Positions 1-64,000 of a stretch of 64,000 nt of DNA are shown piece by piece. The DNA is taken from the NCBI GenBank assembly GCA_021730905.1, contig JAKFYK010000044.1, positions 1 through 64,000 of the forward strand, given 5' to 3'. A program made the position numbers and the translations under genes. The stretch comes from Betaproteobacteria bacterium. Its GTDB lineage: Bacteria; Pseudomonadota; Gammaproteobacteria; Burkholderiales; SG8-41. The notes beneath the pieces were generated by a model. That model was not told where the DNA came from, searched no databases, and was given only the letters and a program-made list of their open reading frames with translations. The stretch's first letter is position 1, and each line of letters begins with the position of its first letter.

Positions 1-2
1 CG

Positions 3-761
3 CTCGAAAAGGTTGCCGTGCTTTACGAAAGCATCATCAATGCCGGCGTATTCCGTGCATCGAGTATCAAGGTCGCCGAGGCTGCCAAGGTGATCGAGAA
101 TACGCAGCGTGACCTCAACATCGCGCTGATGAACGAACTTGCTATCCTGTTCGACCGGATTGGTATCGATACCCTCGAAGTGCTTCAGGCTGCTGGCACC
201 AAATGGAATTTCCTGCCGTTCCGCCCCGGGTTGGTCGGCGGGCACTGTATCGGCGTGGATCCCTACTACCTTACCCATAAGGCCGATATGATCGGTTATC
301 ATCCACAGGTGATCCTGGCGGGGCGGCGCATCAACGACGGCATGGGAAAATTTATTGCGGAGCAGACTGTCAAGCATATGATTCGCAACGGCTCGCTGGT
401 CAAGGGTTCGCGGGTTAACGTGCTGGGACTGACCTTCAAAGAAAACTGCCCAGATATCCGCAATACGCGTGTGATCGATGTGATCCAAGAGTTGAATTCG
501 TATGGTGTAGATGTGCACGTCCATGACCCAGTGTCCGATGCGGACGAAGCGCGTCACGAGTACGGCATCGAACTAAAGCCGTGGGGTGCATTGCCACGCG
601 CGGATGCCATTGTGGTAGCGGTAGCACACCGGCAGTTCCTTGGTCGGCCACTCGCCGATTACTTGTCGAAGCTGGTCGAGGGTGGTTGCTTTATCGACGT
701 AAAGAGCCAATTTGATTTGCTTCCGTTCAAGCAGGCAGGGCTTACGGTCTGGCGCTTGTAA
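3..761 (+). CDS. Nucleotide-sugar dehydrogenase (UDP-GlcNAc/GalNAc 6-dehydrogenase, TviB/WbpA-like), C-terminal part; 5' end outside window
   Basis: Reading frame open to the window edge; motifs [57 protein letters not shown] typical of the UDP-glucose/GDP-mannose dehydrogenase family. Confidence 0.9.
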
Positions 762-1042
762 CGAATAAATCGCGCCACGGCTAGGCGTGAATATGACCTG
801 CCATCTCCGAGCTGCCGATGAACGTAGACAATATCAACCACAAAATGCACCTGCTGCAGACGACATAACGGTGACGGAAACGACGAAGCAAGCCTTGCGA
901 CAGGCACCCCTGGTCTTGCAACCAGTGATCGCTAGTGGGCTGGTTTTCGATTTTTTCGGTGCTCGTCTGCGGGTTTCAGTAACTCGGCTCTTCCTGGCGT
1001 TGCCGGTGTGTATAGGCGTTTACCGGCAGCAAAATATTTTTA

Positions 1043-2089
1043 TTGATTATTGAGATGGTTTCCCGATATCTGGAGGTTCAGGAACTGCTGCGGCAACGCC
1101 CGCGCCGCTGGTTGATCACCGGCGTGGCAGGTTTTATTGGCTCTAATCTTCTGGAGGCGCTGCTGAAGCTCGACCAAGAGGTTGTGGGTCTCGACAACTT
1201 CGCGACGGGTTACACCCACAACCTGGAGCAGGTGAGGCAGGCGGTGGATCCCAAGGCATGGCGTAACTACACAAGTATCGAAGGCGACATCAGGGACCTC
1301 TCCGTTTGCCGGAGCGCCTGCGCCGGCGTGGATAGCGTGCTGCACCATGCGGCCCTGGGCTCGGTACCGCGCTCGATTGAAGACCCCTTGGCGGCCCATG
1401 AGGTCAATATCACAGGTTTTGTAAACATGCTGGTGGCTGTCCGTGATGCCCGAGTAGGGCGCTTCATCTACGCCGCCTCCAGCTCGACTTACGGCGATCA
1501 TCCGGGCCTGCCCAAGGTGGAAGACGTGATCGGCAGGCCGCTGTCGCCCTATGCCGTTACCAAGTATGCGAACGAACTCTACGCCGATGTGTTCGCGCGT
1601 TGCTACGGCGTAACCTCAGTCGGCCTGAGGTATTTCAACATCTTCGGACCACGCCAGGATCCCGACGGCGCTTATGCGGCGGTGATCCCGCGCTGGATCG
1701 GCCAGTTTGTCGGCCGCGAGCCGATATATATCAACGGCGATGGCAATACTAGCCGTGACTTTTGCTATGTTGAAAATGCAATCCAAGCAAACTTGCTCGC
1801 TGCCACCACTGAAATGCCCGAAGCTTTGAACCAAATTTATAACGTGGCGGTGGCCGAACGCACTACGCTGAATGAACTGTTCGAACTGGAGCGCGCGCTG
1901 CTGTCTGACCATTGCCCATGGGTGCGCGACAGTTGCCCGCAATACCGCGAGTTCAGGGAGGGCGATGTACTCCATTCGCAAGCTGATATTTCCAAGGCTC
2001 AAAGGTTGCTGGCCTATGCGCCGACCCATCGGATTTGCGACGGACTCAGGGAAGCGATTGATTGGTATGTACGGAATTTGCCACGCTAG
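1043..2089 (+). CDS. NAD-dependent epimerase, UDP-GlcNAc C4-epimerase (WbpP/TviC-like)
   Basis: SDR Rossmann motif [54 protein letters not shown]; adjacent to TviB-like dehydrogenase. The ATG at 1055 (MVSRYLEVQ) is also possible. Confidence 0.9.
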
Positions 2090-2380
2090 CCACGCATAAA
2101 AGAACGGGTTACTTTATCGTTTCTTTTGTTCTTTCCATTTTCAGCAGCGGCAGCGGGCGACAGTTTCTGGTCGTGGTTCTGTTGCCTGCGATGCGCGTTA
2201 TCCTCAATTGCACGCAATGCGTGATTTTGTGAAGCAATTGGGATGGTCAGTCATTTCATCAATAGGGATTTATGATTTTAAGTATTTGATTTAATTGTAT
2301 ATTTTTTATTCATGAGATAATTTCTAATAACTGAAGTAGACATGTGGTTGATGCTATAACCTCATGAGAAGTGCAAAGAG

Positions 2381-5170
2381 ATGAAGGTGAAAGTGATGAA
2401 AAAATTTGTCAATACCGTTGCATTGCTGTTGATCGTTGCTACGGCGGCAGGTTGCGGTTTATCCAGCGATCCTCAACGCATGATCGCCAAGGCGCAAGAA
2501 TATCGAGAGAAGAAAGACAACAAAGCGGCAATAATAGAACTTAAGAACGTTCTTCAGAAAGATAGTAGCCACGCCGAGGCGCGCTACTGGTTAGGTGTAA
2601 CGTATTACGACGCCGGTGATTTTCGGTCGGCAGAGCCGGAGTTGCGCCGCGCGCTTGAGTTGCGTTACGACCGAAATAAAGTGATGCCCGCGCTTGGTAA
2701 GTCGATGTTGCTGCTGGGGGATTTTCAGAAGATTCTCGACCAGATGCAGGTGGAAGAAGGGGCCAGCAACAAAGTGCAGGCGGAAATACTCACGATACGT
2801 GCGCGTGCATCCGTGGGGCTGGGACGTATTGGTCCAGCGCGTGAGTTACTTGATCAGGCACTTGCAAAGCAACCTGAATTCCCGAGTGCTCTAATTGAGC
2901 AGGCACGGCTCGCGGCAGGAGACCAAAAGCTCGATGAGTCAGCACGCTTAATTGCACGTGCAATTGCAAGTGAACCAAAGAGTATTGACGCGTGGTTGAT
3001 GAAAGGTGAACTTGCCCGCGTTAGCGCCGATCAGGCGGGCGTCCTAGCGGCGAACCAGAAAGTCCTCGAAGTTGACCCTAGAAACATCCCGGCTCGCTTG
3101 AATATCGCGTCGCTCCACATCGCTAATAAAAGGTTCGATGAAGCGCGTAAGTTAATTTCACAAGTTAATGAGATTACTCCTGGAAATCCAATGGCCGGTC
3201 ACATGCGAGCACTGGTTAATTACCAAGTGCGCGACTATAAAGCGGCGCAAGACGACATACAACGGGTGCTTAAGGTGGCGCCAAATTACATGCCCAGCGT
3301 GTTGTTGGCCGGGAATATTTTCATGGCGTTGGGATCGTATGAGCAGGCCCAAGCTCATTTTGTGCGCGTCCTCGATAGCGCGCCGGGAAATCTTTATGCG
3401 CGAAAATTGATGATCTCGTCCTTGGCGCGAAACGGGCAGCTGCAGCGAGCAATTGAGATTTTACAGCCGGGATTGAAACAGGCGCCAGAAGACAACGGGT
3501 TGCTGACAATTGCAGGTGAGTTATACATCCAGAGCGGTGAGTTCGCGAAGGCGGCAGAGTATCTTGACTTGGCAACGAAGCGAGATCCCAAGAACGCGAT
3601 GGCGCGTACTAAACTCGGCGTGAGCCGCATGGCGTTGGGCGACACGGATCGGGCACTTGCTGACCTCGAATCTGCGGCAGAACTTGATACAGACAGGCAT
3701 CAGGCAGACATTGTGCTGATAGCGTCATATTTGAAGCTCGGAAAATACGATCAGGCGCTCAAGGCAATGGAGGCGCTGGAAAAGAAGCAGCCCAATGAAC
3801 CATCGAATTACAATCTGAAGGCGGCCATCTATCTTGGGAAGAAGGATATTCCCAATGCCCGCAAGAATCTTGAACGCGCACTTGAGTTGCGGCCAACGTA
3901 TTTGGCGGCCGCAACGAATCTTGCACAGCTCGATATTCAGGACAAGAATCCCAAAAGTGCTCGCCGCCGGTTGGAATCGATTCTGGAGAAAGATAAGAAT
4001 AATGTGCAAGTATTGCTCACGCTCGCCAACCTGGGTGAGGCTGTCGGCGCCACTCAAAAAGAACAAATCGACTGGTTGGAACAGGCAGGGAAGACAGAGC
4101 CGCGTTCCGTGCAACCGCAATTGATGCTTGCTCGCTTGTATGTTGTGATGGGGGACACGAAGAAGGCCCTCGAGGTTGCACTAAGAGCACAAGGGACTAG
4201 TCCGGAAGACCCGCAGGTACTCGATCTTCTAGGCGCAACGCAGATTAAGGCAGGGCAGGCTGTGCAAGCGATAATCACCTATGGCAAGTTAGCTCGGTTG
4301 CAGCCCAATTCCCCAGTGGTTCTCTACCGACTTGCGAGCGCACAGGCAGGTAATGCTGACCATGCGGCAGCGGGTGAAACGTTAAAAAAAGCTTTGTCAC
4401 TTAAGCCCGATTACCTCGACGCGCAAATTTCGCTGATGAGTACGGAAGTTCGTGCGAAGCGTTATCAGGAGGCAGTAGATGTCGCACGACAGATACAAAA
4501 ACAGCATCCCAAGTCCGCAGTAGGGTTTGCTCTCGAGGGAGACGTGTTGATGGAGGAAAAGAAGTATTCGCAAGCCATTAAAATGTATGAAACTGCCCAC
4601 GGCATGGCAAAAAACGCTGCCTCGATGATCAAGTTGCATATGGCATATGCATTAGCAGGCAAGACGGGAGAAGGAGACACGCGCTTGGTGCAGTGGCTCA
4701 AAGCGTCACCCGAGGATGCTACGGTCAGGTTATATGTAGCTGACATTGCTTTGAAGCGTGGCAATTACAACGATGCGATTCCGCAATACGAATGGTTACT
4801 GAAGAAGCAACCGGACAACGTGATATTCCTTAATAATTTGGCTTGGGCGTATTACGAAATGAAGGATACGCGCGCGTTGGAAACTGCAGAGCGCGCACTT
4901 AAACTTGCCCCCGAAAATGCGGAGGTTGTGGATACGGTTGGCTGGATCCTTATTGAACGAGGTAATACGAAACGCGGACTCGAGTTGCTGGAAAAGGCGG
5001 CTAAGGCGGCGCCGAAGAGCCCACAAATCGCTTATCACCTAGCTCAAGGCTGGGCAAAGGTCGGAGACAAATCGAAAGCCCGTAGGGAACTCGAACGCCT
5101 GCTTGCTACAGATGTGAAGTTTCCACAGCTAGCGGAAGCTCAAAAATTGTTTAAGGAGTTGAGCAAGTAG
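2381..5170 (+). CDS. prsT: XrtA/PEP-CTERM system TPR-repeat lipoprotein (PrsT-type)
   Basis: Lipobox ATAAGC, ~20 TPR-like repeats over 929 aa; position after EPS/nucleotide sugar genes and near PEP-CTERM genes. Confidence 0.85.
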   Translation: MKVKVMKKFVNTVALLLIVATAAGCGLSSDPQRMIAKAQEYREKKDNKAAIIELKNVLQKDSSHAEARYWLGVTYYDAGDFRSAEPELRRALELRYDRNKVMPALGKSMLLLGDFQKILDQMQVEEGASNKVQAEILTIRARASVGLGRIGPARELLDQALAKQPEFPSALIEQARLAAGDQKLDESARLIARAIASEPKSIDAWLMKGELARVSADQAGVLAANQKVLEVDPRNIPARLNIASLHIANKRFDEARKLISQVNEITPGNPMAGHMRALVNYQVRDYKAAQDDIQRVLKVAPNYMPSVLLAGNIFMALGSYEQAQAHFVRVLDSAPGNLYARKLMISSLARNGQLQRAIEILQPGLKQAPEDNGLLTIAGELYIQSGEFAKAAEYLDLATKRDPKNAMARTKLGVSRMALGDTDRALADLESAAELDTDRHQADIVLIASYLKLGKYDQALKAMEALEKKQPNEPSNYNLKAAIYLGKKDIPNARKNLERALELRPTYLAAATNLAQLDIQDKNPKSARRRLESILEKDKNNVQVLLTLANLGEAVGATQKEQIDWLEQAGKTEPRSVQPQLMLARLYVVMGDTKKALEVALRAQGTSPEDPQVLDLLGATQIKAGQAVQAIITYGKLARLQPNSPVVLYRLASAQAGNADHAAAGETLKKALSLKPDYLDAQISLMSTEVRAKRYQEAVDVARQIQKQHPKSAVGFALEGDVLMEEKKYSQAIKMYETAHGMAKNAASMIKLHMAYALAGKTGEGDTRLVQWLKASPEDATVRLYVADIALKRGNYNDAIPQYEWLLKKQPDNVIFLNNLAWAYYEMKDTRALETAERALKLAPENAEVVDTVGWILIERGNTKRGLELLEKAAKAAPKSPQIAYHLAQGWAKVGDKSKARRELERLLATDVKFPQLAEAQKLFKELSK

Positions 5171-5171
5171 C

Positions 5172-5343
5172 TGGACCGCCCACAGCGTGGTTCACGCTTG
5201 CTTCGGTTTGCCGCACCCACTTGCGGAGCACGTTGCCGTGAACTTACAAATTCTCGGCAACCTTTCGACTTTAATACCCCCGGTTGGGGCGCTTGCCTCA
5301 CCGCCTCAACCTTGAGCTTCGCTGTGAATCGCCTTCTCTCCAT
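5172..5343 (-). pseudogene. Decayed fragment of IS3-family transposase OrfA
   Basis: Minus-strand reading gives MERRRFTAKLKVEAVRQAPQPGV, then in another frame KVAENL*VHGNVLRKWVRQTEASVNHAVGG: OrfA HTH-like motifs split by frameshift and stop. Confidence 0.7.
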
Positions 5344-5566
5344 TTTGACACCTCCGATAAGATCGTTAACTTACCAAATATGTCCGGAAAATCGGGTGAA
5401 GCCCAACTTTCGACTGGATCGAAAAAAACAAGGAGGCTTCAGCAGCACCAAAATGACTTCTAGTTGCGCCTTTGGGTCGATCTCTGTGCGCTATCGCACA
5501 GAGCGTTCCGTGAGGACAGATTACAGTGCCGCCTGTCATCTTGTTCGTTGCACTAGGAGGCAGGCT

Positions 5567-6013
5567 ATGAATCCTTGGAAAGTTATAGGCGGGATCGTGC
5601 CGCTGGGGGTTCTGCCTGCAGTCGTTATGTTTCAATGCGGTAACGTTCTTGATCCACCAAAAGTTCTCGATCCGGCAAAACAATTCGTTACAACAGATTG
5701 GTTACAACAGCACCCCGTAAACAACTTAAAGGTTGAATCGACGTGCCTTGACAATGATGGGCGTAAGATAGCCAACGTTCATCTGACCAACACTAGCAAT
5801 GCAACCATTCCTTCCGCAACTGTAATGGTAATCGCGCGGTTCAAAGATACAGGCGGCAACGAGGTCTCTATAGCAAGCAACTACCTAAGTCCTCAGAATA
5901 TTCTCCCTGGCGGTACGAAAAGCACGAAGCTTTATTACGATGGTGGCGATGCAAAGTCTTGTGAAGTCGTAATTGTGCAGTACGGTGATGGCGAAGCAGT
6001 GGTAATACAGTAG
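5567..6013 (+). CDS. Hypothetical protein, secreted/membrane-anchored (148 aa)
   Basis: AGGAGG-type RBS 11 nt upstream of the ATG at 5567; hydrophobic N-terminus then NLKVESTCLDNDGRKIANVHLTNTSNATIPSATVMVIARF; upstream part of the longer ORF not supported. Confidence 0.6.
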   Translation: MNPWKVIGGIVPLGVLPAVVMFQCGNVLDPPKVLDPAKQFVTTDWLQQHPVNNLKVESTCLDNDGRKIANVHLTNTSNATIPSATVMVIARFKDTGGNEVSIASNYLSPQNILPGGTKSTKLYYDGGDAKSCEVVIVQYGDGEAVVIQ

Positions 6014-6073
6014 CTATGGTGCCGGCGCACCTCGACAGGTTCCGCGAGACTGGGGTACGATATAGAAACGACA

Positions 6074-6877
6074 TTACTGGGCTCTGACCTTGCTCGGCTC
6101 AGAATGTCTCGCAATTTCTTCGGCGATTACCCGGTAGAGTGGTCGCATTAGCATCCGCAGATCGTCGAGAATACCCGTGGTGCTCAGCATGGACGGGATA
6201 CGTTGACCGCGATGTTCAACTGGACCGCCGATTGCTTGAATATTGACACCCAGTTTTCGGAAATGACTGGCCAGCCTTTCTTCTGTAAGCACGAATAGGG
6301 TTTTTATACCGTTTAGACGCGCAAGTTCGACGGTACCGAGATACAGGCCAATTGGAATGTAGGGAAAGCGCGGCTGTTCCGGCGTTCCAAAATCCGAATC
6401 CGTTATCGAAATCGGGCTGTTCTTCTTGTCTTCTTTACGTCTGCGAAACTGCGCCACGACCGCGAGTCGTGACACCTCGGCAATGGAGTCGCGGGGTAAT
6501 TGCGCCGGATCAATGATGGATCGATCGATCGTTTTGGCACAGGCTTTCTCAAATGGCAACGGATGATATGGATCCGATGGCCGCATTCGAACGAGGCGGG
6601 TGCAGCCGATGAATCCCCCGGTCTGAATACTTCGTATCAAAAGGTGAAGTGACTGGGCGTCGTAATCATCAGTCTCGCGGCGGTCTGGCCTTTGCGGTTC
6701 AAAGGCTAATTCCTCGCAATAGACTTGATGGCGTATGCGGAAAACCTCGTCCTTTAGTGCCTCTGAGTAGGCCGGTACTATTTCAAAGTATTGCCTAAAG
6801 GCTTTTCCCAGGTTAAATATTTCTGGTAAAAACATCGCTTTTTGTACTCTTGAACACTGAATGAGTCGGCAATGCAA
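6074..6877 (-). CDS. PEP-CTERM/exosortase system-associated acyltransferase
   Basis: VFRIRHQVYCEELAFEP, GGFIGCTRLVRM, IAEVSRLAVVAQFRRR: autoinducer-synthase-like acyltransferase seen next to exosortase systems. Confidence 0.85.
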   Translation of the reverse strand: MHCRLIQCSRVQKAMFLPEIFNLGKAFRQYFEIVPAYSEALKDEVFRIRHQVYCEELAFEPQRPDRRETDDYDAQSLHLLIRSIQTGGFIGCTRLVRMRPSDPYHPLPFEKACAKTIDRSIIDPAQLPRDSIAEVSRLAVVAQFRRRKEDKKNSPISITDSDFGTPEQPRFPYIPIGLYLGTVELARLNGIKTLFVLTEERLASHFRKLGVNIQAIGGPVEHRGQRIPSMLSTTGILDDLRMLMRPLYRVIAEEIARHSEPSKVRAQ

Positions 6878-6890
6878 TTGCGTCCGGCTA

Positions 6891-7661
6891 TTACAGCTTG
6901 TTAAGCTGGTCCTTGGTGAACATCCTGTCCGGCAAGTCTCGAAGTTTCATCGAGGAGTACTCCAGCACGGATTCTTCGCCTTTTCGCAGGGCGTCTTCCA
7001 TGACAAGGCGAGTCGGGCGCATGGCGCCGACCTGCGTTTGATAGTTTTCGTAGCGGCAGGTCTTGAGCAAGCGGTTCGACAGAGAATAAAACTCGGCGCG
7101 ATGGGGCCGGGAATTGGATTTATTTACCCAATAAAGAACTTTGCTATAGGTCACGCTTTTATCGACCGCTGTTAGTTCCAGTACATGGTAAGTTTCGCCG
7201 TTGATAACGTCGTCTCGCAGTATCTTTGGCGAATAGTCACCTGAGAAATTTGCGCGCGCTAAATCGCCGTTGGCTACCTGCCCGGTAAGCCGTTGGCCCA
7301 GTGACAATCTAACAGGCTGCGAAACACTGGGTAAATAAATCCACAAATCCCGGTCTTTCATCAGCATGATTTGGCCGCGCTCGGAGGCAGGCTCGGTAAC
7401 CATGACTAAGGTATTGGTGTTGCCCTTGGAAAGAATTTGGTATTTGCGTACTTCAGGGGATTGGCCAGTTGTCACGGTATTGATGCGGACTTCGACTTCG
7501 AACCCTTGGTTTGGAAACCGTATCTGATCCGCTTTTTCCAGTATGCGGCGTGCTTCACCCACATCATCTGTAGCGACGCCGGCGCCCGATGCAAGTTGTA
7601 TGTATGCCACAGCGATTAAAGCGGTCATGATCGCCAAATATCGATGAAGTTTCGCGTTCAT
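6891..7661 (-). CDS. Outer membrane lipoprotein-sorting protein (LolA-like)
   Basis: Signal peptide; QGFEVEVRINTVTTG..., NTLVMVTEPASERGQIMLMKDRDLWIYLPSVSQPVRLSLGQRLTGQVANGDLARANFSGDY typical of the LolA-like family beside FtsX-type ABC transporters. Confidence 0.85.
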   Translation of the reverse strand: MNAKLHRYLAIMTALIAVAYIQLASGAGVATDDVGEARRILEKADQIRFPNQGFEVEVRINTVTTGQSPEVRKYQILSKGNTNTLVMVTEPASERGQIMLMKDRDLWIYLPSVSQPVRLSLGQRLTGQVANGDLARANFSGDYSPKILRDDVINGETYHVLELTAVDKSVTYSKVLYWVNKSNSRPHRAEFYSLSNRLLKTCRYENYQTQVGAMRPTRLVMEDALRKGEESVLEYSSMKLRDLPDRMFTKDQLNKL

Positions 7662-7730
7662 TTCTGTCCCTCATGTAGAATATGATTTGTTATCCGGTTT
7701 ATGCACATAATCAGTGGAGGCATGGTATCC

Positions 7731-8753
7731 ATGAGCCTTGTTCAAATCGAAAATGTACACAAAGAATATATGTTGGGCGAGCAACTGGTCCACGCACTAA
7801 GGAACATTACCCTTAGCATAGATGACGGTGTTTTCCTGGCCATTGCCGGGCCCTCTGGTAGCGGTAAGTCTACTATACTTAATTTAATTGGTTGCATCGA
7901 TACGCCGTCGCAGGGAAAAATACTCATAAATGGGCGGGATGTCAGCGGTCAGACGCCCGACCAGCTTGCCGATATGCGCGCAAGGACCATTGGGTTTATC
8001 TTTCAAACGTTTAACCTTTTTCCGGTGCTGTCGGCTAAGGAAAACGTCGAGTACCCTTTGCTGCAGATCAAGGAACTGTCGGCTGCTGAGCGCCGTGAAC
8101 GAGTCAACAAGTATCTCGGAATAGTCGGTTTATCCAAGTATGGCGGTCATCGGCCGAACCAGCTCAGTGGGGGGCAACGGCAGCGAGTTGCGATTGCTCG
8201 CGCCTTGGCCACCCATCCCAAAATTGTGCTTGCGGACGAGCCGACCGCCAACCTTGATCATGCCACGGGGGACGGAATATTGCAGTTGATGAAGGAAATT
8301 AACCGCGAGTCCAAGACTACCTTCATCTTCTCAACCCACGACAATCGGGTCATGACGATGGCTGATCGGCTGGTACGCGTTGAGGATGGTGTTATGACGT
8401 CTTCCGGACTGGCTGAGAAGGCTACCCCTGCCGCAGTTGTTAGAGAAAAAATACTGCAAAATCAACAAATTAAGTCATTGGGTGTCGAGTCCGGTTCTGT
8501 TCCCGCGATGGCAATTCGAGGGCAGGTGAACCGCTACCTGTTCCTCGAAAACAACAACGTTTACATGGCTACGCCATGGCATATTAATACCGAAGCTGGC
8601 AATTGGGTCGTAAGTAGTTGTTTCGATGATGTGGATGCTACTGCATTCATTCACGAGCACCTCAATGCCCGCGACGCATTCTATGTAGACTTTCACAAGC
8701 TAATCACAACGGCACGGCAGCAGGGCATTAATGTGGAGGGCTGGCCTACATAG
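7731..8753 (+). CDS. ABC transporter ATP-binding protein (LolD/MacB type) with ~110 aa C-terminal extension
   Basis: Walker [10 protein letters not shown], signature [15 protein letters not shown], Walker [23 protein letters not shown] at 7714-7720; extra region after ~225 aa. Confidence 0.9.
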
Positions 8754-8849
8754 TGGGGTTGTTCCGTATTGCGGGGAAATCCAGTAGGTATCCCTTGAGC
8801 ATGTGTGCATAAATTGATTGCCCGCTTAAAGCGGGTGTAGGCTGCAGAA

Positions 8850-9139
8850 AAACAATGCAGGGTATTTTGATGCAGCTTAACGTTGCCATCGCTAGCGGCT
8901 GCCCATAGCCACAGTTTTCGTCTTCTTGGCCATAGAAACGTAGTTGCCATGCACGCGACCGTCGATGTAGGTTTTCTACCTCAACGTGGCCGAAAGCTGT
9001 GGTGGAGTGTTTGCGTTGTCCTCTGTACCTTGCGTCCATAAAGCTCCGCAGCTGGTATTGATACACCCAGCGCATTTGTAAATCACTCCAAGCTGCCGTT
9101 GCAGTTCATTGGCCGATACGCCGTTGTGATCAGATACAT
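8850..9139 (-). pseudogene. Degenerate IS1595-type transposase relic
   Basis: Minus-strand mosaic over several frames: MYLIT (ending at 9139), NGVSANELQRQLGVIYK (~9073-9126), QYQLRSFMDA, GHVEVEN (8971-8991) shifting into KTYIDGR (8955-8975; cf. VEVDETYIGGR), KTKTVAMG, AASDGNVKLHQ. Confidence 0.6.
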
Positions 9140-9504
9140 GGCGTGAAACCACGGCGTTAGCGGCGTGCTGAAATGATCGGAGATCGTCCTAGCGCTGGGG
9201 TAGCGATGGAGGCCACATGCTTAGTAGGGGCATAAGTCAGACACCTGGTGATTTTTACGGAAAGTGTGTCTATTACGCCACATCCCGGATAGGTCATGCG
9301 CTTTTTCGGCGCGTCCCTTTCCACACTTGATAAAATAGTGGAATATATGTTGATAATACATTGTTTGTATTAATATTATTCTTATGAAATTGACGGGTTC
9401 AGGACAGTTCATAGCGACGGAGATGATCTGTCAATACAGCCCTAGGCTTGGATCAGAATATAATGATATTTAATAATATAATCAAATACTTAAATAATTT
9501 TATT

Positions 9505-10845
9505 ATGCTTGGGATACTCCTCTCAAGCACGGTGGCAATCGCTCAGACCCCAGTCCAACCGCAGGTGCAACCGTCTGCAGATGCCGACAAGGCCGGAGCG
9601 GAAAAGTCCCGGGATGGTCTGGATGCATCGAAGCCGGTTGAGAAGCCATCAGCATCGGGCTGGCGTGGCTTCGTGCAAGCGGAGGCTGCACGAGCGTACC
9701 GTGATCCGGATCACTGGTCCAAGGCGCGTCTGCGACTCGACTTGAACCGCCAAGGGCAGTTCAGTGAGAACGTGAAATGGAAGATTGGCGGCCGATTTGA
9801 CTACGATGCGGCCTATGACCGTTCAAATTTTTATCCACCTGACGTTCGCAAAGACCAGCGCTACGGCTTTGCCTTGCGCGAAAACTACCTCGATATAGGT
9901 GCTGGTGATTGGGACGTTCGCTTAGGCCGACAACACGTCATATGGGGTGAGATGGTGGGGCTATTTTTCGCGGATGTGGTGTCGGCCAAGGACATGCGCG
10001 AATTCCTGTTGCCCGAGTTCGACCAGCTACGGACACCGCAATGGGCGGCGCGGGCTTCGTACTACAAAAATGACACGAATTTCGAGCTGCTGTGGATCCC
10101 GGTGCCTACTATCGATCGGATTGGCAAGCCGGGGGCCGACTTTTATCCTTATCCGTTACCGGTGCTGGCCAACTATCTCGGAGAAGTCAAGCCCGCACGC
10201 AAGCTCGACAACTCGAACTATGGAATGCGCCTGTCGCACTTGAAAAACGGGTGGGACGTCTCCGGATTCCTGTACCATAGCATTGATGCGGCGCCGACGT
10301 TTTACCGCGTTAGCGCACCTTTGGCACCGCTGGCTTTCCAGGCACGACACGACAAGATTAATCAGTTTGGCGGTACGCTTGCCAAGGACTTGGGCTCAAC
10401 AGTATTGAAGGGCGAGGTGGTCTATACCGGAGGGCGTAAGTTTAACGACACGCGATTTATCCAACCGGATGGGCTGGTCAAGCAAAATACGCTGGATTAT
10501 GCGGTCGGCCTTGATTTCACCTTTGAGGGTGATACACGGGTAAATCTACAGGCTTTCCAGCGTGTATTTTTTGACCACGATCCTGGCATTATTCCCGATA
10601 AACGGGAGAGCGGCGCCAGCATCTTTGTTAGCAGCAAGCTTGGACACAATCTCGACGCGCAGGCGTTGCTGGTTCATAGTCTGAATCGGCGCGACTGGAT
10701 GCTGCGCCCACGGGTCACCTGGGGCTTTGAAAAGAACTGGCGGCTGGCGGTGGGGGCAGACGTCTTCAGCGGGTCGCAGACAGGTCTATTTGGCCGATAT
10801 AACAACAACGACCGCGTCTATACCGAAGTGCGGTACTCATTCTGA
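9505..10845 (+). CDS. Outer-membrane beta-barrel protein (DUF1302-like)
   Basis: N-terminal signal MLGILLSSTVAIAQ; VRLGRQHVIWGEMVGLFFADVVSAKDMREFLLPEFDQLRTPQWAARASYY; C-terminal YTEVRYSF. Start 9463 is an alternative. Confidence 0.75.
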   Translation: MLGILLSSTVAIAQTPVQPQVQPSADADKAGAEKSRDGLDASKPVEKPSASGWRGFVQAEAARAYRDPDHWSKARLRLDLNRQGQFSENVKWKIGGRFDYDAAYDRSNFYPPDVRKDQRYGFALRENYLDIGAGDWDVRLGRQHVIWGEMVGLFFADVVSAKDMREFLLPEFDQLRTPQWAARASYYKNDTNFELLWIPVPTIDRIGKPGADFYPYPLPVLANYLGEVKPARKLDNSNYGMRLSHLKNGWDVSGFLYHSIDAAPTFYRVSAPLAPLAFQARHDKINQFGGTLAKDLGSTVLKGEVVYTGGRKFNDTRFIQPDGLVKQNTLDYAVGLDFTFEGDTRVNLQAFQRVFFDHDPGIIPDKRESGASIFVSSKLGHNLDAQALLVHSLNRRDWMLRPRVTWGFEKNWRLAVGADVFSGSQTGLFGRYNNNDRVYTEVRYSF

Positions 10846-10886
10846 TTGGCTTTTTGTTTTGCTCTGACGACTGCGTCGCAATATCT

Positions 10887-12098
10887 TTAGATGTTCTGCC
10901 TTAGGGCATCAACGATCGGCATACGGGCCACTCGTTTGGCGGGAAGGATTGCCGCGAGTACAGTGGCGCTAAGGCCAATGACGAAAGACACCAGAATCGC
11001 CGTAGGAATGAGCTGAATGCGTGCGGTATAGCCTATATTCGCGTTCGGTGGAGGAGGCATCGGAATGCCAACACTGGAGATGGCTAACCCCAATCCAATG
11101 CCAACTGCCACACCAATGGTGCTGCCTATCAGCCCCAACAAAACACTCTCAGTCAGAATCAACCGTGTTACTTGGCTGCTGCGACTGCCTAGCGACATCA
11201 TTGTGCCAAACTCTCCGACTCGCTCGAACACACTCATGTTAACGCTATTCGCAACGCCCAGCAGAACCATAAACAAAATAATAAATTGCATTACGCCAAA
11301 TTGACGCCTATAGAGGTCTACAGTCTTTTCGTAGAAGTCATTCAGTTCGACCCACGTCTTTACCTCCAGATCCGATGCCGCCAGTTGTGTTTTAAACAGC
11401 GCAGAAACGCTGTCGGTATCGGACGTTTTTTTCAAAGACACGACCAGCGCATTTACCCCCTTGGTTCCGAGTAGTTCCTGGGCTGCGGCCAATGGAATCT
11501 TCACGGCTCTGGCGTCATATTCGTTGGAAAAGCTTTGAAATACACCAACGACCTCGAACTCCAGGCTGTTTAGCGCGCCTTCCAGCGCATTCGCGAGAAT
11601 CGTAACGCTGTCACCGGGCGATAACTTGAGGGATTTTGCCACGCCTTGGCCGACCTCGATTCCATATTTGTCTTTGTCGGCGAGGCGGCGTCCTTTGACC
11701 ATTTGTACGAAGCTGCCAAGTTCGGCTTCCTTCCCGGGCTCGACGCCTTCGCCGATGATGGGCACATCACTACGGCCATTGTTGAGCAATGCCCCAAAAT
11801 TGAGGCGCGCCATGACGTCGCTGACGCTGGTGGAACTCGTAATGCTTTTCTTGACTTCATCCGGATTCAAAATGACATACTTTTCCGGGGCGCGTGACCC
11901 GGCGGCGTAGAATCCCTTCTTGTAGACCTGCAGGTGGCCTGTCTGTGAATGAATCAGAACTTCACCAAGCTGCACAAAGATGTCGTTCACCCAACCACCG
12001 GCAAGAACGAGCGCCATCACGCCAAAAACAACCGCCGCAAGTGTCATTGCAGTGTGTGTTTTCTTGCGCACGATGTTGCGCAATGCAAGTCCTATCAT
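10887..12098 (-). CDS. ABC transporter permease, FtsX-like/MacB type
   Basis: MIGLALRNIVRKKTHTAMTLAAVVFGVMALV; FERVGEFGTMMSLGSRSSQVTRLILTESVLLGLIGSTIGVAVG. Confidence 0.9.
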   Translation of the reverse strand: MIGLALRNIVRKKTHTAMTLAAVVFGVMALVLAGGWVNDIFVQLGEVLIHSQTGHLQVYKKGFYAAGSRAPEKYVILNPDEVKKSITSSTSVSDVMARLNFGALLNNGRSDVPIIGEGVEPGKEAELGSFVQMVKGRRLADKDKYGIEVGQGVAKSLKLSPGDSVTILANALEGALNSLEFEVVGVFQSFSNEYDARAVKIPLAAAQELLGTKGVNALVVSLKKTSDTDSVSALFKTQLAASDLEVKTWVELNDFYEKTVDLYRRQFGVMQFIILFMVLLGVANSVNMSVFERVGEFGTMMSLGSRSSQVTRLILTESVLLGLIGSTIGVAVGIGLGLAISSVGIPMPPPPNANIGYTARIQLIPTAILVSFVIGLSATVLAAILPAKRVARMPIVDALRQNI

Positions 12099-12112
12099 AG
12101 GGGAGCAGACAT

Positions 12113-13342
12113 CTAACGGTTAAAGCGCAAAGAGTTGACAATTTCCATGCGTGAGGCCCGCCAGGACGGGTAGATACTAGCAATCAATGTCGTACCTACT
12201 GCCAACGCGAAAGCTTCTATTCCCATACGCCATGTTACGAGCACCCCGCCAAGGAACCCGTGGCTCTTTCCGGGCGGGGGGGGCATCGGAATGCCTATAG
12301 CCGAAATGACGTGTGCAAGAGCGACACCCACTATCAGCCCAAGGATGCCGCCGGCGCATCCGAGCAGAACGCCTTCGCAAATAAACAATCGCAGGATACC
12401 GCTGCGCTTAACACCGAGCGCCATGGCTGTGCCGATCTCGCCGATACGCTCCAGCACGCTCATGATCATGGTATTCGAAATACACAATAGTATGATCAAC
12501 GCGATGATCACACGAAGCCCCTGAATCTGTTTGGTGAACAACGCAGCCGTTTTGTTGTAAAAATCCGAGAGCTGATTCCATGGAACCACCTCGTACTGAT
12601 CCTTCGGCAACTTATCCCGCACCTTGGCAAGCATGGCGTTGGTTTGCGCCGTGTTGTTCAGCAGCACAATCCAGACGTGAGAACCTTTGGTGCGCAACAG
12701 CTCACGCGTTGTTGCCAGCGGTAGACGCAATGCCGAATCGTCATACTGCTTGCTCACTGAACTAAACAAGCCTAGAACGGTGACTTCGACCGCATTGGTG
12801 CCTCCCGATGCTGTCGTGGCTAAGAGTACTACGCGATCGCCAACATTAATACCGAGGTTTCGCGCGAGTCCTTCACCGACTATGACCGTTCGCGGATCAT
12901 TGGCTGAAAGGTTCTTGCCTGCCGATATCTGCAGGGCATCGCCAAATTCCGCCTCTTCTTTCGGACTAACGCCTTCGCCGATAAAGGAGATCGTCGAAGA
13001 GCCGTGGCTGATCAATCCGCTAAACGACAGCCGTGGGGCGATTGTTTTGATACTACTCGGTTCATTCGGCGCTTCGAGCTGCGGAATCACATCGGGTAAC
13101 AAAAACGCGTAGGGATTGGACTTGCCGGTATCGTGGTATCCCGGTTTGACAATTTGTAAATGGCCAAGCTGAGAATTGATCGTCTCCTCGCGAAAATCCA
13201 CGAAGATCCGTTCTATGAAGCCCGTGGCTAGCAATAAAGCTGTTATTCCAAAGGCCACCGCCCCAATGGCAATGGCGCTGCGCCGCCGCTGACGGATGAT
13301 ATTGCGCGCGGCCAAGGAGAAATCCAGCAAGATCGTTCGCAC
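12113..13342 (-). CDS. ABC transporter permease, FtsX-like/MacB type (paralog of 10887..12098)
   Basis: FSLAARNIIRQRRRSAIAIGAVAFGITALLL; LERIGEIGTAMALGVKRSGILRLFICEGVLLGCAGG; shares IGIPMPPPP with neighbour. Confidence 0.9.
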   Translation of the reverse strand: MRTILLDFSLAARNIIRQRRRSAIAIGAVAFGITALLLATGFIERIFVDFREETINSQLGHLQIVKPGYHDTGKSNPYAFLLPDVIPQLEAPNEPSSIKTIAPRLSFSGLISHGSSTISFIGEGVSPKEEAEFGDALQISAGKNLSANDPRTVIVGEGLARNLGINVGDRVVLLATTASGGTNAVEVTVLGLFSSVSKQYDDSALRLPLATTRELLRTKGSHVWIVLLNNTAQTNAMLAKVRDKLPKDQYEVVPWNQLSDFYNKTAALFTKQIQGLRVIIALIILLCISNTMIMSVLERIGEIGTAMALGVKRSGILRLFICEGVLLGCAGGILGLIVGVALAHVISAIGIPMPPPPGKSHGFLGGVLVTWRMGIEAFALAVGTTLIASIYPSWRASRMEIVNSLRFNR

Positions 13343-13524
13343 AGTACTCGCTCAGCAATATGAAGAAGCAATGGCCGTTAGCCGGGCGCCGGAACGTGAT
13401 TTTCCAGCAATAGTTTCCTACATGGGCATAGTAACATCGCCATGAACGAAACATCAAAAACAGTGACAAACCGTTGAGCTTCCCCGCTTTTGGTCTCCTT
13501 GGGGCATCAGTCAATTGACGCTAA

Positions 13525-13541
13525 TGTCGGATATTCTTACG
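13525..13541 (+). promoter_or_regulatory. Candidate PrsR-type operator box (TGTCGGATATTCTTACG)
   Basis: 17-mer shared with 14848, 15126, 27989(-) and 28190(-); 63 bp upstream of a sigma-54-like promoter. Confidence 0.5.
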
Positions 13542-13604
13542 TTGATTGTCTCAACAGCCCCGGCATAAATTATTTTTATAGTTAACAATCAAGTACTTAA
13601 TATA

Positions 13605-13621
13605 ATGGCTCGGAATTTGCT
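13605..13621 (+). promoter_or_regulatory. Sigma-54-like promoter (ATGGCTCGGAATTTGCT)
   Basis: GG-N10-GC spacing and TTGCT element; 38 bp upstream of the lytic transglycosylase ATG. Confidence 0.6.
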
Positions 13622-13659
13622 TGGCTATTGAGGATTCTGATGATTAAAGCCAAGTTTCG

Positions 13660-14562
13660 ATGATAAGGTTAATTCAAAATTCGGTTGTAGCAGCGGTTCT
13701 GGCGTCGATGCCGAGCTTTGCTGCAGCTAACGTTCAATCCAGCGATTTGGAGATTTCCGCCAAGCAAGGCGATCCCAAGGCGCAGGTGGAGTTGGCGGTC
13801 AAGTACGCCCATGCCGAAGGCGTACCCAGAGATTTAGGCAAAGCCAACAGCCTGTATTGCCTTGCTGCAAAGCAGGGTTATGCCGAAGGGCAATTCAAGC
13901 TCGGCTGGGTTTATGCCAATGGCCGTGGTGTGCCCCGAAACGATAGCGTGGCTGCCGTATTGTTCAAGATGGCGGCAGATCAAGGGCACGAGTACGCGGC
14001 AAGGCTGCTCAGCGTCGTGCATGCGCAGCCCGATGTTCAAATGCCGACCTGCCTGCTACCCGATCCGCCGCCAGTTGCGGTTGTACCGCAGGAAGATCCT
14101 GCGGTTACCATAATGGCTCCGAAAGAGATCATGCAGTTGGTGCAACGGCTCGCGCCTCACTATGCTGTCGATTCAAACTTGGCGCTGGCACTGATCTCGG
14201 TGGAGTCGGCCTTCAATCCATCGGCACTGTCTCCGAAAAAGGCGCAGGGTCTGATGCAATTGATACCCGCGACAGCAGAACGGTTTGGCGTAAAGAAAGT
14301 GTTTAACCCGGACGAAAATGTCAAGGGCGGGCTGGCGTACTTGCGCTGGCTGCTGGCCTATTTCCAGGGGGATGTATCACTGGTATTGGCTGCCTACAAT
14401 GCAGGCGAGGGCGCGGTCGAGAAATACCGTGGTATCCCCCCCTACGCAGAAACCCGCGATTACGTCCGCAAAATTACCGGCATCTACAAGAAGACCACCC
14501 ACCCCTACAACCCTGACGTCGTCAGGCCATCGGCTATTATTGCCCAGGCGAAACGCATGTAA
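13660..14562 (+). CDS. Sel1-repeat plus lytic transglycosylase (SLT) domain protein
   Basis: Sel1 repeats (DPKAQVELAVKYAHAEGVPRD; YAEGQFKLGWVYANGRGVPRN) then SLT motifs ALISVESAFNPSALSPKKAQGLMQLIPATAERFGV and AAYNAGEGAVEKY. Confidence 0.9.
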   Translation: MIRLIQNSVVAAVLASMPSFAAANVQSSDLEISAKQGDPKAQVELAVKYAHAEGVPRDLGKANSLYCLAAKQGYAEGQFKLGWVYANGRGVPRNDSVAAVLFKMAADQGHEYAARLLSVVHAQPDVQMPTCLLPDPPPVAVVPQEDPAVTIMAPKEIMQLVQRLAPHYAVDSNLALALISVESAFNPSALSPKKAQGLMQLIPATAERFGVKKVFNPDENVKGGLAYLRWLLAYFQGDVSLVLAAYNAGEGAVEKYRGIPPYAETRDYVRKITGIYKKTTHPYNPDVVRPSAIIAQAKRM

Positions 14563-14847
14563 TGGTGGTGATGCTCTTCGGTCGCGTTTGCACGTGCTAC
14601 CAATATATCTAGGCAATTGCAAAGCTTGATGGTTCAGAACACGCAGGTGCTCCTAAGGCACAATCGATGCACATGCTTTTCTGCGTTGCTGATCTGTCCC
14701 GTTGCGATCACCGCATTCGAGATAATTGAAGTGGTTTTGTCTCGGGCCGGTTACCATATCGTCAAGATGTACACTGATCGCCCTTCTATGCAACCTGCCG
14801 AAAGGTCGATCCAATGCTTGGCTGACATTTCCATGCTCAGGCGGTAG

Positions 14848-14864
14848 TGTCGGATTTTTTTACG
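14848..14864 (+). promoter_or_regulatory. Candidate PrsR-type box, distal copy (TGTCGGATTTTTTTACG)
   Basis: 15/17 identical to the box at 13525. Confidence 0.35.
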
Positions 14865-15125
14865 CCTCAACGAATCAAGATACAAATGGTAAGCATATGT
14901 TTAAAATTGGTTTTTGTACTTTATACGGTTTTCGAGCGAAACAGGGCGTTAACAAGGGTAGGGATAAGCAGAGTGTCATAAGTGCACAATAAACCGTTTA
15001 CATGGCTACAGCAATTGCGGCGGCCAGAACGGGCGCAGTTTTATGTTATGACACTGTTTATAAAGGGACTTTTTGTAAAGATACTGAATCGAATTATGCA
15101 GGGCTTTCCCTTGGGGCTAATGCGG

Positions 15126-15142
15126 TGACGGAATTCTTTACA
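15126..15142 (+). promoter_or_regulatory. Candidate PrsR-type box (TGACGGAATTCTTTACA)
   Basis: 15/17 match to the consensus; 62 bp upstream of a sigma-54-like promoter, nearly the same spacing as 13525/13605. Confidence 0.45.
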
Positions 15143-15204
15143 TTTTGCATACAAGATAAATATTATAGTTTTATAATCCATTGTTTTTAAACAATATATT
15201 ATGT

Positions 15205-15221
15205 TTGGCACGGTTAGTGCT
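15205..15221 (+). promoter_or_regulatory. Sigma-54 promoter (TTGGCACGGTTAGTGCT)
   Basis: TTGGCACG-N4-TGC with GG-N10-GC spacing; only one mismatch to YTGGCACGRNNNTTGCW; upstream of PEP-CTERM gene. Confidence 0.75.
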
Positions 15222-15240
15222 ATTAATTGGACGTAGCTTC

Positions 15241-15264
15241 TTAACTTTAACTTTAACTTTAACT
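15241..15264 (+). repeat. Hexanucleotide tandem repeat (TTAACT)x4 in the predicted 5' leader
   Basis: ttaactttaactttaactttaact followed by ttt, 22 bp before the ATG at 15287. Confidence 0.9.
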
Positions 15265-15286
15265 TTTAGCTAGATTGGGGTACAAA

Positions 15287-16297
15287 ATGAAACTTAGAAA
15301 AACGGCGATTGCAGCGGCTGTCTCGGTAGTGGTGGGTGTTGGAGCGGCTGGTCAAGCACAAGCCGGATCGTTTGCGAGTTCGTTGCTTGATGTTAGCAAT
15401 TTCACGTTGGGAACATATTCTAGCGGGACGGTTACTCCATTTGACTTCTCTCAGTTTAATTCCCTGAGTATTAACGATAACGGTACTAATACCGCGGTTA
15501 TCGTGGGGCAACCAGGCGTAAACCTCAATGCCTCAAGTACAACTCTGGTCGCGGCCATGGACAATTCTTTGGCGTTGGTTGGAACATACGCGGGAGGACA
15601 GAATAATTTCACTCCTTCCGGTGTTCCTCCCACTACACTGTTTTCGCGCAGCGATTCACTATTGCTTGGAACTCCAATTTCTGCTATCGCCCTCGGAATT
15701 ACCCCGGCTATGGTAGGCGTCCGGGCCATAACGATCTCTGAAACCTCGTTGACATCCACTGCTATCGGCAATGCCGGGTCATCGCTGAATCTGACTTCGA
15801 CGCTGGATTTTGTCTTGAATACCAGCATCACAAACGCAGCCATTTCTTTTGATGCCACTCGGATCGTGCGCGCGTGGACTTCAGCGGACGCAAGACCAGG
15901 GAGTTCGGCGTCGGCTAATACTGCATGGTCAATTTCACTTTCACATGCAGACCCGCTTACCGGTGAGGCTGTCGTGGATTTTCAATGGAATCCGAACGGT
16001 GGCGCACTTAATACCGGGACGCACGATGGACTGACAGAGATTAACGACTCGTGCAACTTGGCTGCGAACGTGAGCGCATCGTTCAATCAGCAGTTCGCCC
16101 CATTGTCATGCAGTGGCGCGTTCTTGGCTGTTGCAAACGGCGTAACACTGCTATCTGGCTTGAATTATAGCTTGAACATTAATCACCAAAGCCAAGACAA
16201 TGCAGTTTTTGTACCCGAGCCTGGCTCACTTGCATTGTTGGGCCTTGGACTTCTGGGCCTCGGAGCTTTTGGCCTGCGGAAAAAAAGCGCCTCCTAG
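15287..16297 (+). CDS. PEP-CTERM sorting domain-containing exported protein
   Basis: N-terminal signal peptide MKLRKTAIAAAVSVVVGVGAAGQAQA; C-terminus VPEPGSLALLGLGLLGLGAFGLRKKSAS. Confidence 0.9.
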   Translation: MKLRKTAIAAAVSVVVGVGAAGQAQAGSFASSLLDVSNFTLGTYSSGTVTPFDFSQFNSLSINDNGTNTAVIVGQPGVNLNASSTTLVAAMDNSLALVGTYAGGQNNFTPSGVPPTTLFSRSDSLLLGTPISAIALGITPAMVGVRAITISETSLTSTAIGNAGSSLNLTSTLDFVLNTSITNAAISFDATRIVRAWTSADARPGSSASANTAWSISLSHADPLTGEAVVDFQWNPNGGALNTGTHDGLTEINDSCNLAANVSASFNQQFAPLSCSGAFLAVANGVTLLSGLNYSLNINHQSQDNAVFVPEPGSLALLGLGLLGLGAFGLRKKSAS

Positions 16298-16357
16298 AAG
16301 AGGTTTCGACTTCTGGGTTTTGTGAGTAGCACTTACTGAGCGCGCATCGCGCATGTG

Positions 16358-16385
16358 AAAAAGGCACCCTCGTGGTGCCTTTTTC
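16358..16385 (+). terminator. Rho-independent terminator
   Basis: aaaaaggcacc-ctcgt-ggtgccttttt hairpin downstream of the PEP-CTERM gene. Confidence 0.8.
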
Positions 16386-16616
16386 TATGGGCCTTCTTAA
16401 AGTTTGGGGCTGCACTAGCAAAGGTTTTCCTGCTGTTCCGCGGGACTGCCAATGGGAAATACTGCGAGATTTATTTTACGGTGTGGCAACCAAGGACTTG
16501 TTAACGCAATGGACAACGCTTGTCGAGTGATCAACATATTTTCGACAGGCATAGTAAGATTAACCTACAAGGGCATCAAGAACGGCACGAAGATATGATG
16601 TCGGCTTGGGTGAGCC

Positions 16617-17495
16617 ATGAGGAGAGGTGTGGTGAAAATAGAATTCAACTACGAAAAAGCGTTCTCTCGCAATATCGGCTGGGTCACTGAGACCGAGCAA
16701 CAAGCTCTGCGTGGTAAGCGCATTGCGATTGCAGGGCTGGGAGGCGTAGGCGGCGCTCATCTGCTGACACTGACCCGGTTAGGCATCGGCGCATTCCACA
16801 TCTCGGATTTTGACGTTTTTGATGTTCCAAACTTCAATCGTCAGGCTGGTGCCATGATGAGCACGGTGGGCCGGCCCAAATCAGACGTACTCGCCGCCAT
16901 GGCGCGCGACATCAATCCAGAGGTGCAAATCAAGGTCTTCGAGAAGGGTGTGAACGCAGAGAATCTCGAGGCTTTTCTCGAAGGTGTTGATCTGTATGTG
17001 GATGGTCTTGATTTTTTTGCATTTTCTGCCCGAAAGCTGGTCTATCCGGCGTGCGCTGTCAAGAGCATCCCGGCGACAACTGCCGCCCCTCTAGGCATGG
17101 GTACCGCCATGCTCAATTTTTTACCAGGTGGCATGACTTTTGAAGAGTATTTTCGCTGGGACGGCTGTACTGAGAACCAGATGGCGCTACGTTTTCTGAT
17201 CGGGCTTTCTCCGGCCATGCTTCAGCGTGGCTACCTGGTCGATCAAAGCGCGGTGGATTTCAAGGCACGTAAAGGGCCATCAACGCCTATGGCGTGTGAC
17301 CTGTGTGCTGGTGTCGCGGCGACACAGGCGCTGAAGATACTGCTGCGTCGAGGAGATATCGTGTCGGCGCCATATGGCCTGCATTTTGACGCCTACCGCA
17401 ACAAGATGGTGAAAACCTGGAGACCGTGGGGTAACGGCAATCCCATTCAGAGGATCGCCCTAGCAATCGCTAGTCGCCAGTTGGGTGTGGAGTGA
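16617..17495 (+). CDS. ThiF-family (E1-like) adenylyltransferase
   Basis: GKRIAIAGLGGVGGAHLLTLTRLGIGAFHISDFDVFDVPNFNRQAGA typical nucleotide-binding motif. Start may be at 16632 (GTG, VKIEFNYEKAFSRN). Confidence 0.85.
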   Translation: MRRGVVKIEFNYEKAFSRNIGWVTETEQQALRGKRIAIAGLGGVGGAHLLTLTRLGIGAFHISDFDVFDVPNFNRQAGAMMSTVGRPKSDVLAAMARDINPEVQIKVFEKGVNAENLEAFLEGVDLYVDGLDFFAFSARKLVYPACAVKSIPATTAAPLGMGTAMLNFLPGGMTFEEYFRWDGCTENQMALRFLIGLSPAMLQRGYLVDQSAVDFKARKGPSTPMACDLCAGVAATQALKILLRRGDIVSAPYGLHFDAYRNKMVKTWRPWGNGNPIQRIALAIASRQLGVE

Positions 17496-18568
17496 CCGGC
17501 ATGCAGGTCTGCGAGCAGATACTTGAGCTTGCGCGCTGGGCGCCGAGTGGCGACAACACTCAGCCTTGGCGGTTCGAGATCAAAGGCGAGCACGAAGTTG
17601 TGGTTCACGGATTCGATACGCGTGATCACTGCGTATACGACCTGGACGGCCATCCCAGCCAGATGGCGCTGGGCGCCTTGCTGGAGACTATGCGCATAGC
17701 CGCAACAGGCTACGGACTGCGCGCTGACGTGACTCGCCGGTTAGGGCTGCCTGACGAGAAACCGACTTTCGACATCCGGTTTGTACCTGACCCGGCAGTT
17801 CAGCCGAGCCCTCTCATCCCGTTCATAAAGGTTCGCACGGTTCAACGGCGACCGTTAAAGACTACTGCCCTCACGGCGGCACAAAAGTTGGCGCTGGATG
17901 CCAGTGTTACACCCGACTATGAAATTGCTTGGTTCGAGACGTCGAAAGAGCGGTGGGGTGCAGCTAAGCTATTGTTTCATAATGCAAAACTTAGATTGAC
18001 CATGCCTGAGGCATTCGAGGTGCATCGCAATGTCATTGAGTGGAACGCCCAGTTTAGTGAAGAGAAGATACCGGATCAAGCAGTTGGTGTTGATCCCTTA
18101 ACGGCAAAACTAATGCGCTGGGTCATGCAGAGCTGGTCACGTGTGGAGTTTTTTAACAACTGGCTTGCAGGCACCATAATGCCGCGGGTTCAGCTCGATC
18201 TTATTCCAAGCTTGGCGTGTGCCGCGCACATTGGTCTTGCGGCGAAAACAGTGCCGAAAACTCTAGACGATTACGTTGCGGCCGGGCGTGCTATGCAGCG
18301 CTTCTGGCTCGAGGTTGCTAGGCTCGGGCTGTGGTTGCAACCTGAAATGACACCAGTCATATTCGGCCGGTATCACCGCGAACACAGGGTGTTTACTTCG
18401 GATGCGTCTGCAAAAGTACTGGGTGCAGCAGTTGCATCAGAATTTACGAACTACTTAGGGGAAGAAAGGTCCGGGCGGGTGGTGTTTTTTGCTCGCCTAG
18501 GAACAGGCAATGCGCCGCAAGCTCGCTCAACTCGAATCCCGCTTTCTCGTCTTTACATCTCGAAGTAG
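17492..18568 (+). CDS. Nitroreductase-family protein
   Basis: ILELARWAPSGDNTQPWRFEI; GALLETMRIAATGYGL; GTGA overlap with the ThiF gene. Confidence 0.8.
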   Translation: MTGMQVCEQILELARWAPSGDNTQPWRFEIKGEHEVVVHGFDTRDHCVYDLDGHPSQMALGALLETMRIAATGYGLRADVTRRLGLPDEKPTFDIRFVPDPAVQPSPLIPFIKVRTVQRRPLKTTALTAAQKLALDASVTPDYEIAWFETSKERWGAAKLLFHNAKLRLTMPEAFEVHRNVIEWNAQFSEEKIPDQAVGVDPLTAKLMRWVMQSWSRVEFFNNWLAGTIMPRVQLDLIPSLACAAHIGLAAKTVPKTLDDYVAAGRAMQRFWLEVARLGLWLQPEMTPVIFGRYHREHRVFTSDASAKVLGAAVASEFTNYLGEERSGRVVFFARLGTGNAPQARSTRIPLSRLYISK

Positions 18569-18641
18569 GTCGGGTGAGGCGAGATTTGAAATTAGCCTAG
18601 TTTTCTAACTGAAGACTTCCACAACGCACGATATTCCCTGA

Positions 18642-19466
18642 TCAGCGGATCGCTGAATCGCAATCGCCAAGAGGTTTGGGGTTTGCAAGTGAAGCAATAC
18701 ACGGCATTTTGTTCGTCAGTCCACGCACTTCGGCTGCTGAAAAGAAGTAAGAGTAAAGTGACTTTTCACTGGTGTCGTGAAAACCGGCATGCTTGGATAT
18801 TTGCGACGCCACATAATTCGTTGAGACACGTAGTAGTATTGCCGGCGCATTGACGCGAGCACATATGCGTGGTTCTCCGATTTGTTGAAAGCCTAGCCTG
18901 CGTTGGTAGAAGCCCACATGGTGTGGATTCACTTCAATCAGTATGTCTGTGGCATTGTGAATGTTGTGGGCATAAATGTGGGCGAGGTGAAACAACGATG
19001 CGATGACTTCTTTCGAACTGTATTTTGGGTTGAAGGCAAGCTTGGTGATTTCGCAGACCTTGCGACCTGTTCTGCGCAGGATATTGATCTCGGACCGGTA
19101 TAGCTCGTCGGCAAACAATCCTTCCGCGGAATCAATCGCTACAGTGAGCGTACCAAATACCTTTTTCCCAGTTGATGCTTCCAGCGTGACGCAGTTTGAA
19201 GGTTCCTGCAGTGCAGCAGTGCTGTATGTGGCATAGCCCCGCCATGCATACATGCTATTTATAAGCGCACAGGCTTTTTTGCGCTGGGCAAGGGAATTCG
19301 CATGCCGCACACAATATCCGCTGCGTGCGAGTAGGAACTCTGGGATCTTCTGGGGAACGCGCGTCGCGTGACAAGGAATGCCATGCGGCTTGCTGTGCGG
19401 GATTGGGCGCTCGCCTTGCCAATGGCGCGCTGTAATGTCCAGGAGATTTGCTACGGTGCCATCCAT
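18642..19466 (-). CDS. N-acyl amino acid synthase FeeM-like acyltransferase
   Basis: GTLTVAIDSAEGLFADELYRSEINILRRTGRKVCEITKLAF; ATDILIEVNPHHVGFYQRRLGFQQIGEPRICARVNAPAILLRV. Confidence 0.75.
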   Translation of the reverse strand: MDGTVANLLDITARHWQGERPIPHSKPHGIPCHATRVPQKIPEFLLARSGYCVRHANSLAQRKKACALINSMYAWRGYATYSTAALQEPSNCVTLEASTGKKVFGTLTVAIDSAEGLFADELYRSEINILRRTGRKVCEITKLAFNPKYSSKEVIASLFHLAHIYAHNIHNATDILIEVNPHHVGFYQRRLGFQQIGEPRICARVNAPAILLRVSTNYVASQISKHAGFHDTSEKSLYSYFFSAAEVRGLTNKMPCIASLANPKPLGDCDSAIR

Positions 19467-19897
19467 CGCGCGGACTATATATGTTTAAGATTGGATCAGG
19501 CAACCCCTAAGTGCTATTCTCTATATGAGAATTCTTGATATATATTTTCTCATCTACCACGCTTTGTGCTGTTGCGGCGCCCCAGCTCGAAACAACAATG
19601 AACTGAAAACTGTATATTCCTGTTGCATTTTAAAACTTAAAATATCAATAAAAACAATATATTACATTAAATATCCTGTGTTTCAGTTGATTAGTGGATT
19701 TCTTCAATTGGATCATGATGTAGGGGCATTGATAGCAAATACACATGAGGCACTGAAGACGTTACAACGAGATAGAGGGGTGTTGTCAACTGAGTAATTG
19801 TGTAGTTCGAGAAAATACATTTTTTTGATCTATTCTGGTAGTGCAGGCATCAAAGGGCGTTTGGTCCGAACCAAGGGTAGCGACAAATACAAACATG

Positions 19898-21280
19898 TCA
19901 GTCCTCGTTCACCCGAGGACCGACCGACTGTTTCAGATCATGGCGTTTGATCAAGTCATAGAGAGTAGGCCGGCTGACACCCAGCAGTTGCGCTGCTTCT
20001 GAGATATTTCCATCTACCCGACTCATGACCCTGACGATTGCCATGCGTTCGGCTTCATCGCGCACCTGTCTCAGGTTGACCGGCTGTGGTTTCCCGGTCG
20101 GTGCTTGCAAGCCCAAATCCTCTATGCCAATCTGGGATTCATTGGCCATGATGACCGCTCGCTTGATAAAGTTTTCCATTTCACGCACGTTGCCCGGCCA
20201 CAGGTAGGCTTCCATGGCATCGAGCGCATCCTGCTTGAAGCCACGGATTGAACGTCCTTCCCGACGGCTGAACTTGTTCATGAACGCGTGTGCGAGTAGC
20301 ACTACATCTCCGCGCCGATCGCGCAGTGGTGGAATCGAGATCACGATCTCGCTTAAGCGGTAGTACAGATCTTCGCGGAAATGCCCCTCTTCGATGAGTT
20401 TTTTGAGGTTCTGATGGGTTGCGCACACGATGCGAACATCCACAGGAATCTCTTCCCGCCCGCCGATGCGCTCTACGACCCGCTCTTGCAGAAATCGCAG
20501 GATCTTCGCTTGTAACGTCGGGGAGAGGTCACCCACCTCGTCGAGAAAAAACGTGCCGCCATCAGCAAATTCGATCTTGCCGGGCGTCTGGCGATTGGCA
20601 CCAGTGAAGGCCCCTTTCTCGTAGCCGAACAGTTCCGACTCGAGCAGGTTCTCCGGAATTGCAGCACAGTTGATCGCCACGAATCGCTTGGTTGCACGTG
20701 GGCTCAGCTGGTGCAACGCTCGTGCCAATAATTCCTTGCCGGTGCCGGACTCGCCTAACAGCAGCACGGTCGCGTCAGAGGGCGCCACTTTTTCCACGCT
20801 GCGGCAAATGGCAAGCATACCCGAATCCCGCGTGATAATGCCGTGGGGTGATGCATTGCTCGATACTTGCAGGCGTTGGTTCTCCTGCTGCAAGGCGTGC
20901 ATGCGGAACGCTCGCTCCACGATGAGGTTTAATACTTCCGGATCGAAAGGTTTTTGGCAGAAATCGTAGGCGCCCATTCCCACGGCTTTCACCGCGTTGG
21001 CGCGGTCCTGATTGCCCGTTACTACGATTACCTTGGTGTCGGGCAATAGCCGCAGCACTTGGTCCAAAGTGGCTAACCCTTCGGATGCGCCGTCCTGGTC
21101 TGGGGGCAAGCCCAAATCCAACGTGACGACCGATGGCTCGTGCCGACGCAGTTGCGCCAGCGCGCTTTCGCGATCGCTGGCGACAATAGTCTCGTAACCG
21201 TCGAAGCTCCAGCACATCTGTTTTTGCAGACCTGGATCGTCTTCAACGATTAGCAGGAATCTCTTCTCGTCTTTGCTCAT
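19898..21280 (-). CDS. prsR: PEP-CTERM-box response regulator, sigma-54-dependent NtrC-type regulator
   Basis: Receiver domain, AAA+ GESGTGKELLARALH / GAFTGA motif, C-terminal Fis-type HTH; overlaps the histidine kinase by 4 bp. Confidence 0.9.
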   Translation of the reverse strand: MSKDEKRFLLIVEDDPGLQKQMCWSFDGYETIVASDRESALAQLRRHEPSVVTLDLGLPPDQDGASEGLATLDQVLRLLPDTKVIVVTGNQDRANAVKAVGMGAYDFCQKPFDPEVLNLIVERAFRMHALQQENQRLQVSSNASPHGIITRDSGMLAICRSVEKVAPSDATVLLLGESGTGKELLARALHQLSPRATKRFVAINCAAIPENLLESELFGYEKGAFTGANRQTPGKIEFADGGTFFLDEVGDLSPTLQAKILRFLQERVVERIGGREEIPVDVRIVCATHQNLKKLIEEGHFREDLYYRLSEIVISIPPLRDRRGDVVLLAHAFMNKFSRREGRSIRGFKQDALDAMEAYLWPGNVREMENFIKRAVIMANESQIGIEDLGLQAPTGKPQPVNLRQVRDEAERMAIVRVMSRVDGNISEAAQLLGVSRPTLYDLIKRHDLKQSVGPRVNED

Positions 21281-23355
21281 TCGTGACTCGCGATCGTGGT
21301 GCTAGTGTCGGTTGTATTGGCGGGACTGTGAAGCGGCAGCACCACGCGGAAAACGGTGCCCCGTGCTTCGCGGCTGTCCACGTCTATTCGACCGCCGAGC
21401 TCCCGCACGTATTGCCGCGTCTCATAGGTGCCGATCCCCATTCCGGTAGCCTTGGTTGATTCGAAGGGCTTGAAAAGTCGGTTGCGAAGGAATTGCTCGC
21501 TCATGCCACAGCCGGTATCAGTGATCTCAATTATGGCGGAGTCTTGTTCCCGCAAGAGCCGCACTCGCACCTCTCCATCCGCTGGAGTGGCTTCGATCGC
21601 GTTCTGGATCAAGTGTCCAATCACTCGTTCAAGCCGCACCGGATGGCCGACTATGCGCACCGTATCATCATGCAGTTCAAGCCGGGGAACGGGTTTCGAG
21701 CCGGCCTTAGCCGCCAGCGTACGCCGTAACAGTTCGTCGAGCGCCAGCGGCACAGCAGGTTCCAGCGTATAGGCACCGCGCAACTGAACCAGCAGCCGCT
21801 TCATTTTTTCAACCGAATTGGCGACTGTCCCAAGCATGTCTTCCTGAAAAGCAGGATTGTTCTTATGTCTCTCCGCATTCGACATTATCAGCGATAACTG
21901 CGCGATTAGATTTTTCAGATCATGTACTACGAAAGCGGACATGCGATTGAATGACTCAAACTGGCGGGCCACCAGCAGCGCCTTGGCAGCCTCTAGTTGC
22001 GCGAGATAGCTTGCTGCCTGTCTGCCAGCCGTCTTCAAAATATCGCTTACCTCCCAATCGAAGTTGATTCTACCTTTGGAACGCGCTAGCAGTACAAAGC
22101 CAAGCAATCGCTCATGGAGTATGAGCGGCACTACCAGCCACGCTTGCGGGGTTGTGCGCAGCCATTCCGGAATTCTCAGGCCATCGTAAGTATCGTCCTG
22201 TGCCTCGTGTTCCGTAACGTCGAGGACCCATTCGCGGCTTTGCAGAAACTGGCACAGCGGACTGTCGGTTGGTTCTAACCCCTTGGCCGCAGGCATGTTC
22301 CAATGGGCAACCCGTTCGAAGATGCCCGAGTCCGGGGCGAGCCAGAGAGCTCCTCCCGGACTGTCCACGAGTTCGGCAATCGCCTGGATGGAGCGCTCGT
22401 GCAATTGAGTTCCCGGTTCGCCTTCAGAGAGCGTCCGCGTAAACCGCAACCATTCCTCACGGTAGTCGTAGCGATAACTGAAAAAATGCTTGCTGAGTAA
22501 AACTTTTAACCGGGCGCGTAGTGAGCCGGAGAAAAATATGATGAAGAGGAGCAGAATCGCGCCGAATAGGAACGTCACCTGTAGCACGGCTCCCCAACTG
22601 CCACCGAAGTAGCGGATGTAGTAACCTGCCGCAGCCATTACGAGTAGGTACACCGCAGCACCGGAGATAGTAGTTGTGTGGAATACCACGCGGCGCGAAA
22701 CGGCAACGTCGAGCGACAACCCAGGGTTGCGGGCCGTTGCCACGGCAAGCAGCGGCACAACAAGGACATCGACTATGCCCCGAGCGGCCCAGATGTCGTT
22801 ACTCAGGCGGCGGAATAGCAGAGCGTCGGAGTAAAGGTAGAAATCGCAAGCGAACATGCCGCCCAGTCCCAAGCACAGAAACTTGATTCCCCACCGGCGC
22901 TGCGGATGGACATTGCGAAAGAGCTGCTCGATCAACACCATGCCAATAACTGCCAGCACCAGTCGACCGAAAATGGCGAATACGTTCGGTCCTGCGGCAG
23001 CGGTTCTGCCCGAGTAAATTTCGGCAACGAGAGCAACGGCGCAAATCGCGAAGATGCCTACTGCAATAGGCCGCAAAGTGCGCGCGGATTTCCAAGCGTA
23101 GCCTAGCAGCACCAATAAAAATGCGAACCAGGCTGCATTGCGTAGAATTTCGAAAATGCCCACGGCTAGTTCGGGCGTTTGCGGATTTGCGGCAACATAT
23201 GCCAGCACTGATGCCCAAGTAGCTGTTGCGGCACTGGCGAATGCGAGCAGCATGCCCTGCACACGCCCGCGCCAGCTCTTCAGCAGTATTGCGAAAAAAG
23301 CCAAGTATGCCGCAGCGGCCAGGGCATAGCTTACAGTCCCAATCGGTATCGCCAT
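21277..23355 (-). CDS. prsK: XrtA/PEP-CTERM system histidine kinase
   Basis: Multi-TM N-terminus, GAF-like region, VVHDLKNLIAQLSLIMSNAERHKNNPAFQEDML, ATPase NAIEATPADGEVRVR; paired with PrsR. Confidence 0.9.
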   Translation of the reverse strand: MAIPIGTVSYALAAAAYLAFFAILLKSWRGRVQGMLLAFASAATATWASVLAYVAANPQTPELAVGIFEILRNAAWFAFLLVLLGYAWKSARTLRPIAVGIFAICAVALVAEIYSGRTAAAGPNVFAIFGRLVLAVIGMVLIEQLFRNVHPQRRWGIKFLCLGLGGMFACDFYLYSDALLFRRLSNDIWAARGIVDVLVVPLLAVATARNPGLSLDVAVSRRVVFHTTTISGAAVYLLVMAAAGYYIRYFGGSWGAVLQVTFLFGAILLLFIIFFSGSLRARLKVLLSKHFFSYRYDYREEWLRFTRTLSEGEPGTQLHERSIQAIAELVDSPGGALWLAPDSGIFERVAHWNMPAAKGLEPTDSPLCQFLQSREWVLDVTEHEAQDDTYDGLRIPEWLRTTPQAWLVVPLILHERLLGFVLLARSKGRINFDWEVSDILKTAGRQAASYLAQLEAAKALLVARQFESFNRMSAFVVHDLKNLIAQLSLIMSNAERHKNNPAFQEDMLGTVANSVEKMKRLLVQLRGAYTLEPAVPLALDELLRRTLAAKAGSKPVPRLELHDDTVRIVGHPVRLERVIGHLIQNAIEATPADGEVRVRLLREQDSAIIEITDTGCGMSEQFLRNRLFKPFESTKATGMGIGTYETRQYVRELGGRIDVDSREARGTVFRVVLPLHSPANTTDTSTTIASHE

Positions 23356-23667
23356 TGGTTGCTGCCATCTCCCGGCTAAACCGCCATTAATGTCGCGAGA
23401 TCGCGAAAACGCACAGGTTATTGACGGATATGGTGATCATACAGGAGTGTTGGTATATGGCATCGCCAAGCACTTCGCCTCCAGCGTGGTCGGCGCGCAT
23501 AGATTGGACTCCGTGGTTGTCATAGCTGGCCGATTCCATTGTCGAGCTTTGCGATTTTTCTCGTGCGGCGCGCACCCGAGCAATCCTTCGGTTTTATTGA
23601 AGGATTTTTGAATCGTTCATTAATACATAACTATCCATCTGCATCGCCGGATGCGGTACCCATAGAT

Positions 23668-25200
23668 CTACTTCTTTACGGTATAACGTATCCACTCATA
23701 CTCGACGGCGGTCTCAACGACTCGTGAAGGTGTCAGCGACATCGGCTGTTGCTCCTGGCCAAAGGTGACGTCGATGTCTTCCTTGAGCGTAAACGTGCCT
23801 GGTCGCATCAGCACATGCACGCCGCCATCGCGGCTGGGTTTGGTATTGAGAAGAATGCCCGGCTCCGGCTTGATCTGATTGCCAGCACGCATCTTCGAGT
23901 GCATATACGCCGTCACTGGCCTGCGTGCAATTACACGTATGCCAACTTTGCGTTGCTCATGCTCGTTGCTTTCCACACGTCGTATCACCGCAATGCTCCA
24001 GAAGTCGCGGAATTCGAGACGTATGGCAATTAGCGCACCCAAACGTAGCCACGCGCGCAACCCTTTAGGCACGATGGCGCGATAGCCGCCACGCCCCGCG
24101 TTGTCAACGATCCAGTATTCCGGGCGTGCCGCCGCTGCATCGGTAAAATCCAACTCCCCATTTTCAGCTTTTTCCAGCGTCTGCCGCACCGAACCGTAAT
24201 CATGCTTCACTTCGATGCAAGTTGTGGTCAATCTGCGATCCCATTCGCGTGCAGGCAGTTCTTCTCCCCAATGCAGTACGAAATGTTCCAATACCTTCAG
24301 TACATGCTTAGTCTCGCCGCCCTTGGGCAGTCTGAATGGCGCCGGTATGGCGCCGGTCTTTTGCGTGGATTCGAGGTATTCCTGGATTTGTGGCAACGCG
24401 TCGGAAGCGCCAAAAAAACGCCGATGTGGGGCCTTAATGGGCGTACCGACGAATCGGCGCGGGGGTAGCTCGCGATCCAGATCAAAATACAAATTCAGAG
24501 CATTTCCAGGCTGCCGTGCCATTTTGAACGTGCCTGTGAAATGCTCGATCCAGCGATCGGCAATTTCTTGTTCCATCACCGACAGGCTGTCTGTCGACGA
24601 GGCCGACAGCATCGCCGCACGCAGGAACTCTTGATTTGGCGAACTTTTCGCTTGGCTCGACAGATACAGGGAAACCGCCTTGTCTGCGATATTGTGCGAC
24701 TCCGCGAATTTCTGGCATAGCGCGAGATTCATCCACACCCACGGTTCGACAAGTCCGAAGCGGAACCATAGCCACTTAATCTGCATCGCCACGGCGCGTG
24801 CGCCGCGTGCGGCCAGAGTGGGCAGCTTGGTCTTGAGCGTACTGCTGGATGGCAGATCACTCAGTGCATGTGCCATGCATTCAAGATATGCGGCGCTCAA
24901 CGCCACCCAAAATCCATGTGCGGTTTCCCACAACAATTTCTCTTGTTTGCGGTTCGCGTGTATCAACGCGAGATAATCGTCAACGATCTGCTTCTGATGC
25001 TTTCTCGTCGCGGTATCAAGGAGATCCACGCTGTCGTATCGCTGCGAGAGCGAAAGGTCTGATGTCCTTTCTATCGAGTCCAGCCAGGCTGTGGCCTTCA
25101 TCAGCGCGGCCGCAGTGTCCGCTTCCCGGAATTGTGTGGCTATTTTCTGGGTTTGACTGAGATCTATAATCACCTGTTCGCCCATGTCAGCCGGGTTCAT
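23668..25200 (-). CDS. Hypothetical cytoplasmic protein, 510 aa (possible PilZ-like C-terminal part)
   Basis: Long intact ORF without a strong family match; only a vague PilZ-like look around YWIVDNAGRGGYRAIVPKGLRAWLRLGALIAIR. Confidence 0.5.
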   Translation of the reverse strand: MNPADMGEQVIIDLSQTQKIATQFREADTAAALMKATAWLDSIERTSDLSLSQRYDSVDLLDTATRKHQKQIVDDYLALIHANRKQEKLLWETAHGFWVALSAAYLECMAHALSDLPSSSTLKTKLPTLAARGARAVAMQIKWLWFRFGLVEPWVWMNLALCQKFAESHNIADKAVSLYLSSQAKSSPNQEFLRAAMLSASSTDSLSVMEQEIADRWIEHFTGTFKMARQPGNALNLYFDLDRELPPRRFVGTPIKAPHRRFFGASDALPQIQEYLESTQKTGAIPAPFRLPKGGETKHVLKVLEHFVLHWGEELPAREWDRRLTTTCIEVKHDYGSVRQTLEKAENGELDFTDAAAARPEYWIVDNAGRGGYRAIVPKGLRAWLRLGALIAIRLEFRDFWSIAVIRRVESNEHEQRKVGIRVIARRPVTAYMHSKMRAGNQIKPEPGILLNTKPSRDGGVHVLMRPGTFTLKEDIDVTFGQEQQPMSLTPSRVVETAVEYEWIRYTVKK

Positions 25201-25972
25201 CTTAGACTCCCCTTGACATCAACCTGATTATGCTGCAACTCATTGTTATTATGTCCCTTTCCCTCCGGGACGCCAAGGCCCAGCCTTGCACCGAAGAATT
25301 TAGCTGATTCTAGCCCGCAAACATCTTCAATAGTTGCGGCTCGAACTGGCTCTGGCACTTTCCCAGGATAGCGTTTACCGCAGACACAAATCGCGCGCAC
25401 TGGCTGGAGGCGAGGACGACGATGTCGTTTTCATGCGGAATCGGCACAAAGCCGGGCACGGACAGCGCTTCGCCGTACAGGCGCGCGCGCATTTTCAGTC
25501 CGCGGCAATTTGCCGCCGCACTTTGCACCGGAGTAGTCTGGGCAAAATCCATAGGGTTGCCGAGCACATCGTTGCCTGGCAGCATCAGTTCCGTTGACTA
25601 CGCGTACGATTCGAATGGCTTCCACAAACTTACGAAGCCTTTCTTAAACTTATCTGTTTCCTCTGGCCTGATTGGCGCTTCGCAATATTCGTATGAGTCT
25701 GACTTGTTGAATTTGTCTGAAAATTTCCTGAAAGTATCTCCAACATGTTATTCTAAATCAATAGTTTGAATGAGATGGTCTTGAAAGACTGCGTCGCAGT
25801 GGGAAAAGATTATTGCTTCCTTTGGATCATGCCCTCGAAATGATTGATAACTGCACAATGTTCGGCGATTTTCGAGGCAGGCAGGGGATGTGCTCTGAAA
25901 GCGTATGCTGGGTTAATAAGAATTTCGCGATTATCAACATAAACAATAAAGCTTGATTGCCTGATCCGCACG

Positions 25973-26764
25973 ATGAAGCCGGGTGCAGCATTAAAGGTTG
26001 TTTCCGCGAAATGCCCAAAGTGCAGCAGCACTAATCTGCGTCGTTCGCGTTGGCACCGGGACGACAGTAGTCAATTGCGGCAGCGGTGGTCGCCGTATCG
26101 GTGCCTAGCCTGTGGCAATCGCTTTTTCAGACTGAGTGGCCGGATTGTCTCCTTTGTGGGTGTAGCCAGCGTGTGCGTGTTGATTATTGCTGTCATCGCG
26201 TTCGCTATCTTTGCGATCACTACGGACCCTCCTGGAATTGCGCAGCCTGCATCATCTCAATCAGTCACTTTGCCAGCGAACGCTGAAAAGAACGCCGAGC
26301 CAGCGGCTGCGCAAGCGTTAGTCGAGGGTGGAGACGCCAAATCGCATTACGAACGGGGTGTGCGGTACCTTTCTGGCGAAGGCGGGCTGGCGAAAAATCC
26401 TGCCGAAGCGTTGAAATGGCTGGAGTTGGCCGCGAATCAGGGGCACTCGGGAGCGCGCTATAAACTCGGTATCTTGCACCGAACAGGGCTTGGAGTAATC
26501 CAGAATTTTGAGACTGCGTTTCGGTGGCTCGAGCTGGCCGCGAAGCAGAATCACGCTGATGCACAGTACGACATCGGCCTTATGCACAAGAATGGCCAGA
26601 GCGTACCGGTTGATTTCGTCAAGTCGTATGTTTGGCTGAATCTGGCAGCCGCCCAAGGGCACCTCGCTGCAACCCAGGCGCGCGAAGAAGTGCTTCAAAT
26701 GATGTCGACACAACAAGTCGCGGAAGGGCAGCGCGCTTCACGCGATTGGACACCCGTTCAGTAG
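25973..26764 (+). CDS. Zinc-ribbon, transmembrane, Sel1-repeat protein
   Basis: CPKCSSTN...YRCLACGNRFF (2x CxxC), TM segment, three Sel1 repeats. Confidence 0.75.
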   Translation: MKPGAALKVVSAKCPKCSSTNLRRSRWHRDDSSQLRQRWSPYRCLACGNRFFRLSGRIVSFVGVASVCVLIIAVIAFAIFAITTDPPGIAQPASSQSVTLPANAEKNAEPAAAQALVEGGDAKSHYERGVRYLSGEGGLAKNPAEALKWLELAANQGHSGARYKLGILHRTGLGVIQNFETAFRWLELAAKQNHADAQYDIGLMHKNGQSVPVDFVKSYVWLNLAAAQGHLAATQAREEVLQMMSTQQVAEGQRASRDWTPVQ

Positions 26765-26854
26765 TAGCCTTGACAAGCAATAGGAGAGCACGCAGTCAGC
26801 GGCTGTCGATGCAAAACGGTATAGTGGCTCTACCGCGGATTGCTATTAGGGGTG

Positions 26855-26886
26855 CAAAAAAACCCCGCCGCAGCGGGGTTTTTTAT
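26855..26886 (-). terminator. Rho-independent terminator of the second PEP-CTERM gene
   Basis: aaaaaaaccccgc-cgc-agcggggttttttat hairpin directly after the minus-strand stop. Confidence 0.8.
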
Positions 26887-26903
26887 CTATATATGAATAC
26901 GGA

Positions 26904-27761
26904 TCAACTGGAACGTGTGCGGCGACGGGCAAACCCCAGTCCTACCAAGCCCAATCCCAGCAATGCAATCGAGGCCGGCTCGGGTATTTTTCCTGTAGCA
27001 GTAAGTTGCTTTAATTTAAAGGCATCACCTAACTCACCAGCGATGACCAGATAGCGCCCATCCGGCGTGCCATTAAGGCCGGTATTGGTAAGGGTATTAT
27101 TGCCCACATTGACCATTTGGGCGGTGGTAAACCCTAGATTGGCCAGACTGTTTGTGCAACCAGAAAAGCAAAAATTATTCCCCAGATTAGCATTCCCTAA
27201 ACCAGGAAGGGAGTTACCAGACCAAAGATTAATTTCCGGCGTACCTGCGCCTCCTGACGTCGAACCGCTGCCATTCGAACCAGCGCCGCCTTCCCAGCCA
27301 TAGCCAATCATTAATTTGGTCCAATCTACGGTATTTCCCTCTCCGGCGTCTATAACAACAATATCCGTATAGCCACCTTTATTATCTATCGCGTGGCCAG
27401 GCGTACCATCACTGGCCTCATTGGTACCGGCAGCTTCCTGATGATTCCTTATCCCAATCCCCAAATCACCTTGGTAAGTGAAACCCGCAGGCAACGCGAC
27501 GCTGTTAGGAGCGGACGTGCCTGCCGCAAGCACCCAATTGCTAGTTGTATTAGTGTTCACCGTGGAGTATGCGTATAACTTGATAGTAGCGCCTGCTGTG
27601 AGCCCAGTACCGGTTATGCTAGTTTCCGTTATGGTCGAGCTTGGCAAGTTGGCTGTGTACTGAAAGTCCCACTTATAGCTAAGCGCATTGGCGCCAGTGG
27701 CTATCAAAGCCGCGGCCAACGCAAGGACCAGCTTGGTGTATGAGCGCATCGTATTTTTCAT
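26904..27761 (-). CDS. PEP-CTERM sorting domain-containing exported protein
   Basis: Signal peptide; C-terminus IPEPASIALLGLGLVGLGFARRRTRSS. Confidence 0.9.
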   Translation of the reverse strand: MKNTMRSYTKLVLALAAALIATGANALSYKWDFQYTANLPSSTITETSITGTGLTAGATIKLYAYSTVNTNTTSNWVLAAGTSAPNSVALPAGFTYQGDLGIGIRNHQEAAGTNEASDGTPGHAIDNKGGYTDIVVIDAGEGNTVDWTKLMIGYGWEGGAGSNGSGSTSGGAGTPEINLWSGNSLPGLGNANLGNNFCFSGCTNSLANLGFTTAQMVNVGNNTLTNTGLNGTPDGRYLVIAGELGDAFKLKQLTATGKIPEPASIALLGLGLVGLGFARRRTRSS

Positions 27762-27876
27762 ATTCTAGGTTCCTATACCAATCATTGGTGCAACCATCTC
27801 GGCACGTCAACGCTACGTAATTTAGTTGCAATTTAACCGAACTACATCCGCCTATAATCATCCGTGCACAAAATAG

Positions 27877-27893
27877 AGCAATAAGTACGCCAA
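27877..27893 (-). promoter_or_regulatory. Sigma-54-like promoter (TTGGCGTACTTATTGCT on minus strand)
   Basis: TTGGC and TTGCT elements with GG-N10-GC spacing; upstream of the minus-strand PEP-CTERM gene. Confidence 0.5.
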
Positions 27894-27988
27894 TTCAAAT
27901 GATATTATATATATCTTATTGATATTATTATGTTAATTTATTTATTTCCAAAAATTTCGTCCATCATCTACTAAATTACTTATCGAAC

Positions 27989-28005
27989 TGTAAGAGTCTC
28001 CGACA
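27989..28005 (-). promoter_or_regulatory. Candidate PrsR-type box (TGTCGGAGACTCTTACA)
   Basis: Matches TGTCGGA-N3-TYTTACR; 95 bp upstream of the sigma-54-like promoter at 27877. Confidence 0.45.
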
Positions 28006-28189
28006 GTAATACTTTCAAACCGGGCCTTCAAAGCAGATAATTATTGGTGAACTCGTTTGTTTCCTGACTGCGTTCGACTGCTAACGCGCTAATAGTGTAA
28101 GCTAACCTCATGAAAATTTTGTAAGTATTTGATTAAATTATACTTTATTTATTTTCACTGATGGAAAGGTTAATCAGTAACGAGGGCTC

Positions 28190-28206
28190 TGTAAAATTTT
28201 CCGACA
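28190..28206 (-). promoter_or_regulatory. Candidate PrsR-type box, distal copy (TGTCGGAAAATTTTACA)
   Basis: Fits the 17-mer consensus. Confidence 0.4.
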
Positions 28207-28339
28207 CACTATCGCTTTCTGAAATTTGAACGGCCCCATAATCCAAGAAATTACTGGTCCTTTGATGCTAACTAACCGGCGCGATTAGCGAAATATCATG
28301 CAAGGGTGTCGATTTTATGACACTTTGGCCATGGAAGCA

Positions 28340-31090
28340 TCATGGCCCAATGCGATTGAGTAGAGCGCGTGCCTCCTCAAGTTGGTCGAACTTCCTGCCT
28401 GATGCCAACAGAGTCTTCAGTTCGCTCCGGGCACGGGCGGTGTCGCCCGCCTTCACCAGAGCCTGCACTAAATGGTAGCGAATTTCTGGATTGTCTTTAT
28501 CCAGCGACAGTGCTTTGGTAAGAACGGGCAAGCCTTCAAGCAATTTGCCCTGGCTCACCAATATCCAGCCTGCAGTGTCGGCCAGCCGCGCATCGTTGGG
28601 CTTTAACTGAAAGGCTTGTATCGCGTAGTCAGCTGCTTTGGGGTCGCCTTGCTGATGTAGTGCGATGGCGAGATTGTTGAGCGCGGGCGCATGCTTCGGA
28701 CTTACTTTCAGTATGGCCTGATAATGCTCGATGGATACTTTGGTGCGCCCAGCCTTACCTTCGATTTCGGCCAGGTAAAAACGCGTGCTGAGGTCTTCGG
28801 GGTGTGCTTTAACCCATTCCTGCAGCCCCGCGTCAGAAACGGCACCCTTACCAAGGAAAGTGCGAGCCTGATGCAGCCGTACACGAATCAGTCCGTTGGC
28901 TTCGAGGGCATTGGCGTTTTCAAAAGCCGCAGCCGCGCGTGCGTAGTCCTGCTGACCCATACCAATTTCGCCTTCAAGGATGTGACCGGTGGCCCGCTTG
29001 GGAACTAGCCGCTGAATTTGTTTTGCAAGGTCTATCGCCTCGGCATAGCGCCCGAACTGCATCAGGTTTTCCGCGAGCGCCGATTGGACGGCGATATTCT
29101 GCGGAAGAATTTTTAGGGTACGACGAAGGATGTTGTCGGCCTCGCGCAGGTTCCCATTACTTGAAAAGGCTTCAGCGAGCTTGATCTGCAGGGCAACCGA
29201 CATGGGTTCTAGTCGCGTGGCAGTGGCGTAGCTGACGATCGCCTCGTCTTTCTTTCCCATGGCCTTCTGAATATCACCAACCAATTCCGCCAGGCGCGCC
29301 TCCTTGGGGCTAAGCTCGCGTGCTTTCTGCGCTGGTGCCAGAGCATCGGCGGGTTGGCCTGCCTGCAATAGTGCGTTCGCATACACTGCAAAGGGCAGCA
29401 TGGAATCCGGATGGTCGTCCACCGCCTTGCGCAGCCAATCGAGTCCTTCTTTTTGGCGTCCCGCGTCAAATTCCATCGTGGCCAGCAACAGCAATGCATC
29501 GAGATTGCGCGGGTCAAGTTTGAGAACGCTCAGCATGCGCGCTCGTGCATCCTCCGGCTTCTTGTCCTTAATGTCGATCTGCGCGAGTGAGGCAGCGGAC
29601 GCGAAGGACTTGGGTTCCAGTTTAAGTGCCTGCTCAAAACTCGCTCGCGCCGCGGCCCAATCCTGCTTGGCGCGATACACCGCACCTTTGAGAAAATGGG
29701 TATCCGCCTTATCGGGCCGGCGCTTTTCCAGAGACTGTACAGCCCGCATCGCCTTGTCAGTTTCATTTTGTGCGATCAATATCATGATCAGCGTATGGTC
29801 AGCGCGGGATTCGCCCGGATTCAATGTAATAGCGGATTCAAGTTCAGCGATGCCTTTTTGCCGATCGCCGGTCTTGATTTGTACCACACCGAGCTTGACG
29901 CGGTTATTGGCGTTGTCCGGGTCAAGCGCCACCGATTTTTCATAATATTCCTTGGCCTTGCGCGTATGGCCGACCTGCAAATAGGCTTCTCCGGCCAAGG
30001 CCAACAGTTCGGCATCTCCTTCTACCAGCGGAATCATGGGCTCAAGCAGATAGACTGCGCTCTGTGGTTGCCCTTTGCGAATCAGTACCGCAGCCAGCAT
30101 TTTGCGCGCGTAGATGTTGCCCGGTTGCAGCGTAAGGTAGGCGGTGAATGTAAACTCAGCCTGTTGCAGCTCATTGCTGGCGAAGTGCATGGCACCTTTT
30201 AAAAGCAGACTGGGCATGTGGCGCGGAATGATGCGGAAAACCGCTGCCAGATTGTCGGTGCATTCCTCAAATTTGCGCTCACGCAGCGCTATGGAGGCCA
30301 GTGTGAATCTCAGCATGGCATTGGCGGGAGCACGCTTTAGTGCTTGCGCGAGATCGCCACGCGCCTCGGCGTACTTTCCGAGATCCGCGTAGGCCGCAGC
30401 CTGGCTTACTCGAGCTACGACATGAGCGGGATTTAAAGTGGAAGCCTGCTGATAGGCCTTCAGCCCCTCCTCACGTTTTGAGTCGCCACGCAGCAGGTCA
30501 CCTTTTGCAATCCATGCTTCAACGTTCGTTGGGGCGCTAGCCAAGACCTCTTCGGTCAGTTTGTACGCTGTCTTTCGATCATTCTCCACTGCTGCAAGTC
30601 TTGCCAGACCGAGCTTTGCCTCTGCCGGCTTGCTCTTTGTTGCGAGAAGGTATTGCGTACGTGCCTCGGTGAACTGCTTCAATTCTAATTGTGCACGCCC
30701 AATGAGCAGGGATACCTGGGCTATAGTCTCGGCATCAAGATCCTTGCCCTTGCGCAATTCGTCGATCGCCTGCTGATATTGCTCAGTTTCAATCAGTACC
30801 TGTCCGAGTGTCGGCAGAACGCGCGCCTGCGACACGCCGAGTTCCAGTGCCCTGCGCAATTTCTTCTCGGCGTCCACGGCCTCACCGACTTCGGCGTAAC
30901 TTAAACCGATCAGGGTATTCGCTTCAACGTTGTCAGGCTCTAGTGCAAGTGCGTTCTTGAGCTCAATGATGGCGGCTATGAAGTCGCCCTTGGCCCGATA
31001 GCCCTCTGCAGAGCGTATCAAATCCGACGGCGACGTACTGCAACCGGTGGTGAGGAGGGCAAGGAAAAACAGCAGTGTTACGGCCTTCAT
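28340..31090 (-). CDS. Second XrtA/PEP-CTERM system TPR-repeat lipoprotein (PrsT-type)
   Basis: MKAVTLLFFLALLTTGCSTSPSDLIRSAEGYRAKGDFIAAIIELKNALALEPDN...; lipobox LTTGC; ORF extends to 31390 but the signal peptide supports 31090. Confidence 0.85.
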   Translation of the reverse strand: MKAVTLLFFLALLTTGCSTSPSDLIRSAEGYRAKGDFIAAIIELKNALALEPDNVEANTLIGLSYAEVGEAVDAEKKLRRALELGVSQARVLPTLGQVLIETEQYQQAIDELRKGKDLDAETIAQVSLLIGRAQLELKQFTEARTQYLLATKSKPAEAKLGLARLAAVENDRKTAYKLTEEVLASAPTNVEAWIAKGDLLRGDSKREEGLKAYQQASTLNPAHVVARVSQAAAYADLGKYAEARGDLAQALKRAPANAMLRFTLASIALRERKFEECTDNLAAVFRIIPRHMPSLLLKGAMHFASNELQQAEFTFTAYLTLQPGNIYARKMLAAVLIRKGQPQSAVYLLEPMIPLVEGDAELLALAGEAYLQVGHTRKAKEYYEKSVALDPDNANNRVKLGVVQIKTGDRQKGIAELESAITLNPGESRADHTLIMILIAQNETDKAMRAVQSLEKRRPDKADTHFLKGAVYRAKQDWAAARASFEQALKLEPKSFASAASLAQIDIKDKKPEDARARMLSVLKLDPRNLDALLLLATMEFDAGRQKEGLDWLRKAVDDHPDSMLPFAVYANALLQAGQPADALAPAQKARELSPKEARLAELVGDIQKAMGKKDEAIVSYATATRLEPMSVALQIKLAEAFSSNGNLREADNILRRTLKILPQNIAVQSALAENLMQFGRYAEAIDLAKQIQRLVPKRATGHILEGEIGMGQQDYARAAAAFENANALEANGLIRVRLHQARTFLGKGAVSDAGLQEWVKAHPEDLSTRFYLAEIEGKAGRTKVSIEHYQAILKVSPKHAPALNNLAIALHQQGDPKAADYAIQAFQLKPNDARLADTAGWILVSQGKLLEGLPVLTKALSLDKDNPEIRYHLVQALVKAGDTARARSELKTLLASGRKFDQLEEARALLNRIGP

Positions 31091-31505
31091 TACTCCACAT
31101 CCGAAGGGCTTGCCGAATCCACCAAAACCAGCGGTCACAAGGTTGAACTTGCCGTTAACATCGAGCAGATTGTGCATCACAAAATTGTGTATCAGTCTCC
31201 GCTTCATAACTGTAGCTTGATGACCGAACAGATTGCTTATTTGGCGTGCGGAATAAAAGGATCTGTTTAAAACAAGATCAACTTCTTCATTATAACATCC
31301 GTCGTCTTGCAAGTGAGCGGTGGATAAGATGCTAGTACGAATAACCGGCGTGGTGCGGTCAAGCGAGCGAAGCACGCGTGACTCGTTCATGGAACACGCG
31401 AGAAGGGCAAGGGTGTTGAAATGATCGATCAGACGATCTTAGTGCCTTCCCAAGGGGTTAGCCGTCAATAATCGGCAATTCGTGAGGCGAGATGGGAGAG
31501 CGGGG

Positions 31506-33407
31506 CTAACGCTGTTTCGTGACGGCGGGGCGTTCCACCATTTCGAGTAAGCGCGTCCTGGCAGTAGAGACCCCCTGGTCGACGGCCGCGCGGCTCTCTG
31601 CATCAAATGCAGTTAGCACATACTCAACACGATTGAGTTTTGCCCCTGTTTTCCCCACGCCGACTTTTATCCGCCGGAAGGCGTCGGTTTGAAATGCCTC
31701 CAGTATGGAGGCAACGCCACGATGCCCGCCCGCACCGCCGTTCAAGCGGGCGCGGACTGACACCATCGGCAGGTCTAGATCGTCGTGCACAAGCACGCAT
31801 TGTTCAGGACTGAACGACATACTATCCGCAAGCCGCTTCAGCCCCGCGCCCGTGAGGTTCATGGCTATTTGCATCTTGATCAGACAGAGTGACCTGCCCT
31901 TCATCGAACCACGCGCAATCCACGCTTCCGGGGCTTTGTCCCAAGTGAATCCCAACGAATCAGCCAGTTTTTCCACCACCTCATAACCAATGTTATGGGG
32001 CGTTCCAACATATTTGGATTCGGGGTTGCCAAGACCGACTATCACCTGCTCATCAGGTTCGATAGTGTGTGGGCTATATGGTGGAACTTGCGCTACCGTG
32101 CCCAAGACAGGCGTGTTGCCTATCAATAGTGGCAGGCCGGAAGGCTTGTTTCGATTGGGACACTCATTGCAGAATGAGTCCCGTCCACAGTCGTCGCGCC
32201 AGCAGGCGACACTGCCGGTACGTGCCAGGATGATGCGAAGCAGGTGATCCTGTTTGCCTGTGCCTTTGAGCAGGACCAGGTCGCCCTCGCGTGTGATCGA
32301 ATTAACGTACTCAGCAGCATCCCGCACATGGCTGAACATGCGCAACGCGTCTTCTCGCCCGTGCTTGCGTGCCTTGAGAACGCTGGACGCCCAAGGCCCT
32401 ACGAATATCGTTATATCCGCAATTTGCTGGGCAAGGATCGCGGTTTTTTCGTACTTCCCCTCCTTTCGGGGGCCGGTGTCAGAAAGCTCACCGATAACGA
32501 TGACTTTCCGCTTGGCCCGCGCCGCCCTCATGAATTCGAAGCACGCGTCAACCGTCCATAGCGATGCTTTGAAATCGTCCCGGATGAACGTCACTCCGTC
32601 AGGCATCGTCACCGGTTGCATGCGCCCTTCAAACGGAGCAACGCTCGCAATTCCTGCGGCACATTCCTCAAGGGTCATGCCCATAGCCAGGCCACCCCCA
32701 ATCGCCCCCAGCACCGAAGGAATCCAGTGCGTACCGCATAGGTGAGTCTGGACTTTCACGCGTTCAGAACCCCTTACCAGAGTCAATGCCAAACGATCCG
32801 GCCAAACTGACCTGATGTCTTCAGCGCGGAGTTCAGCGTTGGGTGACATTCCATACGTGATGACCTTAGCGGCGCAGGTCGCCTTCATGGCCAAGACAAG
32901 TTCGTCATCCGCATTGAGGACCGCAGTGCCGGTCGCAGGCAAGCCCGCGATGAGTTTGCCCACTTCAATGGCAATCCCTTTGCGGGAGTGAAAGGCACTC
33001 CAATGATCGTTTCCAATTACGGTGACGATACCTACACTGGGTTGCAACAGAGCCAGTTTTGTGTCCATCACGCCAGGCCGGTCTTCACTCAGTTCAGCCA
33101 CGCAGAAGTCGTGCGTAGTGCGCACTCGCAAGATCGTCTTCGCGACCTCAGGCAGGACATTGAGAGAAGAGGGGCTTCCCACCCCCCGCCTCTTGTAAGA
33201 AAGAACTGCCAGCAACAGTTCTTTTGCCGTGGTCTTGCCAGCACTTCCGGTGATACCGAAAAAAACCGGCTTCTTGAGAAACGGACGCCAGCGCTGAGCG
33301 ATTTTGACGATAGTGAGGTCTACATACTGATCGCCTACTAGTTCGCGAACACGCCAAGCGAGACCATCGCGGACATACGTGTAAATTCTACCTAGCGTCG
33401 GGCGCAT
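31506..33407 (-). CDS. Fusion protein: MurF-like Mur ligase + Cys-rich linker + peptidyl-tRNA hydrolase (Pth) domain
   Basis: N-term P-loop GITGSAGKTTAKELL, ELSEDRPGVMD, GLPATGTAVLNADDE; linker CWRDDCGRDSFCNEC; C-term IVGLGNPESKYVGTPHNIGYEVVE, MQIAMNLTG, VHDDLDLP, GGAGGHRGVASI, RIKVGVGK. Confidence 0.85.
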   Translation of the reverse strand: MRPTLGRIYTYVRDGLAWRVRELVGDQYVDLTIVKIAQRWRPFLKKPVFFGITGSAGKTTAKELLLAVLSYKRRGVGSPSSLNVLPEVAKTILRVRTTHDFCVAELSEDRPGVMDTKLALLQPSVGIVTVIGNDHWSAFHSRKGIAIEVGKLIAGLPATGTAVLNADDELVLAMKATCAAKVITYGMSPNAELRAEDIRSVWPDRLALTLVRGSERVKVQTHLCGTHWIPSVLGAIGGGLAMGMTLEECAAGIASVAPFEGRMQPVTMPDGVTFIRDDFKASLWTVDACFEFMRAARAKRKVIVIGELSDTGPRKEGKYEKTAILAQQIADITIFVGPWASSVLKARKHGREDALRMFSHVRDAAEYVNSITREGDLVLLKGTGKQDHLLRIILARTGSVACWRDDCGRDSFCNECPNRNKPSGLPLLIGNTPVLGTVAQVPPYSPHTIEPDEQVIVGLGNPESKYVGTPHNIGYEVVEKLADSLGFTWDKAPEAWIARGSMKGRSLCLIKMQIAMNLTGAGLKRLADSMSFSPEQCVLVHDDLDLPMVSVRARLNGGAGGHRGVASILEAFQTDAFRRIKVGVGKTGAKLNRVEYVLTAFDAESRAAVDQGVSTARTRLLEMVERPAVTKQR

Positions 33408-33494
33408 GCTCTTGTCACTTTGTAGTCCAACGTCGCAGGGTAGCGGAATGGCGCCGTTAAAACGTGCAAAGCACGTCTTACCGAGCAGGTGTAT

Positions 33495-34619
33495 TCACTT
33501 GCGAGCGTGCCGGGCAACGAATGCCTGCAACTGTTCATCGTACATTCCCCGCCCAGATGCGTACTGGAGAATGTAAGTGCTGCCCGTGACATTGACTTCC
33601 AGTACAATGGGACCACGCTCGGTAAGCGCTATATCCCAGTGCTGGAATGGCAACATGGGAAACAGATGCGCGCCATGTGTGACCAGCTCCAGCACGTCCT
33701 TCCAATCAGGCAAGATGGCGCCAACCAGTTCTGCCCCGGTATCAGGGTGCCGGGTCAGCACCTCCTGGTGCATGCCGTAGCCGCGCACGACGCGTTCTAC
33801 TTGGCCGGTGTCAAGATCGACCGCCGCGAGCAGATTGCCGGCTTCACCCCAGGAGTAATTGTCGGTGATGTTATGACCCGTGATGACTTTCCAAACTGCG
33901 CGGAATGGCCGTACGCCAGTTTCATCGGAGAGCACCACCACGCGCACACTAGAGATGGCCGGGCCGGAGAGATGGCGGAGCGCACCGTGCTGGCTGAGCT
34001 GTTCCTGGAACAAATAACCACTCCCGGCCTTCACATATTTGCGTGGCGCATCCAAGCCGGCAAGAAACCCGACAAGCGGCAGCCGCTCGCCCGCCGCGGT
34101 CAGGAGTGCATCGGCGGCAGCGTCATACCCGAGCAGGGCAAAATCGCCCGAACCGACGTCGCCATAGACCGGCTTCGCAAATAACGGATACGGTGCAGGG
34201 CCGCGTAGCCAACTGCCGAGCGCATCAAGTAATGCGAAGTCCCGCGTGTCGAAAAAATGACGACCGTGCCGCTCGTACAAGCCATGCAGGCGCGGGATGG
34301 GTAATCCACCCGCTTTGAGCAGGGAATACATGCACAATTTGTCGAATACCAGATTGCGCCAAGCGGGAGGGTTCAACTGGTCGTCGATCCAGTGCAGCAT
34401 GCGCCAGCCGGCGACATGCTCTTTCGGGTAGCGCCCAGTGAATTCGTCAGAGAATAGGCGAAAGTCGAAGTAGTCGCTAATGCCGAAATGAGTTGCGCGC
34501 ATCTTTAGCGAGAGAATCTCGCGCGCTTGGTGCGACCAACTCTTACCGGTCTGAGCGCGCACGGCAGCTAAGTTTCTGAAGAGTTCACTTGCGTAACGCC
34601 ATCCAGGCAAAGCTGCCAT
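33495..34619 (-). CDS. Sugar-transfer-associated-type ATP-grasp protein
   Basis: FDKLCMYSLLKAGGLPIPRLHGLY, PLFAKPVYGDVGSGDFALLG, LFQEQLSQHG, HWDIALTERGPIVLEVN. ORF allows start at 34685. Confidence 0.75.
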   Translation of the reverse strand: MAALPGWRYASELFRNLAAVRAQTGKSWSHQAREILSLKMRATHFGISDYFDFRLFSDEFTGRYPKEHVAGWRMLHWIDDQLNPPAWRNLVFDKLCMYSLLKAGGLPIPRLHGLYERHGRHFFDTRDFALLDALGSWLRGPAPYPLFAKPVYGDVGSGDFALLGYDAAADALLTAAGERLPLVGFLAGLDAPRKYVKAGSGYLFQEQLSQHGALRHLSGPAISSVRVVVLSDETGVRPFRAVWKVITGHNITDNYSWGEAGNLLAAVDLDTGQVERVVRGYGMHQEVLTRHPDTGAELVGAILPDWKDVLELVTHGAHLFPMLPFQHWDIALTERGPIVLEVNVTGSTYILQYASGRGMYDEQLQAFVARHARK

Positions 34620-34656
34620 AAACCTTTCCCTGATCCTTCGCGGGTTGAAACGATAA

Positions 34657-35748
34657 CTACTTGCGGCGCGCTCTGAGCGCATCAAGCATCAGTTCGTTAA
34701 GCATGCCCGAGTGCGTGACTGCCTGCGGAATACCAAGATCGGCCTCGGTGTTGACTTCCATCAAAACCGGCCCATCTTCGCAGATTGCCACATCCCAGTT
34801 CTGCAGACACAGGCCCGGAAAATGTGGCGCCACCGCGAGGCAAAGTTCTACAACCCGGTCCCAATGCGGCAGCCTAAAGCCTTGCAGCGTGCGCCCCGTA
34901 GTCGGATGACAGACGACAGGATCGGCTGCAGGCCCAAGACCGCCGATCGTATTGCCCACCGTTCCCGTCTTGACATCGACTGCCGCGATAAGGTTTCCGT
35001 GCCTCCCGAGGGAGAAGTTGTCGGTCATGTTGCTCCCTGCGACCACTTTCCAGAACGCGGTGTGTATCCTAGGTATAGTCCCAACGACAACCACGATTAC
35101 CCGGATGCAGCTGATGCGGGGGCCGGTTATCTCGGCGATCTCGCCATGCGGTATCAGCACTTCCTGCAAGAGCTTGCCGTCATACGGCTCGAACTCGAAA
35201 TCCGCAAGCAGTTCATCCATTCCGGTGAGCGTGCCGTCCAGCAAACGGAACTGATCGGAATCCTGCAGATAAGCGGAAATACCAAGCGCGCCACGCCCAT
35301 AGGTACCACATACCGGCTTGACGAACACGGGATAGGGTGCGTCGAAGCGCAGAAAGGCCCGGACGTCTTCCAGCGTGGCGAGCCGCTTTTCATCGCCAAT
35401 GAACCGGCCCTTTCTGTTGAAAATGGCGTGGGTCAGGGGAATCGGAAAACCGAACCTGGCGAGCAGAGCGTAGGTGATGACTTTGTCGTTCGCAAGGACG
35501 CGAGAATGCGAAGCATTAAGACTGCGGTCGAGAAACGTACTGTAACGGCGCCCAATGAAGCTCGCCTTCGATGTACCGCCATACAAGCTGTCGTCGAAGA
35601 GACGAAGATCGTAATACTCGGTCAAGCCAAGGGCGCGCGGAGACAGCCGTAACTTGAGAATCTCTAGGAACTGACTCAGCCGGCTCTTTCCCGTCCGCGC
35701 CCTGGCATCAGCCGCCATGCGAGAAACCGCCATGATATTTTTCAGCAT
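34657..35748 (-). CDS. Sugar-transfer-associated-type ATP-grasp protein (paralog)
   Basis: NDKVITYALLARFGFPIPLTHAIF, PVFVKPVCGTYGRGALGIS, LLQEVLIPHGEIAEITGPRISCIRVIVVV, NWDVAICEDGPVLMEVN. Confidence 0.75.
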   Translation of the reverse strand: MLKNIMAVSRMAADARARTGKSRLSQFLEILKLRLSPRALGLTEYYDLRLFDDSLYGGTSKASFIGRRYSTFLDRSLNASHSRVLANDKVITYALLARFGFPIPLTHAIFNRKGRFIGDEKRLATLEDVRAFLRFDAPYPVFVKPVCGTYGRGALGISAYLQDSDQFRLLDGTLTGMDELLADFEFEPYDGKLLQEVLIPHGEIAEITGPRISCIRVIVVVVGTIPRIHTAFWKVVAGSNMTDNFSLGRHGNLIAAVDVKTGTVGNTIGGLGPAADPVVCHPTTGRTLQGFRLPHWDRVVELCLAVAPHFPGLCLQNWDVAICEDGPVLMEVNTEADLGIPQAVTHSGMLNELMLDALRARRK

Positions 35749-36243
35749 AACGCAGATCAGGTTGTTGTCATTTGTGTGAATGACGCGTATTCGGTCCAGG
35801 TTGGCAGTGCGCTCAACTTACTCGCTTTCAGTGTGAGGCATCATCGGCAATGATCTGCGGTGAGACGCGCCGAACACTCTCGATATTTCTCACAGCGCGT
35901 ACTCCTTGTAGCCTTTGATGCAATAGCGCAAGTTGATGTCGTCAATCTCTTTTCAACTGTGACTCGCTACCATCGCATCGTTGAACGTGTAACAATATAC
36001 CATGCTGTGTTCGGCGAACTCGCGCAGTAACTGGCTGTGGAAGGCGCACTGAATATTGAGGATATGAACGGTGGCCGCGCCACTGCTTCTCTGTCCTATG
36101 TATTTCAATACGGCCGAATTCCGCGACTGCGGTCTACCACTGCGAATTTAGCGCGCAAGTTCACGTGACTCGAACGCGCGAGTTCTCCTCGGAGCAATCG
36201 GAACCTATTATACTGGCCACTATTGTTAGCAATTCAGTCAGCC

Positions 36244-38073
36244 ATGGAACATCAGAAAATCCGCACGCGTATTCACCAAGCTTTACGTGCTAGCGCGGTA
36301 TTCGGCGCGCTAGGGGACGAGCCCTTGGCTGACCTGGTGGACGCGATGGAGTGGCGCGAAGTGCTCGGTGGCGCAAGCGTGTTCAGCGAGGGCGATCCCT
36401 CCGACAGCGCTGTCTTTGTCATCAGCGGCGGTTTGCGCGTATCGCGCCGTGACCGCGACGGGCAGGTCTTGCTCTATAACCAAGTTTACCCGGGCCAGTG
36501 TATCGGTGAGATCAACATGATTCTGCAGCAGCCGCGCGCCCAAGATGTTACTGCCGTGCGTGACTCCACGCTGGCGCTGCTGCGCCGGGATGCCTATGAG
36601 GCGTTGCTGGTGCGTTATCCTCTGGCCGTGAGCGGGGTGTTCCTGAAGGCGGTTTATGACCGCCTGCGTTTTGACAGCAAGGTGAAGGATAAAGGGCTCG
36701 CTCAGACCTTTGCTGTCGTACCGCTGCATGAGGGCGTCGATGTTCATGCGCTCACCGGCGCTCTGGTGCAGGCCCTTGCCAAGAGCGGAGCGGCGGCAAA
36801 TGAGCGCGTTGGGCACTTGTGGGTCCGTCCTGACACGCAGCAAATCCTGCTCGGCGGCGAGCCGCTAACCGACCCCGAGAGTGTCGGGGCGCTGCAGTAC
36901 ACCCATGAGGTAATGGTCTTCGAGGCAGAGGCTCGTGCCAGCGACTGGACACGCTACGCCCTGCGCCAGGCCGATCAAGTGATCTTCGTGGCGGCTGCGG
37001 GCAGCCCCTCGGGTTTAAGCGCAATCGAGCGCGAGTTGATGCAAGAGCCGGGCTACCAGCTCAAACGCCATCATTTGGTTCTGATGCACCCAAGCAGCAG
37101 TGGCCAACCCGAACTTCCAACGCCTTGGCTGAAAGCACGTAGCGTCGAGCGCATTTACCCGCTGCGTACCGGTTCCGTGACGGATAGTGAGCATTTGGCG
37201 CGCTTTCTCACTGGCAGAGCGGTCGGCGTGGTGCTGGGCGGCGGTGGCGCGCGCGGTTTTGCCCATCTGGGCGTGCTCAAGGCGCTTGCCGAAGCCAACA
37301 TCCCGACAGACCTGATAGGTGGCAACAGCATGGGCGCACTGATAGGCGCGCAGGTGGCCTGCGGCGACTCGTTGGAGCAAATTCTTGCCCAGACCGTGCG
37401 CTTTGCCTCCGGCGGTGAGCGCCTCACCATGCCACTGGTGTCCTTGGTATCAGGCCGACGTGTCGAGCGCGACTTGAAGCGCATGTTCGGCGAGCGCCTC
37501 ATCGAGGAACTGTGGCGGCCCTTCTTTGCCGCGGCTTGCAATCTAAGCCGCGGTAGTACCACGGTGCAAGATCAGGGCTTGTTATGGCGAGCCGTGCTGG
37601 CCAGCAATTCGCCCGCCGGCCTTTTCCCGCCGGTGCTGTACAACGGCGAGCTACTGGTGGACGGCGCGATTCTGGAGAACGTGCCGGTGCAGCCGATGCG
37701 CATGCGATTGGGCGCACCGCTGGAGCGTCGGCACGGCAACGGTAGTGTGATTGCGATTGATGTGGACGTGCGCACGAATTTGCGGGCCGATGTGGGCCTC
37801 GCGCGTCTCACACCTCTGAGCACCCTTAAGCGTCATCTGCGCTCAGGCGCACCCGCCTCGCCCGGTATTGCCGAGATCCTCTATAGCGCCGGCCATATAG
37901 GCGGCGCGAGCCGGCGTGGCCAGACCATGGCTCAGGCGAATTACTATTTGGAGCCGCCAGTGGCCGAGTTTCCTCTGATGGCTTACGAGCGCGCCGCCGA
38001 GATAGCCGATGCCGGGTATCGCTATGCTATAGAAAAGATAAGTCAATGGGATCGCAGCAACCTGCCGCTTTGA
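36244..38073 (+). CDS. Cyclic nucleotide-binding domain + patatin-like phospholipase (NTE-type)
   Basis: cNMP-binding fold VFSEGDPSDSAVFVISGGLRVSRRDRDGQVLLYNQVYPGQCIGEI; patatin GGGGARGFAHLGVLKAL, GNSMG, DGAILENVPV. Start may be 36223. Confidence 0.85.
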   Translation: MEHQKIRTRIHQALRASAVFGALGDEPLADLVDAMEWREVLGGASVFSEGDPSDSAVFVISGGLRVSRRDRDGQVLLYNQVYPGQCIGEINMILQQPRAQDVTAVRDSTLALLRRDAYEALLVRYPLAVSGVFLKAVYDRLRFDSKVKDKGLAQTFAVVPLHEGVDVHALTGALVQALAKSGAAANERVGHLWVRPDTQQILLGGEPLTDPESVGALQYTHEVMVFEAEARASDWTRYALRQADQVIFVAAAGSPSGLSAIERELMQEPGYQLKRHHLVLMHPSSSGQPELPTPWLKARSVERIYPLRTGSVTDSEHLARFLTGRAVGVVLGGGGARGFAHLGVLKALAEANIPTDLIGGNSMGALIGAQVACGDSLEQILAQTVRFASGGERLTMPLVSLVSGRRVERDLKRMFGERLIEELWRPFFAAACNLSRGSTTVQDQGLLWRAVLASNSPAGLFPPVLYNGELLVDGAILENVPVQPMRMRLGAPLERRHGNGSVIAIDVDVRTNLRADVGLARLTPLSTLKRHLRSGAPASPGIAEILYSAGHIGGASRRGQTMAQANYYLEPPVAEFPLMAYERAAEIADAGYRYAIEKISQWDRSNLPL

Positions 38074-41000
38074 GTCCCATCGTGTTGCCTTTGGCTGTCA
38101 GCCAGCGCGAGGTCTGGTTGGATCAGCGCGCCTGGCCCGGCAGCGCGCATCTCAATATTGGTGGCGGCGGCTTCCTGATTGGTCCCCTGGACCAGGCCTT
38201 GTTCATGCTTGCCTTACGCCAACTGGTGGCCGATACCGAGGCATTGCGCTTAGTACCACTGTCCGATGGCACGCAGCGACTGCTGCCGCCGTTTGAACCG
38301 CAACTGGAACTGATCGATGTATCCGACGCGCCGGATGTGCGCGGGGCCATGCGGGACTGGTGGCGGCAACGGATCAGCGATCCTTTTGTCTTGGGAGAAC
38401 TGCCGCCCTGGCGCTTCGCATTGCTACGTGGAGGCAACGAACTGCACGGCCTGTCCATCCAGTTTCACCACCTCATCATGGACGGCTGGGGCACCACACA
38501 GGTCATGCGGCGCTGGAGCGAAATTTACAATGCGCTTGCGCAAGGGCAGTGCGTTCCCGAGTTGCCGGGTGCATCCTATCAGCACTTTATAGAAGAGTCG
38601 AATCAGTACCGGCGTTCCCACGCATTCGCGCGCGATGAGGCATTTTGGCTGAAGCAACTCAGCGAGCCGCCTGCACCACTGATTGAGAATCGTCTACGCC
38701 AGCGCGAATCCGATGTATTGCCACAGGCCCATCTGGTGCAGCAAGTCTTGGAGCACGAAGCCTATTCGCAACTAGGGCGCCAGGTGGCGGCACTCGGCTT
38801 TACACCATTCAGTTGCTTTCTGGCCGCACTGGCACTGTATTTCTGGCGTACCAGCGGGCGCGATGAGTTGGTTATCGGTGTGCCGTGTCTTAACCGCAGT
38901 GGCCGGCGTTTCGAATATACGCCGGGCATGTTCGTCGGCCTGCTCGCATTGCGACTGCGAATCACCCCGGGCATGACCTCGGTGCAATTGCTTGAACAAG
39001 CCAGCAGGCAGATGCAAGCGTCGCTGCGCCATGCGCGCTATCCCTTGAGCGAGTTGGGACACCAGTTGCAGTTGATGCGGCAGGGGCGTGACAGCGTAAT
39101 GGACGTGCTGCTGTCGTTCGAGCGTCAGAACTACCGATTGCAGTTCGGTGCCGCGCAATTGAGGGACTCGCGCCAGCTTTTTGCCGGCAAGGCACGTTAC
39201 CCGCTTGCTGTGACGGTGTGTGAGTTTGACAAGGATGCTGACCTGGAACTGGTACTCGAAGCCAGCACCACGTGCTTTGCGCGCGACGAGACCGAACTGC
39301 TGGGGCGCCGGCTATGGTGTATTGCCAAGCAACTGGCTGCGGACCCCGAGCAACCTCTCGCAGGGCTGGCCATTATGCCGCAGGAGGAGCGCTGGGCAAT
39401 ATTGGAGGGGCTGCACAAGGACTTGGCGCAACTGGATGAACCGCCACCTACCTTCATCGAGAGATTTGAGCATCAGGCGGCGTTGCAGCCCGAGGCCTGC
39501 GCCTTGGTGTGGGATGGCGGCGTGCTCAGCTATGCCGAACTGAACGGTCAGGCTTCCGCGCTGGCGCCGGCGCTGCGTGCGGCCGGTGCCGCGCCAGAGC
39601 GTGTGGTAGCGCTGGCTGTTCCGCGCTCGCCAGAAATGGTGGTGGCGTTGTTGGCTGTGGCCAAATCGGGTGCAGCCTTTCTGCCCTTGGACCTGGATGC
39701 ACCCGAAGCGCGTCTGCGTGAGGTACTGCAAGATAGCGGTGCGGTCGCCCTGCTAGTGTCGCAGGAGACGCCACAGGCAGTAGTGGCGTTGCATGCCAGC
39801 GTACTGCGGGTGCCACGGCCACAGCCCAATGCGGCGACATACAATGTGCCGGACTGGCACAAGGCTGGCCCCGACAACTTGGCGTATGTGCTTTACACCT
39901 CGGGTTCCAGCGGCAAACCCAAGGGCGTAATGATGCCGCATGGCAGTCTGTCGAGACGCCTGGCGTGGCTGGCCAAGAGTTGGGCTATCAACTCGCTCGA
40001 TCGTGCCGCGCAAACCACCCAACTGATCTTCGACCCGGCGCTCATCGAATTGCTGCTCCCGCTTACCCAAGGCGCCAGCGTGGCGCTGCCACCGCCCGGG
40101 CGCCTGCATCCGGAGCGTCTGGCTGAGTTTATGCTGGCGCATGGCGCGACGTTCTGCGCTCTGGTACCCAGCACGCTCGCCGGTGTGCTGAGCGGCTTGC
40201 GCGGGCGCGAACGCCTCAAATTGCGCGTGGCTTGTTGTGGCGGCGAGGTTTTGCCAGTAGAAATGGCGAATCGCTTTCTGGCGGAAACCGGTGCTCAGCT
40301 CTACAACGTCTATGGCCCTACCGAGACGGCGATCTTCGCTACAGCCTGGCGTTGCGTGCCCAGCGCAGGGGATAGCGCGTTGCCGCTGGGCCGCCCTATA
40401 GATGACACACGCATCTATGTGCTGGACGAGCGCTTCCAACCCCAGCCTTTCGGCGTGACGGGCGAGGTGTTCATCGGCGGTGGCGCGCTGGCACGTGCCT
40501 ATCTGGCGCGCCCCGAACTAAGTGACGAGTGCTTTTTGCCTGATCCCTTCCGGCCCGGTGCGCGCATGTACCGCACCGGTGACCGTGGCTGGCTGGATTG
40601 CCAGGGTCAACTGCATTTCGCAGGCCGCACCGATCGCCAGATCAAGCTGCGCGGCTTTCGCATCGAGCCAGGTGATGTCGAGGCCGCCTGCCTTGCCGTG
40701 CCCGGTGTGAAGCAAGCGGTGGTGCAAAAGGTGGAGCACGAAGGCGTGGCACGCCTGCATGCCTGGCTGGAGGGGCAGGTCGAACTCACAACGGCCGAGG
40801 TGCAGGCTGTGCTGCGGACACGCCTGCCCGACTATATGGTGCCCGCAGGCTTCAGTCTGGTACTTACGCTGCCGCTCAATGGCATGGGCAAGATCGATCT
40901 GCAAGCCTTGCCTATGCCGTCTGCGCCATCTGGAAGTGCTGCGCGTCGTGCCCCTTCCGGGGTGCTGGAGCCGGAGTTACTCGCGCTATGGGAGCAAGTA

Positions 41001-41912
41001 CTGCGCGTGCGACCTATAAGCGTGCATGACAATTTCTTCGACTTGGGCGGGGATTCGCTGGCAGCGCTCGCTATCTTCGGTGCGATGGAAGATCGTCTGG
41101 GCCGGCATGTGCCGCTGCAATTGATCAGCGAGTATCCGACGATTGAATTGCTAGCTAGGGTCTTAGCCGCACCACAAGCTCGCCCTGGTGTGCTGCGGCG
41201 ATTGAGCGAAAAGAGCGACGCCCCGCCGTTGTTTTTGGCCGCGTCGGGGTACGGCGACGTATTGCGTTTTCAGACTCTGGCGCGGGCCTTGGCTGGAGTA
41301 ATGAGTGTGTACATGCTGCAACCCCCGTATGGTGATCCGCCCGCCAGCACGGCCGACTTGGCCGAGGTTTATGCTGACAGCGTCACGGCTCTGGGCTTGG
41401 CCCCGGGCTGGGTGGCAGGGTTCTCGGTCGGCGGTGTAGTCGCCTTGGAGACGGCATGCGTGTTGCATGAGCGGGGTGTTGCGCCGCTGGGTCTGATGCT
41501 GCTGGATACCATACATCCTAAAACTGTAGTGGGAAGTAGTGGCTCATGGAATACGCTGGACTGGCTGGTGCGCAAGTTGCATGTGCAGGAACTCACCATG
41601 AATGGCCGGCGACTCGGTGCGATGTTCAGTGATCCCGGGTTGATCGCTCAGGTGATGGCTCAACGCGCCTATCGCTGCCGCGGCTTCGATGGCCCCTGTC
41701 TGTTGATCAAGTCCTCCGGACTGGCGAGTTGGAACCGCATATTGTTCAAGCCCTGGCTGCGCCTGATGCCTGACCGCATCACCGAGCAGGTGGTGAGTGG
41801 CTTGCATGGCTCAATCTTCGAGGCCGGCCATGTGGACGAACTGGCACAGGCGCTTAGCCACTTCGTTTCGGTGCATGCTCGAATGGAAACAACGGGGACA
41901 CACGGCGTATGA
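38046..41912 (+). CDS. Monomodular non-ribosomal peptide synthetase, C-A-T-TE
   Basis: C: HHLIMDG; A3 LYTSGSSGKPKGVMMPH, A5 YNVYGPTETAI, A7 YRTGDRG, A8 GRTDRQIKLRGFRIEPGDVE, A10 NGMGKID; T: DNFFDLGGDSL; TE: GFSVGG. Confidence 0.92.
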   Translation: MGSQQPAALSPIVLPLAVSQREVWLDQRAWPGSAHLNIGGGGFLIGPLDQALFMLALRQLVADTEALRLVPLSDGTQRLLPPFEPQLELIDVSDAPDVRGAMRDWWRQRISDPFVLGELPPWRFALLRGGNELHGLSIQFHHLIMDGWGTTQVMRRWSEIYNALAQGQCVPELPGASYQHFIEESNQYRRSHAFARDEAFWLKQLSEPPAPLIENRLRQRESDVLPQAHLVQQVLEHEAYSQLGRQVAALGFTPFSCFLAALALYFWRTSGRDELVIGVPCLNRSGRRFEYTPGMFVGLLALRLRITPGMTSVQLLEQASRQMQASLRHARYPLSELGHQLQLMRQGRDSVMDVLLSFERQNYRLQFGAAQLRDSRQLFAGKARYPLAVTVCEFDKDADLELVLEASTTCFARDETELLGRRLWCIAKQLAADPEQPLAGLAIMPQEERWAILEGLHKDLAQLDEPPPTFIERFEHQAALQPEACALVWDGGVLSYAELNGQASALAPALRAAGAAPERVVALAVPRSPEMVVALLAVAKSGAAFLPLDLDAPEARLREVLQDSGAVALLVSQETPQAVVALHASVLRVPRPQPNAATYNVPDWHKAGPDNLAYVLYTSGSSGKPKGVMMPHGSLSRRLAWLAKSWAINSLDRAAQTTQLIFDPALIELLLPLTQGASVALPPPGRLHPERLAEFMLAHGATFCALVPSTLAGVLSGLRGRERLKLRVACCGGEVLPVEMANRFLAETGAQLYNVYGPTETAIFATAWRCVPSAGDSALPLGRPIDDTRIYVLDERFQPQPFGVTGEVFIGGGALARAYLARPELSDECFLPDPFRPGARMYRTGDRGWLDCQGQLHFAGRTDRQIKLRGFRIEPGDVEAACLAVPGVKQAVVQKVEHEGVARLHAWLEGQVELTTAEVQAVLRTRLPDYMVPAGFSLVLTLPLNGMGKIDLQALPMPSAPSGSAARRAPSGVLEPELLALWEQVLRVRPISVHDNFFDLGGDSLAALAIFGAMEDRLGRHVPLQLISEYPTIELLARVLAAPQARPGVLRRLSEKSDAPPLFLAASGYGDVLRFQTLARALAGVMSVYMLQPPYGDPPASTADLAEVYADSVTALGLAPGWVAGFSVGGVVALETACVLHERGVAPLGLMLLDTIHPKTVVGSSGSWNTLDWLVRKLHVQELTMNGRRLGAMFSDPGLIAQVMAQRAYRCRGFDGPCLLIKSSGLASWNRILFKPWLRLMPDRITEQVVSGLHGSIFEAGHVDELAQALSHFVSVHARMETTGTHGV

Positions 41913-42628
41913 GCCAGCTTGTTCCGGGATTGCGCCGCCGCCTACTTATTCTCGCGGTTGCTTTGCTTGCTTTGCTGGGATTGACCCTGGCTTGGCGCTG
42001 GTCGCCGCTGCGGGATTTGCTGGAGCCCGAGTATGCCATCAACGGACTACGCCAACTGGGTCAGCGTATGGGGCCACTAGCCGCCATACTGGGATTCGGC
42101 GTCGCGCTTAGTCTGGCTGTGCCATTGATCCTCCTGACGCTGGTCAGCGTGGTGGCCTTCGGACCTTGGATGGGCAGCCTCTATATCCTTGGTGGTGCGC
42201 TACTCGGTGCGGCAGTCAGCCACGGCATGGGAAAGCTTCTAGGGCATGAACTGCTGGTGCGCCTGGGCGGCACGCGTGTCAATTTACTCAGCCAGAGTAT
42301 GGCGCGCCGCGGCTTGGTAGCGGTGATCGCGCTGCGCCTGGTGCCAGTGGCGCCCTTCGCTATTGTCAATATGGTGGCGGGGACGACGCATCTACGTCTG
42401 CGCCATATGTTGCTGGGCACGGCCTTGGGTATGTGCCCCGGTACTTTGGCCGTAGCATTGTTTACTGATCAGCTCATGTTGTCGCTCACGCAACCAGGCC
42501 CGAGCAGCTATGTGCTGCTGGCGCTGACTGTAGCACTGATTGTCGTAGGCGTATGGGGGCTGCGGTACTGGATGAACAAGCAGAAACTCGGCCTTGACGC
42601 GTCAGATGATCCGGGTCGTAACCTCTAG
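41909..42628 (+). CDS. TVP38/TMEM64 (VTT domain, DedA-related) membrane protein
   Basis: Hydrophobic with ILLTLVSVVAFGPWMGSLYILGGALLGAAVSHGMGKLLG; ALRLVPVAPFAIVNMVAGTTHLRLRHMLLGTALGMCPGTL; ATGA overlap with NRPS. Confidence 0.85.
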   Translation: MSQLVPGLRRRLLILAVALLALLGLTLAWRWSPLRDLLEPEYAINGLRQLGQRMGPLAAILGFGVALSLAVPLILLTLVSVVAFGPWMGSLYILGGALLGAAVSHGMGKLLGHELLVRLGGTRVNLLSQSMARRGLVAVIALRLVPVAPFAIVNMVAGTTHLRLRHMLLGTALGMCPGTLAVALFTDQLMLSLTQPGPSSYVLLALTVALIVVGVWGLRYWMNKQKLGLDASDDPGRNL

Positions 42629-42886
42629 CACTCATTTCACAAATAATAAGCAAGCCCCGATTTTCTGGACGAATAAGGTGACGAGATCAACCTATCCAGA
42701 CCGGACTTAAGAGAGACATGTTCATCCTGCATTGGCTAATCACGTAAACTGAACGTCCGAAATGTAGTGTATCAGTTCAGGGCGAGAGTGGGCTCCAGGC
42801 TGGACTCTGTAGCATCCTGCTGCTCGCAGTATCGGATCCAAACACCGGGCAGACCTCGTTTTGAGAGAAAAAGCACAATGCGGTGA

Positions 42887-43213
42887 TTAGGGTTCGTCTG
42901 CCGCTTTGAACGATTTCTTCCGCAGTCTGGCAACCACCGAAACCAGCAGATGCACGATCCACAGCGCGACCAATGCCCAGCAACCCAGGCTGATAAGGTG
43001 ATAGGGCGTCGTCTCCAGCCATCGGGCGGACACCCACAGCGGCAGCGCGAAAAACACACCGAGCAAAAATGACGGCCCGATGCCGAACTCACCCTCGACG
43101 AATCCGCCTACCGTCCACGGGACAATGGTTGCGAGGACGCCATAACCAAAAAGAACATATGGCCACGTGGATGCGGGCGTGGTCATAGGGACGTCTCGGT
43201 ACAGAAATCCCAA
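42887..43213 (-). CDS. Hypothetical small membrane protein
   Basis: 108 aa, about three hydrophobic segments. Confidence 0.5.
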   Translation of the reverse strand: MGFLYRDVPMTTPASTWPYVLFGYGVLATIVPWTVGGFVEGEFGIGPSFLLGVFFALPLWVSARWLETTPYHLISLGCWALVALWIVHLLVSVVARLRKKSFKAADEP

Positions 43214-43382
43214 AACAATTGCGATGATGGCAGTCTGCAGCGGACCGGAGATTCTCAGTTCATTGAGTGGGAAGGCGCACCTCTTGGGTAAAAGGTAAAT
43301 GGCGGAAGATCAAGCGTCACTGGTATGAAGTGCAGTGTCGTTCGGGTTTTCGATTTCCGGAATGCGCGGCGTTCGTTAGTTG

Positions 43383-44366
43383 CTACGGCTGCTGCCTTAC
43401 CAGCCCCACATCGACCAGCACCGACCTCGAGTCGGCGTATTCCTTCTCAAGGTTTTTCCTCAGCACTGCGCCGGTCATGAAGTAGTCGGACCAGTAGTAG
43501 CGTTCGAGTTCCGCTTTCCACTCAGTGGTTTCGCTTGCCCTGCGCAGGGCGTTTTCCCAATAGGCCACCTGTTCCGGCGAGATTCCTTTGGGACAGAGAA
43601 TGGCGCGCCAGCTTCCGTAGACCAGATCCACACCTTGCTCCTTCCAGGTCGGAACGCTCGCCATCGCTCCAGGCATGCGCTGGCCGGCGGAAACGCCGAC
43701 GATGCGCAGCTTGCCCGTCGTGGCGTGCGGTACGGCGTTAGCGGCGCCAGTGGACACAAACTCGATGTGGTTGCCGAGCAGCGCGGTAACGGCCTCCGCC
43801 GAACCCTTGAATACGACCGGTTTCAATTCCCGTGCGGCGGCGCCGATACCCTTCATGAAAAGTCCGGCGGCAATGTGGTGATGATTGCCAAGCGCCGAGG
43901 TGAAGCCAAACGTCATGGATTGCGGGTCCGCGCGCAGCCTCGCTACCAGGTCCTTGCCGACCTTCACCGCCGACGCTGCGTTGACAGCGAGCACCATGTG
44001 GTCATTGAAAATAGATGCGATCGGCGTGAAGTCTGTGTAGTTCAGTTTGCTCATGCCGGTAATGTGTGCGGTGAGCAGCGTGGGTGCTACGATCAGCAGG
44101 TAGTGCGGATCACCCGCATGCGGACCCAGATACGCGTAGGCAAGTTGCCCGCCTGCACCTGATTTGTGCACGACTGTCAGGCTTGTATTGACAAATTTTG
44201 CTGTGGCAAGCGTGCGTTCGACTTGCCGCGCGAGCTTGTCGTTGGTGCCGCCGGGCGCGCTGGGCACGACGATTTCCACATTCTTCTGCGGCGACCAGCC
44301 TTGGGCATGTACCACAGTGCCGAAGCACAGCAGCGCTGATGCGATCAGTATGTGATGAAAGTTCAT
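43383..44366 (-). CDS. Bug-family (TctC-like) tripartite tricarboxylate transporter substrate-binding protein
   Basis: Signal peptide MNFHHILIASALLCFGTVVHAQ; KNVEIVVPSAPGGTNDKLARQVE. Confidence 0.85.
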   Translation of the reverse strand: MNFHHILIASALLCFGTVVHAQGWSPQKNVEIVVPSAPGGTNDKLARQVERTLATAKFVNTSLTVVHKSGAGGQLAYAYLGPHAGDPHYLLIVAPTLLTAHITGMSKLNYTDFTPIASIFNDHMVLAVNAASAVKVGKDLVARLRADPQSMTFGFTSALGNHHHIAAGLFMKGIGAAARELKPVVFKGSAEAVTALLGNHIEFVSTGAANAVPHATTGKLRIVGVSAGQRMPGAMASVPTWKEQGVDLVYGSWRAILCPKGISPEQVAYWENALRRASETTEWKAELERYYWSDYFMTGAVLRKNLEKEYADSRSVLVDVGLVRQQP

Positions 44367-44400
44367 GAGACCCCCGTTGGAAAAGATGTTCAGGGTAGTA

Positions 44401-44466
44401 GGGCGCAATCCCATTGCGCCGTGAATTCTCCATTTAATGAGCATGCGGCGCAATAGGGCTGCGCCC
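44401..44466. repeat. REP-like/BIME-like palindromic element
   Basis: GGGCGCAATCCCATTGCGCCG (44401-44421) and inverted copy CGGCGCAATAGGGCTGCGCCC (44446-44466), 18/21 identical; left arm is itself a GGCGCAAT/ATTGCGCC hairpin. Confidence 0.7.
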
Positions 44467-44871
44467 TGCGCCGGCTGGGGACTGTGGATTTCATCTGCCA
44501 GTCTAATTTCGTTCTACGCGCCATTCTGGATCATTTTTTAAATATATAGTGACCATGCGGCTTGACCTATCGAAGAGTGAATGGTCATTTTGTTAGGCGC
44601 TCTTAAACGAACTTCTTAATTATTGCGAGCGTCAGTGATGGACGTAACACTCCAGCACTTTAAGCTAGGTCGAGGTGTCTTTGGCCAATAGCTCAGACGC
44701 GAACATCGCCTGAAATTGACCTGAGCCTGTCAGCGTGCTGTCCGCGGCAAGTAATTTAGTCATCAAAGCGCAGTTATGCGCGATGGCGAACATACCGCGT
44801 TGCGGATTCGAGTTACAACACACATACGGCTCCTTGCTTCCAGCATTGAGTCAATTTATCCAGGAGAAATT

Positions 44872-45075
44872 ATGAAAAAGCTTGCTATAGCGTTAATTGC
44901 CATCGGCGGCCTTATGTCGGGTTGCGTTGCCTACGAGGTTCCAAACAGAAATGCTGGCATACATCAAGGTGATCGTGACCGTGATGGTGTACCCAATCGG
45001 GTGGATCGCGACCGCGATGGCGATGGTGTTGCCAATCGTCAGGACCGCCGTCCGAACGACCCCCGCCGCTACTAA
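44872..45075 (+). CDS. Small lipoprotein with Asp-rich thrombospondin type-3-like repeats
   Basis: RBS CAGGAGA; MKKLAIALIAIGGLMSGCVAYE; DRDRDGVPNRVDRDRDGDGVANRQDRRPND. Confidence 0.7.
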   Translation: MKKLAIALIAIGGLMSGCVAYEVPNRNAGIHQGDRDRDGVPNRVDRDRDGDGVANRQDRRPNDPRRY

Positions 45076-45204
45076 CCAGCGGTGTTCTGAAAAGGGGCGT
45101 GTGAGTGGGCTTCTTTTCAGAATCTCCAATCTCAGGGAAAGACCTGTGCGACTCCTTGCGCTGAACAGGTTTGTCGGTGTCAGCGCTTGCACGCTGTCTC
45201 CGCC

Positions 45205-46128
45205 TTAACTGAAGTAATGAATCTCCACGCTAGGCCGACCGCTGTGCGTATCCGCATAAATCATCGAATACTCCGGCACTTCCAGCCAGGTCGAGGTGTC
45301 CTTGGTCAGCGGCTCGGACGCAATCATGATGGAATCGGCGGTGTCAGAGCCGCCGGTCATTTTCCATTCATCATCGTAAAATCCGTATTCGCGGCCTGAG
45401 GTGTACCACAGGCTCAGGAAGTTCATGTTGGCCTCGTGTACCCTGGCGGGGTCTTCGGTGCGGTAGCAGCCGAAGTCGAAACAATAGCGCACGGCTGCGA
45501 GTTGTTCGCCGGTGGTGATGAACAGGTTCACCGACGAAGAGGTGGCGATACCGAGTTGCGCGCGCACATCGCGGATGATGGTCAGCGTGCGATCCACGGC
45601 GTTCACCAGTTCTTCGGCACTGCATTGGCGTGTTGGATCCTTCAGTTGCGAGGCGAGCAGGGCGTAGATCCATTCGCTGTCGGTGGTGCCGGAGATCAGC
45701 ATGGTAATTTCAGGCCGGATGAACTGCAATAGCAGTGGTTTCATCTCGCGCATGCGCGAGAGGTCACCGTTGTGCGCCAGCGCCAGTTTGAAGTCGGGAT
45801 ACTGAAATGGGTGCACGTTCTGCAGCGAGATATCGACTTCGGTGGAATACGCGACGCCGCGCACGTGCGCCAGCACGCAGGTCGAGCGTACTTTCTCGGC
45901 GAGTGCCTTAAGGTTGCGGTCAAAAACCGGCAGCGAGGTTGAGGCGTAGCTGAACGGTTTTGCTGCGTTAAACGAATGCCGGTCCCATGCGCGCATGCCG
46001 AAGCCGGCGAGGTTCAGCATGTGCAGCATCTTCGGCATGTACGACTGGCGGATCAGCGCACTGTCGGGCTGGAACAGCAGATGATCCAGCAGCACGGGCT
46101 GGCCAAGATAGGCAAGGGCGCGACACAT
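45205..46128 (-). CDS. Class II glutamine amidotransferase (YafJ-like)
   Basis: N-terminal MCRALAYLGQP with Cys2; HVRGVAYSTEVDISLQNVHPFQ; LALAHNGDL; SGTTDSEWIYALL. Confidence 0.9.
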   Translation of the reverse strand: MCRALAYLGQPVLLDHLLFQPDSALIRQSYMPKMLHMLNLAGFGMRAWDRHSFNAAKPFSYASTSLPVFDRNLKALAEKVRSTCVLAHVRGVAYSTEVDISLQNVHPFQYPDFKLALAHNGDLSRMREMKPLLLQFIRPEITMLISGTTDSEWIYALLASQLKDPTRQCSAEELVNAVDRTLTIIRDVRAQLGIATSSSVNLFITTGEQLAAVRYCFDFGCYRTEDPARVHEANMNFLSLWYTSGREYGFYDDEWKMTGGSDTADSIMIASEPLTKDTSTWLEVPEYSMIYADTHSGRPSVEIHYFS

Positions 46129-46174
46129 TACAGGGCGATCTTATTATTATAAATTAATGTTTTAAAACATATGG

Positions 46175-46489
46175 TTATGATACTATCTTCAAGCCGATTA
46201 TACCTGCAACGATAAGCGCGATACAGCCGATGCGCGCGGCGGTCGCGGGTTCGGCAAACAGCACGATGCCGAGGATCGCAGTGCCGACGGCACCGATGCC
46301 GGTCCATACTGCATAGCCGGTGCCGACCGGTATGGTTTTTAAAGCCAAAGCAAGAAATATCACGCTCGCGATCATCGCTACTATGGTAATTACGCTGGGC
46401 ATGAGCTTGCTGAAGCCGTCAGTGTATTTAAGTCCGATTGCCCATACGATTTCAAGTACGCCAGCAATGATGAGATAGGTCCAGGACAT
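46175..46489 (-). CDS. sugE: SMR-family guanidinium exporter SugE/Gdx-like
   Basis: [62 protein letters not shown]. Confidence 0.88.
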
Positions 46490-46667
46490 TGTCGGTCAGG
46501 CGGTTGGGAATGAGCAATATCTGTCGCAAGTCAATGGATCAAGCGCGTGTGTCATGCTGGCTCCTGCAAATGAGGTATATGGCAATATTGATTCTAGCGC
46601 GTTTACGCCTTTGCGGAGATAATCCGCGAACGTTGCGTCTCGTGCAAATTACACTGTGGGAGCATCA

Positions 46668-47636
46668 ATGAAACGGATTAGTTTCGCTGCAATTTCGTTT
46701 TGTGTGCCGCTGACCGTCGCCGGCCTGGCGGTAGCCCAGACTTGGCCAGCCAAGCCGGTGCGCGTGGTGATTCCGTGGCCGCCCGGCGGCTCGAACGATG
46801 TGGTGGGGCGCATGGTGATGCAGAAAGTCGGCGAGTCGCTGGGGCAGCAGTTTGTGGTGGACAACCGGCCCGGCGCTTCGGGGGCCATCGGCTCAGAACC
46901 TGTGGCGAAGGCGCCGCCCGACGGTTACACCATCATGGTGCACTCGACCACGCATCTGGGCAACGCGCATCTTTACAAGAAACTGCCGTATGACACATTG
47001 AAAGATTTTGCGCCTGTGGGCATGCTGGCCGCGCAGCCGGGCGCGCTGGCGACGCATCCCTCGCTGCCGGTGAAAACCGTCAAGGAATTTCTCGCGCTGG
47101 CCAAGGCGCGGCCCGGGCAAATCAATTATTCGTCATCGGGCAACGGCAGTGCGCCGCATCTGTCGATGGCGCTGCTGACGTCGATGACGGGCATCGACCT
47201 GGTGCATGTGCCGTACAAAGGCGGCGCGCCTCAGGTCACCGCGCTGGTGGGTGGCGAATCGCAAGCGTCGCTGGCGACGATTTCCACGGTTATCGCCCAT
47301 GTGAAATCCGGCCGCCTGCGCGCGCTGGGCGTGTCGTCGGCCAAACGCAGCAATATTCTGCCCGATGTGCCGACTATCGCCGAATCCGGCGTGCCCGGCT
47401 ATGAAATGAGTCCATGGATAGGTGTGTATGCGCCGGCGAACACGCCCAAGGCCATCATTGATAGACTGAATGCCGAGTCAAACAAGGCGCTGAAGCATCC
47501 CGATGTTGCAAACAGTCTGACGAATCAGGTGCTTGACCCGCAGCCTTCCACGCCGGAGGAATTCGCGCAGCGCATCAGGATTGATTATGAGAAATACGGC
47601 AAGCTGATCAGGATGGCAGGTGTGAAGATCGATTGA
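46668..47636 (+). CDS. Bug-family substrate-binding protein
   Basis: WPAKPVRVVIPWPPGGSNDVVGRMV, VVDNRPGASGAIGSEPVAKAPPDGYTIMV. Confidence 0.9.
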   Translation: MKRISFAAISFCVPLTVAGLAVAQTWPAKPVRVVIPWPPGGSNDVVGRMVMQKVGESLGQQFVVDNRPGASGAIGSEPVAKAPPDGYTIMVHSTTHLGNAHLYKKLPYDTLKDFAPVGMLAAQPGALATHPSLPVKTVKEFLALAKARPGQINYSSSGNGSAPHLSMALLTSMTGIDLVHVPYKGGAPQVTALVGGESQASLATISTVIAHVKSGRLRALGVSSAKRSNILPDVPTIAESGVPGYEMSPWIGVYAPANTPKAIIDRLNAESNKALKHPDVANSLTNQVLDPQPSTPEEFAQRIRIDYEKYGKLIRMAGVKID

Positions 47637-47676
47637 ACCAGCGCAATTAAAAGCGGTTATAACGAGACGAGGAAAA

Positions 47677-48645
47677 ATGATGATGAAAACAATAGTTCGG
47701 GCAGCGGCAATGTCGTTTGCGGTAATGGGCAGCGGGTTTGCGCTTGCGCAAAATTATCCGGTGAAGCCGGTGCGCGTGGTGATTCCGTGGCCGCCGGGCG
47801 GCGCCAACGATATCGTCGGACGCATCGTGGCGCAAAAAATGGGCGAGCAGCTTGGCCAGCAATTCATCATCGACAATCGCGGCGGCGCGGCGGGTACCAT
47901 CGGCGCCGACCTCGTGGCGAAAGCGCCCGCCGACGGTTACACCATTATGGTGCACTCGGCCACGCATGTGACCAATCCGCATCTCTACAAAAAACTGCCT
48001 TACGATACGCTGAAAGATTTCACCGGTGTTACCGCGCTCGCAGTGCAGGTCGGCATGTTGGTGGTGCATCCGCAGTTGCCGGCGAAGAACGTCAAGGAGT
48101 TCGTTGCGCTGGCGCGCGCGCGGCCTGGCCAGATGATTTATGGTTCATCGGGCAGCGGCAGCTTTGTTCACCTTGGCATGGCGCTGCTCAATGCAACGAC
48201 CAATACCCAGATGGTGCATGTGCCGTTCAAGGGCGGCGGACCCGCCGTGGTGGCGCTCGCTTCAGGCGAAGTACAGGCGATGGTGGCGACCATAGGCTCG
48301 GTGATTCCGCATTTGCCGAGTGGCCGCCTGCGCGGAATCGGCGTTACCTCGACCGCGCGCATGAAAGCGTTTCCGGACATACCGGCCATTGCCGAGGGTA
48401 TACCCGGCTACGAATTCGTGGCGTGGATAGGCGCATTCGTCGCGTCGGGCACGCCGCGACCCATCGTCGACAAGTTGAATGCCGAGATGAAAAAGACGCT
48501 TGAGAATCCCGATGTAGTGAAGATCATGAGCGGGCAGACGCTGGACCCGATGCATATGACGCCGGAGCAATATGCGGCACGGCTTAAAAGCGATTACGAC
48601 AAGTATGAAAAGCTGGTGAAGCTGACTGGGGTAACGACGAATTAA
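47677..48645 (+). CDS. Bug-family substrate-binding protein (tandem paralog)
   Basis: YPVKPVRVVIPWPPGGANDIVGRIVAQKMGEQLGQQFIIDNRGGAAGTIGADLVAKAPADGYTIMV. Confidence 0.9.
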   Translation: MMMKTIVRAAAMSFAVMGSGFALAQNYPVKPVRVVIPWPPGGANDIVGRIVAQKMGEQLGQQFIIDNRGGAAGTIGADLVAKAPADGYTIMVHSATHVTNPHLYKKLPYDTLKDFTGVTALAVQVGMLVVHPQLPAKNVKEFVALARARPGQMIYGSSGSGSFVHLGMALLNATTNTQMVHVPFKGGGPAVVALASGEVQAMVATIGSVIPHLPSGRLRGIGVTSTARMKAFPDIPAIAEGIPGYEFVAWIGAFVASGTPRPIVDKLNAEMKKTLENPDVVKIMSGQTLDPMHMTPEQYAARLKSDYDKYEKLVKLTGVTTN

Positions 48646-48657
48646 TAGCGGCCGTGC

Positions 48658-48685
48658 TGTCATTCTGGCGTTTGCCAGAATGACA
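48658..48685 (+). terminator. Perfect 12-bp hairpin, likely terminator
   Basis: TGTCATTCTGGC-GTTT-GCCAGAATGACA just after the Bug gene stop. Confidence 0.6.
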
Positions 48686-48708
48686 AATTAAAAATAATCA
48701 AATAAAAC

Positions 48709-49500
48709 ATGTACTTGGGTATAGATGGTGAAATCGCACTGGTGGTCGGTGCGAGCGAAGGTATCGGCTACGAAAGCGCGAAAGCGCTGCTGGAAGAAGG
48801 CGCGGATGTTCTGATTTGTTCGCGCAATGCCGACAATCTGAAGCGCGCAGCCGCGTCGCTCAAACAGGCGACGGGCCGCGATGCACGCTGGTTTGCTGCC
48901 GATGTCACGCGCGCCGAAGACGTGCAAAAACTCAGGGCATGGGTCGAGCGCGAAACGGCGCACCTCGACATACTGGTATCGGCGGTCGGCGGCAGCCACC
49001 GCGCGTTGTTTGAAGCACTCGACGATGCGGCGTGGCTGGCAAATTACGAATTCAACGTGCTGGGCACCGTGCGCGTGATCCGCGAACTGCTGGCCGCGCT
49101 GCGCCGCGCACCCGCTGCGCGCATTGTGATACTCGGTGCCGCCGGAGCGCGCATGCCGTACCCGAATCAGGTGGTGTCGAATGTGCACAAAGCAGGCTTG
49201 ATCGCATTGGTGAAAACGCTGGGCGCGGAATTCCATAAATACAATATCCGCGTCAACTCGGTGTCACCGGGGCGCACCATGACCGGGTTCTGGACGAAGC
49301 GCATTGCCGGCATGTCGAGCGCGCAGGGTGTGCCGCCGGAAAAAATCATTGAGGAGTTCTCGCATGAAATCCCGATGGAACGCTTCGGCAAGCCCGAAGA
49401 AATCGCGCCGATGGTGGTGTTTCTGGCATCGCATAAGTCGAGCTATATGACCTGCCAGTCGATACTGGTGGATGGCGGGATATCGCGCGGATTGATATAA
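48709..49500 (+). CDS. SDR-family oxidoreductase
   Basis: ALVVGASEGIGYESAKALLEEGADV; C-terminal YMTCQSILVDGGISRGLI. Confidence 0.9.
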   Translation: MYLGIDGEIALVVGASEGIGYESAKALLEEGADVLICSRNADNLKRAAASLKQATGRDARWFAADVTRAEDVQKLRAWVERETAHLDILVSAVGGSHRALFEALDDAAWLANYEFNVLGTVRVIRELLAALRRAPAARIVILGAAGARMPYPNQVVSNVHKAGLIALVKTLGAEFHKYNIRVNSVSPGRTMTGFWTKRIAGMSSAQGVPPEKIIEEFSHEIPMERFGKPEEIAPMVVFLASHKSSYMTCQSILVDGGISRGLI

Positions 49501-49546
49501 GTCCTGCACTGCGCAATCAATTAAGCCGAGCAAATAAAGGGAAAAA

Positions 49547-50779
49547 ATGAGCAAAGCCAAGGGAGTCAGGGAAGTCGCCTACGTTGATGTGCGCCAGGCC
49601 GGTGGCCACAGTCATCCGCACACGCACGATCAGTTCGGAACGCAATCATGGTTCGATTGTGCGGGCGGTGGGCAGGTGGTGGTGGAAAAGAACGTCGCCT
49701 ACGTCGGCAACATGCGCAATCCGGCAGGCACGCTGGTGATCGATGTCTCCGACCCCAAGCACCCGAAGCAGATCGGCGAAATCAACATGCCCACCGGCAC
49801 GCATTCGCACAAAGTGCGCGTGGCTGGCGACATCATGATCACTAACCGCGAAGTGCTGGGTGTACACGCGCTGAAGGGCGAGGTGCCGCCCGATGGTTAT
49901 ACCGGAGGCCTGTCGATCTGGGATATTTCAAATCCAGCCAAGCATAAACTCATCACGAATTGGGACGCCACCGACAAAAGCGCGGCGAACTACGCGCGCG
50001 GCGTGCACCGCTTCGATTTCGATGGGCGCTACGCTTACATTTCGCCGACGATGGATGGCTATATCGGCAACATCGTGGTCATACTCGACCTGAAAAACCC
50101 GGCCAAGCCCGAAGAAGTCGGGCGCTGGCATATGCCGGGCCAATGGGCGGCGGGCGGTGAGAAGGCCACGTGGAAGGGTTCGAATCACAAATGCCATCAT
50201 CCGCTGCGGCAAGGCAATCGCCTTTACACCAGCTACTGGTATGGCGGCTTCGTGATACTTGACATCGAAGACATGGCCAAACCCAAACTGGTGTCGCACG
50301 TGGACTGGAGCCCGCCGTTTCCGTGGCCCACGCACACCTGCCTCAAGATGCCGTTCAAGATCCAGGGGCGCGACATCATGGTAGTGTCGGATGAAGACGT
50401 GGGTCGCCTCGAAGGCTGCACGACACCGTATCCGGCGGCGTTTCTTTGGGTGGTGGATATTTCCGATGAGAAAAATCCAGTGCCGATTTCATCGTTTCAG
50501 CTCGAAGACATGCCCGATGAACCGCAGCCGACGATGACCGGCTGTCATCAGCCGTGCGAAAAAGTCACCGGCACCGAAATTCCCGTCGCATGGTTTGCCA
50601 ACGGACTGCGCATCATCGATGTCGCCAAACCGCATGCGCCAAAAGAAGTGGCGTATTTCATGCCTGATGTGCCGCCGGGCTGTCCGCGGGTGCAGAGTAA
50701 CGACGTTACTGTGGATGATCGTGGGTTGATTTATCTGCTGGATCGGGTGCGGGGGTTGCACATACTGGAGCGGGTCTAG
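49547..50779 (+). CDS. LVIVD-repeat beta-propeller-like protein
   Basis: Repeats VAYVGNMRNPAGTLVIDVSDPKHPKQIGEI, GGLSIWDISNPAKHKLI, NIVVILDLKNPAKPEEVGRW, GGFVILDIEDMAKPKLVSHV. Confidence 0.75.
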   Translation: MSKAKGVREVAYVDVRQAGGHSHPHTHDQFGTQSWFDCAGGGQVVVEKNVAYVGNMRNPAGTLVIDVSDPKHPKQIGEINMPTGTHSHKVRVAGDIMITNREVLGVHALKGEVPPDGYTGGLSIWDISNPAKHKLITNWDATDKSAANYARGVHRFDFDGRYAYISPTMDGYIGNIVVILDLKNPAKPEEVGRWHMPGQWAAGGEKATWKGSNHKCHHPLRQGNRLYTSYWYGGFVILDIEDMAKPKLVSHVDWSPPFPWPTHTCLKMPFKIQGRDIMVVSDEDVGRLEGCTTPYPAAFLWVVDISDEKNPVPISSFQLEDMPDEPQPTMTGCHQPCEKVTGTEIPVAWFANGLRIIDVAKPHAPKEVAYFMPDVPPGCPRVQSNDVTVDDRGLIYLLDRVRGLHILERV

Positions 50780-50801
50780 AGTCTGGTATTGTGCGGAAGC
50801 G

Positions 50802-51815
50802 TTATCCCGCGACTTTCACCGTCGCACCTTTCGCCGCTGATTCCAGTATCGCTTCCAGCACTGTGACGTTGTGTTGCTCGTCGCCGCCGGCTATCGCGAG
50901 CAGGCGTTTTTCTTTCACCGCATCAGCGAAATTTTCGAGTTCTGCCCGCTCGCTGCTGGTGTGAGGAAAGCTGATGGTCTGTGGCTGGGGATGCACGTAG
51001 GGATTCGCCGGATCGAAAAAGCAGGTGCGCAACTGCCATGTCGTCAGGTGCTGCACGTCGCCCACTTCGGCCCAGCCGCGTGAACCGCACACCTGCAGAC
51101 GCCAGGTTTCAGCGGTGGCGATCACCGTGCCGAGATAGGCGGTAGCGCCGCTTTTGAACTTGAACAGCATCGAGGTGGTGTCGTCGGTGCCGTAGTCGAG
51201 CGCGAGGCGGCAGCTTTGCGCATGCACGGTGTCGATGTGCCCGGCGAGATAGAGCATGGCATCGACCACATGAACGCCGCGTCCGGTCATGCCGCCGGCG
51301 GGACCTTCTTCGGGGTTTTGCCGCCAGTGTTCTTTGCCGACACGATACACGCTAGGTCCGTTGAAATTGCCTTCCATGTGCAATAGTCTGCCGAGCCGGC
51401 CATCGGCCAGCACGCGCTTGATTTCCCGCAGTGCGGGCTGGAAGCGCCAGTTGTAACCGACTGCCAGCGTGACCTTTGCATCCGCACACGCGCGCAGCGC
51501 GGCTTTGGCGCTTTCGGTGGTGAGTGTGAACGGTTTTTCGGTGAATACCGGCTTGCCGGCTTTGGCACAGGCGATGATTTGTTCGGCGTGCGCGGTGTGT
51601 GGTGTGGCGAGCACGATGGCTTCGACTTTGGGATCGGCGAGTGCCTTGTCGAGACTATCCACCAGCGGGAAACCTTTGCTGCTCGCGTAGTCGCGCGCGT
51701 TTTCCGGATGGCGCAGCACGCCCATCACGATACGAATTTTGTCGCTCTTGCCCTGTATGCTGTTGACGAGGTTTTGGCCCCAGCGACCGAGACCGACTAT
51801 GGCTGCGTTAAGCAT
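50802..51815 (-). CDS. Gfo/Idh/MocA-family oxidoreductase
   Basis: AAIVGLGRWGQNLVNSI; ATPHTAHAEQIIACAKAGKPVFTEKPFTLT. Confidence 0.92.
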   Translation of the reverse strand: MLNAAIVGLGRWGQNLVNSIQGKSDKIRIVMGVLRHPENARDYASSKGFPLVDSLDKALADPKVEAIVLATPHTAHAEQIIACAKAGKPVFTEKPFTLTTESAKAALRACADAKVTLAVGYNWRFQPALREIKRVLADGRLGRLLHMEGNFNGPSVYRVGKEHWRQNPEEGPAGGMTGRGVHVVDAMLYLAGHIDTVHAQSCRLALDYGTDDTTSMLFKFKSGATAYLGTVIATAETWRLQVCGSRGWAEVGDVQHLTTWQLRTCFFDPANPYVHPQPQTISFPHTSSERAELENFADAVKEKRLLAIAGGDEQHNVTVLEAILESAAKGATVKVAG

Positions 51816-51844
51816 GTTTTATATAAGTACTTGTTTTTAAATAA

Positions 51845-52801
51845 TTATTCAAGAACAAGGCCGGCCGATTTGACGAGCTTTGCCCAGCGCAGGGCATCGA
51901 CGCGGATCAGTTCCGCGAGTTCCTCGATGGTGCTCGATTGTACGTCGACGCCCTGCGCGGTGAGCCGTTCGCGCACATCATGCTCGGCAAGCACCTTGAC
52001 CAGTTCGGCGTTCAGGCGCTTCACGATGGCTGGCGGCGTCGCCGCGGGCACGACGATGCCGTACCACGCGCTGACTTCGTAACCGGGCAGCGATTCGCTG
52101 ACGGTGGGCACCTCGGGCATCGACGGCGAGCGTTTCGCGCCGGTGACACCCAAGGCTTTTAGCCGGGCGCTCTTCACGTGCGGAATTGCCGCGAGCAGGG
52201 GCAAAAACGAAATGTGTATCTCGCCTTGTATCGCCGCCACTACGTTTACCGCCGCACCGCGATACGGAACATGGGTGAGCGGAATGTTCGCCATCACGCG
52301 CAGCAGTTCACCCGACAGATGGTTGGTGGTTCCCGCACCGGATGAGCCGAAGCGCAATCCACCTGGCTGCGTCTTGGCATACGAGATCAACTCTTTGATT
52401 GAATTTACCGGCAGCGACGGATGCACCGCGAGCAGCGTCGGACCCGTAGCGATCAGCGACACCGGCGCGAACGCCTTGAGCGGATCAAAGCCGGGGCGCT
52501 TGCGAAAATTGGGGCTGAGTGTAATCACCGGCTGACCGAGATAGAGCGTATGACCGTCAGCGTTTGCGGCGGCGGCAATCTCCATGCTGACCACGCCGCC
52601 CGCGCCGGGGCGCCCGTCGATGATCACGCGCTGGCCGAGGCGTTCGCCGAGCTTTTCACCCGTGACACGCGCGATGGTGTCGCTGACGCCGCCGGGCAGA
52701 AAACCGGTGATCAGCCGCAGCGGGCGTGTGGGGTAGTCTTGTGCTTGAACGTTTGCCGCGATGGCGAACAGCAGTCCCGCAAAAAACCTTTTATTTTTCA
52801 C
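51845..52801 (-). CDS. Bug-family substrate-binding protein
   Basis: YPTRPLRLITGFLPGGVSDTIARVTGEKLGERLGQRVIIDGRPGAGG; GTG start at 52801 overlapping the upstream stop (GTGA). Confidence 0.9.
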   Translation of the reverse strand: MKNKRFFAGLLFAIAANVQAQDYPTRPLRLITGFLPGGVSDTIARVTGEKLGERLGQRVIIDGRPGAGGVVSMEIAAAANADGHTLYLGQPVITLSPNFRKRPGFDPLKAFAPVSLIATGPTLLAVHPSLPVNSIKELISYAKTQPGGLRFGSSGAGTTNHLSGELLRVMANIPLTHVPYRGAAVNVVAAIQGEIHISFLPLLAAIPHVKSARLKALGVTGAKRSPSMPEVPTVSESLPGYEVSAWYGIVVPAATPPAIVKRLNAELVKVLAEHDVRERLTAQGVDVQSSTIEELAELIRVDALRWAKLVKSAGLVLE

Positions 52802-54357
52802 TCTGCCACCGCACCCGACCACGGCGACATCACGTCGGCAATGCCGAAGTGTTCGCCGCCAACAGCCTGATACACGCTGCTGGGACAGGCGAAGTTCGTC
52901 GGATATACCACCAGCTCGGTGAAGTCGACGGGAAATTCCGCCTTGAGTTTCTGGATGATCGTCTCGGGCATGCGCGGATCGACACTTACGACGTCGCCGC
53001 CGCTGGCGTCAAGGCGTGGATGATGAAACGCGTCTTCGAGGCTCATGCCGTGGTCGATCATGAATGAGGTCAGTTGCAATACCGCCGGAAAAATCTTGCG
53101 TCCGCCCGACGCGCCAACAGCGAACCACGCCTTGCCATCCTTGTGCGCGATCACCGGGCACATATTGGTCAGCGGACGTTTGTTGGGCGCAAGCGAATTC
53201 GGTGTGCCGGGACGCGGGTCGAACCACATGATGCCGTTGTTCATGAGTATGCCGGTTTCCGGCAGCACGACCTTCGAGCCGTACACCGACAGCAGCGTTT
53301 GCGTGTGTGCAACCATATTGCCTTCGCTGTCCACTACGTTGAAGTGTGTGGTGCATGCCGGGTCGCGATGATCGCTGTCATCGCCCATGGTGGAGAGCCG
53401 CACGGTAAATGCTTCGCGCAACACCCTGGCATAAGCAAGGAACGCATCGGCATCCGGTTTGCCCGGATTGAATTTGACGCCGCGCAAATTATCCAGCGTG
53501 CGCAGCATCGACGGTCCGGCGGTGAGACTCGGTGGCAGCGCCAGTTGTGCGCCGTGATATTCGGTATTGATCGGATCAACAATGCGCGCGTGATAGCGCT
53601 TCAGGTCGTCGGCAGAGAGGATGCCGCCCATGGCCTTGATGTCCTTGGCGATGCTATGCGCGATTTCGCCCTCGTAATAGTCGCGCGGCCCTGCATCGGC
53701 AAGGCGGCGCAGGGTATTGGCAAGTCCCTTGAGTTGCAGGCGTTCCAGCGGCGCGCCTGCAGGCGTAACTGGCGGAAAGCCACCGGGCAGATAGACATTG
53801 GCGGAACTCGGGTAACGCGACAGTTCCTTCGCGGTGATGGCGATTTTCAGGGTGAGATACCAATCGACCGCCATGCCCCGATCGGCGAGCGCGATCGCGG
53901 GTTGAATCACTTCACGAAATTTGAGTTTGCCGAATTTCTCCAGCGCCAGCGACAGACCGGCGATATGGCCGGGCACGGCGATGGAATTGGGGCCGTGCAC
54001 GTTGCGGTCGTCCTTCACTGTAGGCCAGGTAAACAGATCGCTGGTGAAACCGCCGACCAGCGGAAAATCCGCGGGGTTCAGCGCGCCCGGCGAGATCGGT
54101 CCGAAATCGACCACCTGTACGCGTTTTTCCTTCGCCAGATATACCAGCATGAATCCGACACCGCCGAGGCCGCTGTTCCACGGCTCAACAGCGGCGAGCG
54201 CTAGGCCCGTCGCCACCGCGGCATCGACCGCGTTGCCGCCAGCCTTGAGAATTTTGATGCCGGCTTCTCCCGCAATGCGATTCTGCGTAGCGACGATGCC
54301 GCCGCGCGAGCGCGCGACGGGTTTGCGAACGTTCCAGTTCTGGACGAGGTGTTCCAT
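52798..54357 (-). CDS. Gamma-glutamyltransferase family protein
   Basis: GIVATQNRIAGEAGIKILKAGGNAVDAAVATGLALAAVEPWNSGLGGVGFMLVY; TTHFNVVDSEGNMVAHTQTL. Confidence 0.9.
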   Translation of the reverse strand: MEHLVQNWNVRKPVARSRGGIVATQNRIAGEAGIKILKAGGNAVDAAVATGLALAAVEPWNSGLGGVGFMLVYLAKEKRVQVVDFGPISPGALNPADFPLVGGFTSDLFTWPTVKDDRNVHGPNSIAVPGHIAGLSLALEKFGKLKFREVIQPAIALADRGMAVDWYLTLKIAITAKELSRYPSSANVYLPGGFPPVTPAGAPLERLQLKGLANTLRRLADAGPRDYYEGEIAHSIAKDIKAMGGILSADDLKRYHARIVDPINTEYHGAQLALPPSLTAGPSMLRTLDNLRGVKFNPGKPDADAFLAYARVLREAFTVRLSTMGDDSDHRDPACTTHFNVVDSEGNMVAHTQTLLSVYGSKVVLPETGILMNNGIMWFDPRPGTPNSLAPNKRPLTNMCPVIAHKDGKAWFAVGASGGRKIFPAVLQLTSFMIDHGMSLEDAFHHPRLDASGGDVVSVDPRMPETIIQKLKAEFPVDFTELVVYPTNFACPSSVYQAVGGEHFGIADVMSPWSGAVAE

Positions 54358-54475
54358 TTTTTGTGACCGGAGTTGAGGGTTCGAAGTTCAGAGTTGAGAG
54401 TGGCGCAGGCTCATGCGATGATAGCAAAATCATGGGGTTGCTGTTTGACTGCCACTCCAGACTTCCAACGGCGCT

Positions 54476-55309
54476 ATGCACATTGTCTGCCTCACCTTCG
54501 ACTTCGACGGACTCTCCGGCTTCATCTCGCGCGGGCAGGTAGGGCCGTCATGGATTTCGCGCGGTGAATTTGGCCCGCGCGTGGGCGCGCCGCGCCTGAT
54601 CGAGTTGTTTCGCAAGCACGACATCCAAACGTCATGGTATGTGCCCGGGCACACCATCGAGACCTTTCCCGACGCCGTGAAGAAAGTCATCGACGCGGGT
54701 CACGAGCTTGCGCATCACGGCTGGACGCATCGTCCGCCGGCAAGTCTGAGTGCCGAGGACGAAGAGCGTGAACTCGTGCGCGCCAATGAGGCAATCAAAA
54801 ATATATCCGGGCACTACGCGCGCGGCTATCGTTCGCCGTCATGGGATTTGTCGCCGCACTCGGTGAAACTTTTTTTAAAGCACGGGTTTTCGTACGACAG
54901 CAGCATGATGGGCAACGACTACACGCCGTACTATGCGCGCCAGGGCGATGTGATCGAACTAGAACAACCTGCAATGTTTGGGAAGCAATCTGAATTGGTT
55001 GAAATGCCGATCCACTGGTCTACCGACGATTCGCCGCATTACGAATTCGTGCGCACCGAGACGTCGCTGCGTCAGGGACTAAAAAACGCGCATCACGTCG
55101 AACGGAACTGGGTGGACGATTTTCGCTATATGCGCGAAACGGTCGATTGGGGCGTACTCACATACACCTGTCATCCGTTCATCAGCGGACGCGGACACCG
55201 CATCATAGTGCTGGAGCGCATGATTCAACAATTGAAGAACGAGGGCGCGGTGTTCATGCGTGTGGATGAGGCGGCCGATGAATTCAGACGCAGGCAAGCA
55301 CATCAGTAA
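54476..55309 (+). CDS. Polysaccharide deacetylase family protein
   Basis: MHIVCLTFDFDGLSGF; SWYVPGHTIETFPDAVKKVIDAGHELAHHGWTH; GYRSPSWDLS. Confidence 0.9.
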   Translation: MHIVCLTFDFDGLSGFISRGQVGPSWISRGEFGPRVGAPRLIELFRKHDIQTSWYVPGHTIETFPDAVKKVIDAGHELAHHGWTHRPPASLSAEDEERELVRANEAIKNISGHYARGYRSPSWDLSPHSVKLFLKHGFSYDSSMMGNDYTPYYARQGDVIELEQPAMFGKQSELVEMPIHWSTDDSPHYEFVRTETSLRQGLKNAHHVERNWVDDFRYMRETVDWGVLTYTCHPFISGRGHRIIVLERMIQQLKNEGAVFMRVDEAADEFRRRQAHQ

Positions 55310-55349
55310 AGGAGCATTCCTGGTTCGTGTAATATAAATTACATGTGGA

Positions 55350-55796
55350 TTGTGCACGATGCTGGTCACTGCGCTGCGTCAGGCACAATATGCCGCGCGA
55401 TCGGTTACGCAGCTGGTGCCTTGGGTTGCGGGTGGCAGGCAAGTGCAGGCGCATGCAGGAACACCTTCACGGGAATGGGTCGACGCCGGTCATATGCGCC
55501 CGCTGGTAATGTGGGGTAACGAGCGCAGCCCGCGCGCACCTCATATTCCGACATTGAAAGAACTCTACGGCATCGTCGCCAACTTACCGTGAGGCATCGG
55601 CGGCCCGAAAGGCATGGATCCGAAAATCATCAAGGTGCTTCATGACGCGTTTCGCCGCTCAATGGATGATCCTGCCGTGCAAAAAAACCATCGAACGGGC
55701 GGGCATGGAGCCGTATTAAATGGCGGGCGCTGACTACATGAAATGGGTGCGGCGCGCTGCTGACGACGAGAAGCTCGGTCGAGCGTTTAGAGCTTA
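55350..55796 (+). pseudogene. Decayed C-terminal fragment of a Bug-family substrate-binding protein
   Basis: RSPRAPHIPTLKELYGIVANLP*GIGGPKGMDPKIIKVLHDAFRRSMDDPAVQK, frameshift, TIERAGMEPY*MAGADYMKWVRRAADDEKLGRAFRA*. Confidence 0.8.
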
Positions 55797-55891
55797 ATCC
55801 TAAGTAATTGTTTTTAAAGTGATTTTTTATTAATCTGTGAGACAAGACTGCCCGCATCGCGTAGAATGCGCGCTTTTCCAAAAGCGCCATC

Positions 55892-57295
55892 ATGATCCGT
55901 ACCCGCTTCGCGCCCAGTCCTACCGGTTACCTGCACATTGGCGGTGCGCGCACGGCACTCTACTGCTGGGCCTTTGCTAAAAGGCATGGCGGCGCCTTCG
56001 TGCTGCGCGTGGAAGACACCGACCGCGAGCGTTCAACGGATGCGTCTGTGCAGGCGATACTCGACGGCATGCAATGGCTAGACCTCGACTACGAAGGGCC
56101 GTATTTCCAGATGAAACGGCTGGATCGCTATCGCGAGATTGCCGATGAATTGCTGCGCAACGGGCATGCCTATCCGTGTTATGCAACGAAGGAAGAACTC
56201 GATGCCATGCGCGAACAGCAGCGCCAGCGCAACGAAAAGCCGCGCTACGATGGACGCTGGCGTCCGGAGAATGCGCAGCGACTCAGCCTGAAACCGCCTG
56301 CGGGCGCGCAGCCGGTAATTCGTTTTCGCAACCCGGACGCGGGCGACGTTAGCTGGAATGATCTTGTCAAAGGCACCATCACTATCGCCAACGGCGAGCT
56401 CGATGATCTGGTGATCTTGCGCGCGGACGGCATACCGACCTACAACTTCGGCGTGGTGGTGGACGACATCGACATGGAAATGACGCATGTGATTCGCGGC
56501 GATGACCATGTGAACAACACGCCGCGGCAAATCAACATCTACCACGCACTAGGCAAACCACTGCCATTGTTTGGCCACGTGCCGATGATTTTGGGACAGG
56601 ACGGGGAGCGCCTCTCCAAGCGCCACGGCGCGGTGGGTGTCATGCAGTATTTCGAGGAAGGTTTTTTGCCGGAAGCGCTGGTAAATTATCTTGCGCGGCT
56701 GGGCTGGTCGCATGGCGACAATGAAAAATTTTCGCGCGAGAAACTCGTCGAATGGTTCGACTTCGAGCATATCAGCGGCTCGCCGGCGCGGTTTGATCCC
56801 GACAAGCTGCGCTGGCTCAATCAGCAATATATCAAGGAAGCCGACAACGATCGGCTGGCGATACTGACTCAGCCGTTTCTGGAAAGAGATGGTTGCTCGA
56901 CCGGGCAGGGGGCACCCCTCGCCAGCGTGGTGGCGTTGCTCAAGGAACGTGTTTCCACCGTAGAAGAACTTGCCGACGCAGCCGTGTATTTTTACCGCCC
57001 GCTGGAGCCTTCAGCGGAATTGCAGCGGCAACACTATGCATCCGACGTCAAGCCTGCGTTGACGGATTTGCAATCGCGTCTGGCGGAAATCGAATGGAGT
57101 CGCGCGAAAATCAACGAAGCGGTTAAATCCGTACTCGCGGAGCACAAACTCAAAATGCCCAAACTCGCCATGCCGCTGCGGGTGATGGTGACGGGTGAAG
57201 CGCAAACGCCATCGATAGACGCCACACTCGAACTGATCGGACGCGAACAAGTGTTAGCGCGTATGACGAAACAACTGCAGGCCTTTCCTATGTAA
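55892..57295 (+). CDS. gltX: Glutamyl-tRNA synthetase
   Basis: [23 protein letters not shown] (HIGH motif); [13 protein letters not shown] (KMSKS-type motif). Confidence 0.97.
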
Positions 57296-57361
57296 CGGTT
57301 TTTCCGCGCTTTTCTTCCTTTACAGGGTAGAGTGTCGCCGGTATAATCCGCAGCCTTCCGT

Positions 57362-57437
<76 letters not shown>

Positions 57438-57484
57438 GCACTACCCGCAGTACGCAGTAATTGGTTGTTGTAGCTTGCCTCGCA

Positions 57485-57557
57485 GTCCCTATCGTCTAGA
57501 GGCCTAGGACATCGCCCTTTCACGGCGGTAACCGGGGTTCGAATCCCCGTGGGGACG
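57485..57557 (+). tRNA. tRNA-Glu(TTC), CCA not encoded
   Basis: GTCCCTATCGTCTAGAGGCCTAGGACATCGCCCTTTCACGGCGGTAACCGGGGTTCGAATCCCCGTGGGGACG; anticodon TTC. Confidence 0.95.
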
Positions 57558-57782
57558 CTCGATTGAGTTAGCGAAAAGCTAACTATTTGATTTTTCTCAA
57601 GTAATTTCTTGGCGGATTAGGTTCGATTTGCTAAATGCAGGTGGGACCGACGCCAACCCCGCCAAACTTCTAGTTTATTACTTCCTACCGATGCGATGAT
57701 TTTTGCGGAGTACAGTGGCGGCTCGACTCAGAATAAGAACGAACTGTGCGCGTCATCAGAACCGAAAACAGTGCGTGTCTCA

Positions 57783-58682
57783 TTAAGTGGTGCGTGCCAC
57801 GTCTCGCGCAAGTGAAGTGATCGTCTTTACCATCGCTGCAGCCAGCGACGTGAGCGGAGAGTCGATTCGCGTGTATAGGCCGACAGCATAAGAGGGCATT
57901 CGCTCAGCAACAGGAATCCTTTGCAGCAAGCCGCTGTCGAATGAATCTGTGAGCAACCGGCGCGAAATAAACGCCAGCATGTCGGTTTTTGCGAGCAGCT
58001 TCACTATGGTGCTGTATGACCCGCAGTCCACCACCTGTCGTGGAAGCGGCAAATTCGCATTGGTAAACGCCTGCTCCAGACGACTACTGCCTTCTGCCAT
58101 GGGGACGATCCAATCGGCACCCGTGAGTTCAGCGAGCGATCGCGCGCGGCAAAGAGCATGTCCTTTGCGCGCTGCAACTACGAAATCGTTGCGAAACAGA
58201 GGGCGGAACTTGAGCGCAGAATCAAGTTTGGCTTCGGTCTTGGTCCCGATGGCTAAGTCCAGCGTCTCATCCCGCACCATTGGCAGGAAAGTAGTCGCAA
58301 ATGCCTCGACTATCCGTACGCGAGCCAGGGGAAACTGCTTATGAAACCGGTCAACAGCGTCGGGAACGATTAGAAGCATGCCCAAAGGTCCGCTAGCGAG
58401 GGCAACGGAGCCCGAGCCTTCGCCGGAAAGTTGAGTCACCTCTTCTTTGGCCTTGCGGATCTCGGTGTGGGCAATCTGCACTCGGGCAAAGAAGGCGCGT
58501 CCTGCGGAGGTTGGTATCACGCCATGTGGCATGCGCCTCAATAACTGTGCATGCAACTCGCGTTCGAGTTCGCTAATGCTTTTGCTTATCGCGGGCTGCG
58601 ATACATGCAGACTGCGGGCCGCAGCACGAATACTGCCCATTTTGACTACGGCAATGAAATTGTGTATCTGTGTCAGGCGCAT
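57783..58682 (-). CDS. LysR-family transcriptional regulator
   Basis: N-terminal HTH LTQIHNFIAVVKMGSIRAAARSLHVSQPAISKSISELEREL. Confidence 0.93.
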   Translation of the reverse strand: MRLTQIHNFIAVVKMGSIRAAARSLHVSQPAISKSISELERELHAQLLRRMPHGVIPTSAGRAFFARVQIAHTEIRKAKEEVTQLSGEGSGSVALASGPLGMLLIVPDAVDRFHKQFPLARVRIVEAFATTFLPMVRDETLDLAIGTKTEAKLDSALKFRPLFRNDFVVAARKGHALCRARSLAELTGADWIVPMAEGSSRLEQAFTNANLPLPRQVVDCGSYSTIVKLLAKTDMLAFISRRLLTDSFDSGLLQRIPVAERMPSYAVGLYTRIDSPLTSLAAAMVKTITSLARDVARTT

Positions 58683-58784
58683 GGTATAACCGTAAGGTTA
58701 TCGTGATGCTCACCTAAGCATCTTACCACCGCTTGGCGCGCGCAGTATCTTCTCACGCACCAATTAGGCAATGGGGGAACACCG

Positions 58785-59741
58785 GTGAAGCACGCGTCTG
58801 TCATTTTCATTTTGATTGTCGCATCACTTTCGGCTCAGGCACAGGATATATGGCCTTCCCGGACAGTCAGGTTCGTCGTTCCCACCTCGCCGGGCGGCGC
58901 CACGGACGCCTACGCACGGCTGTTGGCTCAGGGATTGGGCGAGGCGTTGAAGCAGCAGTTCATTGTGGAGAACAGGGCGGGTGCAAGCGCCAACATAGGC
59001 GCGGAAATCGTGACGAAGGCCGCGCCGGATGGCTATACCTTTCTCGTTTCATCAAGCGCGCCGCTCGTCATAAACCCCAGCCTCTTCAAGAGCCTCGCTT
59101 ACAGTGCGGAGCGTGATCTCGCACCGGTGGCCCGAGGCGTAATCAGCCCCACTGTCGTCTCCAGCCATCCTTCGGTCCCTGCGAAGACACTGCCCGCATT
59201 GGTTTCGTTGGGAAAGCGCGAGCCAGGCAAGCTTACTTACGGGTCCCCAGGATCGGGCAGCCCGGGCAATATCGCCGTCAAAATGTTGGAGGAGATTACG
59301 GGCGCACGGTACGTACAGGTGCCCTACAAAGGCGCTGGTGAGGCGATCATAGGTCTCCTCCGCGGCGAAATCATGTTCTTGATTTCCGACATCAACACGG
59401 CGTTTCCGCATATCCAATCGGGCAAGATACTCGCACTCGTCACATCGCATCGCACTGTTAAACTTCCAGGCATACCCAGTTTGGCCGAGGCAGGCTATCC
59501 GGAGGTCCAATCCGAACCGTCATTCAGCGTTACCGCGCCTGCCCGCACACCCGTTGCGATCATCCAGCGACTTGGGGCCGAGATCGTGAAGGCGATGAAG
59601 GTCCCCTCAATCAAGGAAAGGCTCGACGCGCAAAGTCTGATACCGGTATTTGATACGCCGGACGAGTTCGCCATCATTCTTAAAAAAGAGAGAATGAGAT
59701 ACGCGGAAATCATTCGTCGCAACAAGATTGCTGCGGACTAG
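58785..59741 (+). CDS. Bug-family substrate-binding protein
   Basis: WPSRTVRFVVPTSPGGATDAYARLLAQGLGEALKQQFIVENRAGASANIG. Confidence 0.9.
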   Translation: MKHASVIFILIVASLSAQAQDIWPSRTVRFVVPTSPGGATDAYARLLAQGLGEALKQQFIVENRAGASANIGAEIVTKAAPDGYTFLVSSSAPLVINPSLFKSLAYSAERDLAPVARGVISPTVVSSHPSVPAKTLPALVSLGKREPGKLTYGSPGSGSPGNIAVKMLEEITGARYVQVPYKGAGEAIIGLLRGEIMFLISDINTAFPHIQSGKILALVTSHRTVKLPGIPSLAEAGYPEVQSEPSFSVTAPARTPVAIIQRLGAEIVKAMKVPSIKERLDAQSLIPVFDTPDEFAIILKKERMRYAEIIRRNKIAAD

Positions 59742-59801
59742 CCGCCAGTTTCGTGAATAAATGTAGCTAAAATGGTCGCGTGTCGCGGTAGGAGATGATT
59801 G

Positions 59802-60872
59802 ATGGGACAGATTCTCGGACTCGGCATAACCCATGCCCCAAATTTGGCGGCAGAAGTGAACATGAGTGCGCGGTTCGCGAGGCGCCTCGCAGAACCCGGG
59901 CTTCCAGAGCGCTTCCGTTCGATCGAGAACTGGCCGTTCGCGATGCGCGCGCAGTGGGCAGAGGATCAGGGGCAGGCGCATTCCGATCGGCACCGCCGGG
60001 ACCTCATTGACCAATTCCGAATGATTCGTGCAGAGATTGACGCTTTCAATCCTGACTTCGTCCTAATCTGGGGCGACGACCAGTACGAGAATTTCCGTGA
60101 AGACTGCGTGCCATCGTTCTGCGTCCTCGCTTATGACGTTTTTGAGTTCCAGCCATGGAAAAATTACCGCCGAGGAAGGAACGTCTGGGGCGAGGCCGAG
60201 GATCACACTTTCGTTGCCAAGGGCCATCGCGCGGGAGGGAAGTACCTCGTGGAGGCGCTTCTGAAGGAAGGCATCGACATCGCCTACGCCTATAAGCCCC
60301 TTCACCATCCGCTCGGACATGCGTTTGCGAATTCGCTGCTCTATCTCGATTACGACCGGAAAGGATTTCCATATCCCGTTTTGCCTTTTTCGGTGAATGC
60401 CTACGGGCGCCTGCTCATCGCCAACAACAGCCTGCCGATTACGTCGGCGGCCGGCTCGCCACGGCGCAGCGACTTAACCGATTTCGATCCGCCCGCACCA
60501 CAGCCGTGGCGCTGCTTTCAGGTGGGCGGCGCGATCGCACGCACGCTCGAGGCAAGCCCCTGGCGCGTTGCGGTCATCGCCTCCTCAAGTTGGAGCCACT
60601 CATTCCTCACAGAGAAGAACTGGGGGCTCTATCCCGATGTCGAGGCAGACAAGGTCTACTATCAGGCGTTGACCAAAGGTGACTGGGGTCTGTGGCGTGA
60701 GACAACACTGGAGGACGTCGAGGATCGCGGCCACCACGAACTGCTCAATTGGTTCTGCCTCGCCGGCGCGATGCACGAGCTTGATCGCGGAAAGCCCGAC
60801 TCATCAACGTTCCTCGAGTCTTGGATCACCAGTTCGGACAAAGTATTTGCCGTGTTCCGGCCGGGCCGCTAA
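59802..60872 (+). CDS. Class III extradiol dioxygenase-like (LigB-type) protein
   Basis: MGQILGLGITHAPNL; NPDFVLIWGDDQYENF; HHPLGHAFANSLLYLDYD; VAVIASSSWSHSFL. Confidence 0.75.
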   Translation: MGQILGLGITHAPNLAAEVNMSARFARRLAEPGLPERFRSIENWPFAMRAQWAEDQGQAHSDRHRRDLIDQFRMIRAEIDAFNPDFVLIWGDDQYENFREDCVPSFCVLAYDVFEFQPWKNYRRGRNVWGEAEDHTFVAKGHRAGGKYLVEALLKEGIDIAYAYKPLHHPLGHAFANSLLYLDYDRKGFPYPVLPFSVNAYGRLLIANNSLPITSAAGSPRRSDLTDFDPPAPQPWRCFQVGGAIARTLEASPWRVAVIASSSWSHSFLTEKNWGLYPDVEADKVYYQALTKGDWGLWRETTLEDVEDRGHHELLNWFCLAGAMHELDRGKPDSSTFLESWITSSDKVFAVFRPGR

Positions 60873-61373
60873 AGGAGCAAAACAATGCGCGTCTTATTGA
60901 GGGTTAATTTCTGCTGTTCCCATTACGGCCAAGGATTTGCGGCTACATAAGAATATTTGAATATGACGTTTACTTGACTTGGACGGGTTGGTTATAGTTT
61001 GTTTTTGGATTCTTGACAATCGTTGGAACGTGCGGTGCTGAAGCGGTTGTCCATAGGTGTTCGCCTGGCGACTGCTTACCGGAAAAATAGGCCCCGCCGG
61101 CGAGTGGCTCAGACCGGCCACAAGCGGAACTAGACCCTAGCGGCGCAAAAGCGGTCGTTGGCTGGCTCTTGGCATCATAAGTGGTGCCCCCAAATGTGGG
61201 ATACTTTATCCGAAGTCAGTCCGACGCAGAGCTTGGGGCGTCGAGGACTGGTTCTGCGGGGTTTCACGATTCAATTCAAACGTTGGGCGTCACGAACACC
61301 TGGCTCTCGCGAAATCTTCGAACCCGCTTCACTTCAGATCAACCTCCTGTCACCAAAGTAGGGGAACTGGCAA

Positions 61374-62183
61374 ATGAACACTTCTTCGACTTTCGTTGCT
61401 GCTGTTGGTGACGATTATGAGGCACTAATGGGGCGCTGGAGCCAGCGCCTCGCGGTGGCCTTCCTGGATTTTGTTGACGTAGCGGACGGCGAACGAGTCC
61501 TTGACGTTGGCTGCGGCACCGGTCATTTGGCATTCGCCGTTGCCGGTAGGTCACCGGGCAGTGAGATTCGGGCGGTTGACTTCGCTCCCGCTTACATCGA
61601 ATACGCGAATCGCAACAATCAAAGTCCAAGGGTCCACTTTACAGTCGGAGACGCCTGCGCGTTGGAGTTCCCGAGTCAGAGCTTTGATCGAGTGCTATCG
61701 CTCCTGGTCCTGCACTTCGTTCCGCAGCCGGAAAAGGCGATCGCGGAGATGTGTCGCGTTGCAAAGCCTGGCGGCGTCGTAGGCGCGGCGGTTTGGGATG
61801 CCCGCGGTGGGTTCGTCGCGAATCGGCTGTTTTTTGATACAGCAGCTACGCTTGATCCGAAAGCGAACGCGCGTCGCGCCCGCAACTACACTCGCCCGAT
61901 GACGCGGCCAGGCGAACTGCCCGCAGCATGGCGCGCGGCGGGGTTTGACAACGTTGTCGAGACGGAACTTTGCATTCGAATGGAGTTCTCATGTTTTTCC
62001 GACTACTGGACACCTTACGCCGGGAGGGACGGACCGGGTGCTGAGTACGTCATGACCCTTGGTGCGGCGGAGCGCTCGAAGCTCGAAGATGCAGTCAAGG
62101 CTGCTTATCTTGACGGCGAAGTCGATGGCCCCCGCTCCTTCGCTGCGCTCGCTTGGGCTGTAAAGGGCACCGCACCTTATTGA
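61374..62183 (+). CDS. Class I SAM-dependent methyltransferase
   Basis: GERVLDVGCGTGHLAFAVAGRSPGSEIRAVDFAPAYIEYA; FDRVLSLLVLHFVPQPEKAIAEMCRVAKPGGVVGA. Confidence 0.9.
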   Translation: MNTSSTFVAAVGDDYEALMGRWSQRLAVAFLDFVDVADGERVLDVGCGTGHLAFAVAGRSPGSEIRAVDFAPAYIEYANRNNQSPRVHFTVGDACALEFPSQSFDRVLSLLVLHFVPQPEKAIAEMCRVAKPGGVVGAAVWDARGGFVANRLFFDTAATLDPKANARRARNYTRPMTRPGELPAAWRAAGFDNVVETELCIRMEFSCFSDYWTPYAGRDGPGAEYVMTLGAAERSKLEDAVKAAYLDGEVDGPRSFAALAWAVKGTAPY

Positions 62184-62354
62184 CGGCAGAAGTTTTGAGG
62201 CATCCAGTGGCACCCAACTCTTCGCTGGTTCGGACGCGCTGCGCGCGTCGCACAGCTTCACATTGGCTTGCGTATGTGTACCGCACGGACCATTTCGCGG
62301 AGCGAGCGGTTCGCGCAAACCAAACATCAACCCCGCAACGTCAGGGAAAACAAT

Positions 62355-62684
62355 ATGAGTGTTCTAAGAATTGCCGCGTTCTCTGATGGGGACATCGGGG
62401 GAAATCCCGCGGGCGTGTTGATTGCCGATGAGCTTCCCAACGAATCCGAGATGCAGCGAATCGCAGCAGAGGTTGGGTTCTCGGAAACCGCCTTTGCCGC
62501 TCCGGCCGGCACTGGCTGGCGAGTACGTTATTTCTCGCCGGAATCCGAAGTGCCGTTCTGTGGTCATGCAACCTTGAACGGACAAACTCGCCATCAGGGC
62601 TTGGCAATACTGAGTGGCCTCACTAAGCAGTATGTCGTCCGCAATTATCCACGACGCGCCGATTCGCAGCGTTTCCATGACTGA
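62355..62684 (+). pseudogene. Truncated PhzF-family (phenazine biosynthesis-like) N-terminal fragment
   Basis: VLRIAAFSDGDIGGNPAGVLIADELPNESEMQRIAAEVGFSETAFA...FSPESEVPFCGHATL; homology ends near residue ~75, stop after ~109 aa. Confidence 0.7.
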
Positions 62685-62986
62685 TCAAGCTGCTGCCGTA
62701 GAGGAAAGTAAAGTTGACAACACGGCACTCCGGATGCGTTGTTTCCTTTCCTTTACGGTAGTGCGGTGACGTTGCGGCAATTGCACGCTGGGGTGCTGCG
62801 CGCATGAGTGCCTTGCAGTACGCGGAAGATACAGCGGGCAGTCATTCTCTAACAATGTTGCTTAAAATCAGATAGTAGTATTGTTCACTATTCACGCTGA
62901 CACGCGTTTGGCATGTCGAAACAGATTGCCGGGATCGTATGCGGTACTTGATAGGCTGACGTTCGTTTTGCTTACCACCAGCGGCC

Positions 62987-64000
62987 TCAGAACACCCGGT
63001 CGATGGCCAGGCCCAGCGCCATGCTGCCGGCATAGTCCGCCTGAGGACCACTCTGCAGCGGGTGATAGCGGGCACCCTGAATGTCGCGGAAACGCCGTTC
63101 CAGCCCGGCCGTCCGGTAGAAGGCTGCCCCTCCCGCAGCCTCCATGGCGAGCTCCACCGCCGAGATGGCATGGCGTGCCACCAAGGTGCGCCCGATCATC
63201 ACCTCGTTGACGCTCGCGGCACTCGGCTTATTTTCCAGCACCGTCGCCACCATCGCCCGGTGCGCCATCTGCGCGCCGCGCAGCTCGGTCTCCATTTGCC
63301 CGACCAGCGTGGTCACGTGCGAATCCGGGCGCCGCTTCTTGGCCATCGCCACCGCGATGTCGCGCGCGCTCTCGGCGATGCCCAGATAAACGGCGTAGAT
63401 CAGCGGGAAGGCGATAGTCGCAATGGTCTGGAACAGCGGATGCCATTCGCCTGCCTTGCGCTTCAATGCCACGCCGGCATCCGGCACCACGTGCCCGTCG
63501 ATTAGGATGTCGTGCGAGCCGGTGCCGCGCATGCCCATGGCCTTCCACACCGGAACGATCTTCACCTGCGGCGAGTCCATCGGGATGCCGAAATGCAACA
63601 CCTGCGGACCGCTGCCGTCGCCTTCCCACACCGCCGACGTCATCAGTAGGCTGCCGATGGGGGCACCGGAGGAGAATATCTTGCGCGCGGTGATGCGAAA
63701 GCCACCATCGACCTTCTCCGCCGTGCCGGAGCCGGCAATCCAGTCGCTGCCGCCGCTGGAGAGCACGATGATGCGTTCGGCGGCGATGCGCTTTAGCAGC
63801 GGCGCCACCGGCACCGCCTTCTGATGCACCCAGCGCCAGGCCGGGACGGCGACCTGGTGGGTATGCATGGAAAAGGCCAGCGCGGTCGAGCTGCAATGAT
63901 GTGCCAGCTCGCGCAGCATCGCCGCCAGCTCGGCCACGTCATGGCCGCCGCCGCCGAATTCCTTGGGTACGCCGGCTTCGATCAGGCCGGCCTCGCGCAG
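62987..64000 (-). CDS. Acyl-CoA dehydrogenase family protein (5' end beyond window)
   Basis: KIVPVWKAMGMRGTGSHDILIDGHVVPD; GGAAFYRTAGLERRFRDIQGARYHPLQSGPQADYAGSMALG; frame open upstream to the window edge. Confidence 0.85.
   Translation of the reverse strand: MREAGLIEAGVPKEFGGGGHDVAELAAMLRELAHHCSSTALAFSMHTHQVAVPAWRWVHQKAVPVAPLLKRIAAERIIVLSSGGSDWIAGSGTAEKVDGGFRITARKIFSSGAPIGSLLMTSAVWEGDGSGPQVLHFGIPMDSPQVKIVPVWKAMGMRGTGSHDILIDGHVVPDAGVALKRKAGEWHPLFQTIATIAFPLIYAVYLGIAESARDIAVAMAKKRRPDSHVTTLVGQMETELRGAQMAHRAMVATVLENKPSAASVNEVMIGRTLVARHAISAVELAMEAAGGAAFYRTAGLERRFRDIQGARYHPLQSGPQADYAGSMALGLAIDRVF

Follow-up and report, generated by a model that had tools for sequence, protein, structure and literature searches.

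A nonribosomal peptide synthetase (NRPS) made up of a single condensation (C), adenylation (A), thiolation (T) and thioesterase (TE) module is encoded in the window (the whole stretch of 64,000 nucleotides analysed here) between the genes for a patatin phospholipase and a VTT-domain membrane protein. This arrangement raises the question of what so small an enzyme makes, and of what a phospholipase and a membrane protein contribute to it. According to the original prediction, a starter condensation domain would acylate one amino acid, and the lipo-amino acid would be released by the thioesterase.

Domain organization of the NRPS and its operon

The predicted C-A-T-TE open reading frame was present, with its five Pfam domains in the expected order (Table 1), and contained all three of the motifs attributed to it (FDPALIELL, YNVYGPTETAI and GFSVGG). 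The reported overlaps with both neighbours were also recovered, upstream with the patatin gene (28 bp) and downstream with the VTT gene (4 bp, ATGA). The patatin gene is listed with a TTG start at 36223, the ATG at 36244 being equally likely. A chance open reading frame can be excluded, because the catalytic motifs are kept in four relatives at 35-52% identity. The enzyme had been described as a stand-alone module, and it does hold the sole condensation domain of the 5.1-Mb assembly, a draft of 182 contigs that is 91.7% complete, with about 8% missing. The search for further NRPS or PKS modules with which it might form one assembly line yielded only this condensation domain; other NRPS modules were thus ruled out as partners, there being none in this genome.

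Table 1. Coordinates of the operon and of the domains of the NRPS.
Feature	Position	Strand	Basis and remarks
NTE-type patatin phospholipase, operon gene 1	36223..38073	+	PF00027 (cNMP-binding), PF24179 (NTE_Ploop) and PF01734 (Patatin) above cut-off
Patatin-NRPS overlap, 28 bp	38046..38073	+	same length in G112 and G021
C-A-T-TE nonribosomal peptide synthetase	38046..41912	+	1288 aa, ATG; Pfam, operon shared with orthologues at 50-52% identity
Condensation (Pfam)	aa 14-452 of NRPS		above curated cut-off
AMP-binding (Pfam)	aa 474-820 of NRPS		above curated cut-off
AMP-binding_C (Pfam)	aa 878-949 of NRPS		above curated cut-off
PP-binding (Pfam)	aa 977-1039 of NRPS		above curated cut-off
Thioesterase (Pfam)	aa 1061-1272 of NRPS		above curated cut-off
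Condensation domain, likely starter type, HHLIMDG	38085..39401	+	closest PDB relatives RzmA-Cs and CDA-C1; tree
Adenylation domain (PF00501 + PF13193)	39465..40892	+	code DPIAACVIFK, read against EntF
Thiolation (carrier) domain, LGGDSL	40974..41162	+	Pfam
Type I thioesterase: Ser in GFSVGG, Asp in LLDT, His in LHG	41226..41861	+	Pfam, aligned to EntF
VTT-domain membrane protein	41909..42628	+	PF09335

Distribution of the three-gene operon

G112 and G021, two genomes from a different family within this order, have the three genes arranged as in the window, with identities to the window proteins of 52 and 50% for the NRPS, 54 and 53% for the patatin and 49 and 43% for the VTT protein, respectively. 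In a phylum-wide sample, two genomes of another class (G949 and G895) were found to encode a stand-alone C-A-T-TE enzyme at 35-38% identity. Genes for a VTT protein and for an NTE-type patatin (38-40%) adjoin it or lie near it there, in a differing order and orientation. Stand-alone enzymes of this kind are present in two classes of a single phylum, each time accompanied by a phospholipase and a VTT protein.

Only five loci make up the conserved set, and all of them keep the trio, in differing surroundings. No patatin or VTT match was detected in the flanks (up to 10 kb) of any of 51 other NRPS loci, and the difference between five of five and none of 51 had a Fisher p value of 2.6e-7, uncorrected for shared ancestry. 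Likewise, a contig search across genomes matched only distant NRPSs, none of them accompanied by a patatin or VTT protein. The locus counts indicate that the patatin and the VTT protein are real, conserved partners of the NRPS. Judged by gene content, the trio is a conserved unit, rare but recurring: it was present in one of 74 genomes of its own family, in three genomes of the order (overlapping samples of 399 and 337) and in two of 48 genomes of the other class, and a strict threshold revealed none beyond the genome of the window among 369 genomes of the class. A search of the open-access literature retrieved no report of an NRPS associated with a patatin and a SNARE-associated or DedA protein.

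The genus-mates lack the NRPS. An empty site was sought in them and none could be demonstrated, the neighbouring ATP-grasp gene being absent there too. Recent acquisition, as judged by base composition, was rejected, the GC and GC3 contents of the trio matching those of the genes to its right.

The loci of G949 and G895 also carry a TIGR00027 methyltransferase and a radical-SAM protein whose best matches lie in cobalamin-dependent families (L076:8450-11239 and L077:5361-7136); both may tailor the product in these two distant genomes. At L076, the contig end cuts off a second copy of the radical-SAM gene (53% alike). On contig C254 of G949 (L080) there is a second NRPS of the same kind (60% identical), cut by the ends of this 3.2-kb contig; this partial sequence was left out of the comparison.

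Phylogeny of the condensation domain

In a search against solved structures, RzmA-Cs was the top relative of the window C domain (149 bits, E 1.6e-42), followed by CDA-C1 (114 bits), and all of the top five solved sequences were RzmA-Cs or CDA-C1. The next solved C domain was that of Txo2 (87 bits), and the LCL domain of SrfA-C scored far lower (37 bits). RzmA-Cs and CdaPS1 have been described as lipid-initiating starter domains (PMC7804268). A FastTree phylogeny was obtained for 118 C-type domains, typed by their position within the protein, with RzmA-Cs, CDA-C1 and EntF as the only named references. The five operon C domains grouped with these three and with the C domains found at the N termini of four large NRPSs from this order, in a joint clade (support of 0.87) that contained none of the 49 internal C domains. 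Given the moderate supports of the tree (0.85 to 0.97) and some long reference branches, the starter type suggested in the original prediction is likely rather than proven; the phylogeny gave no LCL typing with an upstream partner.

The HHxxxDG motif is intact (HHLIMDG in the window; HHLVMDG, HHVIADG and HHVICDG in the relatives). At the position equivalent to R148 of RzmA, which gates acyl length, the alignment shows a threonine in all five operon C domains. Smaller side chains at this site admit longer acyl chains in RzmA (PMC7804268), and the threonine common to the five loci argues for an acyl chain above acetyl.

The presence of EntF, whose C domain accepts an aryl group bound to another carrier protein, within the same broad clade keeps a carrier-bound donor among the possibilities. 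An enzyme of the EntF kind, the C domain of which would use a non-fatty acyl group delivered by a separate carrier protein to give a siderophore-like or aryl product, would also account for the matching of the EntF and MxcG models across most of the length of the NRPS. Nevertheless, the scores for these models (432 bits against a cut-off of 2400 for EntF; 503 against 2300 for MxcG) are far below those cut-offs, the C domain scores 149 bits with solved starter domains versus 62 with EntF, and no aryl carrier, aryl ligase or siderophore gene adjoins the operon. We therefore rejected the EntF/MxcG-type assignment, and consider chemistry of this kind to be very improbable here.

Adenylation, release and carrier priming

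The specificity code of the A domain and the catalytic residues of the TE were read from an alignment anchored on EntF of Escherichia coli. The ten-residue code, DPIAACVIFK, is identical in the window NRPS and in the enzymes of G112 and G021, and the two more distant relatives have DPHS(L/V)SFILK. In A domains, an aspartate at the first code position fits an alpha-amino acid. The identity of the code at only 50-52% overall identity suggests that these three enzymes have been selected for one same amino acid. The Ser-Asp-His triad of the TE is intact and conserved, and matches the EntF residues. Acylation of one amino acid followed by TE release is the chemistry expected of this C-A-T-TE architecture, and homology gives good support to the reading of the NRPS as a probable lipo-amino-acid synthetase.

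The T domain requires a phosphopantetheinyl transferase. The single PF01648 match of the genome is AcpS, encoded between pdxJ and nagZ; G112 and G021 have one match each, also AcpS by sequence, and no Sfp-type enzyme was found in the draft genome of the window or in these two. By contrast, four PF01648 matches were obtained in G188, a relative that lacks the operon, and at least two of these are Sfp-like; two Sfp-like proteins are also encoded by G895. That AcpS alone was found in the three betaproteobacterial-type hosts counts against the proposed activity: in these genomes, either AcpS primes the NRPS or a phosphopantetheinyl transferase has been missed. This apparent reliance on AcpS is unexpected and provides a testable point of interest.

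As to the acyl donor, a 975-aa fusion of an ACP with acyl-AMP-ligase-like and acyltransferase-like parts is encoded on contig C25 of the same genome (G000; L098:3140-6067). It is a possible source of acyl-ACP located elsewhere in the genome, and nothing ties it to the operon.

The patatin and VTT partners

The patatin has the make-up of an NTE-type enzyme, with cNMP-binding, P-loop-like and patatin domains and a Ser-Asp dyad; the alignment of the five loci showed GGGARG, the GNS(M/I)G serine and the catalytic aspartate to be kept in every one. In the five VTT proteins, the first re-entrant stretch lacks an acidic residue. Members of the COG0398 (TVP38/TMEM64-like) group of DedA proteins have been proposed to be phospholipid scramblases, not undecaprenyl phosphate flippases (PMC10127716). 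The lack of the acidic residues of those flippases is a trait of this group, of which the window protein is, by this motif, a candidate member; unlike the others, it is fixed in an NRPS operon. Both the patatin motifs and the absence of acidic residues from the VTT protein point to membrane lipids, and the constant company of a phospholipase and a lipid protein of this kind suggests that the product acts in or on the membrane. Patatin and VTT proteins belong to large families, and both could serve in general membrane upkeep.

Proposed function and comparison with known systems

From the domain make-up, starter type, intact catalytic motifs and three-gene association, all of them read from sequence, we infer the chemistry, the acyl source and the roles of the partners. 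The operon probably (with a probability of about 0.6) serves the synthesis and handling of a lipo-amino acid (an acyl-amino acid) or of some simple derivative, the patatin and VTT protein acting at the membrane. The A domain would activate one amino acid and load it onto the T domain, and its amino group would be acylated by the starter C domain, with acyl-CoA or acyl-ACP as the donor of a medium or long chain. The product would then be freed by the TE, through hydrolysis, cyclisation or dimerisation. At the membrane, the phospholipase-type, cNMP-binding patatin and the phospholipid-scramblase-like VTT protein might feed acyl chains to the enzyme and move the product or displaced lipids between leaflets; alternatively, they might shield the membrane from a detergent-like product.

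Stand-alone starter-type modules are among the smallest lipid-forming NRPSs. The model case, compared here by architecture, is SwrW, the serrawettin W1 (serratamolide) synthetase of Serratia, a single C-A-T-TE module with an acyl-amino-acid product (PMC7767323). The paper on its cluster names no phospholipase or SNARE-type gene (PMC7767323), whereas the gene for the window NRPS is tied to those for a patatin and a VTT protein. The Sfp-type phosphopantetheinyl transferase that would be expected beside a SwrW-like enzyme was not found in the window genome, where AcpS was the single match. Stand-alone C-A-T-TE enzymes such as SwrW were known already; what sets the window enzyme apart is its constant pairing with an NTE-type patatin and a VTT protein, of which the open-access literature searched gave no report. 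RzmA-Cs, the nearest solved relative of the window C domain, aligns with it over the HHxxxDG motif and the acyl-gate loop, but RzmA and HolA start multimodular lipopeptide synthetases (rhizomide and holrhizin), whereas the window starter domain lies in a sole module. The pyreudione NRPS of Pseudomonas, compared by description only, is monomodular like the window enzyme and joins a fatty acid to proline. The amino acid used by that enzyme is L-Pro (PMC7242659). In the OaaC-type systems of gut bacteria, a starter-related condensation domain gives a simple fatty amide product (PMC13142362); OaaC is a free-standing C domain that works with an acyl carrier protein and free amines, whereas the window C domain is fused to A, T and TE domains.

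The documented unimodular C-A-T-TE architecture of SwrW (PMC7767323), together with the placing of two membrane-lipid proteins in the same operon, would also fit a secreted, detergent-like lipo-amino acid, with the patatin and VTT protein providing self-protection by removing lysolipids and re-balancing the leaflets. The trio has no dedicated exporter (ABC, RND or MFS), though, and no transport gene is common to the five loci, leaving this explanation possible but doubtful.

An involvement in envelope remodelling is suggested by several neighbourhoods. In G112 and G021, the operon follows, on the same strand, a GT2 glycosyltransferase gene located by LPS core genes, at a distance of only 13 bp from the patatin gene in G112; in G895, the NRPS has polysaccharide genes at a distance of about 5-8 kb, and the window itself includes an EPS/PEP-CTERM region. 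The TE might transfer an aminoacyl group, with or without an acyl chain on it, to a membrane lipid, a lysophospholipid or an LPS-linked acceptor, the patatin preparing the acceptor and the VTT protein distributing the product. These neighbourhoods differ from one another, however, and could be due to chance, and no NRPS thioesterase of this type with a lipid acceptor is documented here; we consider this role unlikely.

More speculatively, the trio might constitute a self-contained membrane-lipid module, in which the patatin would take acyl chains from the membrane or prepare a lysolipid acceptor, the NRPS would join the amino acid to this chain or lipid, the VTT protein would move the resulting aminolipid across the membrane and the housekeeping AcpS would prime the carrier. 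This is a long shot; if true, it would mean that the product of an NRPS is a structural lipid of the membrane and not a secreted metabolite.

The operon is small enough for expression as a whole, and its VTT gene offers a defined lipid pathway for probing a poorly understood, scramblase-like family.

Neighbouring genes in the window

A functional tie of the operon to the divergent ATP-grasp and Mur-ligase/Pth genes to its left was rejected, these genes being absent from the orthologous loci. Two adjoining sugar-transfer-associated ATP-grasp proteins, 39% alike, are encoded on the minus strand (33495-35748), and for the second of them none of 13 genus-mates gave a match at E 1e-40. Adjoining these two ATPgrasp_ST proteins, also on the minus strand (31506-33407), is a fusion of a Mur-ligase-like protein (middle and C-terminal domains, the N-terminal Mur domain being unmatched) to a complete peptidyl-tRNA hydrolase.

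Positions 2381-31390 form a PEP-CTERM/exosortase-type region, with a PrsT TPR lipoprotein confirmed by its model (28340-31390), a second TPR protein similar to PrsT (2381-5170), sensor kinase/regulator-like genes (19898-23355) and two proteins with PEP-CTERM-like tails (15275-16297 and 26904-27761). Inspection by eye identified genes for a ThiF/E1-like and a nitroreductase-like protein, in this order and overlapping by 4 bp, on the plus strand (16617-18568) and, on the other side of the operon (43383-52822), genes resembling periplasmic receptors of the tripartite-tricarboxylate type at 43383, 46656, 47677 and 51845.
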